A stretch of 55,471 bases of DNA. Origin: a bacterium. GTDB taxonomy: Bacteria > B130-G9. The DNA lies in contig DATLAJ010000120.1 of NCBI GenBank assembly GCA_035527515.1, positions 1 to 55,471 on the forward strand, written 5' to 3'. Both the position numbers and the translations under genes were made by a program. Positions 1 to 55,471 of the stretch are shown piece by piece. Below the pieces are notes generated by a model. The model was not told where the DNA came from. It made no database searches and was given only the letters and a program-made list of their open reading frames with translations. How positions within the stretch are numbered: position 1 is the stretch's first letter; each line of letters begins with the position of its first letter.

Positions 1-910
1 AGACGCCGATGTCCTGAGCGATTGGGACGTCTGCGCCGGGCATGCAGTCGCACTCGGGCTGAATGTCGAGCATGAAGTTGATGTAGATGATCTTGTCCTT
101 TTGGAACGTGGACAGCACCGCTTTCGCGCTCTCCATAAGTCTCTTCTGGAACTGCTCCTGGCTAATCGGGTCTGAAAGCGCCCCCGTCTCGCAGACACGC
201 GCACACCTCCCACAGGCCCAGCAAAGGGCCTCATCGATCTTGAGCCTCTTTCTCTCGAACCGTATTGCGCCGCGCGGGCAGACATTTGCACAGGCCATGC
301 AAAAAGTGCATTTGCTGCTGTCCCAAATCATTCGCTCGGGCGTCGTCATGTGGATCGCGCCTCGTCCCTTTCTTTTCTGCGATCTGTGGCGGGCACTGAT
401 GCCGCCCATGGACAGGTGTTTCAGGGCGCCTCCAAAGCCGGACTGGACGTGGCCTTTGAAATGCGACAGAACCACCATCGCAGGAACGTCGTGAATTACT
501 GAGGCGACCGCGATCTGGCCCATCAAGGGGCCAGAATCGACCAAAATGTTGTCGTTGCCGAATAGCCCGTCGGCCAGGACAAGAGGAGCTCCGCAGGTCT
601 CCTGGCTAATGCCGTTGTAGTTGGCGACGTGCAGGTAATCGAGGCCCGGGATACGCACCGTTTCGGTGATAAAGGGGTCCCCGCCAGCGGCCTTGATTCG
701 GTCCACGGTCTTGCGAATGAAGGTCGCCCTGATGGGTCTGAAGGCTCCCTCCGAGCCCCAGTGAAGCTTGACAGCTACCCATTCATTTTTGCTTATGTGT
801 TTTTCGAAGTTGAACTTATCGAGGATGCGCTCGAACTTGCCGGGCAGGCTGTCCCGATACAGCCATTTGGTGTTTCTTGCGGATATGAAATAGAGCCTGG
901 ATTTGGCCAT
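1..910 (-). CDS. DUF362 family protein with two 4Fe-4S motifs (partial, 3' end outside window)
   Basis: The minus strand is open from an ATG at 910 to the window edge (303 codons seen, no stop), so the C-terminus is missing. The first ~190 residues match the DUF362 family ('AVKLHWGSEG', 'SGFGGALKHLSMGG'). A bacterial ferredoxin module follows, with two CxxCxxCxxxC motifs: C201/C204/C207/C211 ('CTFCMACANVCP') and C230/C233/C236/C240 ('CWACGRCARVCE'). It is probably a cytoplasmic iron-sulfur electron carrier or redox enzyme. DUF362 proteins have no agreed reaction, so no substrate is given. No signal peptide or membrane segment is seen. The start is supported by GGGAG a few bases upstream and by a promoter-like pair at 983-1011. 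It is transcribed away from all its neighbours. Confidence 0.9.
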   Translation of the reverse strand, partial: MAKSRLYFISARNTKWLYRDSLPGKFERILDKFNFEKHISKNEWVAVKLHWGSEGAFRPIRATFIRKTVDRIKAAGGDPFITETVRIPGLDYLHVANYNGISQETCGAPLVLADGLFGNDNILVDSGPLMGQIAVASVIHDVPAMVVLSHFKGHVQSGFGGALKHLSMGGISARHRSQKRKGRGAIHMTTPERMIWDSSKCTFCMACANVCPRGAIRFERKRLKIDEALCWACGRCARVCETGALSDPISQEQFQKRLMESAKAVLSTFQKDKIIYINFMLDIQPECDCMPGADVPIAQDIGV

Positions 911-927
911 TTTTGCTCCCAGATTCG

Positions 928-943
928 TGTTCCCAAGGGAACA
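928..943. promoter_or_regulatory. Palindrome in the DUF362 leader, possible operator
   Basis: TGTTCCC-AA-GGGAACA is a perfect 7-base inverted repeat with a 2-base centre. It lies between the predicted -10 box (983-988) and the ATG at 910, where a dimeric repressor could block transcription. No regulator gene is adjacent, and the palindrome could be fortuitous. Confidence 0.3.
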
Positions 944-982
944 GTTATGTCAGCAGATGTTAAGATTTCAATTGTCGCAGAA

Positions 983-1011
983 TTGTATTGCGGAGCCAGG
1001 CCAAGTTCAAC
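983..1011 (-). promoter_or_regulatory. Sigma70-type promoter of the DUF362 gene
   Basis: On the minus strand TTGAAC (1006-1011) and TACAAT (983-988) are separated by 17 bases. This places a start of transcription about 60-65 bases before the ATG at 910. Assigned by consensus only. Confidence 0.5.
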
Positions 1012-1218
1012 GGCGAAGTCCAATCCAAATCATTACATTGACGGTGATTGAGCTCGCACGGACCACTGCTGTCGCGTTTTCAATCAGCGGTGGTCGCTCA
1101 GTTCATCCGCATCGTCGGTCAGTTCTGCAGGTCAGGCGGCACCATCTACGGTGCGTGCCGAGTCGCGTTGCGAGGAAGCTGCCTGAATCGAGTCTCTGGA
1201 GATGATGAGTTTTTGTGG

Positions 1219-1248
1219 TTGACATGGCAAGATTGGCTGTGGTATAAA
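1219..1248 (+). promoter_or_regulatory. Sigma70-type promoter upstream of the outer-membrane protein gene
   Basis: TTGACA at 1219-1224 and TATAAA at 1243-1248 are separated by 18 bases, close to consensus. Transcription from here would give a leader of about 250 bases before the gene at 1508. Confidence 0.5.
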
Positions 1249-1507
1249 CGTCAACTGATAATGTGTCCTTATGCTTGTTCGCTCTCGAGTTTCGGGACGA
1301 CCACGGTCAAGGATGGGGCGATGCGGGCGTGGGTAGCTTCCGTGATGGTGGCTGGGCAGGCTTGACAGGGGACATGCGAGAGAGTATTTGTTAGATTAGT
1401 TTTTTGCTTGTTTAAGTGGGGTTATATTTCTTACACTGTTGTGTCGGTTGAGAGCAGTGCCTATGCGATTAAGATTGGTAGCCGAAGAGACTGAAAGGAG
1501 ATAATAG

Positions 1508-2296
1508 ATGAAAACACGCCGGCTTTGGGCTTTTGTTTTGGGTTGCCTTTTGCTGGTTCCCTGTATCGGTCTTTGCCAGAAGCGTGAAGCCCAGGAGCGT
1601 GACATCAACAGGTTTACGTTCACATTTGGCCTGAAGAGCCTTTTCTATGCCGATACGGAGATCAGTTATCCTGCCATTTATGGTAACCCCAACGACTTTC
1701 ATGTGTATTACGATGGAAACCTCTTTGGGCCAGTTCTGAGCGTTCAGGTAGCCAATACTGAGACGTTCTGGGACAACTTCGAGTTCGTGCTTTCTAGCTA
1801 TTTTGGTGAACTGGATGCCTACGATTCATCAGGGCTGCCCAAAAGCGCCTTGTCATCGAACATGTCGTTGAAGATAGCCGATGTAAGGGCTGATATTTGC
1901 TACCGTATTATTTCGCACTTTTCGGTCTTTGTCGATTACCGGTATAAGAAATACCAATTGAAGAGTGGCCAGGCCGAGTGGCCGGGCAAAATGCCTGAGA
2001 ACGATGAGTTGTATGGTGGTGGTTTTGGCGCCAAAGCAGGGCTTCCGCTGGGCAAGAGCGGGGTATTTCTTTGGGCGTCAGGGGAGTTCATGCCGTACGC
2101 TTGGTATCAATACGATAACAGCAGCGCATGGGGCCTTATGTGCAAAGGCGGAGTGGGTTACTCGGTTGAGGGTGGCGACTGGCTTCCGATGTCGCTCAGT
2201 GCAACTCTCGGCTATTATTATACGAAGATTGATTCCAACGGATATTTTGACGAGCAGACCGATGCTGGGTCGGCTGATATTGTGGTTTCTTGGTAG
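1508..2296 (+). CDS. Predicted outer-membrane beta-barrel protein, unknown function
   Basis: The protein has 262 residues. A clear Sec signal peptide ('MKTRRLWAFVLGCLLLVPC') ends near residue 22-24. The mature part is rich in aromatic residues and alternating patterns such as 'SVFVDYRYKKYQL' and 'LSATLGYYYTKI', and the last residue is Trp after a short beta strand ('IVVSW'), as in many outer-membrane barrels. The length would suit a small barrel of about 8-12 strands. The ATG is preceded by a good ribosome-binding site (AAAGGAG). It is followed by the Ig-like lipoprotein gene after 66 bases and may be co-transcribed with it. I do not recognise a named family, and the barrel call is an inference from composition and the C-terminus. 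Confidence 0.7.
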   Translation: MKTRRLWAFVLGCLLLVPCIGLCQKREAQERDINRFTFTFGLKSLFYADTEISYPAIYGNPNDFHVYYDGNLFGPVLSVQVANTETFWDNFEFVLSSYFGELDAYDSSGLPKSALSSNMSLKIADVRADICYRIISHFSVFVDYRYKKYQLKSGQAEWPGKMPENDELYGGGFGAKAGLPLGKSGVFLWASGEFMPYAWYQYDNSSAWGLMCKGGVGYSVEGGDWLPMSLSATLGYYYTKIDSNGYFDEQTDAGSADIVVSW

Positions 2297-2362
2297 CATA
2301 AGGATTTTGATCGATATCGAGTGCTTGCAGGCGCCGATTTCTAATAACGGAGGAATTCAAGC

Positions 2363-5300
2363 ATGAGGCGTAGTCCGCTTGTAACTTTGCTCCTTGTAGT
2401 AGGGTTTGCGGCCCTAAGCGTGACGGTTTGGAACCTTAGCGGTTGCACCAAAGGGGGTGGGGGAGGAGGATCGGGTGTTGGACCGAAAGGAGCTACTCTC
2501 GAACTCACTGCGAGCTCCAGCCAGGCCGAGGTGTTCAGAAACATCGAGCTCACCGCAATTCTCAAAGATGCCTACAACATGCCTATCGCGGACGAGAGAG
2601 TCGTTTTCAAGCTGCTGAGCAAGTCGCAGACTTCTGTAGGTTCTCCCCTTTACCGTGGACTATCGTCCAGCAAATCACTCTCGTCGCGAGGAACGTCTAT
2701 CGTCGGCCAACAACGGGCTGTTTCGTCACAGACTGCTCTACCAACGGCATCTGCGGACAAGATGAGCAGAGCCTCGAGATTCGACTCGACATCAGTCAGA
2801 CAGAGCGGAGACCCTCGTCTGAGCGGCCAATCTCCCGTCAGCGGCATGCCTTCAATGTTTTCAGGCCGGTCTGCCAGGTTGCCGGTGCCGTTGGCTGAGC
2901 CGGAAGTTACTCTTGACGGATATGAGGTGGGCAGCATCTTTGCTGACAAGGTAACAGACAGCATGGGAGGTGCGAGCGTTGTTGTGACGAGTGAGACGCT
3001 CAAGAACTATGTGATCTCTACTGCAACGCCGGATGGCGTGGGCAGCAACCAGGTCTCGGTGCAGTTCATGCCCAACCTCTCCTATCGCTGCAGTCTCACT
3101 CTGACTGCTGACAGCACGCTTGTTCACACAGGTTCTGACAATCCGGTAATTATTACGGGGAAGCTGGCCTACAATGAGGAGCCTGTAGTCGGCCAAACGC
3201 TGAACTTTAGCGCATCTACCACAACGGGCGAGGCCACCGAAGATGTTGTTTTTAGCCCTAGCAAGGTTGGCACTACAAACTCCAGCGGCGAGGTTGTTGT
3301 CCAGATATACTCCGATGAGATGGGGACCTACAATATCTGTCTGGAGACGGACTATTCTTGTCCCTCTGGCTCACCTCTGGATACTTCAAGCTCGTGCAAG
3401 TATATCGATTTCAGAAAGAACATCTGTAATGTGGAGCTGACGGTTGACCCCAACACCGTTCAGGCCAACGGCAATGACGAGATCACCGCAACAGCTGTTC
3501 TTACAATGAACTCTGAGATTCTTAAAAATGAGCCGGTCATCTTCAGCCTCGATTACATGAAGGACCCAGGGAGCGACTGGCGAGTCTATTTCTCGGAAAC
3601 CGAGAGCGATTCTCCGTATTTGCTCTATACGGATGCGAATGGCACAGCTGTTGTAGCAATCAGAAGCTATGGCTATACGGGCGAGTGCGCCGTGAAGGCC
3701 GAGATGAAGAACCCTTGCGACGGCGAGAGCGCAGCGGGTTCCGTTGACGTAACGTTCAAGCTGAACAAGTGCGGCATCAGCGTGGTGCTCGACAAGACTG
3801 CGGTAAGGGCGGACGGTAGCGAGGTGACGGCAACGGCGACGGTCAAGGTGAACGATAAGCCTGTGGGAGCAAGTGTGGAGGTGAAGTTCGAGGCCTCGCT
3901 TACCGGGGTTGTATTCACGAGCGGCGAGGACGCCTATACTAATGAGTCTGGCGTCGCAACCGCGAAGTTCAACAGCCCGGGCTATTCGGGGCTTTGCACG
4001 GTTACTGCGAGGACGACCGACGCGTATCCGTGTCCGGGCTCGACAGACCTGATCGAGGGCTCTGCCGACGTTATGTTTGATTCGAATGAATGCGAGTTAC
4101 AGCTCACGATCGACCCGATGATAGCCAAGGCGAATGCCTCCGAGGTCAGTGCGCTCGCAGTCCTTACGGTGAACGGTCAGCCAGTGCCTGACCAGTCGAT
4201 CGTTTTCTCGGCGCACCTTTCTGGTGTGAAGTTTTCCAAGAGCGACACGAGTAGCGCAAAGCAAGTGACGGATTCCTTTGGTCAGGCGCTCGTCAAGTTC
4301 TATAGCGATGGTTCCACCGGGGACTGTCCGATCACGGCTGTTACGGAAAGCTATACATGTTTCGGGACGGAGACACGGCCGTCTGCTGAAAAGACGATGC
4401 ACTTTGAGTCTGAGGACTATTCGATAGCGCTTACGGCGCAAAGCGACGATCCATATTCTAAGGATGGCTCGAGCGCAGCGGCTAACGGGCTCAGGGAGAT
4501 ACAACTTCGGGCAGTTCTCTCGGACAAGAATGGCCTGCCGGTCGGCGGCGCCGAGATCGTGTTTGGCTGCGAGAATGGCTGTCTGGAGCATTATGGGTCT
4601 CCGGTCGTAACGACCGCTCAGGGCGTGGCTACCACGCGCATGACTACGAGCGTGATGCTCGCTGATGACACGGCAGGGCCGGACGAGGAGGTCAGCATCT
4701 GGGCCGATTACATTTCCGCAACCGGGACGCACAGGCAGGCGATCAGCTACAGGTTCAGGAAGATACGCATCGCCAGTCTGTCAGCGACGGATTACTCGAT
4801 CCTCGAGGATGGCTCGGAAGAGACTGTTCTGACGGCAAAAGTAACGTGCAGCGATGGCTACCCGGTGGCAGCAGTTGGCGTAGAGGCAGCTAGTCATCTT
4901 GGTCTCTTTGAGACGGGGGAGAGCATGATCATTCTGGGCACTGACAGCCAGGGTAACGCCTCGGTGATTCTCCGAGGGCACTGCCTGCACGGGCAATCGA
5001 CCGAGTCGGTTAGGATCCAGCAGCAATACTGTGATTTTGGGAATGTCAGTGGCATGGAGCCGCCCGTTTTCTGGACGAGCAAGCACGTCACCTTTGAGGA
5101 GGGCGGCGCGGGCTGCTATAGCCTCAAGTTTGACGAGACGGTTCCGAAGGAGGTCTGCTTCAAGCATTTGACCGAGGATGAAGGGGGCGAGCCCTATGAT
5201 GATAGGTGCAACGGCGAGGTCTGGGTTTGTCTGACGAGGTTGTCTGACGGTTCGGCAGTGGCTGGCAAGCAAGTTAGACTTTATATAGACAGCTTCAGCA

Positions 5301-5851
5301 ACGCCGGGGCCATTGCTTTCTTCAACGATGACCAGGCTCTCCAGTCGATAACCGTCACGACAGACGGAGATGGCTGCATAAACGCTTACTTGGACGTTAC
5401 TGGCGGCGGCCGGGTTCTTCTGAGGGCGCAGACGACGGGCGGCTTTGGGACTGTAACCGCCAACACTTCGTATTTGTTTGGGCAGCAGTTCTGCGTGCGG
5501 ATTTCGCCGACCTCCGGGGCCCCCAAGGTAGGCGATGTGACTACTTTCACGGCTCGGGGTGGCTGCTCCAAGACGTATCATTGGACCGTTGCTGATGGTG
5601 GAGTGCCCAACTCTGGGGTCACAGGAGAGAATGAGCAGTTTACTGTGTATTGGAACGACGAGGGCCCGTGTGAGGTCAAAGTCTGCGACGACTACGATGA
5701 CTGTGTGACGGCCTATGTGATGGTTGAGGCCAAGGAGGAGCCAACGGAGTCGCCATCTGCCACGGGTGGTGGCGGTGGACTGACTAGAGGAGGCGGGCTG
5801 AGGCGCGGATTCGTCACGCCGACACCAACTCCTGCGCCGGGCAACAAATAG
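2363..5851 (+). CDS. Large lipoprotein with tandem cysteine-rich Ig-like (Big_1/invasin-type) domains
   Basis: The protein has 1162 residues. The lipoprotein signal ends in the lipobox 'LSGC' near residue 28, followed by a six-glycine linker. About eight Ig-like domains of bacterial Big_1/invasin type follow, each opening like 'VELTVDPNTVQANG' or 'ISVVLDKTAVRADG' and carrying a '..NGQPV..Q.I.FSA' core. Domains 2-5 (about residues 235-690) share a three-cysteine pattern: one in strand A ('NKCGI', 'NECEL'), one in 'G.C.V.A' and one about 8-12 residues later. A PKD-like domain ('TYHWTVADGG') lies near the C-terminus, followed by a Gly/Arg-rich segment and 'TPTPTPAPGNK'. It is probably a surface-anchored stalk or adhesin. 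The start has GGAGG 10 bases upstream. The ligand is unknown. Confidence 0.85.
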   Translation: MRRSPLVTLLLVVGFAALSVTVWNLSGCTKGGGGGGSGVGPKGATLELTASSSQAEVFRNIELTAILKDAYNMPIADERVVFKLLSKSQTSVGSPLYRGLSSSKSLSSRGTSIVGQQRAVSSQTALPTASADKMSRASRFDSTSVRQSGDPRLSGQSPVSGMPSMFSGRSARLPVPLAEPEVTLDGYEVGSIFADKVTDSMGGASVVVTSETLKNYVISTATPDGVGSNQVSVQFMPNLSYRCSLTLTADSTLVHTGSDNPVIITGKLAYNEEPVVGQTLNFSASTTTGEATEDVVFSPSKVGTTNSSGEVVVQIYSDEMGTYNICLETDYSCPSGSPLDTSSSCKYIDFRKNICNVELTVDPNTVQANGNDEITATAVLTMNSEILKNEPVIFSLDYMKDPGSDWRVYFSETESDSPYLLYTDANGTAVVAIRSYGYTGECAVKAEMKNPCDGESAAGSVDVTFKLNKCGISVVLDKTAVRADGSEVTATATVKVNDKPVGASVEVKFEASLTGVVFTSGEDAYTNESGVATAKFNSPGYSGLCTVTARTTDAYPCPGSTDLIEGSADVMFDSNECELQLTIDPMIAKANASEVSALAVLTVNGQPVPDQSIVFSAHLSGVKFSKSDTSSAKQVTDSFGQALVKFYSDGSTGDCPITAVTESYTCFGTETRPSAEKTMHFESEDYSIALTAQSDDPYSKDGSSAAANGLREIQLRAVLSDKNGLPVGGAEIVFGCENGCLEHYGSPVVTTAQGVATTRMTTSVMLADDTAGPDEEVSIWADYISATGTHRQAISYRFRKIRIASLSATDYSILEDGSEETVLTAKVTCSDGYPVAAVGVEAASHLGLFETGESMIILGTDSQGNASVILRGHCLHGQSTESVRIQQQYCDFGNVSGMEPPVFWTSKHVTFEEGGAGCYSLKFDETVPKEVCFKHLTEDEGGEPYDDRCNGEVWVCLTRLSDGSAVAGKQVRLYIDSFSNAGAIAFFNDDQALQSITVTTDGDGCINAYLDVTGGGRVLLRAQTTGGFGTVTANTSYLFGQQFCVRISPTSGAPKVGDVTTFTARGGCSKTYHWTVADGGVPNSGVTGENEQFTVYWNDEGPCEVKVCDDYDDCVTAYVMVEAKEEPTESPSATGGGGGLTRGGGLRRGFVTPTPTPAPGNK

Positions 5852-5903
5852 CTTGAAAAGTAATGTTTGAAGTCGTTATGATATCAGATAATCAGAGAGT
5901 CTT

Positions 5904-5970
5904 CTTACCACCTCCTTGTAAGGTGGGCCGGGAACCCGGGAGCCCGTCACCCCCTGGCGGGCTACCCGGT
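5904..5970 (+). promoter_or_regulatory. GC-rich hairpin cluster in the leader of the next lipoprotein gene
   Basis: Two stems lie in the 170-base gap before the gene at 6022. The first pairs CCACCT (5908-5913) with AGGTGG (5921-5926). The second pairs 5936-5946 with 5958-5969 (11 pairs, one bulged base). Each has a competing fold: CTTAC/GTAAG overlaps the first, and CCGGG-AA-CCCGG (5928-5939) overlaps the second. There is no T-run, so this is not a standard terminator. It could be a processed end of the previous mRNA, a cis-regulatory leader, or a repeat element. I could not match it to a known riboswitch. Confidence 0.4.
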
Positions 5971-6021
5971 GAAATAAATCGATCAGTTTCTTTCGCGGGT
6001 TCAAAGGGAGGGACATCCTAG

Positions 6022-6546
6022 ATGTTCACAAGATTAGGAATCCTGATAGTGATAATTGGTTTGGCTTTCGGTAGCACAGCCTGTCAGTTTGCCCAACACG
6101 CAAAGACAGACACGACTCCTTACTATCAGAAACGATTGCTTTATGGCGACGAGCTCTATGGGAAGATCTACACTAGGGATGGTGAGGTTTATGCTGGCAA
6201 GCGGCTTAGGATTGTTGCGAATGGGACTGCCAAGTTCGTTCGCCAGATGACCGTTGCCCATCCGGACGATGATTTCTATGGTTTTGCTAGAGAAACCGAG
6301 TACGCTGTGCGTGCTAGGGACATTCGAGTCATAGAGGTCGTATCGCCCTCGAGGGTCGTCATAACAATGGTCAACGGCAAGAGAATCGAGATGGAGTTGC
6401 TGCCGGGTGTCAGGCACTATCAAGCTTTCAAGGTTATGACCTATGATTTCGGGGACTGGGGATCTGAGGTTACCATCCCGTTTATGGATGTTAGCAAGGT
6501 GATCCTCTGGTCATATACTGATAGTCCGTCACCTTATCTTCCGTGA
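6022..6546 (+). CDS. Lipoprotein of unknown function
   Basis: The protein has 174 residues. A lipoprotein signal ends in the lipobox 'STAC' (Cys near residue 21). The mature part looks all-beta and is unusually rich in Arg/Val ('YAGKRLRIVANG', 'SRVVITMVNGKRIEM'). The ATG is preceded by GGGAGG 9 bases upstream. It lies between two Ig-like lipoprotein genes and runs in the same direction, so it probably belongs to the same envelope set. No family is recognised. Confidence 0.75.
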   Translation: MFTRLGILIVIIGLAFGSTACQFAQHAKTDTTPYYQKRLLYGDELYGKIYTRDGEVYAGKRLRIVANGTAKFVRQMTVAHPDDDFYGFARETEYAVRARDIRVIEVVSPSRVVITMVNGKRIEMELLPGVRHYQAFKVMTYDFGDWGSEVTIPFMDVSKVILWSYTDSPSPYLP

Positions 6547-6588
6547 TAATGAGTGCCTTGAGCAAATGATCCTTGATGGAGGCTTGTG

Positions 6589-7374
6589 ATGGGAAAAGGC
6601 TTTCGACTTCCCAATCTGAGTGGTTTCACCAGAATAAGTTTAATCTTTATTGCCATTTGCGTTTTGGCAATTCCTCTCGCCTGCTCGAAGCGCGACTCGG
6701 AGAGCGACGAGTCGCCCTCTGGCCCATCGGCGCCTTATAGGGTATCGGTCACTGCAAAGCCCTCGGAGCTGTATCCCTATGAGAACACGTTGGTGATGAT
6801 CGACGTCAAGGATGGATACGGCAAGGATCTGGATGCGCCTGTTGTCGTCAACGTTACAACGACGGGCGGTTTCTTCGAGAACGGCCAGAACAGGATATCC
6901 GGCGAGGTCTTGCAGACCGCTTCGTTTTGGCTTACCTATAACCCAGACCACACACCGAATCCAGACTTCCCGGGCGCGAAAGAGATCACTGCCATCATCG
7001 ACTACGGCTGCCAGAACAGCTATGTTATGGACTCTGCCGAGGTCATTTTCATGAGTCAGAGCAGCAAGGTTGGCTCCATCTCGGTGGCCGCTGACCCGAT
7101 CTACATAACTGATGCGGACAACAACTTCTCAGTTATCACTGCGACAGTTGTTGGGGAACACGGGGCGCCTCTTTCTAGCGTTACCGTTTATTTCTCCGTG
7201 CAGGGAGGTTCGAGCGCGACCTTCGACGCGAGTGCAGTTGATACCAACGCTCTGGGGATTGCCCAGACGGTGTTCAGGCCGAACGGAGATGTGGGCGTGC
7301 TGAAGGTCTGTGTACAGGCGGGGACAAAGACCGCTTGCGTGGACATTCGTTCAGAAAAGGAAACGACTGAGTAG
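6589..7374 (+). CDS. Lipoprotein with two Ig-like (Big_1-type) domains
   Basis: The protein has 261 residues. I chose ATG 6589 over the adjacent in-frame GTG at 6586 because GGAGG at 6578-6582 lies only 3 bases before the GTG but 6 before the ATG. A lipoprotein signal ends in 'IPLAC' near residue 32. Two Ig-like domains follow: 'RVSVTAKPSELYPYENTLV' begins the first, and 'VGSISVAADPIYITDADN' begins the second, which ends in 'KVCVQAGTKTACVDI'. Both resemble the domains of the 1162-residue lipoprotein upstream, so this looks like a short paralogue. A strong terminator follows at 7421-7452 and closes this surface-protein group. Confidence 0.8.
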   Translation: MGKGFRLPNLSGFTRISLIFIAICVLAIPLACSKRDSESDESPSGPSAPYRVSVTAKPSELYPYENTLVMIDVKDGYGKDLDAPVVVNVTTTGGFFENGQNRISGEVLQTASFWLTYNPDHTPNPDFPGAKEITAIIDYGCQNSYVMDSAEVIFMSQSSKVGSISVAADPIYITDADNNFSVITATVVGEHGAPLSSVTVYFSVQGGSSATFDASAVDTNALGIAQTVFRPNGDVGVLKVCVQAGTKTACVDIRSEKETTE

Positions 7375-7420
7375 TTAGCGCCGAGAGCAATCGCATCTCA
7401 TTTGAGAGTTGCATCAGCGG

Positions 7421-7452
7421 AGGCGCCGCCGGGAGACCGGTGGCGCCTTTTT
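7421..7452 (+). terminator. Rho-independent terminator after the lipoprotein gene
   Basis: A 12-bp, mostly GC stem (7421-7432 with 7437-7448, one G-T pair) carries a GAGA tetraloop and is followed directly by TTTTT. It lies 47 bases after the stop codon at 7374 and separates the surface-protein genes from guaB. Confidence 0.9.
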
Positions 7453-7525
7453 GCGTTGTTGAGTGCTTTTGACAAGGAAGGCAGGTTGGGTTGGGGTGCG
7501 CGAGAGATTAGAGGCTCGGCCTTGA

Positions 7526-9091
<1,566 letters not shown>

Positions 9092-9136
9092 GCCGACAGC
9101 TGAACGTCGGGAGCCTCGAGTTAAGAGAGATTAGGG

Positions 9137-10003
9137 ATGATGCGGCTTTCGTTTGTGAAGATGCATGGCCTGGGCAATGACTACATTCTGTTCGACGCAA
9201 AGGACTGCGCTCTTGACGGCGTTGACCTTGGGCAGCTCGCCAGAGATGTTTGCAGGCGGCGGTTCAGCATTGGGGCGGACGGTATCGCTGTTCTCAGTCC
9301 GGGGGGCGCCGATGCCGACATCTACATGAGGGTTTTCAACCCTGACGGTTCCGAGACTGGCTCGTGCGGGACGGCCTTCAGGTGCGCTGCCCGGTATGCG
9401 TTTGAGCGAAAGGGATTTGCGAAGGCGACAAGCTCTGGCGTCCGGATAGCTACATCCGACCGAAATGTCCTTGCTCGCGTTGTCCAGAGCGAGGACGGCT
9501 GCACTCTGGTCGAGGTGAGGATGGGAAAGGCACTTTTTGGGCGAGGCGATATCCCAGCTTTGGGCACTCGCGAGGACGATTTTTTGGAACAGCCGATAAC
9601 AGTTCAGGGCGAGGAACTTGTGGTTTCGGCGGCCTCAGTGGGGAATCCCCACGCAGTAGTTTTCTGCGATGATGTGTCAAAGGTTCCGCTCGAGAGCCTT
9701 GGACATGCGCTCGAGAACCATCCCGTATTCCCCGAGAGGACCAATGTCCACTTCGTCCAGGTCATATCGAGGGGCGAGCTCAAGGTCCGCACGTGGGAGC
9801 GCGGCACTGGGCCGACTCTATCCTGCGGGACGGGCGCCTCAGCAACAGCGGCGATTGCCAACCGCTTGGGTAAGGTGGACACGCCGGTTCGCGTGTTAAT
9901 GCGGGGTGGAGTTCTCAAGATCGAGATCGATCAGGAGGGCGAACTAGCGATGCTGGCTGAGGCAGAACCTGTGTTCAGTGGGTGGATAGATTATGAGGCT
10001 TAA
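9137..10003 (+). CDS. dapF: Diaminopimelate epimerase
   Basis: It converts LL- to meso-diaminopimelate for lysine and peptidoglycan synthesis. The protein has 288 residues. The N-terminus 'FVKMHGLGNDYILFD' is diagnostic. The two catalytic cysteines are C77 in 'GSCGTAFRCAARY' (family usual: CGNGxRC) and C230 in 'LSCGTGASATAA'. 'FNPDGS', 'GNPHAVVFCDDV' and 'WERGTGPT' are the substrate-binding motifs. The Asn of the usual CGNG is Thr here, a mild departure. An alternative ATG lies one codon downstream. The 3' end overlaps the next gene by 11 bases, so the two are probably translationally coupled. Confidence 0.95.
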   Translation: MMRLSFVKMHGLGNDYILFDAKDCALDGVDLGQLARDVCRRRFSIGADGIAVLSPGGADADIYMRVFNPDGSETGSCGTAFRCAARYAFERKGFAKATSSGVRIATSDRNVLARVVQSEDGCTLVEVRMGKALFGRGDIPALGTREDDFLEQPITVQGEELVVSAASVGNPHAVVFCDDVSKVPLESLGHALENHPVFPERTNVHFVQVISRGELKVRTWERGTGPTLSCGTGASATAAIANRLGKVDTPVRVLMRGGVLKIEIDQEGELAMLAEAEPVFSGWIDYEA

Positions 10004-10277
10004 GAGAGAGCAGGTGCGGTTTTTGGCTGGTCGAATAGTGGATGACCTTCTCAAGGAGAAGCTGATTGAGGTTGATAGGTCAGACCTTGAGATGTTCCGG
10101 GTGATGGTCGATGAGTTTGTCCTTGACCAGTTGCTTATCGAGGATAAGCTGAATGAGGAGGTTCGGAAGCTGTTGGACCATCATCGAGACGAGATGCACC
10201 GGGATAACATCAACTACCAGGACATGTTCAAGATGATCAAGAGGCGTCTCATTAACGAGCGTAACTTGGTGATCTGA
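9993..10277 (+). CDS. DUF507 family protein (first of tandem pair)
   Basis: The protein has 94 residues and is almost wholly helical and charged. It matches the DUF507 family by its opening 'MRLKREQVRFLAGRIVDDLL', the 'LD.LL.IED.LN.EVR.LL' stretch and the 'INYQDMFKMIKRRL' C-terminus. There is no signal or membrane segment, so it is cytoplasmic. The function of the family is unknown. It overlaps the end of dapF by 11 bases and is followed by a second DUF507 gene after 33 bases. Confidence 0.85.
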   Translation: MRLKREQVRFLAGRIVDDLLKEKLIEVDRSDLEMFRVMVDEFVLDQLLIEDKLNEEVRKLLDHHRDEMHRDNINYQDMFKMIKRRLINERNLVI

Positions 10278-10310
10278 AGGGGCAGCCCTGGATTCAGGAA
10301 GGCGAACTTT

Positions 10311-10616
10311 ATGAGACTTAGCGACGACAAGATAAACGATCTTGCATTCAACCTGACTGACCGGCTGGACCGGGACGAGCGAGCGAGGTGTGTTGCGTCA
10401 GTAAACGTTGTCCGGGCCTGTATCAGGCGAACGATTACTTCGGAGCTGCAGCTCGAGGACGAGGTCGTCCAGATAGTTCTCAGAAGGCTTGATGCGATGA
10501 AGTCCGTCAAGCCAGAGACGCCCAAATGGGAGGGTCATTTCGAGCGGCTCTACGCTGCGGAGATGGCCAAGCGGGGGCGGCAGTGGGACATAAACGCCCG
10601 AGACGTGCTCCGATAG
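10311..10616 (+). CDS. DUF507-like protein (second of tandem pair)
   Basis: The protein has 101 residues and resembles the preceding DUF507 protein in order and spacing: 'MRLSDDKINDLAFNLTDRL' at the start, 'LQLEDEVVQIVLRRLD' in the middle and 'YAAEMAKRG' near the end. Identity to its neighbour is low, so the duplication is old or the partners are specialised. DUF507 genes occur in adjacent pairs in several bacteria (from memory), which would suit a heteromeric complex. It is cytoplasmic and of unknown function. Confidence 0.75.
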   Translation: MRLSDDKINDLAFNLTDRLDRDERARCVASVNVVRACIRRTITSELQLEDEVVQIVLRRLDAMKSVKPETPKWEGHFERLYAAEMAKRGRQWDINARDVLR

Positions 10617-10644
10617 AGCGATTGCGGCGACCCGGGGAGACGAC

Positions 10645-13600
10645 ATGGTGAACATACACTTCTTGGCGGTGCGGCATCGTGCGTGGGGCTGTTTTCTGCT
10701 CCTATTCGGGACCTGCGCAGTGATGAGCCTGGGCGTAATCCTTGACTGCAGCGCTACAAACTCCGTTGCGGAAGGCCTTCTTATCTCGCCACTGGAATGC
10801 TCGCCCGACCTTGAGACGATTCGTTTCGAGTTTACGCTTACCGATTACCACGTTGACAAAACTCTCCAGCGGTCAGACGGGACGTTAGTCTCTGTGCCGG
10901 GGCTTCGAAACACGATGGAGGTGGGCGAGCCGTCCCTCCCCGTCAAGGGTTTTTATGTCGGCATCCCGGCGGATGTATCCTCCGCCACGGTGAGGCTCTT
11001 GTCCGAGGATTTCATCTTCGAGCACGACTGCAGCGTCCTTCCCTGGCGAGAGCCTGGCTGCGAAGCTTCGCCCAAAGGCGAGTCCGGAGACCTCGCCTGC
11101 GTGCGCGACGGCCTGTTCCCCCAAGCGCCGGTCAGAATCAGCCACATAGGCTTCCTCAGAAGCCAGAAAATCGCGCTCATCAAGGTATGCCCCATCCAAC
11201 TCGACGCGCGGCGAAATCTGCTGCGCATAGTGCGAAGCGGCTCGGTCGAGATAAGGCTCGTGCGCGACGCCAGGATACTGCCGGCCGCCGCCGAGCTCGG
11301 CCCTCGCGATGAGTCGCGCTTCGAGCCGATGCTCGCTCACCTTTTGGCCAATTACGAGCAAGCGAGGTTCTACCGACTCGCCAGTCGATTCGGCAGTGTG
11401 AGCGAGAGGACCGGCGAGGAGTATTGGTATGATCCTAGTATAACGTATTTGAAGCTCTCGACGAGCGAGGACGGTGTCTATAAGGTTGACTACGATGTTT
11501 TGCGGTCGCGCGGCGTTGCTCCCTCGGGGATAGATACTACGAGGTTGAAGCTCTACTACCGCGGGGAGATGGTCCCGATCCTTGTAATAGATGGCGGGGA
11601 CGGGTCCTTTGACGAGGGCGATTTCGTGGTCTTCATGGGTGGTCATAAGCGCAGCGAGCAGATCGGATGGGCATTGGACGAGTACACGGACGAGGCAGTC
11701 TGGTGGCTCTGCTGGGACGATGGGGCGGGGATGCGGTATCAGGCTGCCTCGGAGGATGTGCAGGGCTCGGTTGACGTCTTGGACGCCGACTCCTACTTCT
11801 GGGCGAAGGAGCACTTTGAGCAGGACGTGCTCTACGATGGTTGGAATGACGATGTCGATCAGGACAGCTGGTTCTGGGACACGGTCTGGTTTGCGCCCGA
11901 CTCGGCTACAGTCGATTTCAAGTTGCGAGCCTTTGGTGAGGCCGTCCAAAGTGCGGCGACCGTCTCGGTGCGGCTGAAAGGTAATTCAAGTGTCTTCAAC
12001 GTCAACCCAGACCACCATTCCGTCTTCTACGTCAACGGCGGCCAAACACCAATGGGGGACTTCTTCTGGGACGGATACGACTTCGCAACCATGACGTTTC
12101 AGGTCCCCGCGGGCAACCTCAAAGACGGCCGCAACACGATCACTACCTCAAGTCCTGGCGACACCGAGGCGAGCGTCGATTCGATCTACATCAATTGGGT
12201 GGAGGTCGAGTATCCTAGGCGCTATCAAGCGATTCGGGACGAGACTTGGTTCAAACCTCCTGCGGGCTCGGACGGCCGTCCTGTGGAGTATTGCCTTGCT
12301 GGGTTCGGTCAGAGCGATGTCCTGATTCTCGACATCACGGACGGGCGATACTTCCCTCGCTACTCTCGCGTCAATGAGGGGGGCTCGTGGGTCGTGCGTT
12401 TTGTGGACACTACGCCGTCTGCGCAGACGGTCTATTGGGCAACGACCCAGAGCGCTCTCAGAACGCCGCTCAGCGCGGTCCTTGACGAGCCTTCGACGCT
12501 TCGAGACCCGTCCAATCAAGCCGATCTTATCATCATCACCGTGCCGGAGTTTTTTGCGCCTCTTGCGCAGCTGGTTGAGTTCAGAAGGGCGCAGGGGATC
12601 AGCGTCAAGGTCGTTGATCTCCAGAACATCTTTGACGAGTTCAGCTACGGTATGTTCAATCCGCTGGCCATACGCTCCTTCCTCTGGTTTGCATACAACA
12701 ATTGGACCGAGCCAATCGCGACGCACGTCTTGCTCGTTGGCGACGCTTCGTGGGACTACCGGTTCATCCTGACCGACAGCGTCATACCAAATTACGTCCC
12801 GTCGTATCTCGATCCCGCGCGGGATGACAAGTTCGTGAACGTAACTGGGAACGAGAACGACTGGTATCCCGATTTCGCTATCGGTCGCATGCCCGTGCAG
12901 AACGCACAGGACCTAACCAAGATGATCGTAAACACTATCCGCTACGAGACCTCGCCGCCGCCGGGAGATTGGACGAGGCGTGCGCTCCTAGTGACGGGTG
13001 GTGAGAACTGGGTGGAGCAGGATACTTTCATGGGGCACGCTCGTGATTATGAGGCCGCTATGCCTGCTGATTTTGAGTTTGCGGAGGTCTTCAAACAGAC
13101 CGAGGGGACGGATAACAAGGACCATTACGCACAAAGGATACTGGAAGAGCTCAATCGCGGCGCCCTGATCACCATATTCTCGGGGCACGGAGCGAGGAAC
13201 CAATGGGACTTTGTGCTCGAGTCTTCTGACCTTTACGGCCTCCACTGTGAGGGCAAAACCTCGATAGTATTGGTGATGACCTGTCATACGGGCCGGTTCG
13301 CCAATCCAAAGACGCCATGCATCGGTGAGCGGTTCATCATGGAGGGCGACGCGTTGCAGGGGGCGTTGGGATACTGGGGTTCCACGGGGCTTACTTCTGT
13401 CTGGAATCCCTATTACCTCACGATGGACTTGTTGGGCGAGATATTTGACAGGGGCAGCACTGACATTGGCCTCGCTATCATGGCCGTGAAACTGAAGTTT
13501 TACGAGGAGTCCGAGGACGTTAGCCTTGCGTCGAGCCAGGCCTTCCTTGCGGACCCGATGCTCAGGATAAATCTACCTCCCATCCCTTCACCCTCCGATG

Positions 13601-14598
13601 TCGAGGCGAGCGTCTCGGGGGACGAGGTTACGATCTCCTGGGACTATCCCGACACGCTCGAGGACCTTGCCGGCTTCCATGTCTGCATCGGCGGGCAACA
13701 GGAGCCTGCCGGCAGGCCACTGAGCCCCTGCGACGATGGTTATGCCTTCTGGACTGACGCAGACAAAAGGGAGATGACGCTAGTTGCCGCGGGAGCATCC
13801 GCCAGCTACTGCGCCGTCGTTCGCGCCATCAATAGCGACGAGACCGCGAGCTGCTTCTCTGAAAGCGCCTGCTTCAAGTTTGGTGTTTCGGGCTCAGGTG
13901 TGCCGAAGATCATAGCGGCGGGCTACGCCGACAGCAGCATCACTCACCAGGAAGGCGGCAAGTTGAGCCTCTACGCTATGGTAGAGGACCCTGATGGCCT
14001 AGACGACATTGAGCGAGTCGCGGTGCGTTGCAGCGATGTTCCTGGGAGTCTCGATCTGGACGAGATTCTCCCCGGCATCTATTATACTCAGATCGATGTT
14101 GGCCCCGGCCTAAAGCAGGGACAGTATCTCCTCGAGCTTCGCGCCTCAGACCGCATGGGCAACGTCAGCGCCGTCAGCCCGTATTTTGCGGTTCGTGGCT
14201 GGGGGCTTGAGTGGCCGAGCTATACGGAGGCCAGCCAGGCCGCGAACTGGACGTTCGACGATTCGGCCAGGCAGGGCCCGCTCGTTCTCGCCGCGGGATA
14301 CTTGAGCTCCGGGATAACCTCGTTTGGTGGCGGGGAGTTGACGCTGGTTGCGCTCGTGGCTCCTGGTCCGTCCGGCTTCCCCGTCGCGCAAGTGGATGTT
14401 TACCTTGACGGCGTCCCCATCGGTGCGCAGCTTAGTGATGACGGATTGCACGGCGACTTCAATGCGGGCGACGGCATCTTTGGGCTTGAAGTGCCGATCC
14501 CGCCGGGCGAGGTTCCGGGCAACTACCTTGTTGGTTTGAGGGCCGTCGATGAGGGCGGCCTGTCGGGTCCTATGTGGCCTTTTGTTAGCGTATGGTGA
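10645..14598 (+). CDS. Secreted C25 (gingipain-like) cysteine peptidase with C-terminal beta-sandwich domains
   Basis: The protein has 1317 residues. An N-terminal hydrophobic segment (about residues 13-35) acts as signal or anchor. A propeptide-like region follows ('GEPSLPVKGFYVGIPADVS'), then a middle beta domain. The caspase-like catalytic domain (about 630-950) has 'HVLLVGDASWDY' near 695, the catalytic His in 'FSGHG' near 843 and the catalytic Cys in 'VMTCHTGRF' near 878. The rest has an FN3-like domain ('VEASVSGDEVTISW') and two copies of a beta-sandwich module beginning 'IIAAGYADSSIT' and 'VLAAGYLSSGIT'; the second carries 'DDGLHGDFNAGDGIF'. The usual type IX secretion C-terminal domain is not recognisable, so the export route is unclear. 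The stop overlaps the next start (ATGGTGA). Substrate unknown. Confidence 0.85.
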   Translation: MVNIHFLAVRHRAWGCFLLLFGTCAVMSLGVILDCSATNSVAEGLLISPLECSPDLETIRFEFTLTDYHVDKTLQRSDGTLVSVPGLRNTMEVGEPSLPVKGFYVGIPADVSSATVRLLSEDFIFEHDCSVLPWREPGCEASPKGESGDLACVRDGLFPQAPVRISHIGFLRSQKIALIKVCPIQLDARRNLLRIVRSGSVEIRLVRDARILPAAAELGPRDESRFEPMLAHLLANYEQARFYRLASRFGSVSERTGEEYWYDPSITYLKLSTSEDGVYKVDYDVLRSRGVAPSGIDTTRLKLYYRGEMVPILVIDGGDGSFDEGDFVVFMGGHKRSEQIGWALDEYTDEAVWWLCWDDGAGMRYQAASEDVQGSVDVLDADSYFWAKEHFEQDVLYDGWNDDVDQDSWFWDTVWFAPDSATVDFKLRAFGEAVQSAATVSVRLKGNSSVFNVNPDHHSVFYVNGGQTPMGDFFWDGYDFATMTFQVPAGNLKDGRNTITTSSPGDTEASVDSIYINWVEVEYPRRYQAIRDETWFKPPAGSDGRPVEYCLAGFGQSDVLILDITDGRYFPRYSRVNEGGSWVVRFVDTTPSAQTVYWATTQSALRTPLSAVLDEPSTLRDPSNQADLIIITVPEFFAPLAQLVEFRRAQGISVKVVDLQNIFDEFSYGMFNPLAIRSFLWFAYNNWTEPIATHVLLVGDASWDYRFILTDSVIPNYVPSYLDPARDDKFVNVTGNENDWYPDFAIGRMPVQNAQDLTKMIVNTIRYETSPPPGDWTRRALLVTGGENWVEQDTFMGHARDYEAAMPADFEFAEVFKQTEGTDNKDHYAQRILEELNRGALITIFSGHGARNQWDFVLESSDLYGLHCEGKTSIVLVMTCHTGRFANPKTPCIGERFIMEGDALQGALGYWGSTGLTSVWNPYYLTMDLLGEIFDRGSTDIGLAIMAVKLKFYEESEDVSLASSQAFLADPMLRINLPPIPSPSDVEASVSGDEVTISWDYPDTLEDLAGFHVCIGGQQEPAGRPLSPCDDGYAFWTDADKREMTLVAAGASASYCAVVRAINSDETASCFSESACFKFGVSGSGVPKIIAAGYADSSITHQEGGKLSLYAMVEDPDGLDDIERVAVRCSDVPGSLDLDEILPGIYYTQIDVGPGLKQGQYLLELRASDRMGNVSAVSPYFAVRGWGLEWPSYTEASQAANWTFDDSARQGPLVLAAGYLSSGITSFGGGELTLVALVAPGPSGFPVAQVDVYLDGVPIGAQLSDDGLHGDFNAGDGIFGLEVPIPPGEVPGNYLVGLRAVDEGGLSGPMWPFVSVW

Positions 14599-15197
14599 TT
14601 ATGCGAAGATACGTTCTGCTCCTGATTCTTGCCGTTGTCGCGCTGTCAGTGTTAATAGGCTGTCACAAGAAAGAGGCCTGGTTCGACACTGACCAGCAGA
14701 TCAACCCGAAGATCAGACACGCCAACTACGTTGACAAGGTGAACGCCTTCAAGCTCTATATCCCGCCCGGCGTCTGGAAGGTGGCTCGGGCCAAGAGGGC
14801 GCTCGTTGCACTGGTGAACCGCAGGTGTGTTGGCAAGGTTGTCATAAGGTCGGCGTGGCTTTTTTCAGGCGGATATGGGGAGGATGCGGAGAAGATTGCC
14901 GCCGAGAGCTTCACCGGCGATTTCGAGTGGCTGGACAAGAAGAAGTTCTTCGTAGGGGATTTCCCGGCTGTTCTCGTAACGGCCCGCGGCAAGATACTTT
15001 ACTCTCCGGCGGAAGATTTCTACGTCCAGCGAACCGTGGCGGCCGGAGTGATCAAATATGGGTCCAGGGAGTGCCAGTTCAAATATGTGGCCCCAGACGA
15101 TTGCTACCAGAAGACGAGGGACGATCTGGTGAACCTGATGATGGGCTTCAAGGAGCTTGAACGCTCCTGGTTCTCAGGCAAGAAGGACGAGGAATGA
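14592..15197 (+). CDS. Lipoprotein of unknown function, coupled to the C25 peptidase gene
   Basis: The protein has 201 residues (198 if ATG 14601 is used, which gives a more typical signal). The lipobox is 'VLIGC' and the mature part starts '[10 protein letters not shown]'. It reads as a mixed alpha/beta domain with '[15 protein letters not shown]' and '[18 protein letters not shown]', resembling small lipoproteins that carry a PsbP/DUF1795-like fold, but I cannot confirm that. It overlaps the peptidase stop by 7 bases and overlaps dtd by 4 bases (ATGA), so all three are probably translated together. The overlap suggests a role near the peptidase at the envelope. Confidence 0.75.
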
Positions 15198-15640
15198 GGG
15201 CCGTCCTGCAGCGCGTCAGAAGCGCCTCGGTTACGGTCAACGGCGACCGCATAAGCGCCATCGGCAGGGGTCTTCTGATTCTGCTCGGCGTAACAGGAGA
15301 CGACGATGCCAAGACGGCGGCACGGCTCGCGGAGAAGACCGCTGCACTCCGAATCTTCGAGGACCAAGCCGGCAAGATGAACCTTTCCGTTCGGGATGTC
15401 GCAGGCGAGGCGCTAGTCGTGTCGCAGTTCACCCTTTACGCAGACTGTAATAAGGGAAGGCGCCCCAGCTTTATGAACGCAGCCTCTCCTGACGAGGCGC
15501 GTGAGCTTTACGAGCGCTTCTGCGAGCTGCTGAGCGGGCTTGGCGTCCCCACGCGTCGCGGCCAGTTTGGGGCGAAGATGATAGTGTCCCTTGAGAACGA
15601 CGGGCCAGTTACGATCGTGCTCGACACGCTCCTACTCTGA
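15194..15640 (+). CDS. dtd: D-aminoacyl-tRNA deacylase
   Basis: It hydrolyses D-aminoacyl-tRNA (and glycyl-tRNAAla), recycling mischarged tRNA. The protein has 148 residues, the full length of the family. Diagnostic motifs are '[17 protein letters not shown]' at the start, '[17 protein letters not shown]' in the centre (catalytic region) and '[11 protein letters not shown]' at the end (the Gly-cisPro motif that excludes L-amino acids). The start overlaps the preceding lipoprotein stop as ATGA. The gene ends 11 bases before the convergent radical SAM gene, with no room for a hairpin terminator. Confidence 0.95.
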
Positions 15641-15651
15641 CTTTCTTGCCC

Positions 15652-17166
15652 TCATGCTCGGTCCCTTCTTCTCAAGCATTCAGCCAAGAGGAAGATGACA
15701 TAGCCGATCAGAGATCGGGGATTCGTGCGGAGTATCCGGGAGTATTTCTTGAAGAACCTGAAGGGGTTCCTCAGCAGAAGGCCCAGGTTGAGCGTCAAAA
15801 TGTTTCTTGAGACCAGCCGCTCCACCTCGCGCGATGTGAAATCCGGGGTCTCGATATTGCCCCTAGCGTAGATTATCTTCTCAAAGCTGAAGCCTTCTTT
15901 TAGGTATCCCTTCTCCTTGCAGATTCTGTAAAGCTCTGTGCCCGGCAGCGGTGTAGCGATGAAGATGCCTGCCGCGTCCAGGCGCAGCCTCTTTGCGAAG
16001 TCAAAAGTCTTCTGCATTTGCTCTTTTGTCTCGCCAGGAAGCCCCACAACGAAGTAGCCCTTTGTTATGAGACCCAGTTTTCTTGCGGCCTTCACAATTT
16101 GCTCGATCCTGTCCATCGAGATAGGTTTCTTGATGATGTTCTTCAGGACGTCTGGATCGCCGCTCTCTATCCCCAGGGTTATCTCGTAGCATCCGCTCCG
16201 TTTCATCTTCTCTAGAACTTCTTCATCCAGGCCCCAGATAGCGATACCTTGCGGTGTGTTCCATGCAAGGTCCAAGCGTCTGTCAACCATGCCGTCAAAC
16301 AGCTCTATGGCCCTGCCTCTCTCGAGCGTGAGATTATCGTCAATGAACTGGACCTCTCGGACCCCATATCGCTCGATCAGATGCTCCATCTCGTCCAAAA
16401 CCTTCTGGACGGAGCGTGTTCTTTGCCTGTTGCCCCAGAACCTCGCGGTGGCGCAGAATACGCAGCGCCCAGGGCACCCCCGCGATGTCATCATCGGTGT
16501 ATTCGGGGACCTCAAGGAAGTCCCGGACTGAGGTATGTTAGTGTCAAAGTAAGTCTGCATGGGCAGCAGGTGCCTAGCGGGCAGCGGAAGCTCGTCCAGG
16601 TCCTCAATGAAAGAGCTCTTCTCGTTTACTACTATTCTGCCCTCAGTCTTGTATCCGAGACCTCCTATCTGAGAAAAACCATCTCCGTCGGATACCCTCT
16701 GCATCAGGTCGCGCATCGTGTACTCGCCCTCGCCGATCACCACGAAATCGATGTAATCCCTGCTAAGGCTCTCTTCCGGCAGCGCGGAAGGGTGCTCTCC
16801 ACCCACAACCGTGATCGGAACTTTGCATCGCTCCTTGGCCAGCCTGCAAATCCCGCACATATCTGGAAACTGGCTCGATAAGAGACAGGACACGCCCACA
16901 ACGTCCGGCGAAAACTCGCTTATCTTCTTCTCAATCTCCTCATAGCTCAGACCGACGCGAACGTAGCCTCCGTCTATGGGATGTCGATTGCGGAAACCCT
17001 CCGCCGCCACATCCAGGACCCTCACGTCGTAGCCCTTTTCCTCCAGCACGGCCGCGACGTACGCTATCCCGAGCGGCGGGGTCAGGTCTATCTTGTATCC
17101 CCTTGGCGCCGTGTAGTGGGGGGACACTAGCAGGATTCTCTCGACACTCTTTTGAAGGCGCACCAT
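15652..17166 (-). CDS. B12-binding-domain radical SAM enzyme
   Basis: The protein has 504 residues. The frame opens at a TTG at 17187, but ATG 17166 has AAAGGA about 10 bases upstream and is chosen. The N-terminal half (1-150) is a cobalamin-binding fold: 'TPPLGIAYVAAVLEEKGYDVRVLD' and 'VGVSCLLSSQFPDM'. The radical SAM cluster ligands are C231, C235 and C238 in 'CPGRCVFCATARFWG'. 'VQFIDDNLTLERGRA', 'LGIESGDPDVLK' and 'KGYFVVGLPGETKEQM' are later core strands. Such enzymes carry out methylations or rearrangements. The usual DxHxxG cobalamin motif is not evident, so cobalamin may bind base-off or not at all. It is 460 bases downstream of, and in line with, the carbamoyltransferase gene. The substrate is unknown. 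Confidence 0.85.
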   Translation of the reverse strand: MVRLQKSVERILLVSPHYTAPRGYKIDLTPPLGIAYVAAVLEEKGYDVRVLDVAAEGFRNRHPIDGGYVRVGLSYEEIEKKISEFSPDVVGVSCLLSSQFPDMCGICRLAKERCKVPITVVGGEHPSALPEESLSRDYIDFVVIGEGEYTMRDLMQRVSDGDGFSQIGGLGYKTEGRIVVNEKSSFIEDLDELPLPARHLLPMQTYFDTNIPQSGTSLRSPNTPMMTSRGCPGRCVFCATARFWGNRQRTRSVQKVLDEMEHLIERYGVREVQFIDDNLTLERGRAIELFDGMVDRRLDLAWNTPQGIAIWGLDEEVLEKMKRSGCYEITLGIESGDPDVLKNIIKKPISMDRIEQIVKAARKLGLITKGYFVVGLPGETKEQMQKTFDFAKRLRLDAAGIFIATPLPGTELYRICKEKGYLKEGFSFEKIIYARGNIETPDFTSREVERLVSRNILTLNLGLLLRNPFRFFKKYSRILRTNPRSLIGYVIFLLAECLRRRDRA

Positions 17167-17628
17167 GTAAGAACTGTCCTTTCGCAATGTAGTGAGGGCT
17201 CGCGCAGGAAACCGTAAACTCTATTGGAGACGAGATTGAGCTAAGACTGCACGAAAGTCAATGTTAGAAGTCTAGAGGAATCACATAAGATACAAGGTAA
17301 GGCACAGCAACACACAGATATATCAGAACGATTGCCGCCTCGTGCGCTCGGGCAGACCAGACAAAGATCGCTTTTGGAGGCTGTCCAATGGAGGGGCCAG
17401 AGGTGTTCTTTGTAGGGGCGATTCATGAATCGCCCACAATATGCTGTGGCGCTGAGGTCGGGCGGTTCGTGAACCGCCCCTACATCTGGGGCCAGCCATC
17501 CTTAAACACAGGGATTCTCGCATGTAGATGCACTTATTGGACAGCCGCTTTTGGGCCGCCACTGCGATGCGCGACCAAGAAGCATGAGGCGGTCCAGAAA
17601 GCCTGCGCCGCAGCGTGGCATTCGGGCA
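17167..17628. other. Intergenic region with a palindromic repeat, no gene
   Basis: About 460 bases between two minus-strand genes. The short open frames here, on both strands, are translations of the palindromic repeat (17411-17484) and not genes. A further 11-base inverted pair, GGCTGTCCAAT (about 17379-17389) and ATTGGACAGCC (about 17537-17547), brackets the repeat, so the whole stretch could be a small non-autonomous element. No clear promoter was found for the gene at 17166. Confidence 0.5.
17411..17484. repeat. MITE/REP-like double palindrome
   Basis: The outer inverted repeat is TGTAGGGGCG (17411-17420) and CGCCCCTACA (17475-17484), a perfect 10 bases. Inside are two 20-base palindromes, at 17416-17435 (GGGCGATTCA and its complement) and at 17460-17479 (GGGCGGTTCG and its complement). 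This is the design of widespread palindromic intergenic repeats. Only this copy is seen in the window. Confidence 0.75.
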
Positions 17629-19326
17629 CTAGCTGGGCGATTCGTTCTTCACCAAGAAGTTGTTGATCGCAAGGTAGTCGAGATGGCCGAGTGTGAAAGC
17701 CCTAAGCGCATCGTAGGGCGTGCAAACTATCGGCTCCTCGTGCATGTTGAAAGAGGTATTGATGATACTGGAGAGGCCCGTCATCTCGTAATACCGCTTT
17801 AGTATGCGATAGTAGGATGGGTTGTCGCTCTCGTGGATGAGCTGCGGCCTTGCTGTGCCGTCAACGTGAACGACGCCGGGGCACTCCCGCTTCATTTTCG
17901 GCGTGCAATCGAACGCTATCGTCATAAACTTCGCCGCATACTCGGCGCCATCAAGCCCCGTGTAGCACTCGTGCGCCTTCTCCGCAAGCGTAACCGGGGC
18001 AAACGGCATGAACTCCGTCCGCTTGAGCTTTTCGTTCAACCAGTCGTTCACCGACGGGTCAGTCGCCTGATACAAAATCGTCCTGTTGCCGAGCGCCCGC
18101 GGGCCATACTCCATCCTGCCGGCGAACCTGGCCACGACCTTGCCCTGCGTCAGCAGCGTGGCTATTGTCTCCTCGATTTCAGGGTCTTTCTTGACCTTCA
18201 GCCCGTCGAAGTTGCTGAACTCCCGCTCAACGGCCGCGTCGTCAAAAGCCGGCCCGAAATAAACGGTATCAAGCCTAAACGGCTTAAGTCCCGTCTTTTC
18301 CGCAAGGAACATAAGCCCCGCTCCGAGCGAGAGCCCCGCATCGCTCATCCCAGGATGCACGAATATCTCGTCAACCTGCTCCAACTCATGAAGCTTCTGG
18401 TTCAGCCGAACGTTCCCAGCAACGCCGCCCGCCAGCACGAGGCGCCTCAGCCCCGTCTGGTCAAGCCCGTGCTGGACGAAATCGACGACTACGTCCTCGA
18501 GGCGCCGCTGCGCCGCCGCTGCGATGTCCTCCGCGCTGAACTTGGCGAGCTGCCTATAAAGCCCTCTTTTGAAGCTTTTGGTCAGAATTGGTGGCAGAAT
18601 GAACTTCTTTTGGTCTGGTGAGAGCGAGAAGAATCGCATCATCAGCTGGTAGGCGTTGTAGGCATCGCCGCGTGCCGCAAGGCCGGTCACCTTGCCGGCA
18701 TGTTTGAGCGGATTGAAGCCGAGAAACTGCGTTATCTCACCATAGAACTGGCCTGCCGAGGCAAGCGCCGGCATGCCATACATGAGCCGCACCTTCCCGT
18801 CCTTGCAGTAGAACATTCCGCCCGAAAGCCCGTCCCCGATGTTATCGATCGTAACGCCAAGCGCTTCGGGGAAGCCGGAGGTCATAAACGCCGAATATGC
18901 GTGCGTCAAGTGGTGGTCGCAGAGGACTATCTTCCGCCCAAGATGCCGCTGCAAAAGGGATTTGCACAGCCACTCCACAAGCGATTGCAGGGGCCCGCAG
19001 CTCTGCACCAACTGGTGGTAGTGCATGTAAACCTTCTGCTTGAGGTTCAAGAAGTCATGGTTGTAATCCTTGAACTGGTTGGGGAAGAGCCGATAGACGA
19101 AATGATACTTGTTGGCTGCCACAACAGTATCTACGTCCTCAAAATCTATCCCTGCCTCCGAAAGGCAATACTTGATGGCAAGCTCCGGAAACCCGGCGCT
19201 GCACTTCTTGCGGTTGAAGCGCTCCTCGGCGGCCGAGGCAACGATCTTGCCGTCTATGAAAAGCGAGGCGTTTGCGGTGAAATCCTCGCTGAAGCTCAGG
19301 ATGATCCGTTCCTTCGGCGCCTCCAC
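17629..19326 (-). CDS. Carbamoyltransferase of the NodU/CmcH/TobZ family
   Basis: The family transfers a carbamoyl group from carbamoyl phosphate, through carbamoyl-AMP, to a hydroxyl of a sugar or natural product. The protein has 565 residues. The N-terminal Kae1-like domain has the metal-binding 'CDHHLTHAYSAF' (H138, H139, H142), 'DNIGDGLSGGMF' and 'AGGVAGNVRLNQKL'. The C-terminal domain has 'GRMEYGPRALGNRTIL' and 'INTSFNMHEEPIVCTP'. The first strand, usually with a His-Asp-x-Ser, reads 'DFTANASLF' and lacks the His, which may affect activity. The start is GTG 19326, sharing one base with the stop of the SPASM gene (TAGTG), so the two are translationally coupled. It is cytoplasmic. The acceptor is unknown; a radical SAM product or an envelope sugar is plausible. 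Confidence 0.9.
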   Translation of the reverse strand: MEAPKERIILSFSEDFTANASLFIDGKIVASAAEERFNRKKCSAGFPELAIKYCLSEAGIDFEDVDTVVAANKYHFVYRLFPNQFKDYNHDFLNLKQKVYMHYHQLVQSCGPLQSLVEWLCKSLLQRHLGRKIVLCDHHLTHAYSAFMTSGFPEALGVTIDNIGDGLSGGMFYCKDGKVRLMYGMPALASAGQFYGEITQFLGFNPLKHAGKVTGLAARGDAYNAYQLMMRFFSLSPDQKKFILPPILTKSFKRGLYRQLAKFSAEDIAAAAQRRLEDVVVDFVQHGLDQTGLRRLVLAGGVAGNVRLNQKLHELEQVDEIFVHPGMSDAGLSLGAGLMFLAEKTGLKPFRLDTVYFGPAFDDAAVEREFSNFDGLKVKKDPEIEETIATLLTQGKVVARFAGRMEYGPRALGNRTILYQATDPSVNDWLNEKLKRTEFMPFAPVTLAEKAHECYTGLDGAEYAAKFMTIAFDCTPKMKRECPGVVHVDGTARPQLIHESDNPSYYRILKRYYEMTGLSSIINTSFNMHEEPIVCTPYDALRAFTLGHLDYLAINNFLVKNESPS

Positions 19327-20348
19327 TATCGCGATTTCCTCGATTTATACATGGATTTCAGCCAGCCTGTGATCACCCTGCGGTCCAGAGAGTAAAGATA
19401 GTTGTATTCCGTGAAGCAGGACGCGTCGCATGCCTTGCACGGCACTTTCTTGGTCGCATCGAACGCCTCTTTGAAGCCGACATCAAGGAAGTTCTTCGCC
19501 TCCATCAGCTCGATCAGAAGCGAGCAGGGATACACATCACCGTTCGCATCAACGTTGCAGTAAAGCTGCCCCGCCCAGCACCTTAGCCCATGCATCCTGT
19601 AAGGAAGCATCGGAACTGAGTAGTCCGGCCAGGCCAGAAGGAACTCAAGGTAAGACAGAGTTGATGCTATGGGCGCACCGCGCCTCTTCTCCAGTATCAG
19701 CTTCCGGATGGCCTTCCTGTAGTCCTCGTTTGACGGGACGAAATCGTGCACGTCAACTCCGAGCCGCTCGTTGTGATGGATTACCTGGAAGGTCGTCAGG
19801 AAGTTATACTTCTTGGCCATATTCAGGATGTAGTCTATGGAGTGAAGGTTGTGCTTGGACAGAACAGTGATCGACCAGAACGGTAGCCTGTTGGACGCAA
19901 CCTTGATCGCCTCCAACACCCGCTCGTGGCTGCCAGTTTCCCGGTTCAGTTCGTGCGCCTCCTTGTCGCCGTCAAAAGCTATGATCATGTGCTCCAGCTT
20001 CCCCAGCTCGTGGATTCTATCCGGCACCAGGAAGCCGTTTGTGTCCATCGTTGTGTACATCCCCTTGAACGACGCGTAGTTGACCATCTCGGCGATGTCG
20101 TCGCGCACCAGCGGCTCACCGCCCCAAAAGCCCAGTCGTGTGCACCCCATTTCCCTGAGCTGATCGATGAGCGAGAATATCTCGTCGGTCGTGAGCTCTC
20201 GCTGCTTTCGGAGCGGGATATTGCAGTAGTGGCAATGGCACGTGCAGTGGTTCGTTACCGACAGCATGACGTTGAGCGGCATCCGGTGGCCTAAGTAATT
20301 GGCCCGCAGGACGCCGATCCCCATCTCCACGACGTTCCTAAACTTCAT
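19326..20348 (-). CDS. Radical SAM/SPASM domain enzyme
   Basis: The protein has 340 residues. The radical SAM motif CxxxCxxC is C35/C39/C42 in 'NHCTCHCHYCNIPLR'. 'RLGFWGGEPLVRDDI' is the SAM-binding GGEP strand. A SPASM-type tail with auxiliary-cluster cysteines follows: 'CWAGQLYCNVDANGDVYPC' and 'VPCKACDASCF'. SPASM enzymes modify peptides, proteins or sugar-linked substrates. Position and length fit the stand-alone SPASM family close to MoaA/PqqE-like enzymes. Its stop overlaps the carbamoyltransferase start by one base, so both probably act in one pathway. No precursor peptide gene is visible next to it. It starts at ATG 20348, 74 bases beyond the GH57 stop. Confidence 0.85.
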   Translation of the reverse strand: MKFRNVVEMGIGVLRANYLGHRMPLNVMLSVTNHCTCHCHYCNIPLRKQRELTTDEIFSLIDQLREMGCTRLGFWGGEPLVRDDIAEMVNYASFKGMYTTMDTNGFLVPDRIHELGKLEHMIIAFDGDKEAHELNRETGSHERVLEAIKVASNRLPFWSITVLSKHNLHSIDYILNMAKKYNFLTTFQVIHHNERLGVDVHDFVPSNEDYRKAIRKLILEKRRGAPIASTLSYLEFLLAWPDYSVPMLPYRMHGLRCWAGQLYCNVDANGDVYPCSLLIELMEAKNFLDVGFKEAFDATKKVPCKACDASCFTEYNYLYSLDRRVITGWLKSMYKSRKSR

Positions 20349-20422
20349 AGTTCAAAAATCTTCCTACACTGCTGGCAAGGTTACAACCTTATGCCGAGAC
20401 GGGCCTGGCCAGTCGGCCGGGA

Positions 20423-22540
20423 CTAAACCGGCCTGAGCGCAAGCTCTATCCTGCGCTCCACGCGCTCGCCGCTCGAAAACCTCAATGGCCACTGCACTAC
20501 AACAGTTGTCGCTTGTTTTATCAACTCAAAACCGCTCTCCGACTGAGAGACTGTCTCGAGCGGGAACCTGAAAATATCTCCCTTAACATCAAAGGACAAA
20601 ACAATCTCGAACCCGCGATGGGGGTCGCTAAGTCGAAGCGCGCTGACGCGTTTAGGCCTCGCCGTCTCGGCAAGCGACTGCCAATCATCACCGCTACGGC
20701 AAAAGTGGCAATCGTCGCTGCCCCCATAACACGCAAATGAAAACTCCACAGCAAATATGGCATCAAAACTCTCCTGTCCAGCATAGTCTAAACAGTAGTC
20801 GCACACTATCCGCCCCGAGGCGCCTCTCACCGTAAAGGTCTTGCTTAAACTCATTGGCTGTGGCAAATGCCCCGCGTAAAGAGCGCCTCGCCGCCTGAAC
20901 TTCGCGACCGCTGTCGTCTCCGAGCAGGTTGTCTCAATGTCATAAGTGCTCGTGATAAAGTCGCCCAAATCTCTGTACTTGCTATCACGTAGCTGCGCAA
21001 GGTCTGTGCCAATCGGCAAAAAATGCTCCAAAAATGACCATTTTGGATGCCAGTCGTAGTTGAGCCGACTCAGGATGCGCTCGCTCGCCTCATAACGCCG
21101 GTCGTGGATCGAGGCGTGGTCGCGCTCCGCCGACGAGTCTTCAGGGCTGCCAAGATGAGCGTGATATGCCTCCTTCCGTCGCGAGAGCGTGTCCAAAACG
21201 TTCACAAACGAGCGCCGGCAGTCCAGCTCAACCATGCCGCCGCCGACGGGCGAGAAAACACACGCAAGGTTGGGGTTCTCAACAATCACCTCGTCAAGGC
21301 CGTCAGAATTGATGTCCTCCGTGGACAGCGAAACCCACCCCGCGTCGCCGCGCTGCGCGCGCTGGACCGCCGATTCTGCCTCGATCAGTTTTTGATATAT
21401 TGCGAACCTCAGATGCGGAAGATATAGACCTCCAAACACGCCGTGCCAATAAGCACAGTTGCACTGGGCACGCATTAGGTCCGCCTCGGCCTGCTCGCGC
21501 AGTGCGTCTGGAACCGCCGCACCATGAACCTGAGCGCTCACGTGCCACATCCGCTTGTGCATGTAATTGCTCTCGGAATACTTCGCCAAAAAGCCTCGCC
21601 AGAATCCACCACGAACGAACGGCTTATAGCGGTCGAGGCTGTTCTCGTGCTTGAGCCGATCTATGAGCTCGCCGTAAACCAGCGCCGGCTCGGTCGGCAA
21701 AGTCCACTCGCCCATCTCGTGATAGGAGCAAGTTGGCAGATAGACCCGGCCCCGCGGCTCGAACGAGCTCATGTACTCGGACGGCGTTACCGTGCGAATG
21801 CAGTCCGATTCCGATAGCATTATGAGAAACCTCTCTAGCCATTTCTCCTTGAACACCCACTTGTGCGTCTCAGGCCAAACCCCGAACTTCTCACAGTCGT
21901 CGAACATGACCAATAGCCGCGAACCGTCGCTAGATGCCATGCTCTCTAAAAACTCCACCGGCTCATGAGGCTGTGAGAACGGCATCTGATAGCGAAGCTT
22001 CTCCGAGATCGGAAACACCGCAAGTCGCTCGCCCGCATCCTCAGTCATAAAATAGCCGAACAGCTCCGACGTCGGCAGACCTGCCGCGTTGAAATGATAG
22101 TCATCGAGGACCACGTATTTGATCCCGGCCCGTCCGATAATCGAGGCAAGCTGCGGCTCCCACACACGCTCTGCCACCCACATCCCCGCCGGCCGAATCG
22201 AGAAGCGCTGCTCGATCCGCTGGCTCATCAGCTCTATCTGTGCTTTCTGGTTCCAGGGCGGAATGACGGATAGGAGCGGCTCGTAGAAGCCGCCGCCCAG
22301 CATCTCCACCTGGCCCCGGTCGCAGAGCCTTCTCAGAAGGTCGAGAAAATCTGCATGGTGCGACTCGAGCCACTCCCAGAGCGTCCCGGTCACGTGCACA
22401 GAGACCTTGACCTGCTCAAAACGCTCGATCATCTCCATGAACGGCAAATATGAACGCTCGTAGGCCGACTCGAAGACGTGATCGAAGTTGCCAAGCGGCT
22501 GATGCAAATGAACGCCAAACGCGAAGTTTATCCTTCTCAT
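20423..22540 (-). CDS. GH57 4-alpha-glucanotransferase/alpha-amylase-like enzyme
   Basis: The protein has 705 residues from ATG 22540 (the frame extends 14 codons upstream, but 'MRRINFAFGVHLHQP' is the typical GH57 start). The catalytic nucleophile is E124 in 'WVAERVWEPQ' and the acid/base is D214 in 'MFDDCEKFGVWPE', almost the positions (E123, D214) of the Thermococcus litoralis 4-alpha-glucanotransferase. 'GGFYEPLL' is another conserved strand. The C-terminal third fits the DUF1925/DUF1926 beta domains of that family. It acts on alpha-1,4-glucans such as glycogen or maltodextrin; the absence of a signal peptide puts it in the cytoplasm. It lies upstream of the radical SAM/carbamoyltransferase genes on the same strand, but the 74-base gap does not prove a shared role. 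Confidence 0.9.
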   Translation of the reverse strand: MRRINFAFGVHLHQPLGNFDHVFESAYERSYLPFMEMIERFEQVKVSVHVTGTLWEWLESHHADFLDLLRRLCDRGQVEMLGGGFYEPLLSVIPPWNQKAQIELMSQRIEQRFSIRPAGMWVAERVWEPQLASIIGRAGIKYVVLDDYHFNAAGLPTSELFGYFMTEDAGERLAVFPISEKLRYQMPFSQPHEPVEFLESMASSDGSRLLVMFDDCEKFGVWPETHKWVFKEKWLERFLIMLSESDCIRTVTPSEYMSSFEPRGRVYLPTCSYHEMGEWTLPTEPALVYGELIDRLKHENSLDRYKPFVRGGFWRGFLAKYSESNYMHKRMWHVSAQVHGAAVPDALREQAEADLMRAQCNCAYWHGVFGGLYLPHLRFAIYQKLIEAESAVQRAQRGDAGWVSLSTEDINSDGLDEVIVENPNLACVFSPVGGGMVELDCRRSFVNVLDTLSRRKEAYHAHLGSPEDSSAERDHASIHDRRYEASERILSRLNYDWHPKWSFLEHFLPIGTDLAQLRDSKYRDLGDFITSTYDIETTCSETTAVAKFRRRGALYAGHLPQPMSLSKTFTVRGASGRIVCDYCLDYAGQESFDAIFAVEFSFACYGGSDDCHFCRSGDDWQSLAETARPKRVSALRLSDPHRGFEIVLSFDVKGDIFRFPLETVSQSESGFELIKQATTVVVQWPLRFSSGERVERRIELALRPV

Positions 22541-22801
22541 CTCTGTCTCAGGGCTTCCCACCATCACAAAACTCGCGGTCATTGCCCCGAAAGATAAGTG
22601 ATCTCCCCCACCCCGTCAAGGTGCCCACGGCACTCGGGTAGCTGTTTCCGCCGGCGGACGTAAGCTGTCGGCTCGCACCGAAACGGAGCTCGCCTCAGGC
22701 AGCTATCCAGAGTGGGGGTCGATGCTGAAGCGCAGCCTCGGCCCAGAGTAAGGGAGCGGAGGCTCTCCGCGTGGTGAGTCCTTACTGTCAACCGCCAACT
22801 G
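22541..22801. other. Intergenic region with repeats, no gene
   Basis: About 260 bases between the GH57 gene and the propeller gene. It holds the dispersed repeat (22736-22771) and the start of the tandem 14-mers. No promoter, RNA gene or open frame of interest was seen. Confidence 0.5.
22736..22771. repeat. Dispersed repeat, inverted copy at 54291-54333
   Basis: CCTCGGCCCA, six variable bases, then GGGAGCGGAGGCTCTCCGC. The same layout occurs in reverse complement at 54291-54333. The 3' part is itself a small palindrome (GCGGAG-GCT-CTCCGC). Both copies lie between genes. Confidence 0.6.
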
Positions 22802-22813
22802 TCAACGGCCAAC
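22786..22813. repeat. Tandem 14-base repeat over the end of a gene
   Basis: TGTCAACCGCCAAC (22786-22799) is followed at once by TGTCAACGGCCAAC (22800-22813). The stop codon of the propeller gene (22802-22804) lies inside the second unit. A related CGCCAACCGCCAACCGCCAAC stretch is found near 26893-26914. I see no coding role. Confidence 0.5.
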
Positions 22814-24469
22814 CACCTGAAAGGTGAGGGGGAAGAGCTCATCGACGGGCGTCAGCGTGCCGGGCGTTGTGAAGCCGGCGATGATGGTGTATGTGCCCTC
22901 TGGTGCGCCTTCGGGGATGGCGCCGAGGAAAAGCGGCGCGTCGATCATCTCGTAGCTGTTCGGCAAATAGACGTTCGGGAACCAGGGCGTCGGCGAGGCG
23001 CGAAAGCCCGAGGATGTGTAGTAGGAGATTGCCCCGTTCGGCAGGATGACCGCCAGGTAGCCATCCACAACCTCATCCTCCCCAAAGTTATACGGCTGGA
23101 GCAGCACAATAACCTCCTCACCGGGCTGATAAACGTCCCCCGCCTCCCGCTCCGGCATCTTGACCCGCACCCGCGAGTGGTGTGGCTTGTGATCGGATAA
23201 CGCGAGAAGCGTCGTTTGATCGAAAATGCTCGTTCGATCAGTGTGCCCTCTCACATATACTGTCCCAGATGAATCAAGAGCCAGGACATCCATGTCATCT
23301 TCAGGGAATGTCATGCGCCAGCGTTCTGTGCCGTCGGGATCAAGCGAGATAACCTCGCCCTGGAATGCATAATAGACGTTCCCCGCTGCATCGCACTTGC
23401 ATACACTGTGGGTACCCATAGTGATCCATGGTCGGCCCATGCTCTTATCCCAAGCGGGGGTCCCGTCCGGGTCGATTCTTAGAAGCTTAAGCTCGCGGAA
23501 CCAGTCATTATCGCTTTCCGGCAATGCATGCACGACATACCAACCGCCGAATGGGTCTCCGCACGCGTTCTCCCAAACAGTGAATCCATCGGGCGTGTAT
23601 TCCCAGAGCTTCGCCTCTAGGCTAGCATCGGCAAACACGGCCACTTTCTTCTTCGCGGCGACGAAGACATTTCCCAGTTGATTCACCTTTGTGTAGTAGC
23701 CGCCCCACGCGGGGTACGTCTCGTAGGACGGGAAGTATGCCGAATGAATCGAGACGCCGTCTGGATTCAGCTCAGAAGCACAGAACCATTCTGCCTCAAA
23801 ACCACCACCAGGCACCGCCTCCCAGGTATAATATGCCCACGTGGCTATACCGTCTGCATTGAACGCAGCGATATACGGGCAATGCTTCAGCACGTCTTCT
23901 GAGACCAGGTTCCCATGTTCATCAAAGACCTTCATTAGCCCCTGGTCCTCAGTTCTCCAGTCGGCAAGAACCGCCAGTCCTCTGTGGTGCACGGGAACAA
24001 CGATGCTAGCGCGAACTGTCGTATTCCATACCTCTGACCCGTCAAGGCGCCGGCAAGACAGTACATCATCTCTGGTCCCGCTATTGGAGTTACATAAGTA
24101 GATGTGATCATCATCGGTTGCGCGGCCACAGAAGCCGGACCAATTGGGGTCGGTGTAGGGCAGCGGAAGTCTTAGGTCTGTGGACCCGTCAGGACGTAGC
24201 AGAAGCACGAGGTTGTCTTGTAAAAAGCCCGCGGTGAGCAAGAGTCTGTCCTCGGGGCCGATGCCGCCGAATGCAAGCCCCTCTAGCATCCCCCTCGAAT
24301 ACATGACGTTGGGGCATCCAGGCCCTGTGCTAAATCCGCAGCGCGCCCTACCTTGCCGTCCCTCTTCGATAGTCCAGGCGCAGTGTGAGGTCGATATGTG
24401 TCCAAAGGCCGCACCGGCCAAACAGCCGCACAGCACCACTGTCATGAAACATACCGCGAAGAGCTTCAC
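22802..24469 (-). CDS. Secreted beta-propeller protein with the shared C-terminal beta-sandwich domain
   Basis: The protein has 555 residues. The frame opens at ATG 24499, but GTG 24469 is chosen: AAAGGAG lies 10 bases upstream, it overlaps the previous stop by 4 bases (GTGA), and it gives a normal signal peptide ('VKLFAVCFMTVVLCGCLAG'). Residues ~60-420 form a PQQ-like or similar propeller with repeats such as 'CKCDAAGNVYYAFQGEVISLDPDGTERW' (split over strands). The C-terminal ~110 residues ('YQPGEEVIVLLQPYNF', 'GYLAVILPNGAISYY', 'PEGAPEGTYTIIAGF') are the domain shared with three other proteins here. It is probably exported to the periplasm or surface. The signal contains 'LCGC', so lipidation is possible. 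Function unknown. Confidence 0.8.
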   Translation of the reverse strand: MKLFAVCFMTVVLCGCLAGAAFGHISTSHCAWTIEEGRQGRARCGFSTGPGCPNVMYSRGMLEGLAFGGIGPEDRLLLTAGFLQDNLVLLLRPDGSTDLRLPLPYTDPNWSGFCGRATDDDHIYLCNSNSGTRDDVLSCRRLDGSEVWNTTVRASIVVPVHHRGLAVLADWRTEDQGLMKVFDEHGNLVSEDVLKHCPYIAAFNADGIATWAYYTWEAVPGGGFEAEWFCASELNPDGVSIHSAYFPSYETYPAWGGYYTKVNQLGNVFVAAKKKVAVFADASLEAKLWEYTPDGFTVWENACGDPFGGWYVVHALPESDNDWFRELKLLRIDPDGTPAWDKSMGRPWITMGTHSVCKCDAAGNVYYAFQGEVISLDPDGTERWRMTFPEDDMDVLALDSSGTVYVRGHTDRTSIFDQTTLLALSDHKPHHSRVRVKMPEREAGDVYQPGEEVIVLLQPYNFGEDEVVDGYLAVILPNGAISYYTSSGFRASPTPWFPNVYLPNSYEMIDAPLFLGAIPEGAPEGTYTIIAGFTTPGTLTPVDELFPLTFQVVGR

Positions 24470-25143
24470 GGGTGGTTCACTCCTTTTTCGCCAAACCATG
24501 CCTCTCTCCCGTCCGTTATTGGGATTAGCAGCTTATATTTTTCACGGACGTCCCAAGGGACGCTCTCGCAGTTGTATGGGTTGAATCGCTCAGACGCCTC
24601 GGCAAAGTGGGCTGCGAATGTTGCGAAGAGGGGTGCCTCCGCGCTATTTGGCGGATGTTCTTTGCTTTCTTCTCTCTCTTGCTTGACTTCCGAATCGTCC
24701 TTCACTTCGTTGGCAAGGCCGGGGAAGAGTGCGTCATAGGGCCATGAGTCGTTGCCACTATGGAGGATTCCCCGCCGCGCTATTTCATCTCTGACCCACG
24801 GTCCTTTCGGGATCCATTCTCGCGCAAGCCCGACCAAGAGAGCTGCGGAGTGGTCTGTTGGGCTAGCGAGCGGGGCCATGACAAGATGCGCCGCCATATC
24901 GGGCGCTGTCTGGCAAAGTATCCAGAAGAGGCAAGCGCGAGCCTGGGGGGATATTTGCAGACCATCTTTGCGCAGCTGCCAGCAGATCAGAGGGGCTGCG
25001 CGGCGACCGGCCTTGAGGAGGCGCTGAACAACCGAATCATTCCGGAACGACATCAGGAGCTCCGACATGGTGCCAGCGTGCCGAGCGAAAGGAATGCCAT
25101 CGGGTTTCGCGACTTCCTTGATAATGTCGAGGTAAGTAGCCAT
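24466..25143 (-). CDS. Helical protein of unknown function
   Basis: The protein has 225 residues with no signal peptide. The first 140 residues look all-helical, with motifs such as 'LLKAGRRAAPLICWQLRK' and 'HSAALLVGLAREWIP', possibly an ARM/HEAT-like solenoid. A charged, disordered stretch with 'DDSEVKQEREESKEH' follows (about 148-165), then a short aromatic tail. ATG 25143 has AGGA 7 bases upstream. It overlaps the propeller gene by 4 bases (GTGA) and follows the beta-helix gene after 54 bases, so the three form one transcription unit. I do not recognise the family. A cytoplasmic helical protein between two secreted ones is unexpected. Confidence 0.7.
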   Translation of the reverse strand: MATYLDIIKEVAKPDGIPFARHAGTMSELLMSFRNDSVVQRLLKAGRRAAPLICWQLRKDGLQISPQARACLFWILCQTAPDMAAHLVMAPLASPTDHSAALLVGLAREWIPKGPWVRDEIARRGILHSGNDSWPYDALFPGLANEVKDDSEVKQEREESKEHPPNSAEAPLFATFAAHFAEASERFNPYNCESVPWDVREKYKLLIPITDGREAWFGEKGVNHP

Positions 25144-25197
25144 TCTAGGTCCTGCTCGTACTGTTCAATTTGGTGGCTCTGTTTTCATCAAGGATTC

Positions 25198-26688
25198 TCA
25201 CGGAATCGGATAATGGACTCCCATGTCCACCCTACCGGTGTCCGGTGTCCCATCTTCTTGCGTTGTCATGCGTGAGAGGCCGGCCTCCTCCGCGGACCTG
25301 CTTCCCGCGTCGATGCACGGGCTTGCGGGATCAAGATAGCGCTTCCACCCAGTCCATCCAGGCCACGGCGAGTCGGCTACAAGCATCGGGTCCTGATCGA
25401 TGTTGCCCTCGCCAGGATAACCGCCCTTTATGCAGCAGTAGCTGGCAGATACACCATAGAGGACCAGGTCGTTTGTCCCCCACACAATGCAATCGACCAC
25501 CGCCGCATCGACGCCACTACAAGAAATCCCTGACCCGTATCCGATGTTGTCCACGATGGTGTTGTTGAATATCTGAGGCGGCCCAGCATTCTGATAGTCC
25601 CAAGTCGCGATCCCGCCCCCAAAGCACGCGGTGTTCCCCACAATTGTGTTGTTCGCGATAATCGCCGCGCTGTTCTCGCAGAGGATACCGCCTCCTTCGG
25701 CTGCACACGACGGCTCCGCGGTGTTTCGGAGGATCAGGTTGCCTACAATGGCGGGCGAGCCGCCAGTGCAGTATATCCCCGCGCCGCCGCCCCCACAAGC
25801 ACCCCACCCTGCGCTGTTCTCTCTTATCGTGTTATCTGCAATTAGAACGGAGCTGTCGCGGCAGAATATCCCTCCGCCAAACTTGACCCCCATCAAACCA
25901 CCATAGGATGCAGGGCCGCCGCCCGTAATAGTAAATCCACGAATTGTCACACCTTGCACATCCTCGCACGCGATGACGCTGGTCCCATATTCCTCCGCAT
26001 CAATTGTTGTCCCAGGCCCTTCAGCGACAAGTGAGACCCAGCTCTTCATCCTCAGCGGGAAAGCCTCGCCGGTGGCCCAAAAATAGGTCCCAGGGGCGAC
26101 ATGAATCGCCACAGGGGCCTCTTGTAGGCTTTCCACCGAATACAAAGCATGCCTGATTGACTGCCAAGGCGCTTCCTCGGAGCCGTAGTTCGCATCATCG
26201 CCAATCTCTACGTCAACGTAGTAGTCCGAAGCCTGAGGCATCCCGACCATGAACGCTGCGAGGGCTATGTTGCTGAGCAGGTCCGCCGTGTCAGCCCGGG
26301 TCAAGGCCGCAAGAAAAAAGAACTCGCCAGGTTCGTTTATCGGCGGCATCTCGCACGGCACGGTGAACCAGAAAAACGGCGTTCGCTGCGGCTGCGCTAG
26401 ACGGGGGAACCAGAAGCCGGGGGCCCAAGGGCCCTTGACGCCCTCGCACCAGCCGTCCCATGCAAGCGTGTAGAGCGCGCCTTCGGGCGTCAACAGGCCG
26501 ACATAGACGTCAACGGACATGCCCCCGCCGTCGTTATGACCGGCCAGGCTCACCTCAACCGTATCCCCCGCCTTGTAGCTCTCGCTGTCGGTTTTGATGA
26601 ATACCTGAGGCGCCGCCCTGGCCGCCCCCGGCAACATTGTCAAAAGCGCAATGGTGACGATAATTAACCCGAAAACACGTAGCTTCAT
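25198..26688 (-). CDS. Secreted right-handed parallel beta-helix protein (DUF1565-like) with N-terminal shared beta-sandwich
   Basis: The protein has 496 residues from ATG 26688, chosen because GGAGGG lies 7 bases upstream and the signal peptide 'MKLRVFGLIIVTIALLTML' starts there (the frame opens 15 codons earlier). After cleavage near 'ARAA', residues ~30-140 are the shared domain ('YKAGDTVEVSLAGHNDG', 'VDVYVGLLTPEGALYTL'). A parallel beta-helix (about 170-470) follows: it starts like DUF1565 ('SIRHALYSVESLQEAPVAIHV'), has repeats such as 'VTIRGFTITGGG', 'VLIADNTIRENSAG' and 'PAIVGNLILRNTA', and ends with 'DPASPCIDAGS'. It is probably a surface or extracellular carbohydrate-binding or degrading protein, but no catalytic residues can be named. 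Confidence 0.85.
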   Translation of the reverse strand: MKLRVFGLIIVTIALLTMLPGAARAAPQVFIKTDSESYKAGDTVEVSLAGHNDGGGMSVDVYVGLLTPEGALYTLAWDGWCEGVKGPWAPGFWFPRLAQPQRTPFFWFTVPCEMPPINEPGEFFFLAALTRADTADLLSNIALAAFMVGMPQASDYYVDVEIGDDANYGSEEAPWQSIRHALYSVESLQEAPVAIHVAPGTYFWATGEAFPLRMKSWVSLVAEGPGTTIDAEEYGTSVIACEDVQGVTIRGFTITGGGPASYGGLMGVKFGGGIFCRDSSVLIADNTIRENSAGWGACGGGGAGIYCTGGSPAIVGNLILRNTAEPSCAAEGGGILCENSAAIIANNTIVGNTACFGGGIATWDYQNAGPPQIFNNTIVDNIGYGSGISCSGVDAAVVDCIVWGTNDLVLYGVSASYCCIKGGYPGEGNIDQDPMLVADSPWPGWTGWKRYLDPASPCIDAGSRSAEEAGLSRMTTQEDGTPDTGRVDMGVHYPIP

Positions 26689-27071
26689 GTCCATACCCTC
26701 CATACGATAGAGAAGATCACAATTCAACCGCATCGGTCTCCTAATCTACTAGATGCTTCGTCCACGAAGGGCACTAAGGGCCACGAAGAGAAGAAGCATG
26801 TTCAAGAACGCGCCTCGACCATCAATCCCTCCTCTTGCCTTCCCTCCTGCTTCGTGTGTCTTCGTGTTCTTAGTGGATCATTCCTACGATCAATCGCCAA
26901 CCGCCAACCGCCAACGGATAACTATGAATACGGGCCGTCGGCAATGTCGGCATCCTCGACCACCCCGACGATCCGAGGGGCGGCCGCCGTCTGCACCCAC
27001 TCGCCAGTCGTGTTGTCCAGAATTGAAAAACAACAGAAAAACCCAAATCACATTTTAGGCAACAAGGATGG

Positions 27072-27100
27072 ATTTTACGCCCCCCCCGACCGCCTGTCAA
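27072..27100 (-). promoter_or_regulatory. Sigma70-type promoter, minus strand, divergent pair
   Basis: On the minus strand TTGACA (27095-27100) and TAAAAT (27072-27077) are separated by exactly 17 bases, although the spacer is a G-rich run. It would drive the beta-helix/propeller unit with a leader of about 375 bases. Its -35 box lies in the left arm (27094-27102) of an inverted repeat. Confidence 0.55.
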
Positions 27101-27160
27101 GCTTTTCTCGCCGAGAGCATTTTGGCATTGGTCGGGCGGCCAGTCGTTCCGTCGCTTTGC

Positions 27161-27190
27161 TTGACAGACTCGCCTTTCGCCGCCTATATT
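27161..27190 (+). promoter_or_regulatory. Sigma70-type promoter of the EF-G gene, divergent pair
   Basis: TTGACA (27161-27166) and TATATT (27185-27190) are separated by 18 bases (17 if read as CTATAT). The start of transcription would be about 40 bases before the ATG at 27236. The -35 box sits in the right arm (GCTTGACAG, 27159-27167) of a 9-base inverted repeat with CTGTCAAGC (27094-27102). Confidence 0.65.
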
Positions 27191-27235
27191 CGCCGACATC
27201 GGCAATGCTAACATTTATTGTTTGAGGAAGATTGA

Positions 27236-29317
27236 ATGAAGGACTACGACGTAGCAAAGATTCGCAATATCGTTCTATGTGGACATGGCGATACCGGGAA
27301 AACGTCCCTGGCCGAGGCGCTTCTTTTCAACAGTGGTAAGACCACGCGGCTGGGGAAGGTCGAGGACGGGACGACCGTCATGGATGATGCCCCGGAGGAG
27401 ATTGAGCGTGGCATATCTATTTCAAGTTCGTTCTCGTTCTTTGAGAGCAAGGATACTCGGGTGAACCTGGTAGATACGCCGGGCTATGCCGACTTTATCA
27501 TGGACGCCAAGAGCCCTATCAAGGTGAGCGAGGGCGCCATAATAGTGTTGTGCGGTGTGGCGGGCGTGGAGGTTCAGGCCCAGCGGGTTTGGGATTTCTG
27601 CGAGCAGTACGGCACGCGCAGGATGATTTTTGTGAACAAGATGGGTCGTGAAAGAGCGGACCTCGAGCAAGCGGTCGATTCGATAAAGAAGTTTCTTACC
27701 GAGAAGATCGTGGTATTGGACCTTCCTATTGGCCATGAGGCAGGTTTCAAGGGGGTTATAGACCTGGTCGAGATGAAGGCTCTTATGTATGAGCGTGATG
27801 GTTCTGGCAAGAGCAAGAAGGCAGACATCCCGGATGAGTATGCCGACCAGGCCGCCAAGTATCGCGAGAAAATGGTTGAGGCGATCGTCTCGACGGACGA
27901 TGCGCTCCTGGAGCGGTATCTTGAGGAGAAGAGCATCTCGGGTAGCGAGCTAATGGAGGCCTTGGCGAGGGCCGTGAAGGAGGGAGCGTTGGTCCCGGTG
28001 CTCTGCGGATCGGCAAAGCAGAACATCGGCGTTGATGTTTTGAGTAGGATGGCAATGACCTTGCTGCCTTCGCCGTTAGATTCGCCGCCGGTGATTGCGA
28101 ACGATGCTTCGAGCGGCAATGAGGTGGAGGTGAAGATCGATCCTAAAGGGCCGCTTGCGGCGTTTGTCTTCAAGACGATAGCCGACCCTTATGCGGGGAA
28201 GTTATCAGTGATGAAGGTCTATTCGGGTGCGCTTTCGTCAGACAGCACGGTGTATAACTCCAACCAGAGGCGTAAGGAGCGCATCGGTCAGCTCATCTAC
28301 CTTGAGGGCAAAGGACACGCGATATGTCCACTTGCGAAGGCGGGAGACATGGTTGCCGTTGCGAAGCTGAAGGAGACGACCACCGGAGATACTCTCTGCG
28401 ACGAGAACGAGAAGGTTATCTTCCCCCCCATTAAGTATCCGGAGCCGATGATCTCCTTCGCCATTGAGCCAAAGTCGAAAGTGGACGAGGAGAAGATCTC
28501 AAGTGCCGTTTCTCGGCTGATGGAGGAGGACCCCACGATGAAGTCGCGGCGGGACCCCGACACGAAGGAGCTCGTCATTTCGGGTTCTGGGCAGCTTCAT
28601 GTGGAAGTGATCGTGGGCAGGATGAAGCGGAAGTTTGGCGTTGAGGTGAATCTCAAGGCCCCGAAGGTCCCTTACCACGAGACTATCCGTAAGAAGGTCA
28701 AGGCGCAAGGGAAGTACAAGAAGCAGACCGGTGGACGTGGGCAATATGGCGACTGTTGGGTGGAGCTCGAGCCGCTGCCAAGGGGCACTGGCTTCGAGTT
28801 CGTGGATAGGATAGTGGGCGGCGTGATACCGAGGCAGTATATCCCAGCGGTCGAGAAGGGCGTCATCGGCGCGATGGATAAGGGCGTCCTTGCAGGCTAT
28901 CCTGTGGTTGATCTGCGAGTTACGGTTTATGATGGTTCGTTCCACGCGGTCGATTCTTCGGAGATGGCATTCAAGATAGCGGGGTCGATGGCGTTCAAGA
29001 AGGCTGCGGCAGATGCTAGCCCTGTCCTATTGGAACCGATCGTGGAGCTGGAGGTGGTAGTGCCCGAGGAATCGATGGGGGACGTGATTGGCGACCTGAG
29101 CTCGAGACGCGGCAAGGTCATAGGGACAGAGACCATCGCTGGCAGGCAGGTGATCAAGGCGATTGCGCCTCTTGCGGAGCTGTCCAAGTATGCCCCCGAC
29201 TTGAGGTCTCTGACCGGCGGACGAGGGAGCTACACGATGCAGTTCTCAAGCTACGAGCCGGTTCCAACAATTATCAGCGAGAAGATTATCGCGCAGTCGC
29301 AACAAGCAGAGGAGTAG
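27236..29317 (+). CDS. Type-2 elongation factor G (EF-G-2/FusA2-like)
   Basis: The protein has 693 residues with all five EF-G domains. G1 is 'GHGDTGKTSL' (residues ~16-25), the switch I Thr region is 'ERGISISSSF', and G3 is 'DTPGYADF', with Tyr where housekeeping EF-G has His; this is usual in the EF-G-2 subfamily. G4 reads N134-K135-M136-G137 ('FVNKMGRERADL'), so the Asp that reads guanine is Gly. Domain IV has 'GGRGQYGDCWVELEPL', and the C-terminus has 'GVIGAMDKG' and 'LSSRRGKVIGTE'. EF-G-2 proteins bind the ribosome but are not the main translocase; their task varies. GAGGAAG lies before the ATG. It is not next to ribosomal-protein genes, another sign of a secondary copy. Confidence 0.9.
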   Translation: MKDYDVAKIRNIVLCGHGDTGKTSLAEALLFNSGKTTRLGKVEDGTTVMDDAPEEIERGISISSSFSFFESKDTRVNLVDTPGYADFIMDAKSPIKVSEGAIIVLCGVAGVEVQAQRVWDFCEQYGTRRMIFVNKMGRERADLEQAVDSIKKFLTEKIVVLDLPIGHEAGFKGVIDLVEMKALMYERDGSGKSKKADIPDEYADQAAKYREKMVEAIVSTDDALLERYLEEKSISGSELMEALARAVKEGALVPVLCGSAKQNIGVDVLSRMAMTLLPSPLDSPPVIANDASSGNEVEVKIDPKGPLAAFVFKTIADPYAGKLSVMKVYSGALSSDSTVYNSNQRRKERIGQLIYLEGKGHAICPLAKAGDMVAVAKLKETTTGDTLCDENEKVIFPPIKYPEPMISFAIEPKSKVDEEKISSAVSRLMEEDPTMKSRRDPDTKELVISGSGQLHVEVIVGRMKRKFGVEVNLKAPKVPYHETIRKKVKAQGKYKKQTGGRGQYGDCWVELEPLPRGTGFEFVDRIVGGVIPRQYIPAVEKGVIGAMDKGVLAGYPVVDLRVTVYDGSFHAVDSSEMAFKIAGSMAFKKAAADASPVLLEPIVELEVVVPEESMGDVIGDLSSRRGKVIGTETIAGRQVIKAIAPLAELSKYAPDLRSLTGGRGSYTMQFSSYEPVPTIISEKIIAQSQQAEE

Positions 29318-29400
29318 TGGTTCGGAGCTTGGGTTACTGCCCCAGTTTGGCAGCTGCGACATCACATCGCCCGAGATATTGCGCCTCGCCAAGCTGGAAG

Positions 29401-30357
29401 ATGGACATGAAGCCAAGTCTGAATCTGGACGCACAAACGCCGCTCGACCACAGCAGGTCCGTTCCCCTCGCAGCGCATAAACTTAATATCGTCTGGCTGT
29501 TTCTTTCGGCGATCATCCTTTCGGCCTTCTATTGTCAGGCCAGTTCCGTCCCGCCGCTCTTGCCTGTTTCATCGACGCACTTTGTAGAGCGCCTCGACCT
29601 GGTCTCGATCGACTGGACGTCCGGCCTGATATACGCGCTCGGGCGCTGCGAACTTACGGACATGGATGAGGCGCAGGCGGCGGCACTGGCGAGACAGAAT
29701 GCCGCAGATGCTCTCGTCGCGGCCCTGCTTGACATTCGTGTTTCAGCAGCCGAGCGCGTGAGCGACCTCATGGCCCTGCGCGGCGCACCGGCCCTCAGGC
29801 TCTCGCAGCTCGCATCGAGCACTTCTGTCCTTTGGGAGTGCGTGCAATACGGCAAGACCCCAAGCGCCTGCGTCTTTCTTGGCCTGGACGTAAAAGGCTT
29901 CCCCATCTTGCCCTTATTAGTTGAAGGAGTCGGCGTGGGCGATCGCCAAAGCGGCCTCGTCATGCCAACGCCGGTTCCGGCCGACGCCAGCGCCGAGTGG
30001 CTGTCCGCCATCAGACATCCCACGGGGTTGATTATCGACGCTTCACGAGTCTCTCTGAAACCAGCGCTGTGCCCCGCCATATTCGCCCAAGACGGGCGGC
30101 TTGTCTTCGACGTGCGATATGCCCGGCGGCTGAGCTTCATGCAGAACGGCGGCATCACTTATATGTCTGGGACCGACGCGGCGAGAATAAGCCCGTTAGT
30201 GGGCCAAAACCCGAAAATTGTCGAGGCCATATCAGCAGCGGGACATCTCGCCTGCGACGTTGTCATCTCGAACGACGATGCCGACCGACTCATCTTTTTG
30301 CGCGGGCGGCTGCCTTTTCTTGCCGAGTGCAGGATAATCATCGTCTCGAAGCTCTGA
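29401..30357 (+). CDS. Exported LPP20/FlgT-like protein
   Basis: The protein has 318 residues from ATG 29401. An upstream GTG at 29317 shares a base with the EF-G stop (TAGTG) and cannot be excluded. A hydrophobic signal ('LNIVWLFLSAIILSAFYC') lies near residues 28-45. The next part, 'IYALGRCELTDMDEAQAAALARQNAADALVAALL' (given in pieces: 'IYALGRCELTD', 'ARQNAADALVAALLDI'), resembles the LPP20 family of small envelope lipoproteins. The C-terminal part with 'PTGLIIDASRVSLKPAL' and 'CDVVISNDDADRLI' matches the pattern seen in LPP20/FlgT-like proteins. It is probably periplasmic. It is co-transcribed with EF-G by position only. The functional link is unclear. Confidence 0.7.
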   Translation: MDMKPSLNLDAQTPLDHSRSVPLAAHKLNIVWLFLSAIILSAFYCQASSVPPLLPVSSTHFVERLDLVSIDWTSGLIYALGRCELTDMDEAQAAALARQNAADALVAALLDIRVSAAERVSDLMALRGAPALRLSQLASSTSVLWECVQYGKTPSACVFLGLDVKGFPILPLLVEGVGVGDRQSGLVMPTPVPADASAEWLSAIRHPTGLIIDASRVSLKPALCPAIFAQDGRLVFDVRYARRLSFMQNGGITYMSGTDAARISPLVGQNPKIVEAISAAGHLACDVVISNDDADRLIFLRGRLPFLAECRIIIVSKL

Positions 30358-30424
30358 ACGCCTGCCGCCTCGTAGCCGCATCCTGACCCGCTAAGGATGC
30401 TCGCCGATGTCTATATCGCGCTGC

Positions 30425-31420
30425 TCACACCGGGTTGGGGCTTTTTGACTTATCAGTCAGAAGGCGGGCGGGCCCACGATCGATCGTGGCCTCTATCCGG
30501 TATCTAAGCCTGTCCTTCAAATCCAGCCACTCGCCCTGCTTCCAAGGCAAGTGATTGTATTGCTGAATGTCAAAATGGAGGTTCTTCATATCATCATCCC
30601 TGCAAAGCCAAATGATCCGAAGGCCCAAACCCATTGCATATCCTGCCTCAAAATAAACGCTCTGCCTTTGATCTGTCATGTCCGCCACCATGAAACGCGA
30701 CTCTTTGATTTGGGCTATGATGTAGTCGTCGGCCTTGCCGATGTGGTCCTCCCGGTCAACCCGGACGGGGCCATATCCAGCCGCCGCAATGCCCGGTTTG
30801 ATCGCCAGATCGTATAGGTCCTCAAGAGCTTTGGTGAAGTGCATTGCCACAAAGACTTTGGTCGAGGTCGCTCTGGATTCCTTGAGCTTCTCGACGCGCT
30901 CCCAGCCTTTAGTTGTGAGCCGAAACGGGCCGGCGGTGCTGCCTCCTCTTCCTATTAGAGCGAGACCGGAATTCTCCAAATGCTCTAAGAAGAAACCCAA
31001 TTCAGTCCCGTTTTTGGCATAAGCTAGAGGGTAGTCATTATCCTTATCAATGCGGAATTCCGCGCCCGGATGTTCTGATCTCTTGGCCATTCCCTGAAGA
31101 AGACGGTCGATCTTCTCTTGCACGGTCGTTGGGACTCGGCCAGACAAGAGCTCGTCAATTTTGTCCGGCCGGACTGACTCGATCTTGAGCATCCCGCCGT
31201 GTTCTGAAAGCTCCCTGGCAAGACCCGAAAGGAGATGGAGCTTCCGCTTGGTATCTTCGCTGGGCGGGAACCGCCATGCTTGTTTTCGGATGCGGAACTT
31301 GTGACACCGGCCACAGGTCACAATGCATCGGTCTGTGGCAAGGTCATCTTCCGGTTTGATGTCACCTCCCCCACAGAGGGGACATCTCATGTTGTACGTG
31401 TCTTCGAGGTTGTTCTGCAT
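30425..31420 (-). CDS. Zinc-ribbon/winged-helix protein with nucleoside 2-deoxyribosyltransferase (TIR-like) domain
   Basis: The protein has 331 residues. Residues 13-39 carry a zinc ribbon, C13-x2-C16 and C36-x2-C39 ('CPLCGGGD', 'CGRCHKF'). A winged-helix-like segment lies at about 137-182. The last 140 residues are a Rossmann-type nucleoside 2-deoxyribosyltransferase-like fold, a relative of TIR domains: 'KVFVAMHF' (strand 1), 'SRFMVADMTDQRQSVYFEAGYAMGLG' (split: 'SRFMVADMTD', 'VYFEAGYAMGLG'). E258 in 'YFEAGYA' matches the catalytic Glu of the family. This layout is typical of nucleotide- or NAD-cleaving effectors in anti-phage defence, but no partner sensor gene is adjacent. ATG 31420 has AAGGAG 10 bases upstream. 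Confidence 0.75.
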   Translation of the reverse strand: MQNNLEDTYNMRCPLCGGGDIKPEDDLATDRCIVTCGRCHKFRIRKQAWRFPPSEDTKRKLHLLSGLARELSEHGGMLKIESVRPDKIDELLSGRVPTTVQEKIDRLLQGMAKRSEHPGAEFRIDKDNDYPLAYAKNGTELGFFLEHLENSGLALIGRGGSTAGPFRLTTKGWERVEKLKESRATSTKVFVAMHFTKALEDLYDLAIKPGIAAAGYGPVRVDREDHIGKADDYIIAQIKESRFMVADMTDQRQSVYFEAGYAMGLGLRIIWLCRDDDMKNLHFDIQQYNHLPWKQGEWLDLKDRLRYRIEATIDRGPARLLTDKSKSPNPV

Positions 31421-31540
31421 ACGGTACGTTCTCCTTCATTAGCCTTCGCCCACGGCTGCCCTCACAGGACTCACACATCTGCGCACGGTTGCGTGGTCAT
31501 TATACGTCACGCCGGTTGTGCCACAACACAAGTTTGAATT

Positions 31541-31744
31541 CCCTGAAGGGGAATGACAATAGTAGCCGTAGGTGCAGCCTACGGGAATGGGACGAAGCAG
31601 AGGAAAATAATATATCAACGCTGAAGAGGTTGCACAACGCTGTGATTCGCTGGGGTTGTTCGACCCCTTCTGGGCCGATCTCCGCATTGATATCTGATTC
31701 CGTAGGCTGCGCCTACGGCTATTCACATTATCCCCCTTCAGGGG
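31541..31744. mobile_element. Non-autonomous element with long imperfect inverted repeats (MITE-like)
   Basis: Left arm 31541-31584 and right arm 31700-31744 are imperfect reverse complements over ~44 bases, both running CCCTGAAGGGG ... TAGCCGTAGG.GCAGCCTACGG. Each arm also holds its own palindromes (CCCCTTCAGGGG-type and CCGTAGG..CCTACGG). The ~115-base interior includes GGGGTTGTTCGACCCC near 31653-31668. No transposase is seen, so it would need one in trans. Confidence 0.65.
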
Positions 31745-31962
31745 ATTTAAGACATGATCGCGAATGTGTTGTTCGGTTTCGCGCTTCACGGGCATCGTTC
31801 CTATCGCGGACTGGGCTTTTTACAGCGACCTGACTCCGAGCTTCAATCGCCTTGCGATTGAATGGCTGGCGGCCAGATTGCGGAGCAATATGGCGGCTGA
31901 GGGTCCCGCGACGGAAGCCCAGAGCGCCACAGGAGCACGTTTCAGAAAAGCCGCGGAGGGGT

Positions 31963-31989
31963 CTGGGGACACGCGGCGGCTGTCCCCAG
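31963..31989. repeat. GGGGACA hairpin repeat (copy 1)
   Basis: CTGGGGACA (31963-31971) pairs with TGTCCCCAG (31981-31989) around a 9-base loop. It lies 12 bases after the stop of the radical SAM gene on the minus strand, where it could protect or end that mRNA. Its complement reads GGGGACAGCCGCCGCGTGTCC, almost the same as the hairpin at 54255-54285. Confidence 0.65.
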
Positions 31990-32001
31990 CTCTGATCAAT
32001 C

Positions 32002-33153
32002 CTACCTAAGCGCAGCGTAGCGGACGAACGTGGTGGCTGTCTTCAGCAGCCAGGTCGGGCTGAGGATGATGTTGGAGTAAGCCTGATTGGCGAGGGGGCA
32101 GAAGCACTCGCCTCGTCGGATGGATGCCCTGACCTCGTCGGCTTGCCTCGAGTGCCATATTCTCCAGAAGTCGTAACCTGTCTCACGGACGTTGCCGAGC
32201 GAGGCGTCGCCGGCCATCGTGCAGCATGCCCACAGTTCGCCGTAAGGGTCCAGATGGGCGTTTGAGATACCGGCGTAGCATGGGATGACCTGCCTCTGCT
32301 CACGGAGCGTCCTGAGGGCAAGGCCGTAATAGACGAGGCGCATCGCCTCGAGCATCCTGGTATATCGCCTTTTGCCCTTGAGGCCTTCGATGGTGTGCCT
32401 TTTGAACACATTTATCGCCCGCTCATAGTCATCTGGCGAGGGCGTTATGTCAGCGTCCTTGTTGGCGAGCTCGGTTCTGGTCTCGGCGAGCTCGCTGCGA
32501 TAGCTCTCGATGCCAAGCGAGTGGACGAACGAGGCGATCGCCTCGATGCTGTCCATGTTGAGCCGCGAGATGACCGTGCCGACTTCCAGCACGAACTGCG
32601 GGAAGCGGTCGGATAGTGGTCTGAGTCGTTTTATTGTCTCAATGACTTTGTCGAAGTTGCCGGGCACGCCTCTTATCTCGTCATGGTGCTCGCGGAGGCC
32701 GTCCAGGGATGGTTTGACCGACAGCTTGACGCCTGGGCTTTTCTGGCTGATGTGCTCGAGCATCTCGCTCACCTGGCGCTCGATTCGTCCGGGCATAAGG
32801 GCGTTGGTCGGGATGTGGACGATGCTGGGGCGAAGGTGGGCAAGCGCGAGCGCCACGATATTGGGCAAATCGTCGCGAAGGAACGGCTCGCCGCCGCTGA
32901 TATTGAAGAATGCTATTGTGCCCATCCCCTTGAAGACCCTCTCGATCTCATCGAGCGAGAGCTCTTTCTGAACTAGTTCAGGCCGGTTCTCGTGGAACTT
33001 CCATATCAGGCAGGTCTTGCAGCGCGACTGGCAGCGGTTGGTAACGGAAAACGTGAGAGTTATCGGCAGTCCGGGCCTCGCGATGCCTCGCCTGGCGAGC
33101 TGGCAGTTGACGGCCCTGATGATGTTGCCCAGAAGGTTCGCGCCTGATCGCAT
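32002..33153 (-). CDS. Radical SAM/SPASM domain enzyme
   Basis: The protein has 383 residues. The radical SAM motif is C41/C45/C48 in 'NRCQSRCKTCLIW', followed by 'FFNISGGEPFLRDDL' for SAM binding. The C-terminal SPASM-like part shows 'CYAGISNAHLDPYGELWAC' and 'CFCPLANQAYSN'. It is related to, but clearly distinct from, the SPASM enzyme at 19326. No peptide substrate gene lies next to it. The start ATG 33153 follows a GGGGGG run about 6 bases upstream. It could modify a peptide, a polysaccharide-linked group or a lipid; I cannot choose. Confidence 0.85.
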   Translation of the reverse strand: MRSGANLLGNIIRAVNCQLARRGIARPGLPITLTFSVTNRCQSRCKTCLIWKFHENRPELVQKELSLDEIERVFKGMGTIAFFNISGGEPFLRDDLPNIVALALAHLRPSIVHIPTNALMPGRIERQVSEMLEHISQKSPGVKLSVKPSLDGLREHHDEIRGVPGNFDKVIETIKRLRPLSDRFPQFVLEVGTVISRLNMDSIEAIASFVHSLGIESYRSELAETRTELANKDADITPSPDDYERAINVFKRHTIEGLKGKRRYTRMLEAMRLVYYGLALRTLREQRQVIPCYAGISNAHLDPYGELWACCTMAGDASLGNVRETGYDFWRIWHSRQADEVRASIRRGECFCPLANQAYSNIILSPTWLLKTATTFVRYAALR

Positions 33154-33178
33154 AGGTGCCCCCCGAGAGGTTATTTCT

Positions 33179-33276
33179 GACCACAGAGAAACAGAGACAC
33201 AGAGAAACGGAAAGAAAGGGTATCAGAGAAATGACAAGGGTACTTCTCTGTGGCTCTGTGGCTCTGTGGTGAGGTC
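33179..33276. repeat. Inverted repeat of ACAGAG units between genes
   Basis: The left arm (33179-33206) is built from ACAGAG/CACAGAG units and the right arm (33244-33276) from CTCTGTGG units, forming a long imperfect hairpin. The right arm abuts the stop codon of the TolC gene. It is a known type of intergenic palindrome and may stop or stabilise the TolC transcript. Confidence 0.6.
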
Positions 33277-34750
33277 ATCTTCCGATTGCGCGGTTAAGTC
33301 TCGCGACGGTGCTGAGGTAATCATAGGTTGCACGGATGTGGTCGATTCGCGCTGCCGTGTAGTCGTTCTCTGCGATAATAAGGTCTCTGTTGTTGATCAG
33401 ACCTTCCTTGTAGGTTAGACGAGACAATTCAAGTTGTTCGGAAGCGATCTTCTCGGCAAGTTCGAGATAATTTATGTCGTCCGAGAGCATCTTGAGCTGT
33501 CTGCCCAGCTCGCGTATTGAAATGGTTATCTGGCGCTTGGTCTCCTCGATCGTTCTTGTTATCTGGCGCGACGCGATCTTCGACTGGACCCAGAGCTCGC
33601 TGTCAGACACGTCGAAGAACCCGTGCTCAAACCTCAGGCTGAATTGCCAGACGCGGTCCGTAACGTCGAGCGTCTGACGGAGCCTGTCGTCGGTCTCCGA
33701 CATGGTGAGGCTGCCCTCGGCCTCGAGCGTCGGCAGCGTATTGTTTCTGGCGCTTTCCTCAATGACCTTGTACTTATCAAGCTGCACTCGAATCGCTTTC
33801 AGGTCCGGCCTTTCATGCAGTGCGGTCTCAACGCATTGCTCTATCTGAATGGGCACTCGTTTCGCGCTAACGTTTGAGACAGGCAGGACCTCTGTGCCGA
33901 TCTTTAGGCCCATGATTTCAACGAGGCCGTCGATGGCACTTTGAAACCCTTTCTTGGCGGTTGCAAGGTCCCGTTGGCGGTTCACGTGCGCGAGCTCCGC
34001 CCTGGAGTAGTCGAGTCGCGACGACAACCCCTCTGTAAGCCTGAGTTGGGCTATCTTCACGTCTTCCTCGGATGCTGCGAGCGCAGAGACCATTTCTGCG
34101 ACGTATTTTTGAGATTTCAGGACAGTGTAGAAGGCCTGTTTGACCGAGAGCGAGAGGTCAAGTATCTGGTCTTGGAGGTCCATCCTAGCGATCGCAACGT
34201 CGAACTTCGCCTGTCTCAACGGTGCTGTTGCCGCGTGCCAGAATGCGCCCTTCAAGAGCTGTTGGGAGACCGAGAGCGCAAGCGAGCTTCTGAACTGAGA
34301 TCTATAGCTGGAGGTGTCCAGATCGAGCATGCTCGCCGCTTCTGTGTAGTAGTCGGCTGTATGCTCAGTCCAGTCGAGGCTGCTTGTCAGTGAGAAGCCG
34401 CCGCCGTATTTGTGTCTTTGTGCAAGCGATAGGCTGGCGAAGTTCTCGTAATCCTGCACGAGATGAGAGTTATAGATTGAGCCTGTATATGTTGTGCCCA
34501 GATTCGGCTGGAAGCTGTTCTTCTCGATAGCGAGCTGCGATCTCGTGGTCAGGACTGAGTCTTTCTGATTCATCAACCCCAGATTCTCTCGGAGGGCAAT
34601 GTCCAAACAGTCCTGCAACGAGAGGTGGAGCGCCTCGCCCGGGGATTGGGGGGGGAGAATCTGCCCGTTGCCCACCTCTTTCTCTGATTTGGCGTCCGCC
34701 GTCAGGTTCGCGCCCAAAAGGACGCAGAGCACGGCTAGGCAGCATCGCAT
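33275..34750 (-). CDS. TolC-family outer-membrane efflux protein
   Basis: The protein has 491 residues from ATG 34750. The longer frame would start at a TTG inside the giant gene and is rejected. The signal peptide 'MRCCLAVLCVLLGANLTA' is followed by the two mirrored outer-membrane-efflux halves: 'LQDCLDIALRENLGLMNQKD', then 'AQLRLTEGLSSRLDYSRAEL', and in the second half 'TALHERPDLKAIRVQL' and 'EQLELSRLTYKEGLINNRDL'. TolC forms the trimeric outer-membrane duct of efflux pumps and type I secretion. No inner-membrane partner is in view. It follows the giant gene on the same strand, but a terminator (34763-34790) lies between them. Confidence 0.9.
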   Translation of the reverse strand: MRCCLAVLCVLLGANLTADAKSEKEVGNGQILPPQSPGEALHLSLQDCLDIALRENLGLMNQKDSVLTTRSQLAIEKNSFQPNLGTTYTGSIYNSHLVQDYENFASLSLAQRHKYGGGFSLTSSLDWTEHTADYYTEAASMLDLDTSSYRSQFRSSLALSVSQQLLKGAFWHAATAPLRQAKFDVAIARMDLQDQILDLSLSVKQAFYTVLKSQKYVAEMVSALAASEEDVKIAQLRLTEGLSSRLDYSRAELAHVNRQRDLATAKKGFQSAIDGLVEIMGLKIGTEVLPVSNVSAKRVPIQIEQCVETALHERPDLKAIRVQLDKYKVIEESARNNTLPTLEAEGSLTMSETDDRLRQTLDVTDRVWQFSLRFEHGFFDVSDSELWVQSKIASRQITRTIEETKRQITISIRELGRQLKMLSDDINYLELAEKIASEQLELSRLTYKEGLINNRDLIIAENDYTAARIDHIRATYDYLSTVARLNRAIGR

Positions 34751-34762
34751 AAGGCCAAAAGA

Positions 34763-34790
34763 AAAGGCGGGTAGATATCTGCCCGCCTTT
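34763..34790 (-). terminator. Terminator after the giant repeat-protein gene
   Basis: AAAGGCGGG (34763-34771) pairs with CCCGCCTTT (34782-34790), with an inner AGATATCT palindrome. On the minus strand it is followed by TTTTCTTTT. It lies 25 bases past the stop of the giant gene and only 13 bases before the TolC ATG, so it would partly insulate or attenuate TolC. Confidence 0.75.
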
Positions 34791-34814
34791 CCATCAGAGA
34801 TTCTGAGAATTTTC

Positions 34815-37800
34815 CTATTCAAGCTCCCACTCGATGTGTGACACCTTGCTGACTGGGCTGAACGAGTTGGCGTCTGAGAAGACGGCAAACCACGTATATC
34901 GGCCCGCGGGGAAGGAGCTCAGCCTGCTGCTGAATAGCCTGACAGGCCACACGTCTGCGTGCATTGGAAGCTCGTAATTGTCCAAACAAGGCGTGAGAGC
35001 TGGCGAGAGGCCCGGCGCGAATAATAGCGAGCCGTCCGGCATCTGAAGAGCCACATAAAGGTCCACTGTCTTCGGCAAGCCGTCGTTTCTGAACTTGGCG
35101 CTCAGGACGTGCTTCTGGCCAGCACCGTATGTGCGGCTTGCTCCGTCCAGCAAGAGACCCACCTCGGGCCTCAGGTCAATCGCCGTAACCAGCGGCAACG
35201 AGGCAAGGATTTCATTGTCCTGTCCATGCAACGCTATGTAAGCACGCCAGACGTATTTTCCTGGCGAGAAGCCTTCGGGCACAACTGCGCTTAGAAGCGC
35301 GAAGTTCTGGAGTTGGAACCCGCTGATTACGTCGAGGTCAGAGGCATAAGGCTCAGGCTCTGTGCTGAAGTTGGGCAGATACACGACAACGCCATTTGGC
35401 AGGATCAGGCTCACGTAGAGGTCAACGCCGGACAGCGTAAAGCCGCCATTGTAGCAAGACAGCGAGATACTCAGCGTGTCGCCCGGATAGAACGTGCCGC
35501 CGTTGCTGCCAAGTTCGAGCGACATCGAGGGCGTTGACCCAGTGCCAGTTCCCGAAAGCGCCACCTCAAGCTCCGGGTTCACGGGATCGTTCGAGACAAT
35601 CGTCAGCGTCCCCTCTGCCAGCCCGATATGCGAGGGTGTGAAGAATATCGGCAGGAACATGCCCGTCGAAGGGTCGATGGTAATTGGTATCAAAACACTG
35701 CAACCGAACGCAAGATTGTCGATCAAAATGCCCTCGATTGTCAGCGGCGCCTGGCCAGTATTTGTTACATAGAGCTCTGGCCAGAACGAGCTTGTCCCAA
35801 CCTCTACATTGCCGAAGTTGTGAGATGAGTCTGATACCAAAATCTCTGGGTACTGCAACCTGTATTGCGTCCTTGAGTCTGCTGAGGCAGGCGGTTCCTC
35901 AACATTTCCGGCTGCATCAGTGGCTATGGTGTAGAACTCGTAATAGCCCTCGCCCTGCGTCGCCTCAAACGGGAACAAGCCTGCCTGGCCCTGGGCGGTC
36001 AGCCCCGCATCGGCCCAATCACCCCAGCTACCACTCAGCGAGGCCGAATATCGATACCAGAGTCTCACCGACTCGACCGGGCTCAAAACGTCGGTAGCGC
36101 TGAAGCCGACCGTTACCTGCGTTGCATGAGCTTCGTCAGGTGAGCTCGCCATGGAGAATGGCGGCGTCGTGTCAAACACCACCGACGCATCGGCCTCGGA
36201 AGGAGTCGCCTCTCGGTTGCCGAAGTTATCCTTCGCAATTGAATAGAATTCGTAGGCTCCATCGCCCTCGACCGGCACGAAGTCGAAGACCCCTATTGTC
36301 GCTCCCGTGACTTCAAGGCCTGTATCCTTGTTGGCGCTGCCGCCGACGCTATACCACAGCCGCACAGACGCGACGCCCACGCCCTTATCCGCTGCGGTGA
36401 ACGCGACGGGGACCGGCGATTCATTCGTGTATTGTTCGTCAACCGAAACGCTCGATTGCGGTGGCACGTTATCGAACATCGTAACCGCGGTAACGGTCGC
36501 GCCGGTCGTCGGTGCAGGCTCCGTGTTGCCGCAGTGATCGCTGGCCATGGTCCAGAACGAGTAGGTGCCAACGCCGTCCGGCGGGATGAAGTCAACTGTG
36601 CCGGATGTAGCCTCCATCCGGTATCCCGACTTGGCCCAGAGGCGCTCCTCGTAACGATACCAGAGGTCAACATGCTTGACGCCGCTCAGCGAGTCCCAGG
36701 CCCAGAACGAGACCGGTATTGTGTTGCCGGTCATTTTGTCCGGAGAGGAAACGCTCGAGCTCGGCAGCGTGATGTCGTAGTAGCTGGAGGTGTCTGGCGC
36801 TGAAGGTGTAAGCTCCTGCCAGCCCGCATTGTTAGTCGCGATCGTGTAGAACTCGTAATAGCCCTCGCCCTCGGCCGCACCGAACTCAAACACTCCCCAG
36901 GACCTAGACAACATCACCCCACCATTCGTCCAATCGCCTCCATTGAACCTATAAAGCAACGCGACACCCGCGATCCGAGTATCGACATCCTCGGCCGTGA
37001 ACCTAACATTCAATGGCAGCTCGGTCGTGCACTGTGCGCAGGAGCAGCTGGATGTGGGCCTGGTCGAATCGTAAAAGCAGCTGCCGTCAGGAACGGCCGG
37101 TGGAGACTCTACATTGCCAGCTTTGTCAATGCCTATTGTATAGAAGTCGTATTTGCCATGCCCGTGCGTCAACGTAACCGCGACCGTGCCGCTTGTTCCC
37201 GGTAATACGTAACCGGTATCGAACCAGGTTCCACGATTGTAGCGGCACCACAGCGTTAGTGACTCCATTCCAGAATAGGCCTCAATGGCCGCATACCCAA
37301 CGTCTATCACCGCACTCGTCGCATACTGAGGAACCTCGGCTCGCGACATCGGCGCTGACTTATCGAAAGCGGTCGAGGCATCCGGGGTGGCCGGTGAGGC
37401 CTCCACGTTGCCCGCAAGGTCGCGGCCTATCGTGTAGAAGCTATAGAAGCCACCTTCTACGTCAGGCTCGAAGATGAAATCGCCAGACGTCGCGGCAGCC
37501 TTCTCGTCAACCTTCTGCCACTGGTATGACTCATACTGCGCCCAAAGCTCGACCACGGCCACGCCGATGCCCTGGTCAGATGCCGCAAAGTGCACGACTA
37601 TCGGTGAACTGGTCGTCCATTCCGGCGCACTAGCCGCTGTTTGCGGCGCGACAGTGTCGAAGAAGCAGGTGCAGTCCGCATGTCCATCCCACGCCTGAGT
37701 GTTGCCCGCTGCATCGGTTGCGAGGGTGTAGAACTCGTATCTTCCGTTACCCTCCGCCGGCACGAACATGAAGATGGCCGCTTCGCCCGGTAGTGAAAGC

Positions 37801-40800
37801 CCAGTCGATAGCCAGCCCATGCCCTCGTAATTGTAGAACAGCTCGACTAGAGCCACGCCAGAGCCGGTCCCGTCTGCCGTGTAGCTGATCATCAACGGCA
37901 GCTGACGGTATGTGTTCTCGCACGAGCTGTCCGACGTAGGTGAAGTGATGTCGTAGGCCACAGTCCTCGGCAGCCTGCCTGTCGCAGCCTCCCGGTTACC
38001 GGCCTTGTCGATGCCTATCGAGTAGAAGTCGTAAGTCCCCGGTCCCTCTGTCGGCGTGAAGTTGAACGTCCCGGTCTCCGTGTTCGCTGAGAGCCCCGTG
38101 CTCAGCCATGAACCCAAATTGAACCTGTAGAACAGAACAACTGTGTCGATCGGGGCGCCCGAGAGCTGAGTTGGCTCCACGCACGTGAATGTAAGAGAGA
38201 TCGGCAGCGTGCTCACTCCTGCCGGCGCATCAAGCTGCGTCACCGGCGCCGTGCTGTCGAACAGGGTCGAGGCGTCTGCGTCCGGAGGGGCTGTCTCGAC
38301 GAATCCAGCGTTGTCGGTCGCGATCGTGTAGAAGAAGTATCGGCCCTCGCCAGCCAACGGCGGGTAGTTAAACGTTCCTGAGGCGTTTGGCGAGGAAAGA
38401 CCCGTATTCCCCCACACGCCGGCCTCTCCAAACTTGGCCATAAGCGAGACGCTAGCGATCCCTGACGCCGTCTCGACCGTCGTGAAGGAGACCGAGATCG
38501 GCACAGAGTTCGAGTACTCTGCGACCAACGCCGAGGATTCTGGAGGCGTTTGATCATAGACCGCCGTGGCGTCTATCTTGCCGGGGCGAGCCTCTACGTT
38601 ACCGGCCTTATCCGTCGCGATCGTGTAGAGGCTGTAGCTGCCCTGGAACCCGCCAGGCGGGTCGAAGGATATGGCGCCCAAAGGCGAAGTTCCGTAATCG
38701 CCCGTGTATTCCTGCCATGTGCCCGAATCGAGCTTGAACCACAGTGCGACCTTGTCTAGGCCCGCTGGCCCATTGTCGATGGCGATGTAGGGCACGTCAA
38801 ATGGGGCGCTCGTCGCTATCCCGGGCGAACCGCAGGACGACACAGGCGCTGACCTGTCATAGACAGTCGTAGCCTCGGCCGAAAGCGGTGTCGCCTCGAC
38901 GTTGCCCATATTATCGGTCGAGACCGTGTAGAACCCATACGTCCCCTCAAGTGCCGGATCTGGCTCGAACAGGAACTCACCAGACGTTCCCGTCACCGGC
39001 TCACCATACGGGGCACACAAGCCGTCGAAGCAATAGAACAGCGACGTGCTTGCAACACCGGAAACATCGTCCGAGGCCGTGAAGCGCACGACGATCGGGA
39101 GCGAGTTGGCATACTCGGGAGCCTCAACCTCAGAAGTGGGGCCCAATGTGTCGAACGTCGTAATCGCATCGGCGAAAGCCGGTCTGGCCTCGCGATTGCC
39201 GCACAGATCAACACCGATTGTGTAGAAATGGTATATACCCTCGCTGCTCATCACGAAATCGACCGTGCCCGACGTGCCTACATACTCGCCGCACTTCTCG
39301 TATCGCTCGCTGTTGTCGCTGAACCACAGCTCAGTGTAGGCAACACCCGCCGTCGCGTCAGTCGCAGCCCAGGTGATCTCAACGTTCTGGTCGGTGCTCC
39401 CGGACGGCGCCGTGCAGAACGATTCTGGTGCGGTCCAGTCAACGATGGTTTGCGTGTCGAAGGTAACGTCTCCAAAAGCATCGAGGGGTGGACTCTCAAC
39501 GTTGCCGCAGTTATCGGCTGCTATCGTGTAGAACTCCGCCACGCCCTCAAAGTCAGAAGGAGCGATCGGCCAGACGAATTTGCCCGACGTCCCAGTCTCG
39601 ATGAGGCCAGTCGCCGTCCATGCTCCGGCGTCAAGCTTGACCCAGAGCTCTGTGCTCGCCACGCCCGAAGGCGCATCACCGGCCGTGAATGACACGGTGA
39701 TCTGCTCGAAGTCCACGGCGCATTCTGGCGACTCGCAGCTGGACCAGGGCGGCGTCGCGTCATATATTGTTGTGCTCTCTGAAATGGCGCCAGGGTAATT
39801 CTCGTAGTTGCCACCTCTGTCCCTGGCGCGGGCAGCGAACTCGTAGGTCCCCTCCAGCGACGGCAGAAACACAAACGTGCCATACGACGCAACAATGTGG
39901 TCCCAATAGATCCAGACGCTACCGTTGTATCTATAATAGAGGTAAACTCTAGACACACCCGCTGGCCCTGCGTCGAAAGAAGTGAAGTCAACATTGATGC
40001 TAGGTGTGGTAACGCAGTATGGCGACATGGCCGATGCTTCTGGCGCCTGTGTGTCGAAAACGAACGAGCAGTCGGCCGAGCCCGGAGCAGCCTCGCTGTT
40101 GCCGGCCACGTCGGTGCTGAGTGTATAGAACTCATACAGGCCGTCGCCATCAGTCGGCACAAAGTCAATGGAGCCGAACTTGCCGCCGGGGCTCTGGCCC
40201 GTCCAGGTCCAAGTCCCACCGTTGAAGCGATACCAGAAAGCGGTGTAGTACATCCCAGAGACGTTGCCAGTGCCATCCGTGGCGGTGAAGTTAACGGTAA
40301 CAGGGACAGTGATGACGTAATAGAGGGGAGCCGAGCAGCTTGACTGAGGCGGCGTGGTGTCGACGAGCGTTGTGTCGTCGGCCGTCGCTGCTGGGTCCTC
40401 AACGTTGCCCCAGTTGTCCTCAGCTATGGTGAAGAACCCATACAGGCCGTCTCCTTCCAGCGCTGTGAAGTCGAAGGTGCCGGCAAGGATGTTGGTGCCA
40501 AGCACCTCAAGCCCTGAGTGCTTCCAGGCCCCGCCGTCAAGGTTATACCACAGACCGACCAGTGTTACGCCGTTGCTGACTGGGTCTGAGGACGTGAAGT
40601 TAACCGCCATAGTGGCGCTAGCTACCAGGTCAGGTGCCCCGCTTATGCAGTCCGACGATGGTTTAGAGATGTCCCAAGTCGTCTGGGTATCTGGCGGTGA
40701 TCCCGGAGGCGCCTCGACGTTGCCGGCCTCGTCGGTCGCAATCGTGTAGAAGCCGTAGGTGCCCTGGCCGGACGGCGGGTCGAACACGAAGTAGCCAGAT

Positions 40801-43800
40801 GTGCCGACCTGATGCTCCGCATAGTCGGAGTACGAGCCGCCGCCAAAATTGAACCACAGCACCACATCGGCGACATTCGTTACGCCGTCGGCCGCCGTGA
40901 AGTTGACCATTATCGGAACGTCTTCCACAAAAGCATCAGACGTGCAGCTCGATGTTGGGTCGCCAGTGTCGAGTTGGCACGCACAGTCGGGCGTGGTGGG
41001 AACGGACTCATAGGTTCCGCCCTCCAGCCGGACTATGGTGTAAAACTCGTAGAGCGCGTCCGAAACAGGATAGTCGAAGTAGATCGTCCCCACGGTCTCA
41101 GTGCCATACTCATCCGTGAACTGGTGCCAGCTCGTGTAGTCTGGCCCGACGTAGCGACGCCACCACAGCCTCACCGTGTCCAGCGTTGCCCCGGAAGGAA
41201 TGGTCGCCGTGTAGGACACGGGGATATTCGACCCATTCCAGATTGCGGGTGCCGTCCCGAACGATGTCGGCTGAGACGACGTGTATGTGGTGAAGCAGTC
41301 GCGGGCTGAAGGCGCAGCCTCGATGTTGCCGGCCATATCACTCGCAATCGTGTAGAACTCGTAGAGGCCGTCGCCGAAGGTGGGATCGAACTCGAGCGTC
41401 CCGGTTGCTGTCCCCGAGAGCATTCCGCTCTCCTGCCAACCGATAGTCCAGGTCGTCCCCAGGTCGGGAGAATACCGCAACCAGAGCGCTACGCTGTCAA
41501 ACGTGCCCGTGGCGTCATGTGACTCGAAATCAATGTCAATCGGCGCTGAGGTTGTTACGGTCGCACACGTGCATTCCGAGACTGGAAACACGTCGTCATA
41601 AACTGTCTCGCAGTCCGCGACACTAGGTGTCTCCTGGTTTCCGCTGTTATCCGTGGCTATTGACCGGAATTGATACGTGCCAGGACCATACAAGGGAACG
41701 AAGTCAAACGTCCCGGACGTGTTCGTATCGCACAAACCTGAATCCTGCCAGCCTGTGCCCTCCCAGTTGTACTGGAGGCAGACCTCGGCTATGCCGCTCG
41801 AGTCCGGATCAACCGCCGCAAACCGAACAGGTATCGGTGAGCTGGTGCTGTATTCAGCGCAGAAGCAATACGAATCTGGCTCCTTAGAGTCGTATATCGT
41901 AACGATGTCATGGGTTGACTTCCAATCTTCCACGTTGCCGGCGTTGTCCACCGACTGGCTGAAGATGTAGTAGTTCCCCTCGCCATAAGGCAGCGTCAGC
42001 GCGATTGTGCCGATGGTCGAGTCGCCATAATCATCCAGCCAAGGCGCCCAGCCACCGTCGCCGAAGCGATAGAGCAAACCGACTAGCGCTATGCCCGAAA
42101 GGTCGTCCGACGCTGTGTATGCAACGTTGATGTCAGGAACGGCGGTGTAAAGCGGCCCAGTCGCCGATGAAGTCGGCGCCTGAAGGTCATAGAGCACGGT
42201 GTGGAAATCGCCCGTTGGCGCCGCCTCAATGTTACCAGCGTTGTCCAGAGCGATCGTGTAGAACTCATAAGTGCCAGCGCCGGCGAAAGTCACGAAGAGG
42301 AACTCCCCGTCTGTGGCTGTTTCCACGAGCCCTGAATCCGTCCAGGAACCGCCGTTGACGCGGTAATGTAGATAAACCAAATTGATTCCCGACACCTCAT
42401 CCGACGCGGCGTAATAGATCGGGATTGGTTGGTAATTGTAGGAGGTAGTTCCTCCAGTAGAAATGACCTCCGAAACAGGTGGGGTTACATCGTAGCAAAC
42501 CGACGTATCCGCGCTGGAAGGAGGCGACTCGACGTTCCCGAAGTCATCCGTCGCAATCGTGTAGAACTCAACCGTGCCCTCTGTCGCGACGAAATTGAAC
42601 GAGCCTGCCCCTGTGGCTGGATTGAGATGCCTGAAGCCGGAATAACCCCATGGTGAATTTGCCTCAGCATACCGATACCACAGGTCAACGTAGGCGACGC
42701 CGCTGTAGTTATCCGTCGCCGTGAAGCCGATCGTGATGTTCGGGTTGGAAACGTAGTACGGCGAGATCGGGTCAGCGGCTGAGACAGGCGGTGTCCCATC
42801 ATAGACAGTAGTGTCGTCCGGCCCGGACGGAATCCCCTCCGTATTGCCAGCGTTGTCGATGGCAATTGTGTAGAAAAGGAACGTGCCGTCGCTGGCCGCT
42901 GGGTGCTCGAAGATGATCGTGCCGGCCGTCGCGGCGTTCTCAACTGTGTCGTAAAGCGTCCAATAGCCACCCTCATAGGAATACCACAGCGACACTGAGT
43001 AAAGCCCGCTAACCGTTATGCCATCCTTCTGAGTATCGTCCGCCACGTAGTCGAGATAAATTGTTGAGGCGCTAACCTCATCGACCGCCTCGACAGATGA
43101 CCAGGGTGGCGTAACATCGTGGATGCAAAAAGTATCAGGGACCGGCGGCGCAAGCTCCACGTTCCCGTCCGTATCCTCGAGGATCGTGAAGAACTCGTAG
43201 AGGCCCTCCTCGTTGTGCGGTGCGGCCCACGGGAAGAGGATCGAGCCCGTAGGTGCTGTGTAGCCGTGGTCGCCGTCATACTCGTTCCAATTGCCGCTCT
43301 CATAGCGATACCACAGCGTAACGTCGGAAACCTCCGCGCCAGGCGTGTATGCCGAATACCCAACCTCGATTCCTGAGACCTCCGATTGAATCGAGAAGAA
43401 CTCGATCGTCCCATCGCTCGCATAGGCTGGGGCGTCGGCCTTCGAGGTCGGCGTCGTGCCGGTGTAAGCGCAGTATGTATCTCGGGTGGCCTTACTCTCC
43501 CAGAGACCGGCATGGTCCTGAGCAAGCAGGTAGAACTCATACCAACCATCACCGAGGGTGGGATCGTAATAGAAGATGCCGGTGAGGTCCTGGTCATGCG
43601 TATTACACATCCCGGTGAACGTCCAATCGGGCGTCCAGGTCGTCCCGCCATCAGTGGAATACCGGTGCCACAGGCAGACCCTTGCCAGCCCACTAGCGAA
43701 CGGGGACCAGTCAGTTGCGGAATACGTAATCTCAACCGGCGCATGATTAACGGGTGAGGAGCACCCACCACCTGACATCGGTCGTGTCGTGTCGTAAATG

Positions 43801-46800
43801 GTTCTTGTGTGCGGCGAGGACGGGATTGCGGAGAGGTTACCGGCCCTGTCGAGCGCTCTCGTGTAGAAGTCGTAAGTGTCATCATCGGGCGGCGGGAAGT
43901 AGAACGTTCCGTATTCACCGGTTTCCCTCAGGTTACTATCAATCCATCCGCCGCCGCCATTGAACCGATACCAGAGCTGCGTCTCCTCGACGCCAGAAGA
44001 GGGCATGTCCTCTGATGCAAAGTCAACAGCGATCGGTGAGACGGTCGCGTATTTTGGCGAGATGCAGTGGGAGATCGGCAGTGTTTGGTCAAGCATCACC
44101 CACCAGTCGGCGTTCTCAGGCGGAACCTCCCAGTTGCCCAGCTCATCCTTGGCGAGCGTGTAGAAGTAATATGTGCCCTCGCCGTGCTGCAACTCGAACG
44201 GCCTGGCGCCAGCCACTATCGGGGCCCCTCCACCAAGGGATGAGCCAGTCGCGTTGAAGGCGTCCTCGTCGCCGAAGCGATAGTAGAGCCATAGTTCGTC
44301 CACATCCATGGTCGCATCTACAGCGCTGTAGTTATATGTCAACGTAGTGGTGTTCGTGTAATGATCGGCAGCCCAGCAGCTCGACTCCGGCGGCGTAGTA
44401 TCCCAGAACCCGGTGATGGTGTCGCCTGGGGACGTTTCTATGTTGCCGGCAGTATCTTCCGCGATGAAGTAGAACTCATACTCGCCATCACCCGCATCAG
44501 CCAGAAATGAGTAGGTGAACGCTAAGTCGCCCGGCGCCTCCATCCAGTAGGTCAGTATCGGCGGGCTGCCATACAAGTAGTAGCTGCCTCCGACCTTGCG
44601 GTAGAACATCCAAGTTGCGGATATGCCGGTCAGGTTGTCGGTTGCCAAACCTGATACAAGAAGGGTGCCCTGGCTCGCGTCGGTACAAGTAAGAGGCCAC
44701 GAAAGTGGCTTTATGTCGTCATAGACCGTTGAGCAATCCGGCGGCGTTTCATCAACAGGCAGCGTCTCTTCATTTCCGCAATTGTCATAGGCAACTGTAT
44801 AGAAGCCATAGACACCGTTGCTGCCTGGCCCCGGCACTGCAAACGGGAAGGTCCCAGTCTCGCCAGCCTGAGTGTTACCAGCCCCTATATAGGGGTGCCA
44901 CGCGTCTCCGTCAAGGTTGTAGTAGAGCTTCACGTAATCGACGCCGCTGGTCTCGTCAGAAGCAACGTAATCGACTAGGATCGTATTAGGATCGTTCTCC
45001 ATATCCGGGGAGATCGCCCTGGAGCGAGGAGACGTTGTATCGACGATCGTCTCCATATCAGCGGGGGTCGAGGCGCCAGGATATGCTTCCGTGTTGTTGC
45101 AGCAGTCTCTGGCAGCAGTTGTGAAGCCGTAAGTCCCGTCGCCAAGGGATGCAACAAACTGTATGGTATCGCTCACATCCTCGACACAGCCGTAATAATT
45201 CCAGCCGTAGAAGTGCCAACCGCCCCCGTTGTATTGATAATACAATGCCACCCACTCAATGCCGGACATATTTGGGCTGATGCTGGGGTCGTTCGCGGCG
45301 ACGTCAACGTCGAACGTCCCATCACTATCGCAAGTAGGCGCGTCAGTAACCACAGAAGTAGGAGGTGTGGTGTCGTAGATTACGACTTTAGTGGTGCTAG
45401 GCGTGCCCTCGTCGTTGCCACAGTTGTCGGTTGTGACGCAGCCGAACGTGTACTCCCCGTCTAGAGTTGGGATGAAGTTGAAGTAGCCCTCAGAGCCGCT
45501 TCCTTCCTCCTTTTGGTCGTAGGTCCACGAGCCGCCGTCATATTGATACCAGAGCTCGACGTCCGGCTCGTAGGTGCAGCTCTCATCAACGTCGTAGTCC
45601 ACACGGATCGGCGCGGGATACGTAGGTCCGCCCCAGCAGCTGGACTGGGAAGTTACGTATGTGACCGGAACCGTGTCGTCATATTTCGTCCAGCAGTCGG
45701 CCGTGCTTTTGGCCTCTATGTTGGCGCAGTCCTCAGCAATTGTGAGGAACTCTATCCGCCCCTCAAGAGACCAATCCGCGGAGAAGACGCCGACCGTGGA
45801 GTCGGTGGACATGAGATAAGTCCAGTCGCCCCACCATTTCTGGCCCTCGCAGTCGGGCGTCCGACGATACCATAGTGATACCCTTGTGACGCCGGTGAAG
45901 TAGTCGGAAGAAGTGAAACCAACCTCTATCGGCGAGCTGGTGAAGCATTGAGAATCGCACCAGCACGTAGAGGTTGGCGGCGTGTTGTCAACATCCATGG
46001 CATCGAGCCAGCCTGTGTCAGGATATGTCCCCGTTATGCCACCCCACGTCTCGTAGCTCATGTAATACTGATAAGGACCCGCTGCCAACGAGCTCACGGT
46101 CCCAATCCAAGTAACTCCACTGTCGAAATGCAGATCAACAACGGTTGTGCCGTCGTCGAGATGCGCCTGAACCGCAGCAAGCGTGGCGACCGTGGGAGGG
46201 ACACTGCAATCAACTGTGAACTCGAATATGGTTGCCGAGCTCCCGCAATCCGGAGTATGCGCCGGATTGGTCAGGTAGCTGCCAGTATGGAACGCGTAAA
46301 GCGTCGCTGGGGAGTCGTATGTGCAGAAGTAGAGGGTCCCGTCCGTCCCGATAGACCCTGCCGACAGACAGGTCCATTCGTCATAGCCGAGATCGTAAGA
46401 CCAACAGAGGCGTCCTAGCGGCGAGACACCGAAGAACAGCCCGCCGTTGCCTGTAACATAGATTGTGCCAGTAGCATCAATTATTGCACTGGCATACATG
46501 AGATCGGTCCCGGCCCCCAGTTGGACAGACCATTTCAGTGTCCCGCCTGAGGCAATGGCAAACAAGTTGGCCTTGGTGTCCACGATGTAGAGGGTTCCAT
46601 CGGTGCCAATCGCGGGCGCATTGAGTATCCCGGCCCCCGCCTCAGGGCTGTCCCAGGCCCAACCCAACGTCCCATCCGATGCAACGCAATACAGGACATA
46701 CTCGTTGGCGCTATCCCCCGAATCGCCAAAGTATATGTGCTCACCGTCTTCAGAAACGGAGGGCGAGGAATAACGGACCTGGTCTATGCCGCCCGGAGGA

Positions 46801-47495
46801 AACTCCCACTTCATGGCCCCGGTGCTTGCATCAAGCGCCACCAGGACCCCAGAACCTCCGGAATCTCTCCCGGTAATATAGACCGTATCCCTATAAAATG
46901 CGGGGGAGGTCTCCCAGAATGTTTTCTGGGGGATGAACGTCTTCGTCCAGGCGGCGGTGCCTTGAAGAGGCCCCGACATGTATATGGCGTGAACCTCGTC
47001 CCATTCTATGCAGAAAACCAGGTTCAGGTCATCGGCGATAACGGGAGAAGTGATCGGATCCCCACCGACCGTGCCGTCGTATGACCAGACGAGACTCCCC
47101 CCCTTGTCAATCCTATAAACGGACGCACCTCGACTTTGGGCAATTATGCTGGAATCGCTTGCAATCGCGGGAGCGCACTTCGCCCAGTTTCCACCCAAAT
47201 CATAAGTCCACCGTAGTGAGCTATCCGGATTCAAGGCGTAGGCGTTCCCGGGCCATTCCGACGTGAAGCGCAACGTCCCGTCCGTCGCGATAGTGACAGA
47301 ACTACCGTGCAGCCCGGGATACGTCCACTTGAGGAACGGGCCATTCGGCCCCACCCAGGGGCATCGCCCTGAATTCCGCGCATCGTAGAGATAAGTCGGC
47401 CAAACGTCTCCCTGAGCAAAAGAGGCCGACGAGGTGACTAGGCCCAAAAGAACCAAAACTCCCAACGTCAAAGCAAATCTGTGTCGTCCGATCAT
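34815..47495 (-). CDS. Giant secreted protein: PQQ-like propeller, about 33 Ig-like repeats, ASH domain, two shared beta-sandwich domains
   Basis: The protein has 4226 residues from ATG 47495, which starts a normal signal peptide ('MIGRHRFALTLGVLVLLGL', cleavage near 'SFAQ'); the frame opens 21 codons earlier at a TTG. Residues ~30-430 are PQQ-like propeller strands ('TDGTLYIVDTKANLFAI'). About 33 tandem units of ~100 residues follow, each near 'VALWYRYNGG.W ... EFYTIATDNAGNVE ... YDTTPP', like OmpL47/Ig-like domains. Next comes an ASH-type domain ('HNFGNVEVGTSSFW', 'TIVSNDPVNPELEVALSGTG'). Two copies of the shared beta-sandwich domain close the protein ('VDLYVSLILPNGVVVYL', 'VDLYVALQMPDGSLLFA'). 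It is probably a very long surface stalk for adhesion or display. No RTX or T1SS signal was seen. TolC lies downstream. Confidence 0.85.
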   Translation of the reverse strand: MIGRHRFALTLGVLVLLGLVTSSASFAQGDVWPTYLYDARNSGRCPWVGPNGPFLKWTYPGLHGSSVTIATDGTLRFTSEWPGNAYALNPDSSLRWTYDLGGNWAKCAPAIASDSSIIAQSRGASVYRIDKGGSLVWSYDGTVGGDPITSPVIADDLNLVFCIEWDEVHAIYMSGPLQGTAAWTKTFIPQKTFWETSPAFYRDTVYITGRDSGGSGVLVALDASTGAMKWEFPPGGIDQVRYSSPSVSEDGEHIYFGDSGDSANEYVLYCVASDGTLGWAWDSPEAGAGILNAPAIGTDGTLYIVDTKANLFAIASGGTLKWSVQLGAGTDLMYASAIIDATGTIYVTGNGGLFFGVSPLGRLCWSYDLGYDEWTCLSAGSIGTDGTLYFCTYDSPATLYAFHTGSYLTNPAHTPDCGSSATIFEFTVDCSVPPTVATLAAVQAHLDDGTTVVDLHFDSGVTWIGTVSSLAAGPYQYYMSYETWGGITGTYPDTGWLDAMDVDNTPPTSTCWCDSQCFTSSPIEVGFTSSDYFTGVTRVSLWYRRTPDCEGQKWWGDWTYLMSTDSTVGVFSADWSLEGRIEFLTIAEDCANIEAKSTADCWTKYDDTVPVTYVTSQSSCWGGPTYPAPIRVDYDVDESCTYEPDVELWYQYDGGSWTYDQKEEGSGSEGYFNFIPTLDGEYTFGCVTTDNCGNDEGTPSTTKVVIYDTTPPTSVVTDAPTCDSDGTFDVDVAANDPSISPNMSGIEWVALYYQYNGGGWHFYGWNYYGCVEDVSDTIQFVASLGDGTYGFTTAARDCCNNTEAYPGASTPADMETIVDTTSPRSRAISPDMENDPNTILVDYVASDETSGVDYVKLYYNLDGDAWHPYIGAGNTQAGETGTFPFAVPGPGSNGVYGFYTVAYDNCGNEETLPVDETPPDCSTVYDDIKPLSWPLTCTDASQGTLLVSGLATDNLTGISATWMFYRKVGGSYYLYGSPPILTYWMEAPGDLAFTYSFLADAGDGEYEFYFIAEDTAGNIETSPGDTITGFWDTTPPESSCWAADHYTNTTTLTYNYSAVDATMDVDELWLYYRFGDEDAFNATGSSLGGGAPIVAGARPFELQHGEGTYYFYTLAKDELGNWEVPPENADWWVMLDQTLPISHCISPKYATVSPIAVDFASEDMPSSGVEETQLWYRFNGGGGWIDSNLRETGEYGTFYFPPPDDDTYDFYTRALDRAGNLSAIPSSPHTRTIYDTTRPMSGGGCSSPVNHAPVEITYSATDWSPFASGLARVCLWHRYSTDGGTTWTPDWTFTGMCNTHDQDLTGIFYYDPTLGDGWYEFYLLAQDHAGLWESKATRDTYCAYTGTTPTSKADAPAYASDGTIEFFSIQSEVSGIEVGYSAYTPGAEVSDVTLWYRYESGNWNEYDGDHGYTAPTGSILFPWAAPHNEEGLYEFFTILEDTDGNVELAPPVPDTFCIHDVTPPWSSVEAVDEVSASTIYLDYVADDTQKDGITVSGLYSVSLWYSYEGGYWTLYDTVENAATAGTIIFEHPAASDGTFLFYTIAIDNAGNTEGIPSGPDDTTVYDGTPPVSAADPISPYYVSNPNITIGFTATDNYSGVAYVDLWYRYAEANSPWGYSGFRHLNPATGAGSFNFVATEGTVEFYTIATDDFGNVESPPSSADTSVCYDVTPPVSEVISTGGTTSYNYQPIPIYYAASDEVSGINLVYLHYRVNGGSWTDSGLVETATDGEFLFVTFAGAGTYEFYTIALDNAGNIEAAPTGDFHTVLYDLQAPTSSATGPLYTAVPDINVAYTASDDLSGIALVGLLYRFGDGGWAPWLDDYGDSTIGTIALTLPYGEGNYYIFSQSVDNAGNVEDWKSTHDIVTIYDSKEPDSYCFCAEYSTSSPIPVRFAAVDPDSSGIAEVCLQYNWEGTGWQDSGLCDTNTSGTFDFVPLYGPGTYQFRSIATDNSGNQETPSVADCETVYDDVFPVSECTCATVTTSAPIDIDFESHDATGTFDSVALWLRYSPDLGTTWTIGWQESGMLSGTATGTLEFDPTFGDGLYEFYTIASDMAGNIEAAPSARDCFTTYTSSQPTSFGTAPAIWNGSNIPVSYTATIPSGATLDTVRLWWRRYVGPDYTSWHQFTDEYGTETVGTIYFDYPVSDALYEFYTIVRLEGGTYESVPTTPDCACQLDTGDPTSSCTSDAFVEDVPIMVNFTAADGVTNVADVVLWFNFGGGSYSDYAEHQVGTSGYFVFDPPSGQGTYGFYTIATDEAGNVEAPPGSPPDTQTTWDISKPSSDCISGAPDLVASATMAVNFTSSDPVSNGVTLVGLWYNLDGGAWKHSGLEVLGTNILAGTFDFTALEGDGLYGFFTIAEDNWGNVEDPAATADDTTLVDTTPPQSSCSAPLYYVITVPVTVNFTATDGTGNVSGMYYTAFWYRFNGGTWTWTGQSPGGKFGSIDFVPTDGDGLYEFYTLSTDVAGNSEAAPGSADCSFVFDTQAPEASAMSPYCVTTPSINVDFTSFDAGPAGVSRVYLYYRYNGSVWIYWDHIVASYGTFVFLPSLEGTYEFAARARDRGGNYENYPGAISESTTIYDATPPWSSCESPECAVDFEQITVSFTAGDAPSGVASTELWVKLDAGAWTATGLIETGTSGKFVWPIAPSDFEGVAEFYTIAADNCGNVESPPLDAFGDVTFDTQTIVDWTAPESFCTAPSGSTDQNVEITWAATDATAGVAYTELWFSDNSERYEKCGEYVGTSGTVDFVMSSEGIYHFYTIGVDLCGNREARPAFADAITTFDTLGPTSEVEAPEYANSLPIVVRFTASDDVSGVASTSLFYCFDGLCAPYGEPVTGTSGEFLFEPDPALEGTYGFYTVSTDNMGNVEATPLSAEATTVYDRSAPVSSCGSPGIATSAPFDVPYIAIDNGPAGLDKVALWFKLDSGTWQEYTGDYGTSPLGAISFDPPGGFQGSYSLYTIATDKAGNVEARPGKIDATAVYDQTPPESSALVAEYSNSVPISVSFTTVETASGIASVSLMAKFGEAGVWGNTGLSSPNASGTFNYPPLAGEGRYFFYTIATDNAGFVETAPPDADASTLFDSTAPVTQLDAPAGVSTLPISLTFTCVEPTQLSGAPIDTVVLFYRFNLGSWLSTGLSANTETGTFNFTPTEGPGTYDFYSIGIDKAGNREAATGRLPRTVAYDITSPTSDSSCENTYRQLPLMISYTADGTGSGVALVELFYNYEGMGWLSTGLSLPGEAAIFMFVPAEGNGRYEFYTLATDAAGNTQAWDGHADCTCFFDTVAPQTAASAPEWTTSSPIVVHFAASDQGIGVAVVELWAQYESYQWQKVDEKAAATSGDFIFEPDVEGGFYSFYTIGRDLAGNVEASPATPDASTAFDKSAPMSRAEVPQYATSAVIDVGYAAIEAYSGMESLTLWCRYNRGTWFDTGYVLPGTSGTVAVTLTHGHGKYDFYTIGIDKAGNVESPPAVPDGSCFYDSTRPTSSCSCAQCTTELPLNVRFTAEDVDTRIAGVALLYRFNGGDWTNGGVMLSRSWGVFEFGAAEGEGYYEFYTIATNNAGWQELTPSAPDTSSYYDITLPSSSVSSPDKMTGNTIPVSFWAWDSLSGVKHVDLWYRYEERLWAKSGYRMEATSGTVDFIPPDGVGTYSFWTMASDHCGNTEPAPTTGATVTAVTMFDNVPPQSSVSVDEQYTNESPVPVAFTAADKGVGVASVRLWYSVGGSANKDTGLEVTGATIGVFDFVPVEGDGAYEFYSIAKDNFGNREATPSEADASVVFDTTPPFSMASSPDEAHATQVTVGFSATDVLSPVESVRLWYRYSASLSGSWGDWADAGLTAQGQAGLFPFEATQGEGYYEFYTIATDAAGNVEEPPASADSRTQYRLQYPEILVSDSSHNFGNVEVGTSSFWPELYVTNTGQAPLTIEGILIDNLAFGCSVLIPITIDPSTGMFLPIFFTPSHIGLAEGTLTIVSNDPVNPELEVALSGTGTGSTPSMSLELGSNGGTFYPGDTLSISLSCYNGGFTLSGVDLYVSLILPNGVVVYLPNFSTEPEPYASDLDVISGFQLQNFALLSAVVPEGFSPGKYVWRAYIALHGQDNEILASLPLVTAIDLRPEVGLLLDGASRTYGAGQKHVLSAKFRNDGLPKTVDLYVALQMPDGSLLFAPGLSPALTPCLDNYELPMHADVWPVRLFSSRLSSFPAGRYTWFAVFSDANSFSPVSKVSHIEWELE
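35853..45990 (-). repeat. About 33 tandem protein-level Ig-like repeats
   Basis: Counting the 'YDxTPP' or equivalent joints gives 33 units of about 95-115 residues. Conserved points are an N-terminal 'SS' or 'SSC', 'PI.V.FTA.D', 'SGVA.V.LWYR', 'TSGTF.F', 'GTYEFYTIA.D.AGNVE' and the joint. DNA identity between units looks low, so the array is old and not a recent expansion. Confidence 0.8.
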
Positions 47496-47724
47496 TACTA
47501 TCGCACCACCCTTTCTTGGTTTGAACCAAACACGGTGTAGATATTCAATTCCTGTCAAATAGGACTTCTCGCTACCAACGGACCAGTAGCCCCTGGACGC
47601 AGACTAAGCGCCTTGAAAGAAAAATACCAATAGCGCAACAAGCCAGCATTTGCCCCTTCTGGCCTACTCATCACTAAAAATGTGGCTATGCAAGATGCCC
47701 AACCACTTGCTATACGTAGAATAC

Positions 47725-47754
47725 AGAATAGCTGAATAGTAGTTGACGTGTCAA
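47725..47754 (-). promoter_or_regulatory. Sigma70-type promoter of the giant gene
   Basis: On the minus strand TTGACA (47749-47754) and TATTCT (47725-47730) are separated by 18 bases. The leader would be about 220 bases. The -35 lies in the palindrome TTGAC-GT-GTCAA (47743-47754). Confidence 0.45.
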
Positions 47755-47769
47755 TAGCGAAATTGCTCT

Positions 47770-47788
47770 CTGCCGCAACTTGCGGCAG
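47770..47788. promoter_or_regulatory. Perfect palindrome upstream of the giant gene promoter, possible operator
   Basis: CTGCCGCAA-C-TTGCGGCAG is a perfect 9-base inverted repeat. It sits about 15 bases upstream of the predicted -35 box of the giant gene, in the position of an activator site. The regulator is unknown. Confidence 0.4.
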
Positions 47789-47868
47789 CGCAGCCGATGT
47801 GTTATGGTTCTTATCGGTTTTTGGATAATTATAGTAAAGCTTTCGACCACGGGGAGATGAGGCGAGCT

Positions 47869-48420
47869 ATGGTCTTTGGGAGCGGGAAGAGGGCGCAAGC
47901 AAGGGAGCTTAAGGGCAAGGTTGAGGGCATCCTGTCCCTGTTGGACAGCTTGGCAGCGGGCTCGGAGGTATCCGGTAAAACTGGAGAAAATGCGAAGGGG
48001 GCCGAGGGCGAAAGCGCTTTCGCCGCGGTCAATTCCCTGAAGGACTCAATCGGACAGATGATGCAGCTCGTGGCCGAGATAACCTCTTTGCAGCAGGGAC
48101 TTCTCGGTGAATACGAGAAGTTTGTCGATAGATGTGAGGGTATTGACGACCTATCCCGTGACGGACGGTATCAGCTCGCCAGCGATTTTTTCTCCTTCGT
48201 CGTCGCCAAGAACGCCAAGAACGGCAACGCCGCGGATGCGCTTCAGCAGGACCTGGCGGGCCTCTCGGAGGAACTGGACAAGCTCGCTTCTCCTATGCAG
48301 AGCTCCGCTCTGGCAGCGGACGTCTCGAATGACGTAGAGAAGATCAGACGAGCAGTTTCCGACCTCGCCTCGTTCCTATCGGTCGATATCGCAGATTCGG
48401 CAGGCCACAGCGGCGAGTAG
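47869..48420 (+). CDS. Small helical protein of unknown function
   Basis: The protein has 183 residues from ATG 47869, which has GAGG 6 bases upstream. The frame runs 24 codons further up, and an ATG at 47857 is also possible. It is almost all helix, with 'RELKGKVEGILSLLDSLAAG', 'LKDSIGQMMQLVAEITSL' and 'LQQDLAGLSEELDKLA' likely forming coiled coils. No signal or membrane segment is seen. The gene is convergent with the polymerase-like gene, 19 bases apart. I do not recognise a family; the composition resembles coiled-coil segments of chemoreceptors or cytoskeletal proteins. Confidence 0.6.
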   Translation: MVFGSGKRAQARELKGKVEGILSLLDSLAAGSEVSGKTGENAKGAEGESAFAAVNSLKDSIGQMMQLVAEITSLQQGLLGEYEKFVDRCEGIDDLSRDGRYQLASDFFSFVVAKNAKNGNAADALQQDLAGLSEELDKLASPMQSSALAADVSNDVEKIRRAVSDLASFLSVDIADSAGHSGE

Positions 48421-48439
48421 CCGGCGCAGTAGTTCCCGT

Positions 48440-50542
48440 TCAGCTGGCCTCGGCCGTGCTTGAAGACGCAAGTGGCAGGAACATCCCCAGAACCGCCCAG
48501 AAAGCGAAGCTTGGAGAGAACCAGAACATCCCATCATAGGCGAGGCAATTGACGCCAAAGCCGACAATCGCGACGCACACGGCCCAAACATAACTGTTCC
48601 AGTAGCGGTCAGTCTTTGTGGCCCTGAGCGCGCGCAGGGACGCTCGGACGACCGTGGCTACGAAGACGAGGAAAGCTAGAAGCCCCAGAATACCTGTCTC
48701 GGCTAATATCGTGAACAGAACGTTGTCCGGAACCTTGTAAATCCTCAAGGTCTCCGGGTTCTTGCGATAATACTCATCGAAAATCGCCTCGAAGTTGCCT
48801 ATCCCGATCCCGAATACTGGGTGGTCTCGCATCATCCTAAGGGCGCTCAGGCCACCATCGACCCTCTGGTTGACGGAGTAAAGCAGCGTGTGATCGAGCC
48901 TTTCGCCCGCGAGCTCGACGATCTCGTCCTGCGTCAAGTGCCCCTGTCGGATCAGCCCATCAACCTGCCTGACATCGGCCAGGTATTGCTTATATTGTGG
49001 CGCCATCAGCACCGCGGCAACGACGACAGCCACCACGCCGGCCGCGAACAGGCCCAAGAGCAGCTTCTTGTGCATACGGAGGAAATATATTCCGACCGCC
49101 GCGACTACCGCAACGAGGCTGCCGTACGAGCATGAATAGACCAGGGCGATGGCGATCAGGCCGGTTGAAACTAAACCGAAGATGCCCAGCCAGCTACTCC
49201 GCTTCTCGTGCAGTGCGAAGAACAAGGCCAGCGGGAGACACATGACGAGGAATGAGCCGAGCACGCTGGGGTCTGTGAACGACGATGCGACGGGCATGCC
49301 GAGTGTGTATTCAACGTAGATCGGTGCGAACGCCCGGTAGAAGGTATCGAGGAGGTAGTTGTGGTCGAGAAGTCCCTCTATCACGGCGTGGAACGCTACC
49401 CAGGACGCCACGAGCAGGACGGCGATGCTGAAGCGCCTCGCGATGGCTAGCTTGGGTCTGCGGCTGAGGACACATCTTGCGAGAGCCATGAAGAGTATAG
49501 CTGGAAGGAGGTAGTAGATGACTCTGAGCAGTGAACGGTCGGGAGCGGAGGCGTTCTTGATGGAGAGCAGGGCTGCTCCAAAGAATGCCATGAACGCCCA
49601 TTCTGGAGCACTGAGCCGAGCGATTCCGGGGCCTAGCAGAGCAACTCCCAAAAGCACGAGCAGGGCGAGAATGGTCTCTGGCAGCAGGACATAAACGCCG
49701 GCAATGGGGAACTTCAGATACGGGAAGAAGTCAAATGGGAAGACAGCGTTGGCGGCGAAGACCAAGCAGAGCCCCCAGAAGAGCACTTGCCAGCTCGCAT
49801 CTTTTGCCCATCCGCTCACTTTCCAGTTCTTCAGGCCCACGCCGTTTCCAGCCCTTGCACTGGCAACTGCCGACCTGATGTTGAGGACAGATAAGACCAT
49901 CACTATCAGGAATGGCAAGTATGCGAGGAACACCCTTTTGTTAAGTCCGAACCATGTCCTGAATGGCATCATCACCGACAGCAGCGGGGCGCTCGGGAAC
50001 CGGACGAAATCGATCCCCACTGGCCCGGAGACCTTGGGCAGCATTACCTTGACCGCGGTAACTGTCCCTCGCCAGGCGGGATTGCCGGCCAGGTTGAGCG
50101 TCAATCGCTGCCGCACGCTCGGTCCGGCGAGGTACTTCAGGTTGAAGGCCTGCTTGACGCTCTCATTCGAGCTGAACTGTTCGTTCGGCCCGTGCCAGAG
50201 AATCTCAACCGGATGCCGTTCGATGTCAGAGAAATCCACGCCCATGTCAATTATGGGATGCCACTTGGCGGCGAGGTTCTTCACCTTGAAGACAACGGAC
50301 ACGTCCGAGCCGGGCTCCGCCGGTCTTAGGACGAGTGTCCCGTTCGAGGCACCCTCGATCTCCCCTTCAAGGACGTCAAGCTTGCTTAAGACCTCTTGCT
50401 GAGGAGGCGATAGGTCGAGCGAGACAGTGCGACAGCCGAGCCCTAAGATGCCGAGCGCTGCCACTACGAGGAGGTGAACAACCCTCAATGTGGCTTTCCA
50501 GCGTCCCTTCTGGCTCTGGCGCTCCAACCTCGGCCTATTCAC
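48440..50542 (-). CDS. O-antigen polymerase/ligase-like membrane protein with extracytoplasmic N-terminal domain
   Basis: The protein has 700 residues from GTG 50542, chosen for AGAGGAGA 6 bases upstream (the frame opens 19 codons earlier without a ribosome-binding site). One membrane segment at ~17-38 is followed by a soluble stretch of ~160 residues outside the membrane ('VEILWHGPNEQFSSNES', 'LNLAGNPAWRGTVTAVKV'), unusual for the family. About ten more segments follow, with the Wzy_C hallmarks 'SFTDPSVLGSFLVMCLPL', 'MRDHPVFGIGIGNFE' and 'VPDNVLFTILAETGILGLL'. Such proteins polymerise glycan units or ligate O-antigen in the inner membrane. The usual His before 'N' in the late loop is not seen ('VPDN'). 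A promoter-like pair lies at 50612-50640. Confidence 0.85.
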   Translation of the reverse strand: MNRPRLERQSQKGRWKATLRVVHLLVVAALGILGLGCRTVSLDLSPPQQEVLSKLDVLEGEIEGASNGTLVLRPAEPGSDVSVVFKVKNLAAKWHPIIDMGVDFSDIERHPVEILWHGPNEQFSSNESVKQAFNLKYLAGPSVRQRLTLNLAGNPAWRGTVTAVKVMLPKVSGPVGIDFVRFPSAPLLSVMMPFRTWFGLNKRVFLAYLPFLIVMVLSVLNIRSAVASARAGNGVGLKNWKVSGWAKDASWQVLFWGLCLVFAANAVFPFDFFPYLKFPIAGVYVLLPETILALLVLLGVALLGPGIARLSAPEWAFMAFFGAALLSIKNASAPDRSLLRVIYYLLPAILFMALARCVLSRRPKLAIARRFSIAVLLVASWVAFHAVIEGLLDHNYLLDTFYRAFAPIYVEYTLGMPVASSFTDPSVLGSFLVMCLPLALFFALHEKRSSWLGIFGLVSTGLIAIALVYSCSYGSLVAVVAAVGIYFLRMHKKLLLGLFAAGVVAVVVAAVLMAPQYKQYLADVRQVDGLIRQGHLTQDEIVELAGERLDHTLLYSVNQRVDGGLSALRMMRDHPVFGIGIGNFEAIFDEYYRKNPETLRIYKVPDNVLFTILAETGILGLLAFLVFVATVVRASLRALRATKTDRYWNSYVWAVCVAIVGFGVNCLAYDGMFWFSPSFAFWAVLGMFLPLASSSTAEAS

Positions 50543-50611
50543 TCTATCTCTCCTCTTAAGACTTTTGAACCAGACCCAAGCGAACACAACATCGCTCATA
50601 AGTGCTGGGGC

Positions 50612-50640
50612 AGCATAACCCTACTCGATCGCCCGTTCAA
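50612..50640 (-). promoter_or_regulatory. Promoter-like pair of the polymerase-like gene
   Basis: On the minus strand TTGAAC (50635-50640) and TATGCT (50612-50617) are 17 bases apart. It is a moderate match to consensus, about 70 bases upstream of GTG 50542. Confidence 0.35.
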
Positions 50641-50815
50641 CCCTCGTGTCATCAGCATTCTTGGGTGCCACCCTTCCGGTAATGGTAGCCAGCGTCGCCC
50701 GGGGCAGGATGGCATCTTGCATAATGAAGCCGCCATCGATAGGTTTGTAAACGTCTGAAAATGGAACGGCCTAATGAGGGCCGACTCAAACCGACTTATG
50801 CGGAAAGGAAGTGTG

Positions 50816-51394
50816 ATGATACTCATGAGTAGTCTTCCTGTTTGGGCGAGGCGAGCTCTTAACCTTCTGATGCTTTTTGCCGTGCTTAGCCTTCCTTTCA
50901 TGGCCGGCTGCGCAGAGAAGCCGCAACCATCTGAGACTGAGAGCGCCAGCGCGAAGGCGGCTCCGGGCCGCGGGCCCCAGGCTCCCAACTTCAGACTGAA
51001 TTCGCTCGACGGCGAGACGGTTGAACTGAGTGCGCTTAAGGGAAATGTCGTTGTGATAGACTTCTGGGCCACTTGGTGTTACCCGTGCCGAGTCACGCTG
51101 CCGCTGATGAACAAAGTGTATAAGCAGACTCGCGGCAAGGATGTCTCGGTGTTTGGCATCTCGACTGACCGCGTCTCATCGCTCAGGGTGAAGGATTTCG
51201 CTAAGAAGAACAATCTGGAGATGCCAATCCTCCACGACAGAGACGGGACTACAGCGCGAGCATACGGGATTAGGGCCATTCCCACGACGTTGGTCATCGA
51301 CAAGAACGGATGTATCAGGGACAAGCATATCGGCGCTGACCGGCTAATCGACAAGAAACTTCTTGAGAAGGTGGACGAGCTTCTCAGGGAATGA
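50816..51394 (+). CDS. TlpA/ResA-like thioredoxin lipoprotein
   Basis: The protein has 192 residues from ATG 50816, which has AAGGAA 5 bases upstream; other in-frame starts are at 50774 and 50825. The lipobox is 'FMAGC' with Cys32, so it is an envelope-anchored protein. A flexible linker follows, then the thioredoxin fold: 'LKGNVVVIDFWATWCYPC' with C88 and C91 as the redox pair, and the cis-Pro in 'RAIPTTLVID'. TlpA/ResA-like proteins reduce cytochrome c precursors or envelope disulfides. The cysteine-rich surface proteins in this window would be possible clients (inference). The last 51 bases overlap the convergent glycosyltransferase gene. Confidence 0.9.
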   Translation: MILMSSLPVWARRALNLLMLFAVLSLPFMAGCAEKPQPSETESASAKAAPGRGPQAPNFRLNSLDGETVELSALKGNVVVIDFWATWCYPCRVTLPLMNKVYKQTRGKDVSVFGISTDRVSSLRVKDFAKKNNLEMPILHDRDGTTARAYGIRAIPTTLVIDKNGCIRDKHIGADRLIDKKLLEKVDELLRE

Positions 51395-52675
51395 CCTTGC
51401 CAGCGGTTCCTGTCGCTCGGGGGCGGCATGCTCATCCCTCAGACCATCGCTTGAGTGGCTGGAATGTAACTTATCCGCCGCGAACGCCGGCGAGAGGCAG
51501 TAATCGTCCAGCGGACGTGCAACAGCGTCCCAGCGAAACTCCTCCGCGAGAAGAGCGAGCCTTTTTTTGTATTGGTCGATCTCAGCCGGCCTCGCGCCTC
51601 GTAGCGTCATGATGGCCTGGGCGAGCGCCTCGATGTTCTGTTGCGGAACGCAGAAGCCTAGATTTCGCTCGTTCACGAGGCGCGAGATGTAGTCGCCCTC
51701 GGTCATGATCATTGGCAGGCCAGCCCAGATGTAGTCGAGCGCTCGGGTTCGTATCGAGAACCTATTCTCGACGTGGTCGAAGTGCGTCGATACGCCAGCG
51801 TCCGCCTCTAGCAGGAAGTTCTGCCTTAGTTTATATGGCACCCACTCGTGGTTGAAAAACACGGATTTGCCGAGCAGGCCGAGCTCTTTGGCGAACGACT
51901 TGGCCTCATTTGCGACGCGGAACTGCTCCTTTGGCATGGACGGGTGTGGATGCCGGACGCCAAGAAAGAATAGCTTGACCGTGCTGTCCATCTCGGAGAC
52001 CGCTCTCATCGCGCTAAGCAGCGTGAACGGGTCGAACCAGTTCCAGATGCCGCCGGCCCAGATCAGGACGAAGTCCTCCTTGTCGATGCCCTTGACGATG
52101 CCCTTCAGTACCTGCTCCGTGTGCGTCGGTGGGGTGCTTTCGACACCGAACGGGACTGTGCAGATGAGTTTTTTGAGGCTCTTGTCGGGAGCGTATGTTT
52201 TTGGGTTAATCCTTCCCAGCGCAGCGAGCATGCCTATCCAAAGCGAGCGCTGGTCCTCTGTGCCTGCAACAAAGAAATCGCCCGCTAGAAGCTGCTCCCT
52301 CAGGACAGCAAGGTCCGATTCGAACTGCGACCAGACATTCTTTCCATGATAGACCTCGAGCTTCTCGAGCACGAACGGGTCGTAAAGGTCCATAACAAGA
52401 GGTTTCCCCAACGTTTTCAAGAAGGGGTAGATCGCTAGAGTGTATGGCGGCAAGACCAAAACGTCGCTTCTGGTCGCAAGCCCGCGCAGCTTCTCATGGT
52501 CTCGGTTGAACGCAACAAGCGAGAACCCCTCGGCTAAGACGTCAGGCTCGTTCTCGCAGGCCAGGACGACCTCGTGCCGGAGCGACAGCACCTTGCTGAG
52601 CTCAAAGCAACGGATAGCAGGGCCGGCCATCCTCTTGGACACATAGTCGTTGCTTATGAACAGAACGCGGCTCAA
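51344..52675 (-). CDS. Glycosyltransferase family 4-like protein
   Basis: The protein has 443 residues. No ATG fits; TTG 52675 has AGAGGAAG 4-6 bases upstream and gives a typical start ('LSRVLFISNDYVSKRMAGPA'), with TTG 52693 as alternative. It is a two-domain GT-B enzyme: 'MAGPAIRCFELSKVL' in the N-terminal domain, then 'DFVLIWAGGIWNWFDPFTLL', 'VFFNHEWVPYKLRQNFL' and 'YIWAGLPMIMTEGDYISRLV' (donor nucleotide-sugar site) in the C-terminal domain. A polar tail of ~40 residues at the C-terminus overlaps the TlpA gene. It probably adds sugars to an envelope glycan. It lies near the polymerase-like gene. Donor and acceptor are unknown. Confidence 0.85.
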   Translation of the reverse strand: MSRVLFISNDYVSKRMAGPAIRCFELSKVLSLRHEVVLACENEPDVLAEGFSLVAFNRDHEKLRGLATRSDVLVLPPYTLAIYPFLKTLGKPLVMDLYDPFVLEKLEVYHGKNVWSQFESDLAVLREQLLAGDFFVAGTEDQRSLWIGMLAALGRINPKTYAPDKSLKKLICTVPFGVESTPPTHTEQVLKGIVKGIDKEDFVLIWAGGIWNWFDPFTLLSAMRAVSEMDSTVKLFFLGVRHPHPSMPKEQFRVANEAKSFAKELGLLGKSVFFNHEWVPYKLRQNFLLEADAGVSTHFDHVENRFSIRTRALDYIWAGLPMIMTEGDYISRLVNERNLGFCVPQQNIEALAQAIMTLRGARPAEIDQYKKRLALLAEEFRWDAVARPLDDYCLSPAFAADKLHSSHSSDGLRDEHAAPERQEPLARSFPEKLVHLLKKFLVD

Positions 52676-52843
52676 TGCCTTCCTCTGAGGCAAGTCCGAG
52701 GCGGCCGGACGGCATCCCTCAGAAGCGGCGAGCTATTTATATGCCCGCGAGCGCTCCCAAACTCGCCGGTGAGCGATGTGGACGGCGACCGTGGCGCCCC
52801 ATCTGCGCTCACGATTCGCTTCGTGGGCGACTGCGGCGGCGAC

Positions 52844-53662
52844 TCAGTCAAACCAACCGGATGTATCCTCCGAGCGGCTGATGCCGGTGGCGATCTTGTC
52901 GCGGACCTCATCATCCGTCATCGGCCCGGCGAACACCTCCTCCCCGTTGATAAAAAGGCCTGCTCTGATGCCGAAAGCCGCCATCACGTTTTTTTTGTCC
53001 GTGTGGAACTCGTTGAAGACCACGTCTTGACCAAACTCCTGCGCAATGTGGCGCCACCTCTTGAGCTGATACAGTCTATATGGACATTGATTGCTAAAGA
53101 AGAAGTCGATGATGGCCTTGCCACGCTCGGGCTCACGCTCATAGGAAACGGGCATCAGATGTGGGTTCTCAACGTGCTTAAACTTCTTGACTAGAAGCAC
53201 GCGGAGTCCCTGTCTGTCCACCACCTGGTAACCTATATGTTTGAAGAACGTATAGGGCATGAACCAGAACTCGTGGTCGAGGCCCCATGCCGCGATCCCC
53301 TTTGCCGTCGTGTTCTCCTTGACGTCGCGCTGCGCGGCCTGCACGAGCTTTCGCCCATAGCCCTTGCCCTGCATGCACCCGGGGCCGAGGTCCCATATAT
53401 GGAGCATTATGCAGTTGATGAAATAAAGGTCCTTCCCGATCGCTGGACATGGAGCCAACTCTATCGGCTGATACTCTATGAAACCTGCCGGCTTGTCGTC
53501 CTCGAAGAGCAGCTGAGCGCGCAAGCCCTTTTTGATCATGGCCTTGAGCCACTTCTTCTTGGTCTCGGCGTCTTTCTTCAGCTCCTCGTTATACGTCAGA
53601 CAGCAGCAGGACTCCACGTCCATATTGCGCTCTGACAGCGGCTCAATTCTGACCTTAGGCAC
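52844..53662 (-). CDS. GNAT acetyltransferase with C-terminal thioredoxin-like (YoaP-type) domain
   Basis: The protein has 272 residues from GTG 53662, with GGGAGG 6 bases upstream. Residues ~1-160 are a GNAT domain; the acetyl-CoA binding turn lies in 'GPGCMQGKGYGRKLVQAAQR', and 'YTFFKHIGYQVVDRQGL' is the usual end. The last ~90 residues form a thioredoxin-like domain of YoaP type: 'IDFFFSNQCPYRLYQLK', with only one Cys at the usual CxxC place. It is probably cytoplasmic. The acetyl acceptor is unknown. The LapA-family gene lies 20 bases upstream on the same strand. Confidence 0.8.
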   Translation of the reverse strand: MPKVRIEPLSERNMDVESCCCLTYNEELKKDAETKKKWLKAMIKKGLRAQLLFEDDKPAGFIEYQPIELAPCPAIGKDLYFINCIMLHIWDLGPGCMQGKGYGRKLVQAAQRDVKENTTAKGIAAWGLDHEFWFMPYTFFKHIGYQVVDRQGLRVLLVKKFKHVENPHLMPVSYEREPERGKAIIDFFFSNQCPYRLYQLKRWRHIAQEFGQDVVFNEFHTDKKNVMAAFGIRAGLFINGEEVFAGPMTDDEVRDKIATGISRSEDTSGWFD

Positions 53663-53681
53663 TCACAGCCTCCCGAGCAAA

Positions 53682-54065
53682 CTATGACGTAGGGATTGGC
53701 TCCGTCGAGCCTCCCTCTTCCTCCTCGCTCTGACCAATCGGTATCTTTCGCAGGACGTCCAGCTCCTCACGCTGCTCCACGATCTTGCGCCTCAGCTCTT
53801 GATTCTCGCTCCCAAGCCTAAACTGCGGGAACATAAGAAGAATGCCCGCCAAGAGGCCGCCAACGAAAACACAGCCCAAAACCAAGAGATACACCGGCAA
53901 CGGACGTACCTGCCTGGCCCCATCTGGCCCCACATCGTAACCCAAAAGGGGTATCGGCTTCCCCTTATAGTAATTGATCGTAACCGTGTGGCTATTCTGT
54001 GCCGCAATCCAAGTCAGCACACCTAGCAGGACAATGAACGCCAGTATCTTGACCAACCTACCCAT
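53682..54065 (-). CDS. LapA family (DUF1049) membrane protein
   Basis: The protein has 127 residues from ATG 54065, which has GGAG 7 bases upstream (the frame opens 9 codons earlier). The first membrane segment ('ILAFIVLLGVLTWIAAQN') ends in the 'AQN' typical of DUF1049, a beta part 'TVTINYYKGKPIPLLGYD' follows, then the second segment ('LPVYLLVLGCVFVGGLLAGI') and a C-terminal coiled coil ('NQELRRKIVEQREELDVLRK'). In Escherichia coli LapA acts with LapB in lipopolysaccharide assembly control. No lapB is seen here. It is an inner-membrane protein. Confidence 0.85.
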   Translation of the reverse strand: MGRLVKILAFIVLLGVLTWIAAQNSHTVTINYYKGKPIPLLGYDVGPDGARQVRPLPVYLLVLGCVFVGGLLAGILLMFPQFRLGSENQELRRKIVEQREELDVLRKIPIGQSEEEEGGSTEPIPTS

Positions 54066-54254
54066 ATAACCGCTCCATGTTAATCGCCTCAACCAGAGAA
54101 TAAGACGCCCTTAGCCCAACGTCTCCAATAAGAGTAAACGCCGAGCAATGAGGCGTCAAGCTCATCTGGCGCCGCAAAAATCTGATTTGAGGCAGGAGAG
54201 TTCATAAGATGAACATGTTTAGCAGATGACGCCGCCCGGGAGGTGAGACCACTT

Positions 54255-54285
54255 TATGGGGGACAGCCGTCGCGTGTCCCCCATA
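54255..54285. repeat. GGGGACA hairpin repeat (copy 2)
   Basis: TATGGGGGACA (54255-54265) pairs perfectly with TGTCCCCCATA (54275-54285) around a 9-base loop (GCCGTCGCG). The stem and loop match, in reverse complement, the hairpin at 31963-31989 with one loop change. Confidence 0.7.
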
Positions 54286-54290
54286 CCCCC

Positions 54291-54333
54291 TCCGCGAGCG
54301 GAGAGCCTCCGCTCCCATAGCTTGGGCCGAGGG
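54291..54333. repeat. Dispersed repeat, inverted copy of 22736-22771
   Basis: Its complement has CCTCGGCCCA, six variable bases, then GGGAGCGGAGGCTCTCCGC, the same layout as the copy at 22736-22771. Confidence 0.6.
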
Positions 54334-54391
54334 TGGCGTGGCCACCCGCATCTTCGTGCTCCTTCGTGGCCCTTCGTGGACAGAACTACCA

Positions 54392-55471
54392 TCAATCATC
54401 TCTCACCTCGAAGGGGCATGAGGCGGTGCGATAGACGTTCTTGATTGAGAAGGGGCCGGTGAGGCCGATGTGGAACGTGTATGCGCCGGCTGGGGCCTCG
54501 TTCGGGAGGGTGGTGTTCAGGAGGACGAGGTCGTCGATTGAGCCATAAGCCGGGAGCGGGACGTTCGCGAAGTAGGGCACGGGATACGCGAAGAGCGCGA
54601 GGCCCGTGGGGCCCTCGCCATCGGGTGGGTCTGGCAGGGGCAGCGGCGGAGGCGCGAGGTCCTTCATGTCCGGTGTGTTGGGTATCGACCCCGGCCCGCT
54701 ATAGCTCGGCCCCGGCTCCAAGAACGCCGTGCTGCCATCGAACGCCACATAGAATATCGGAAACGGAGGCGCTGCACCGCGAGGCGCAACGTAGAATATC
54801 TGCCCGCTCGGGGCCTGAACGGCTACGTAAACGTCAACGCTCGTCGGCGGGCCCAAATAGGATAACGAGGCGCGTCCTTTCAGTGCGTCGGACTCGGCAT
54901 CGGCTTTCAGATAAAAGCACCCGTCAGCCAGCAGAACGCTTACGCCTCGTTCAGTCGAGACCCACATATTGCCGTATTGGTCCTCGTCGATATCGTTGAC
55001 CTCACCGGAGCACAACCCGTCGCTGGTCGAATAGAACCGAACCTGCTCGTCCCCGTCGATACGGAGAAGCCCGGGCTGATAGTGGTATGAATCCGCTTCG
55101 TACTGCATGCCCTGGCACCACTTACGGTTCTGACTATCGACGAAAAGGGGAGCTTCTGCGCCGCATCCGCCCAAACCACTAGGCAGTAGTGTCGTCACGC
55201 TTCCGCTTGCGATTTCAGTGACCCACCCACACGTGGCCCATACAACATCGTTCTGATCCACCGCAATGGCATCATAGCCCGCGCCCGTGGCATACGCCGT
55301 GGCCTCGCCGGCGGCCAACGAACGAATCCCCGCGTAGTTGCGAGGTGTTGAGTCTTCGTACTGGTCCCAAAATCGATCATCGCAGGAGAACCATGCGACC
55401 CCGTTGCTGTCGAACGCCACATCGGAGAGCTCCTGTGCCGACCAATCAGGCCTATACGCACTCCACCACCT
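54392..55471 (-). CDS. Secreted propeller (Reg_prop-like) protein with the shared beta-sandwich domain (partial, N-terminus outside window)
   Basis: The minus strand stays open to the window edge; 359 residues are seen, so the N-terminus and signal peptide are missing. The first ~170 residues hold Reg_prop-type propeller strands, each ending in an aromatic: 'VAFDSNGVAWFSC', 'IAVDQNDVVWATC', 'LFVDSQNRKWCQG', 'DIDEDQYGNMWVSTERGV'. The rest is the shared domain: 'SVDVYVAVQAPSGQIFYV' and 'LPNEAPAGAYTFHIGLTG', with a Pro-rich insert between ('APPPLPLPDPPDGEG'). The order, propeller first and shared domain at the C-terminus, is the same as in the protein at 22802-24469. It is probably exported. Confidence 0.8.
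   Translation of the reverse strand, partial: RWWSAYRPDWSAQELSDVAFDSNGVAWFSCDDRFWDQYEDSTPRNYAGIRSLAAGEATAYATGAGYDAIAVDQNDVVWATCGWVTEIASGSVTTLLPSGLGGCGAEAPLFVDSQNRKWCQGMQYEADSYHYQPGLLRIDGDEQVRFYSTSDGLCSGEVNDIDEDQYGNMWVSTERGVSVLLADGCFYLKADAESDALKGRASLSYLGPPTSVDVYVAVQAPSGQIFYVAPRGAAPPFPIFYVAFDGSTAFLEPGPSYSGPGSIPNTPDMKDLAPPPLPLPDPPDGEGPTGLALFAYPVPYFANVPLPAYGSIDDLVLLNTTLPNEAPAGAYTFHIGLTGPFSIKNVYRTASCPFEVRDD

Follow-up and report, generated by a model that had tools for sequence, protein, structure and literature searches.

Results

The window, by which we mean the whole stretch of DNA analysed (55,471 nucleotides), carries three contiguous minus-strand genes encoding a GH57 4-alpha-glucanotransferase, a radical SAM enzyme and a predicted class III carbamoyltransferase, with a dispersed repeat and a B12-binding radical SAM gene downstream of them:

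20423..22540, minus strand: GH57 4-alpha-glucanotransferase, first gene of the trio (phmmer and Pfam)
19326..20348, minus strand: radical SAM enzyme with a C-terminal auxiliary-cluster domain that looks Twitch-like, 340 aa, second gene of the trio
19324..19328, minus strand: TAGTG stop/start junction, a one-base overlap of the radical SAM and carbamoyltransferase genes (from the sequence)
17629..19326, minus strand: predicted class III O-carbamoyltransferase (TobZ/NodU/GdmN superfamily), 565 aa, third gene of the trio, base His replaced
17374..17530, no strand given: dispersed repeat of ~155 bp with palindromic segments, between the carbamoyltransferase and B12 genes
15652..17166, minus strand: B12-binding radical SAM enzyme, a neighbour judged not to be a member of the trio (Pfam and synteny)

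An earlier, sequence-only reading of this DNA had grouped the genes differently. The three minus-strand open reading frames that it named were confirmed, at 15652-17187 (511 aa), 17629-19326 (565 aa) and 19326-20348 (340 aa), and their products match the Pfam families B12-binding plus Radical_SAM, Carbam_trans_N plus Carbam_trans_C, and Radical_SAM, respectively. The TAGTG overlap that it described is present and is identical in the sister species G001, and we likewise found no NRPS, no PKS and no space for a precursor peptide at the locus. Its pairing of the radical SAM enzyme with the carbamoyltransferase stood, but its inclusion of the B12 radical SAM enzyme did not, and the upstream GH57 gene (20423-22540) had been overlooked; the compact unit is carbamoyltransferase, radical SAM enzyme and GH57, and its boundaries had been drawn wrongly. 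A scan for promoters and terminators gave nothing clearly above shuffles. Elsewhere in the window, a minus-strand open reading frame of 4247 codons (34815-47558) apparently encodes a giant secreted or surface protein.

The GH57 reading frame opens at 22582, and its orthologues and the solved homologue start at Met15, position 22540. Its product matches Pfam GH57 and AmyA-gluTrfs_C and aligns over its full length with the 4-alpha-glucanotransferase of Thermococcus litoralis (1k1w; phmmer E 5e-157). The catalytic domain of GH57 enzymes uses a Glu as nucleophile and an Asp as acid/base, and both catalytic blocks are kept (AERVW and FDDCEKFGVW here versus TERVW and HDDGEKFGVW in 1k1w). Unlike the T. 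litoralis gene, the one in the window adjoins radical SAM and carbamoyltransferase genes.

Conservation was assessed in the window genome (G000) and three other genomes of the same bacterial family, whose members are uncultured and little known (G001, G002 and G003), two of the four being less than 90% complete; relatives beyond these share domain rank only. In all four, the GH57, radical SAM and carbamoyltransferase genes follow one another in this order, contiguously and on one strand, with adjacent GH57 orthologues in G002, G003 and G001, where the gene is partial, cut by the contig end. In each genome the GH57 enzyme is the sole copy of its 4-alpha-glucanotransferase type. The carbamoyltransferase orthologues of the three other genomes are 92, 85 and 76% identical to that of the window, and GTG is the start codon of all four. 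The radical SAM and carbamoyltransferase genes overlap by one base (-1 nt) both in the window and in G001, and are spaced 2 nt apart in G002 and 5 nt apart in G003; between GH57 and the radical SAM gene the spacing is 74 nt in the window, 148 nt in G001, 36 nt in G002 and 6 nt in G003. Small open frames, which the sequence-only reading had advised looking for, find no room for a precursor gene here, as the intergenic spaces of the trio are at most 148 nt in all four genomes. Its proposal that the radical SAM enzyme and the carbamoyltransferase share a pathway is strengthened by the retention of the pair in four of four family genomes compared.

The surroundings of the trio have been less stable. 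When window positions 8000-27900 were compared at the DNA level with the family genomes, the block running from IMPDH to DTD was found apart from the trio both in G002 (C118, the trio being on C239) and in G003 (C95/C179, the trio being on C313). On G002:C239 the trio lies beside prs/rplY/pth-like genes, with a patatin-like gene and then prs downstream, and a divergent EF-G gene stays upstream of the trio in G003. DNA identity between the family genomes with these rearranged neighbouring blocks is about 65-75%. That the trio has been kept intact against this rearranging background is the main evidence for a functional unit.

Adjacency in the window genome by itself is hardly meaningful. G000 (3.47 Mb) has 74 radical SAM matches, or ~1 per ~47 kb, and 10 carbamoyltransferase matches, two of which are fragments; a radical SAM gene lies within 5 kb of ~4 of these 10, compared with 2-3 of 10 expected by chance from a hand estimate. 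The question had to be settled by comparison with relatives. For its size the genome is rich in both enzyme classes, many of its radical SAM proteins resembling B12-binding ones.

The same comparison removes the B12 radical SAM enzyme, which the sequence-only reading had placed in the pathway. Its start is more likely the ATG at 17166, kept in G001, than the TTG at 17187, and it scores below every NCBIfam cut-off (327/575 bits for Sden_1168, 203/578 for HpnJ and 159/481 for BchE). An orthologue adjoins the carbamoyltransferase in G001 (92% identity), so that two radical SAM enzymes and a carbamoyltransferase are adjacent on one strand in both genomes, as a pathway of all three would have it. 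This adjacency is nevertheless confined to the genus. In G003 the orthologue is on another contig (C221) among other genes, and the trio contig runs ~1.5 kb past the carbamoyltransferase without a B12 gene; in G002 no orthologue was found, the best match being 37% identical. The 441-bp gap between the carbamoyltransferase and B12 genes, moreover, is partly occupied by the dispersed repeat. We judge the B12 enzyme to be a recent neighbour rather than a partner, excluded from the trio by synteny in G003 and G002, and regard a single pathway with two radical SAM enzymes as very improbable. Downstream of the G003 orthologue, on the same strand, comes another B12 radical SAM gene that differs from it (L052, 840-4343). 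The repeat itself (GGGCGGTTCGTGAACCGCCC, with palindromic segments) has 48 matches across the genome, several of which are further copies of nearly full length (87-89% identity); it is missing at the equivalent site in G001 and resembles a MITE or REP-type element.

The radical SAM enzyme of the trio matches Pfam Radical_SAM (E 1e-20), with the CX3CX2C motif at C35/C39/C42. In a 13-sequence alignment C257, C275, C304 and C307 are invariant, and their spacing (CX17C...CX2C) is that of Twitch/SPASM enzymes such as BtrN, MoaA, BlsE, SkfB and PqqE, with which it also shares the radical SAM core and a Cys-rich C-terminal domain. The SPASM label given to it earlier does not hold: Pfam SPASM (PF13186) gave no match at E<=0.001, and of the seven-cysteine motif CX9-15GX4C-gap-CX2CX5CX3C-gap-C (PMC6231123) it has C257-x12-G270-x4-C275, then C304-x2-C307-x3-C311 and no later Cys. 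Twitch, the one-cluster version (PMC6231123), looks the better label on this cysteine pattern. In a Twitch domain the Cys of the single auxiliary cluster lie around the beta-hairpin and behind the next helix, a layout that the four invariant Cys would fit. Unlike the characterised Twitch/SPASM enzymes, which it matches at TM about 0.6 and 12-22% identity, it scores below every NCBIfam cut-off, and it forms a separate subfamily with relatives 38-50% identical in Fermentibacterota, Chloroflexi and Armatimonadetes contigs. A second radical SAM gene of the window, on the minus strand at 32002-33153, has a Pfam SPASM match and is 25% identical to that of the trio.

In the AlphaFold model of this enzyme (pLDDT 90.7) the nearest folds are BlsE (top), PqqE, SkfB, SuiB, anSME and MoaA, at TM about 0.55-0.66, with the sactipeptide maturase 5why also among the top matches. 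BlsE acts on a sugar acid nucleoside. These matches support the enzyme class and no particular substrate. The presence of SkfB, SuiB, PqqE and 5why among them is what would be expected if the enzyme were a RiPP maturase and the carbamoyltransferase decorated its peptide. However, gaps of at most 148 nt leave no space for a precursor gene in any of the four genomes, the 340-aa protein is without an N-terminal peptide-binding extension (its core starts near residue 24), and no NCBIfam RiPP maturase model reaches its cut-off. We rejected a RiPP pathway on the absence of precursor space, and consider this explanation of the trio highly unlikely.

The carbamoyltransferase matches Carbam_trans_N (Kae1-like, E 6e-33) and Carbam_trans_C (YrdC-like, E 3e-58) in Pfam. 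By alignment the iron ligands are kept as H138 and H142 (H138xxxH142), D161 and D329, the counterparts in GdmN being H133, H137, D156 and D333 (PMC9633730), as are the GPRALG and NTSFN motifs. Both domains (PF02543 and PF16861), the H-xxx-H/Asp/Asp ligands and the two motifs are shared with TobZ, GdmN, NovN and NodU/NolO, and class III membership holds on these predicted domains and aligned ligands. Unlike those enzymes, to which it is about 30-35% identical, it belongs to a separate clade and has its general-base His replaced; at 565 aa versus about 680 aa, it is too short to include a GdmN-type C-terminal dimerisation domain.

In GdmN the general base H27 deprotonates the acceptor hydroxyl, and the H27N variant is inactive (PMC9633730). 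Matching of this position through the GdmN alignment, with a gapless count back from the EERF block, places F16-T17 at the H-D motif of the window enzyme. The His is missing in all four family carbamoyltransferases, whereas almost all other aligned sequences have H-D. Its loss is not a single-assembly sequencing error, because three further members of the clade (L042_8196, L043 and L045) are also without it. Given the inactivity of H27N, it is not certain that this enzyme carries out O-carbamoylation by the standard mechanism; either another residue may act as base, or the acceptor may be different, or activity may be low.

A tree of 44 carbamoyltransferases, including NolO, NovN and paralogues from the same genome, places the enzyme in a 14-member clade (support 100/99) apart from all of these. 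In this phylogeny, a check that the sequence-only reading had called for, the enzyme falls outside the NodU/NolO branch, and a NodU-type nodulation function was rejected on the tree together with the NodU model score (135.6 against a cut-off of 1000 bits). Several members of the clade, and most of the sister enzymes checked, have neighbours encoding sugar epimerases, glycosyltransferases, Wzz-type proteins, DegT aminotransferase or asparagine synthases, and sugar-related acceptors are therefore a reasonable expectation by analogy. The suggestion of an envelope glycan is backed only indirectly: sister carbamoyltransferases do lie in surface-polysaccharide clusters, but the operon itself adjoins no glycosyltransferase, export or polymerase gene.

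Outside the family the combination was not encountered. A profile search of genome contigs with the radical SAM alignment yielded 80 relatives, and in their flanks neither a carbamoyltransferase nor GH57 was present at any of the 80 loci outside the family. The same was true near all ten close subfamily members in other families (0 of 10), whose genomes do carry unlinked carbamoyltransferases. In the reverse direction, no member of the radical SAM subfamily was found at E 1e-25 in those searched genomes that encode a carbamoyltransferase of the window enzyme's clade, save G037 (31% matches). On present data the operon is thus specific to one family, and the gene-neighbourhood analysis proposed earlier shows the pairing within the family (4 of 4 genomes) and not at the loci searched beyond it. 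We found no report of GH57, radical SAM and carbamoyltransferase together among the open-licence papers searched.

Two related arrangements were seen elsewhere. At L041 (9403-12214), in another lineage, epimerase-type genes are followed by a full-SPASM radical SAM gene and, immediately downstream of it, a distant carbamoyltransferase gene (46% identity). This is not the same operon, as its radical SAM enzyme is only 26% identical, has a full Pfam SPASM match and so belongs to another subfamily; it is an independent, analogous pairing of both enzyme classes. In Candidatus Sabulitectum (Fermentibacterota) the trio's radical SAM subfamily occurs in a tight operon (L095, 3266-7761; L098, 2740-7235) with a DUF362 protein, an unassigned 487-aa protein and a CoA-ligase-like protein, a separate conserved context.

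Its restriction to a single family, the low cost of adjacency among 74 radical SAM matches and its absence from the other loci searched would all be expected if the trio had come together by chance and persisted because rearrangement is slow in a small family of close relatives. We regard this as improbable, however: between these same genomes, at about 65-75% DNA identity, the neighbouring blocks have been reshuffled, and the trio has nonetheless stayed whole with near-zero spacing.

Discussion

The reading we favour, though tentatively, is that the trio is a three-gene operon for a brief tailoring route in the cytoplasm, acting on a sugar or on an oligosaccharide derived from alpha-glucan. 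We infer the substrate, the order of steps and the product as follows. The GH57 enzyme would cut and transfer alpha-1,4-glucan, and so supply or shape the acceptor. The radical SAM enzyme may then abstract hydrogen from a sugar carbon, with oxidation, epimerisation or decarboxylation as the outcome and the auxiliary cluster taking the electron, in the manner of BtrN and BlsE. Finally, the carbamoyltransferase would use carbamoyl phosphate and ATP to form carbamoyl-AMP and pass the carbamoyl group onto the product. The downstream B12 radical SAM enzyme lies outside this pathway.

Pointing to such a sugar pathway are the conserved trio, the homology of the GH57 enzyme, BlsE as the top fold and the sister carbamoyltransferases among sugar genes. 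Against it, members of the radical SAM subfamily in other phyla have no GH57 or carbamoyltransferase gene nearby, the fold matches at TM about 0.6 include peptide maturases and so do not single out sugars, the evidence comes from a small sample of four genomes of one family, two of them less than 90% complete, GH57 may be a housekeeping enzyme that shares a promoter, and the lost His may mean a different acceptor or weak activity.

The possibility of a housekeeping GH57 leads to a close rival. It is quite possible, if somewhat less probable, that the radical SAM enzyme and the carbamoyltransferase form a pathway by themselves, whose product is either a small soluble metabolite or a sugar of a surface glycan, and that GH57 is a glycogen enzyme that happens to share their transcription unit. 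A single 4-alpha-glucanotransferase of this type per genome is as expected for housekeeping; the gap on the GH57 side varies more (6-148 nt) than that between the other two genes (-1 to 5 nt); and the surface-polysaccharide clusters with sister carbamoyltransferases are without GH57. Yet GH57 remains with the pair in every family genome despite the rearranged flanks, as the three-gene tailoring operon would have it.

A more specific outcome of the tailoring operon, which we consider unlikely, is that its product is an alpha-glucan or sugar of a new kind, both carbamoylated and radical-modified, with carbamoyl transfer proceeding without a His base of the GdmN type, either through E14/D15 beside the site or to another acceptor, for example an amine.

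In a genome so rich in radical SAM genes, same-strand neighbours should be compared across relatives before they are assigned to one pathway. The lost base His offers a sharp and cheap test of acceptor choice and activation by class III carbamoyltransferases. If the trio is one pathway, it would link alpha-glucan metabolism to radical chemistry and carbamoylation.
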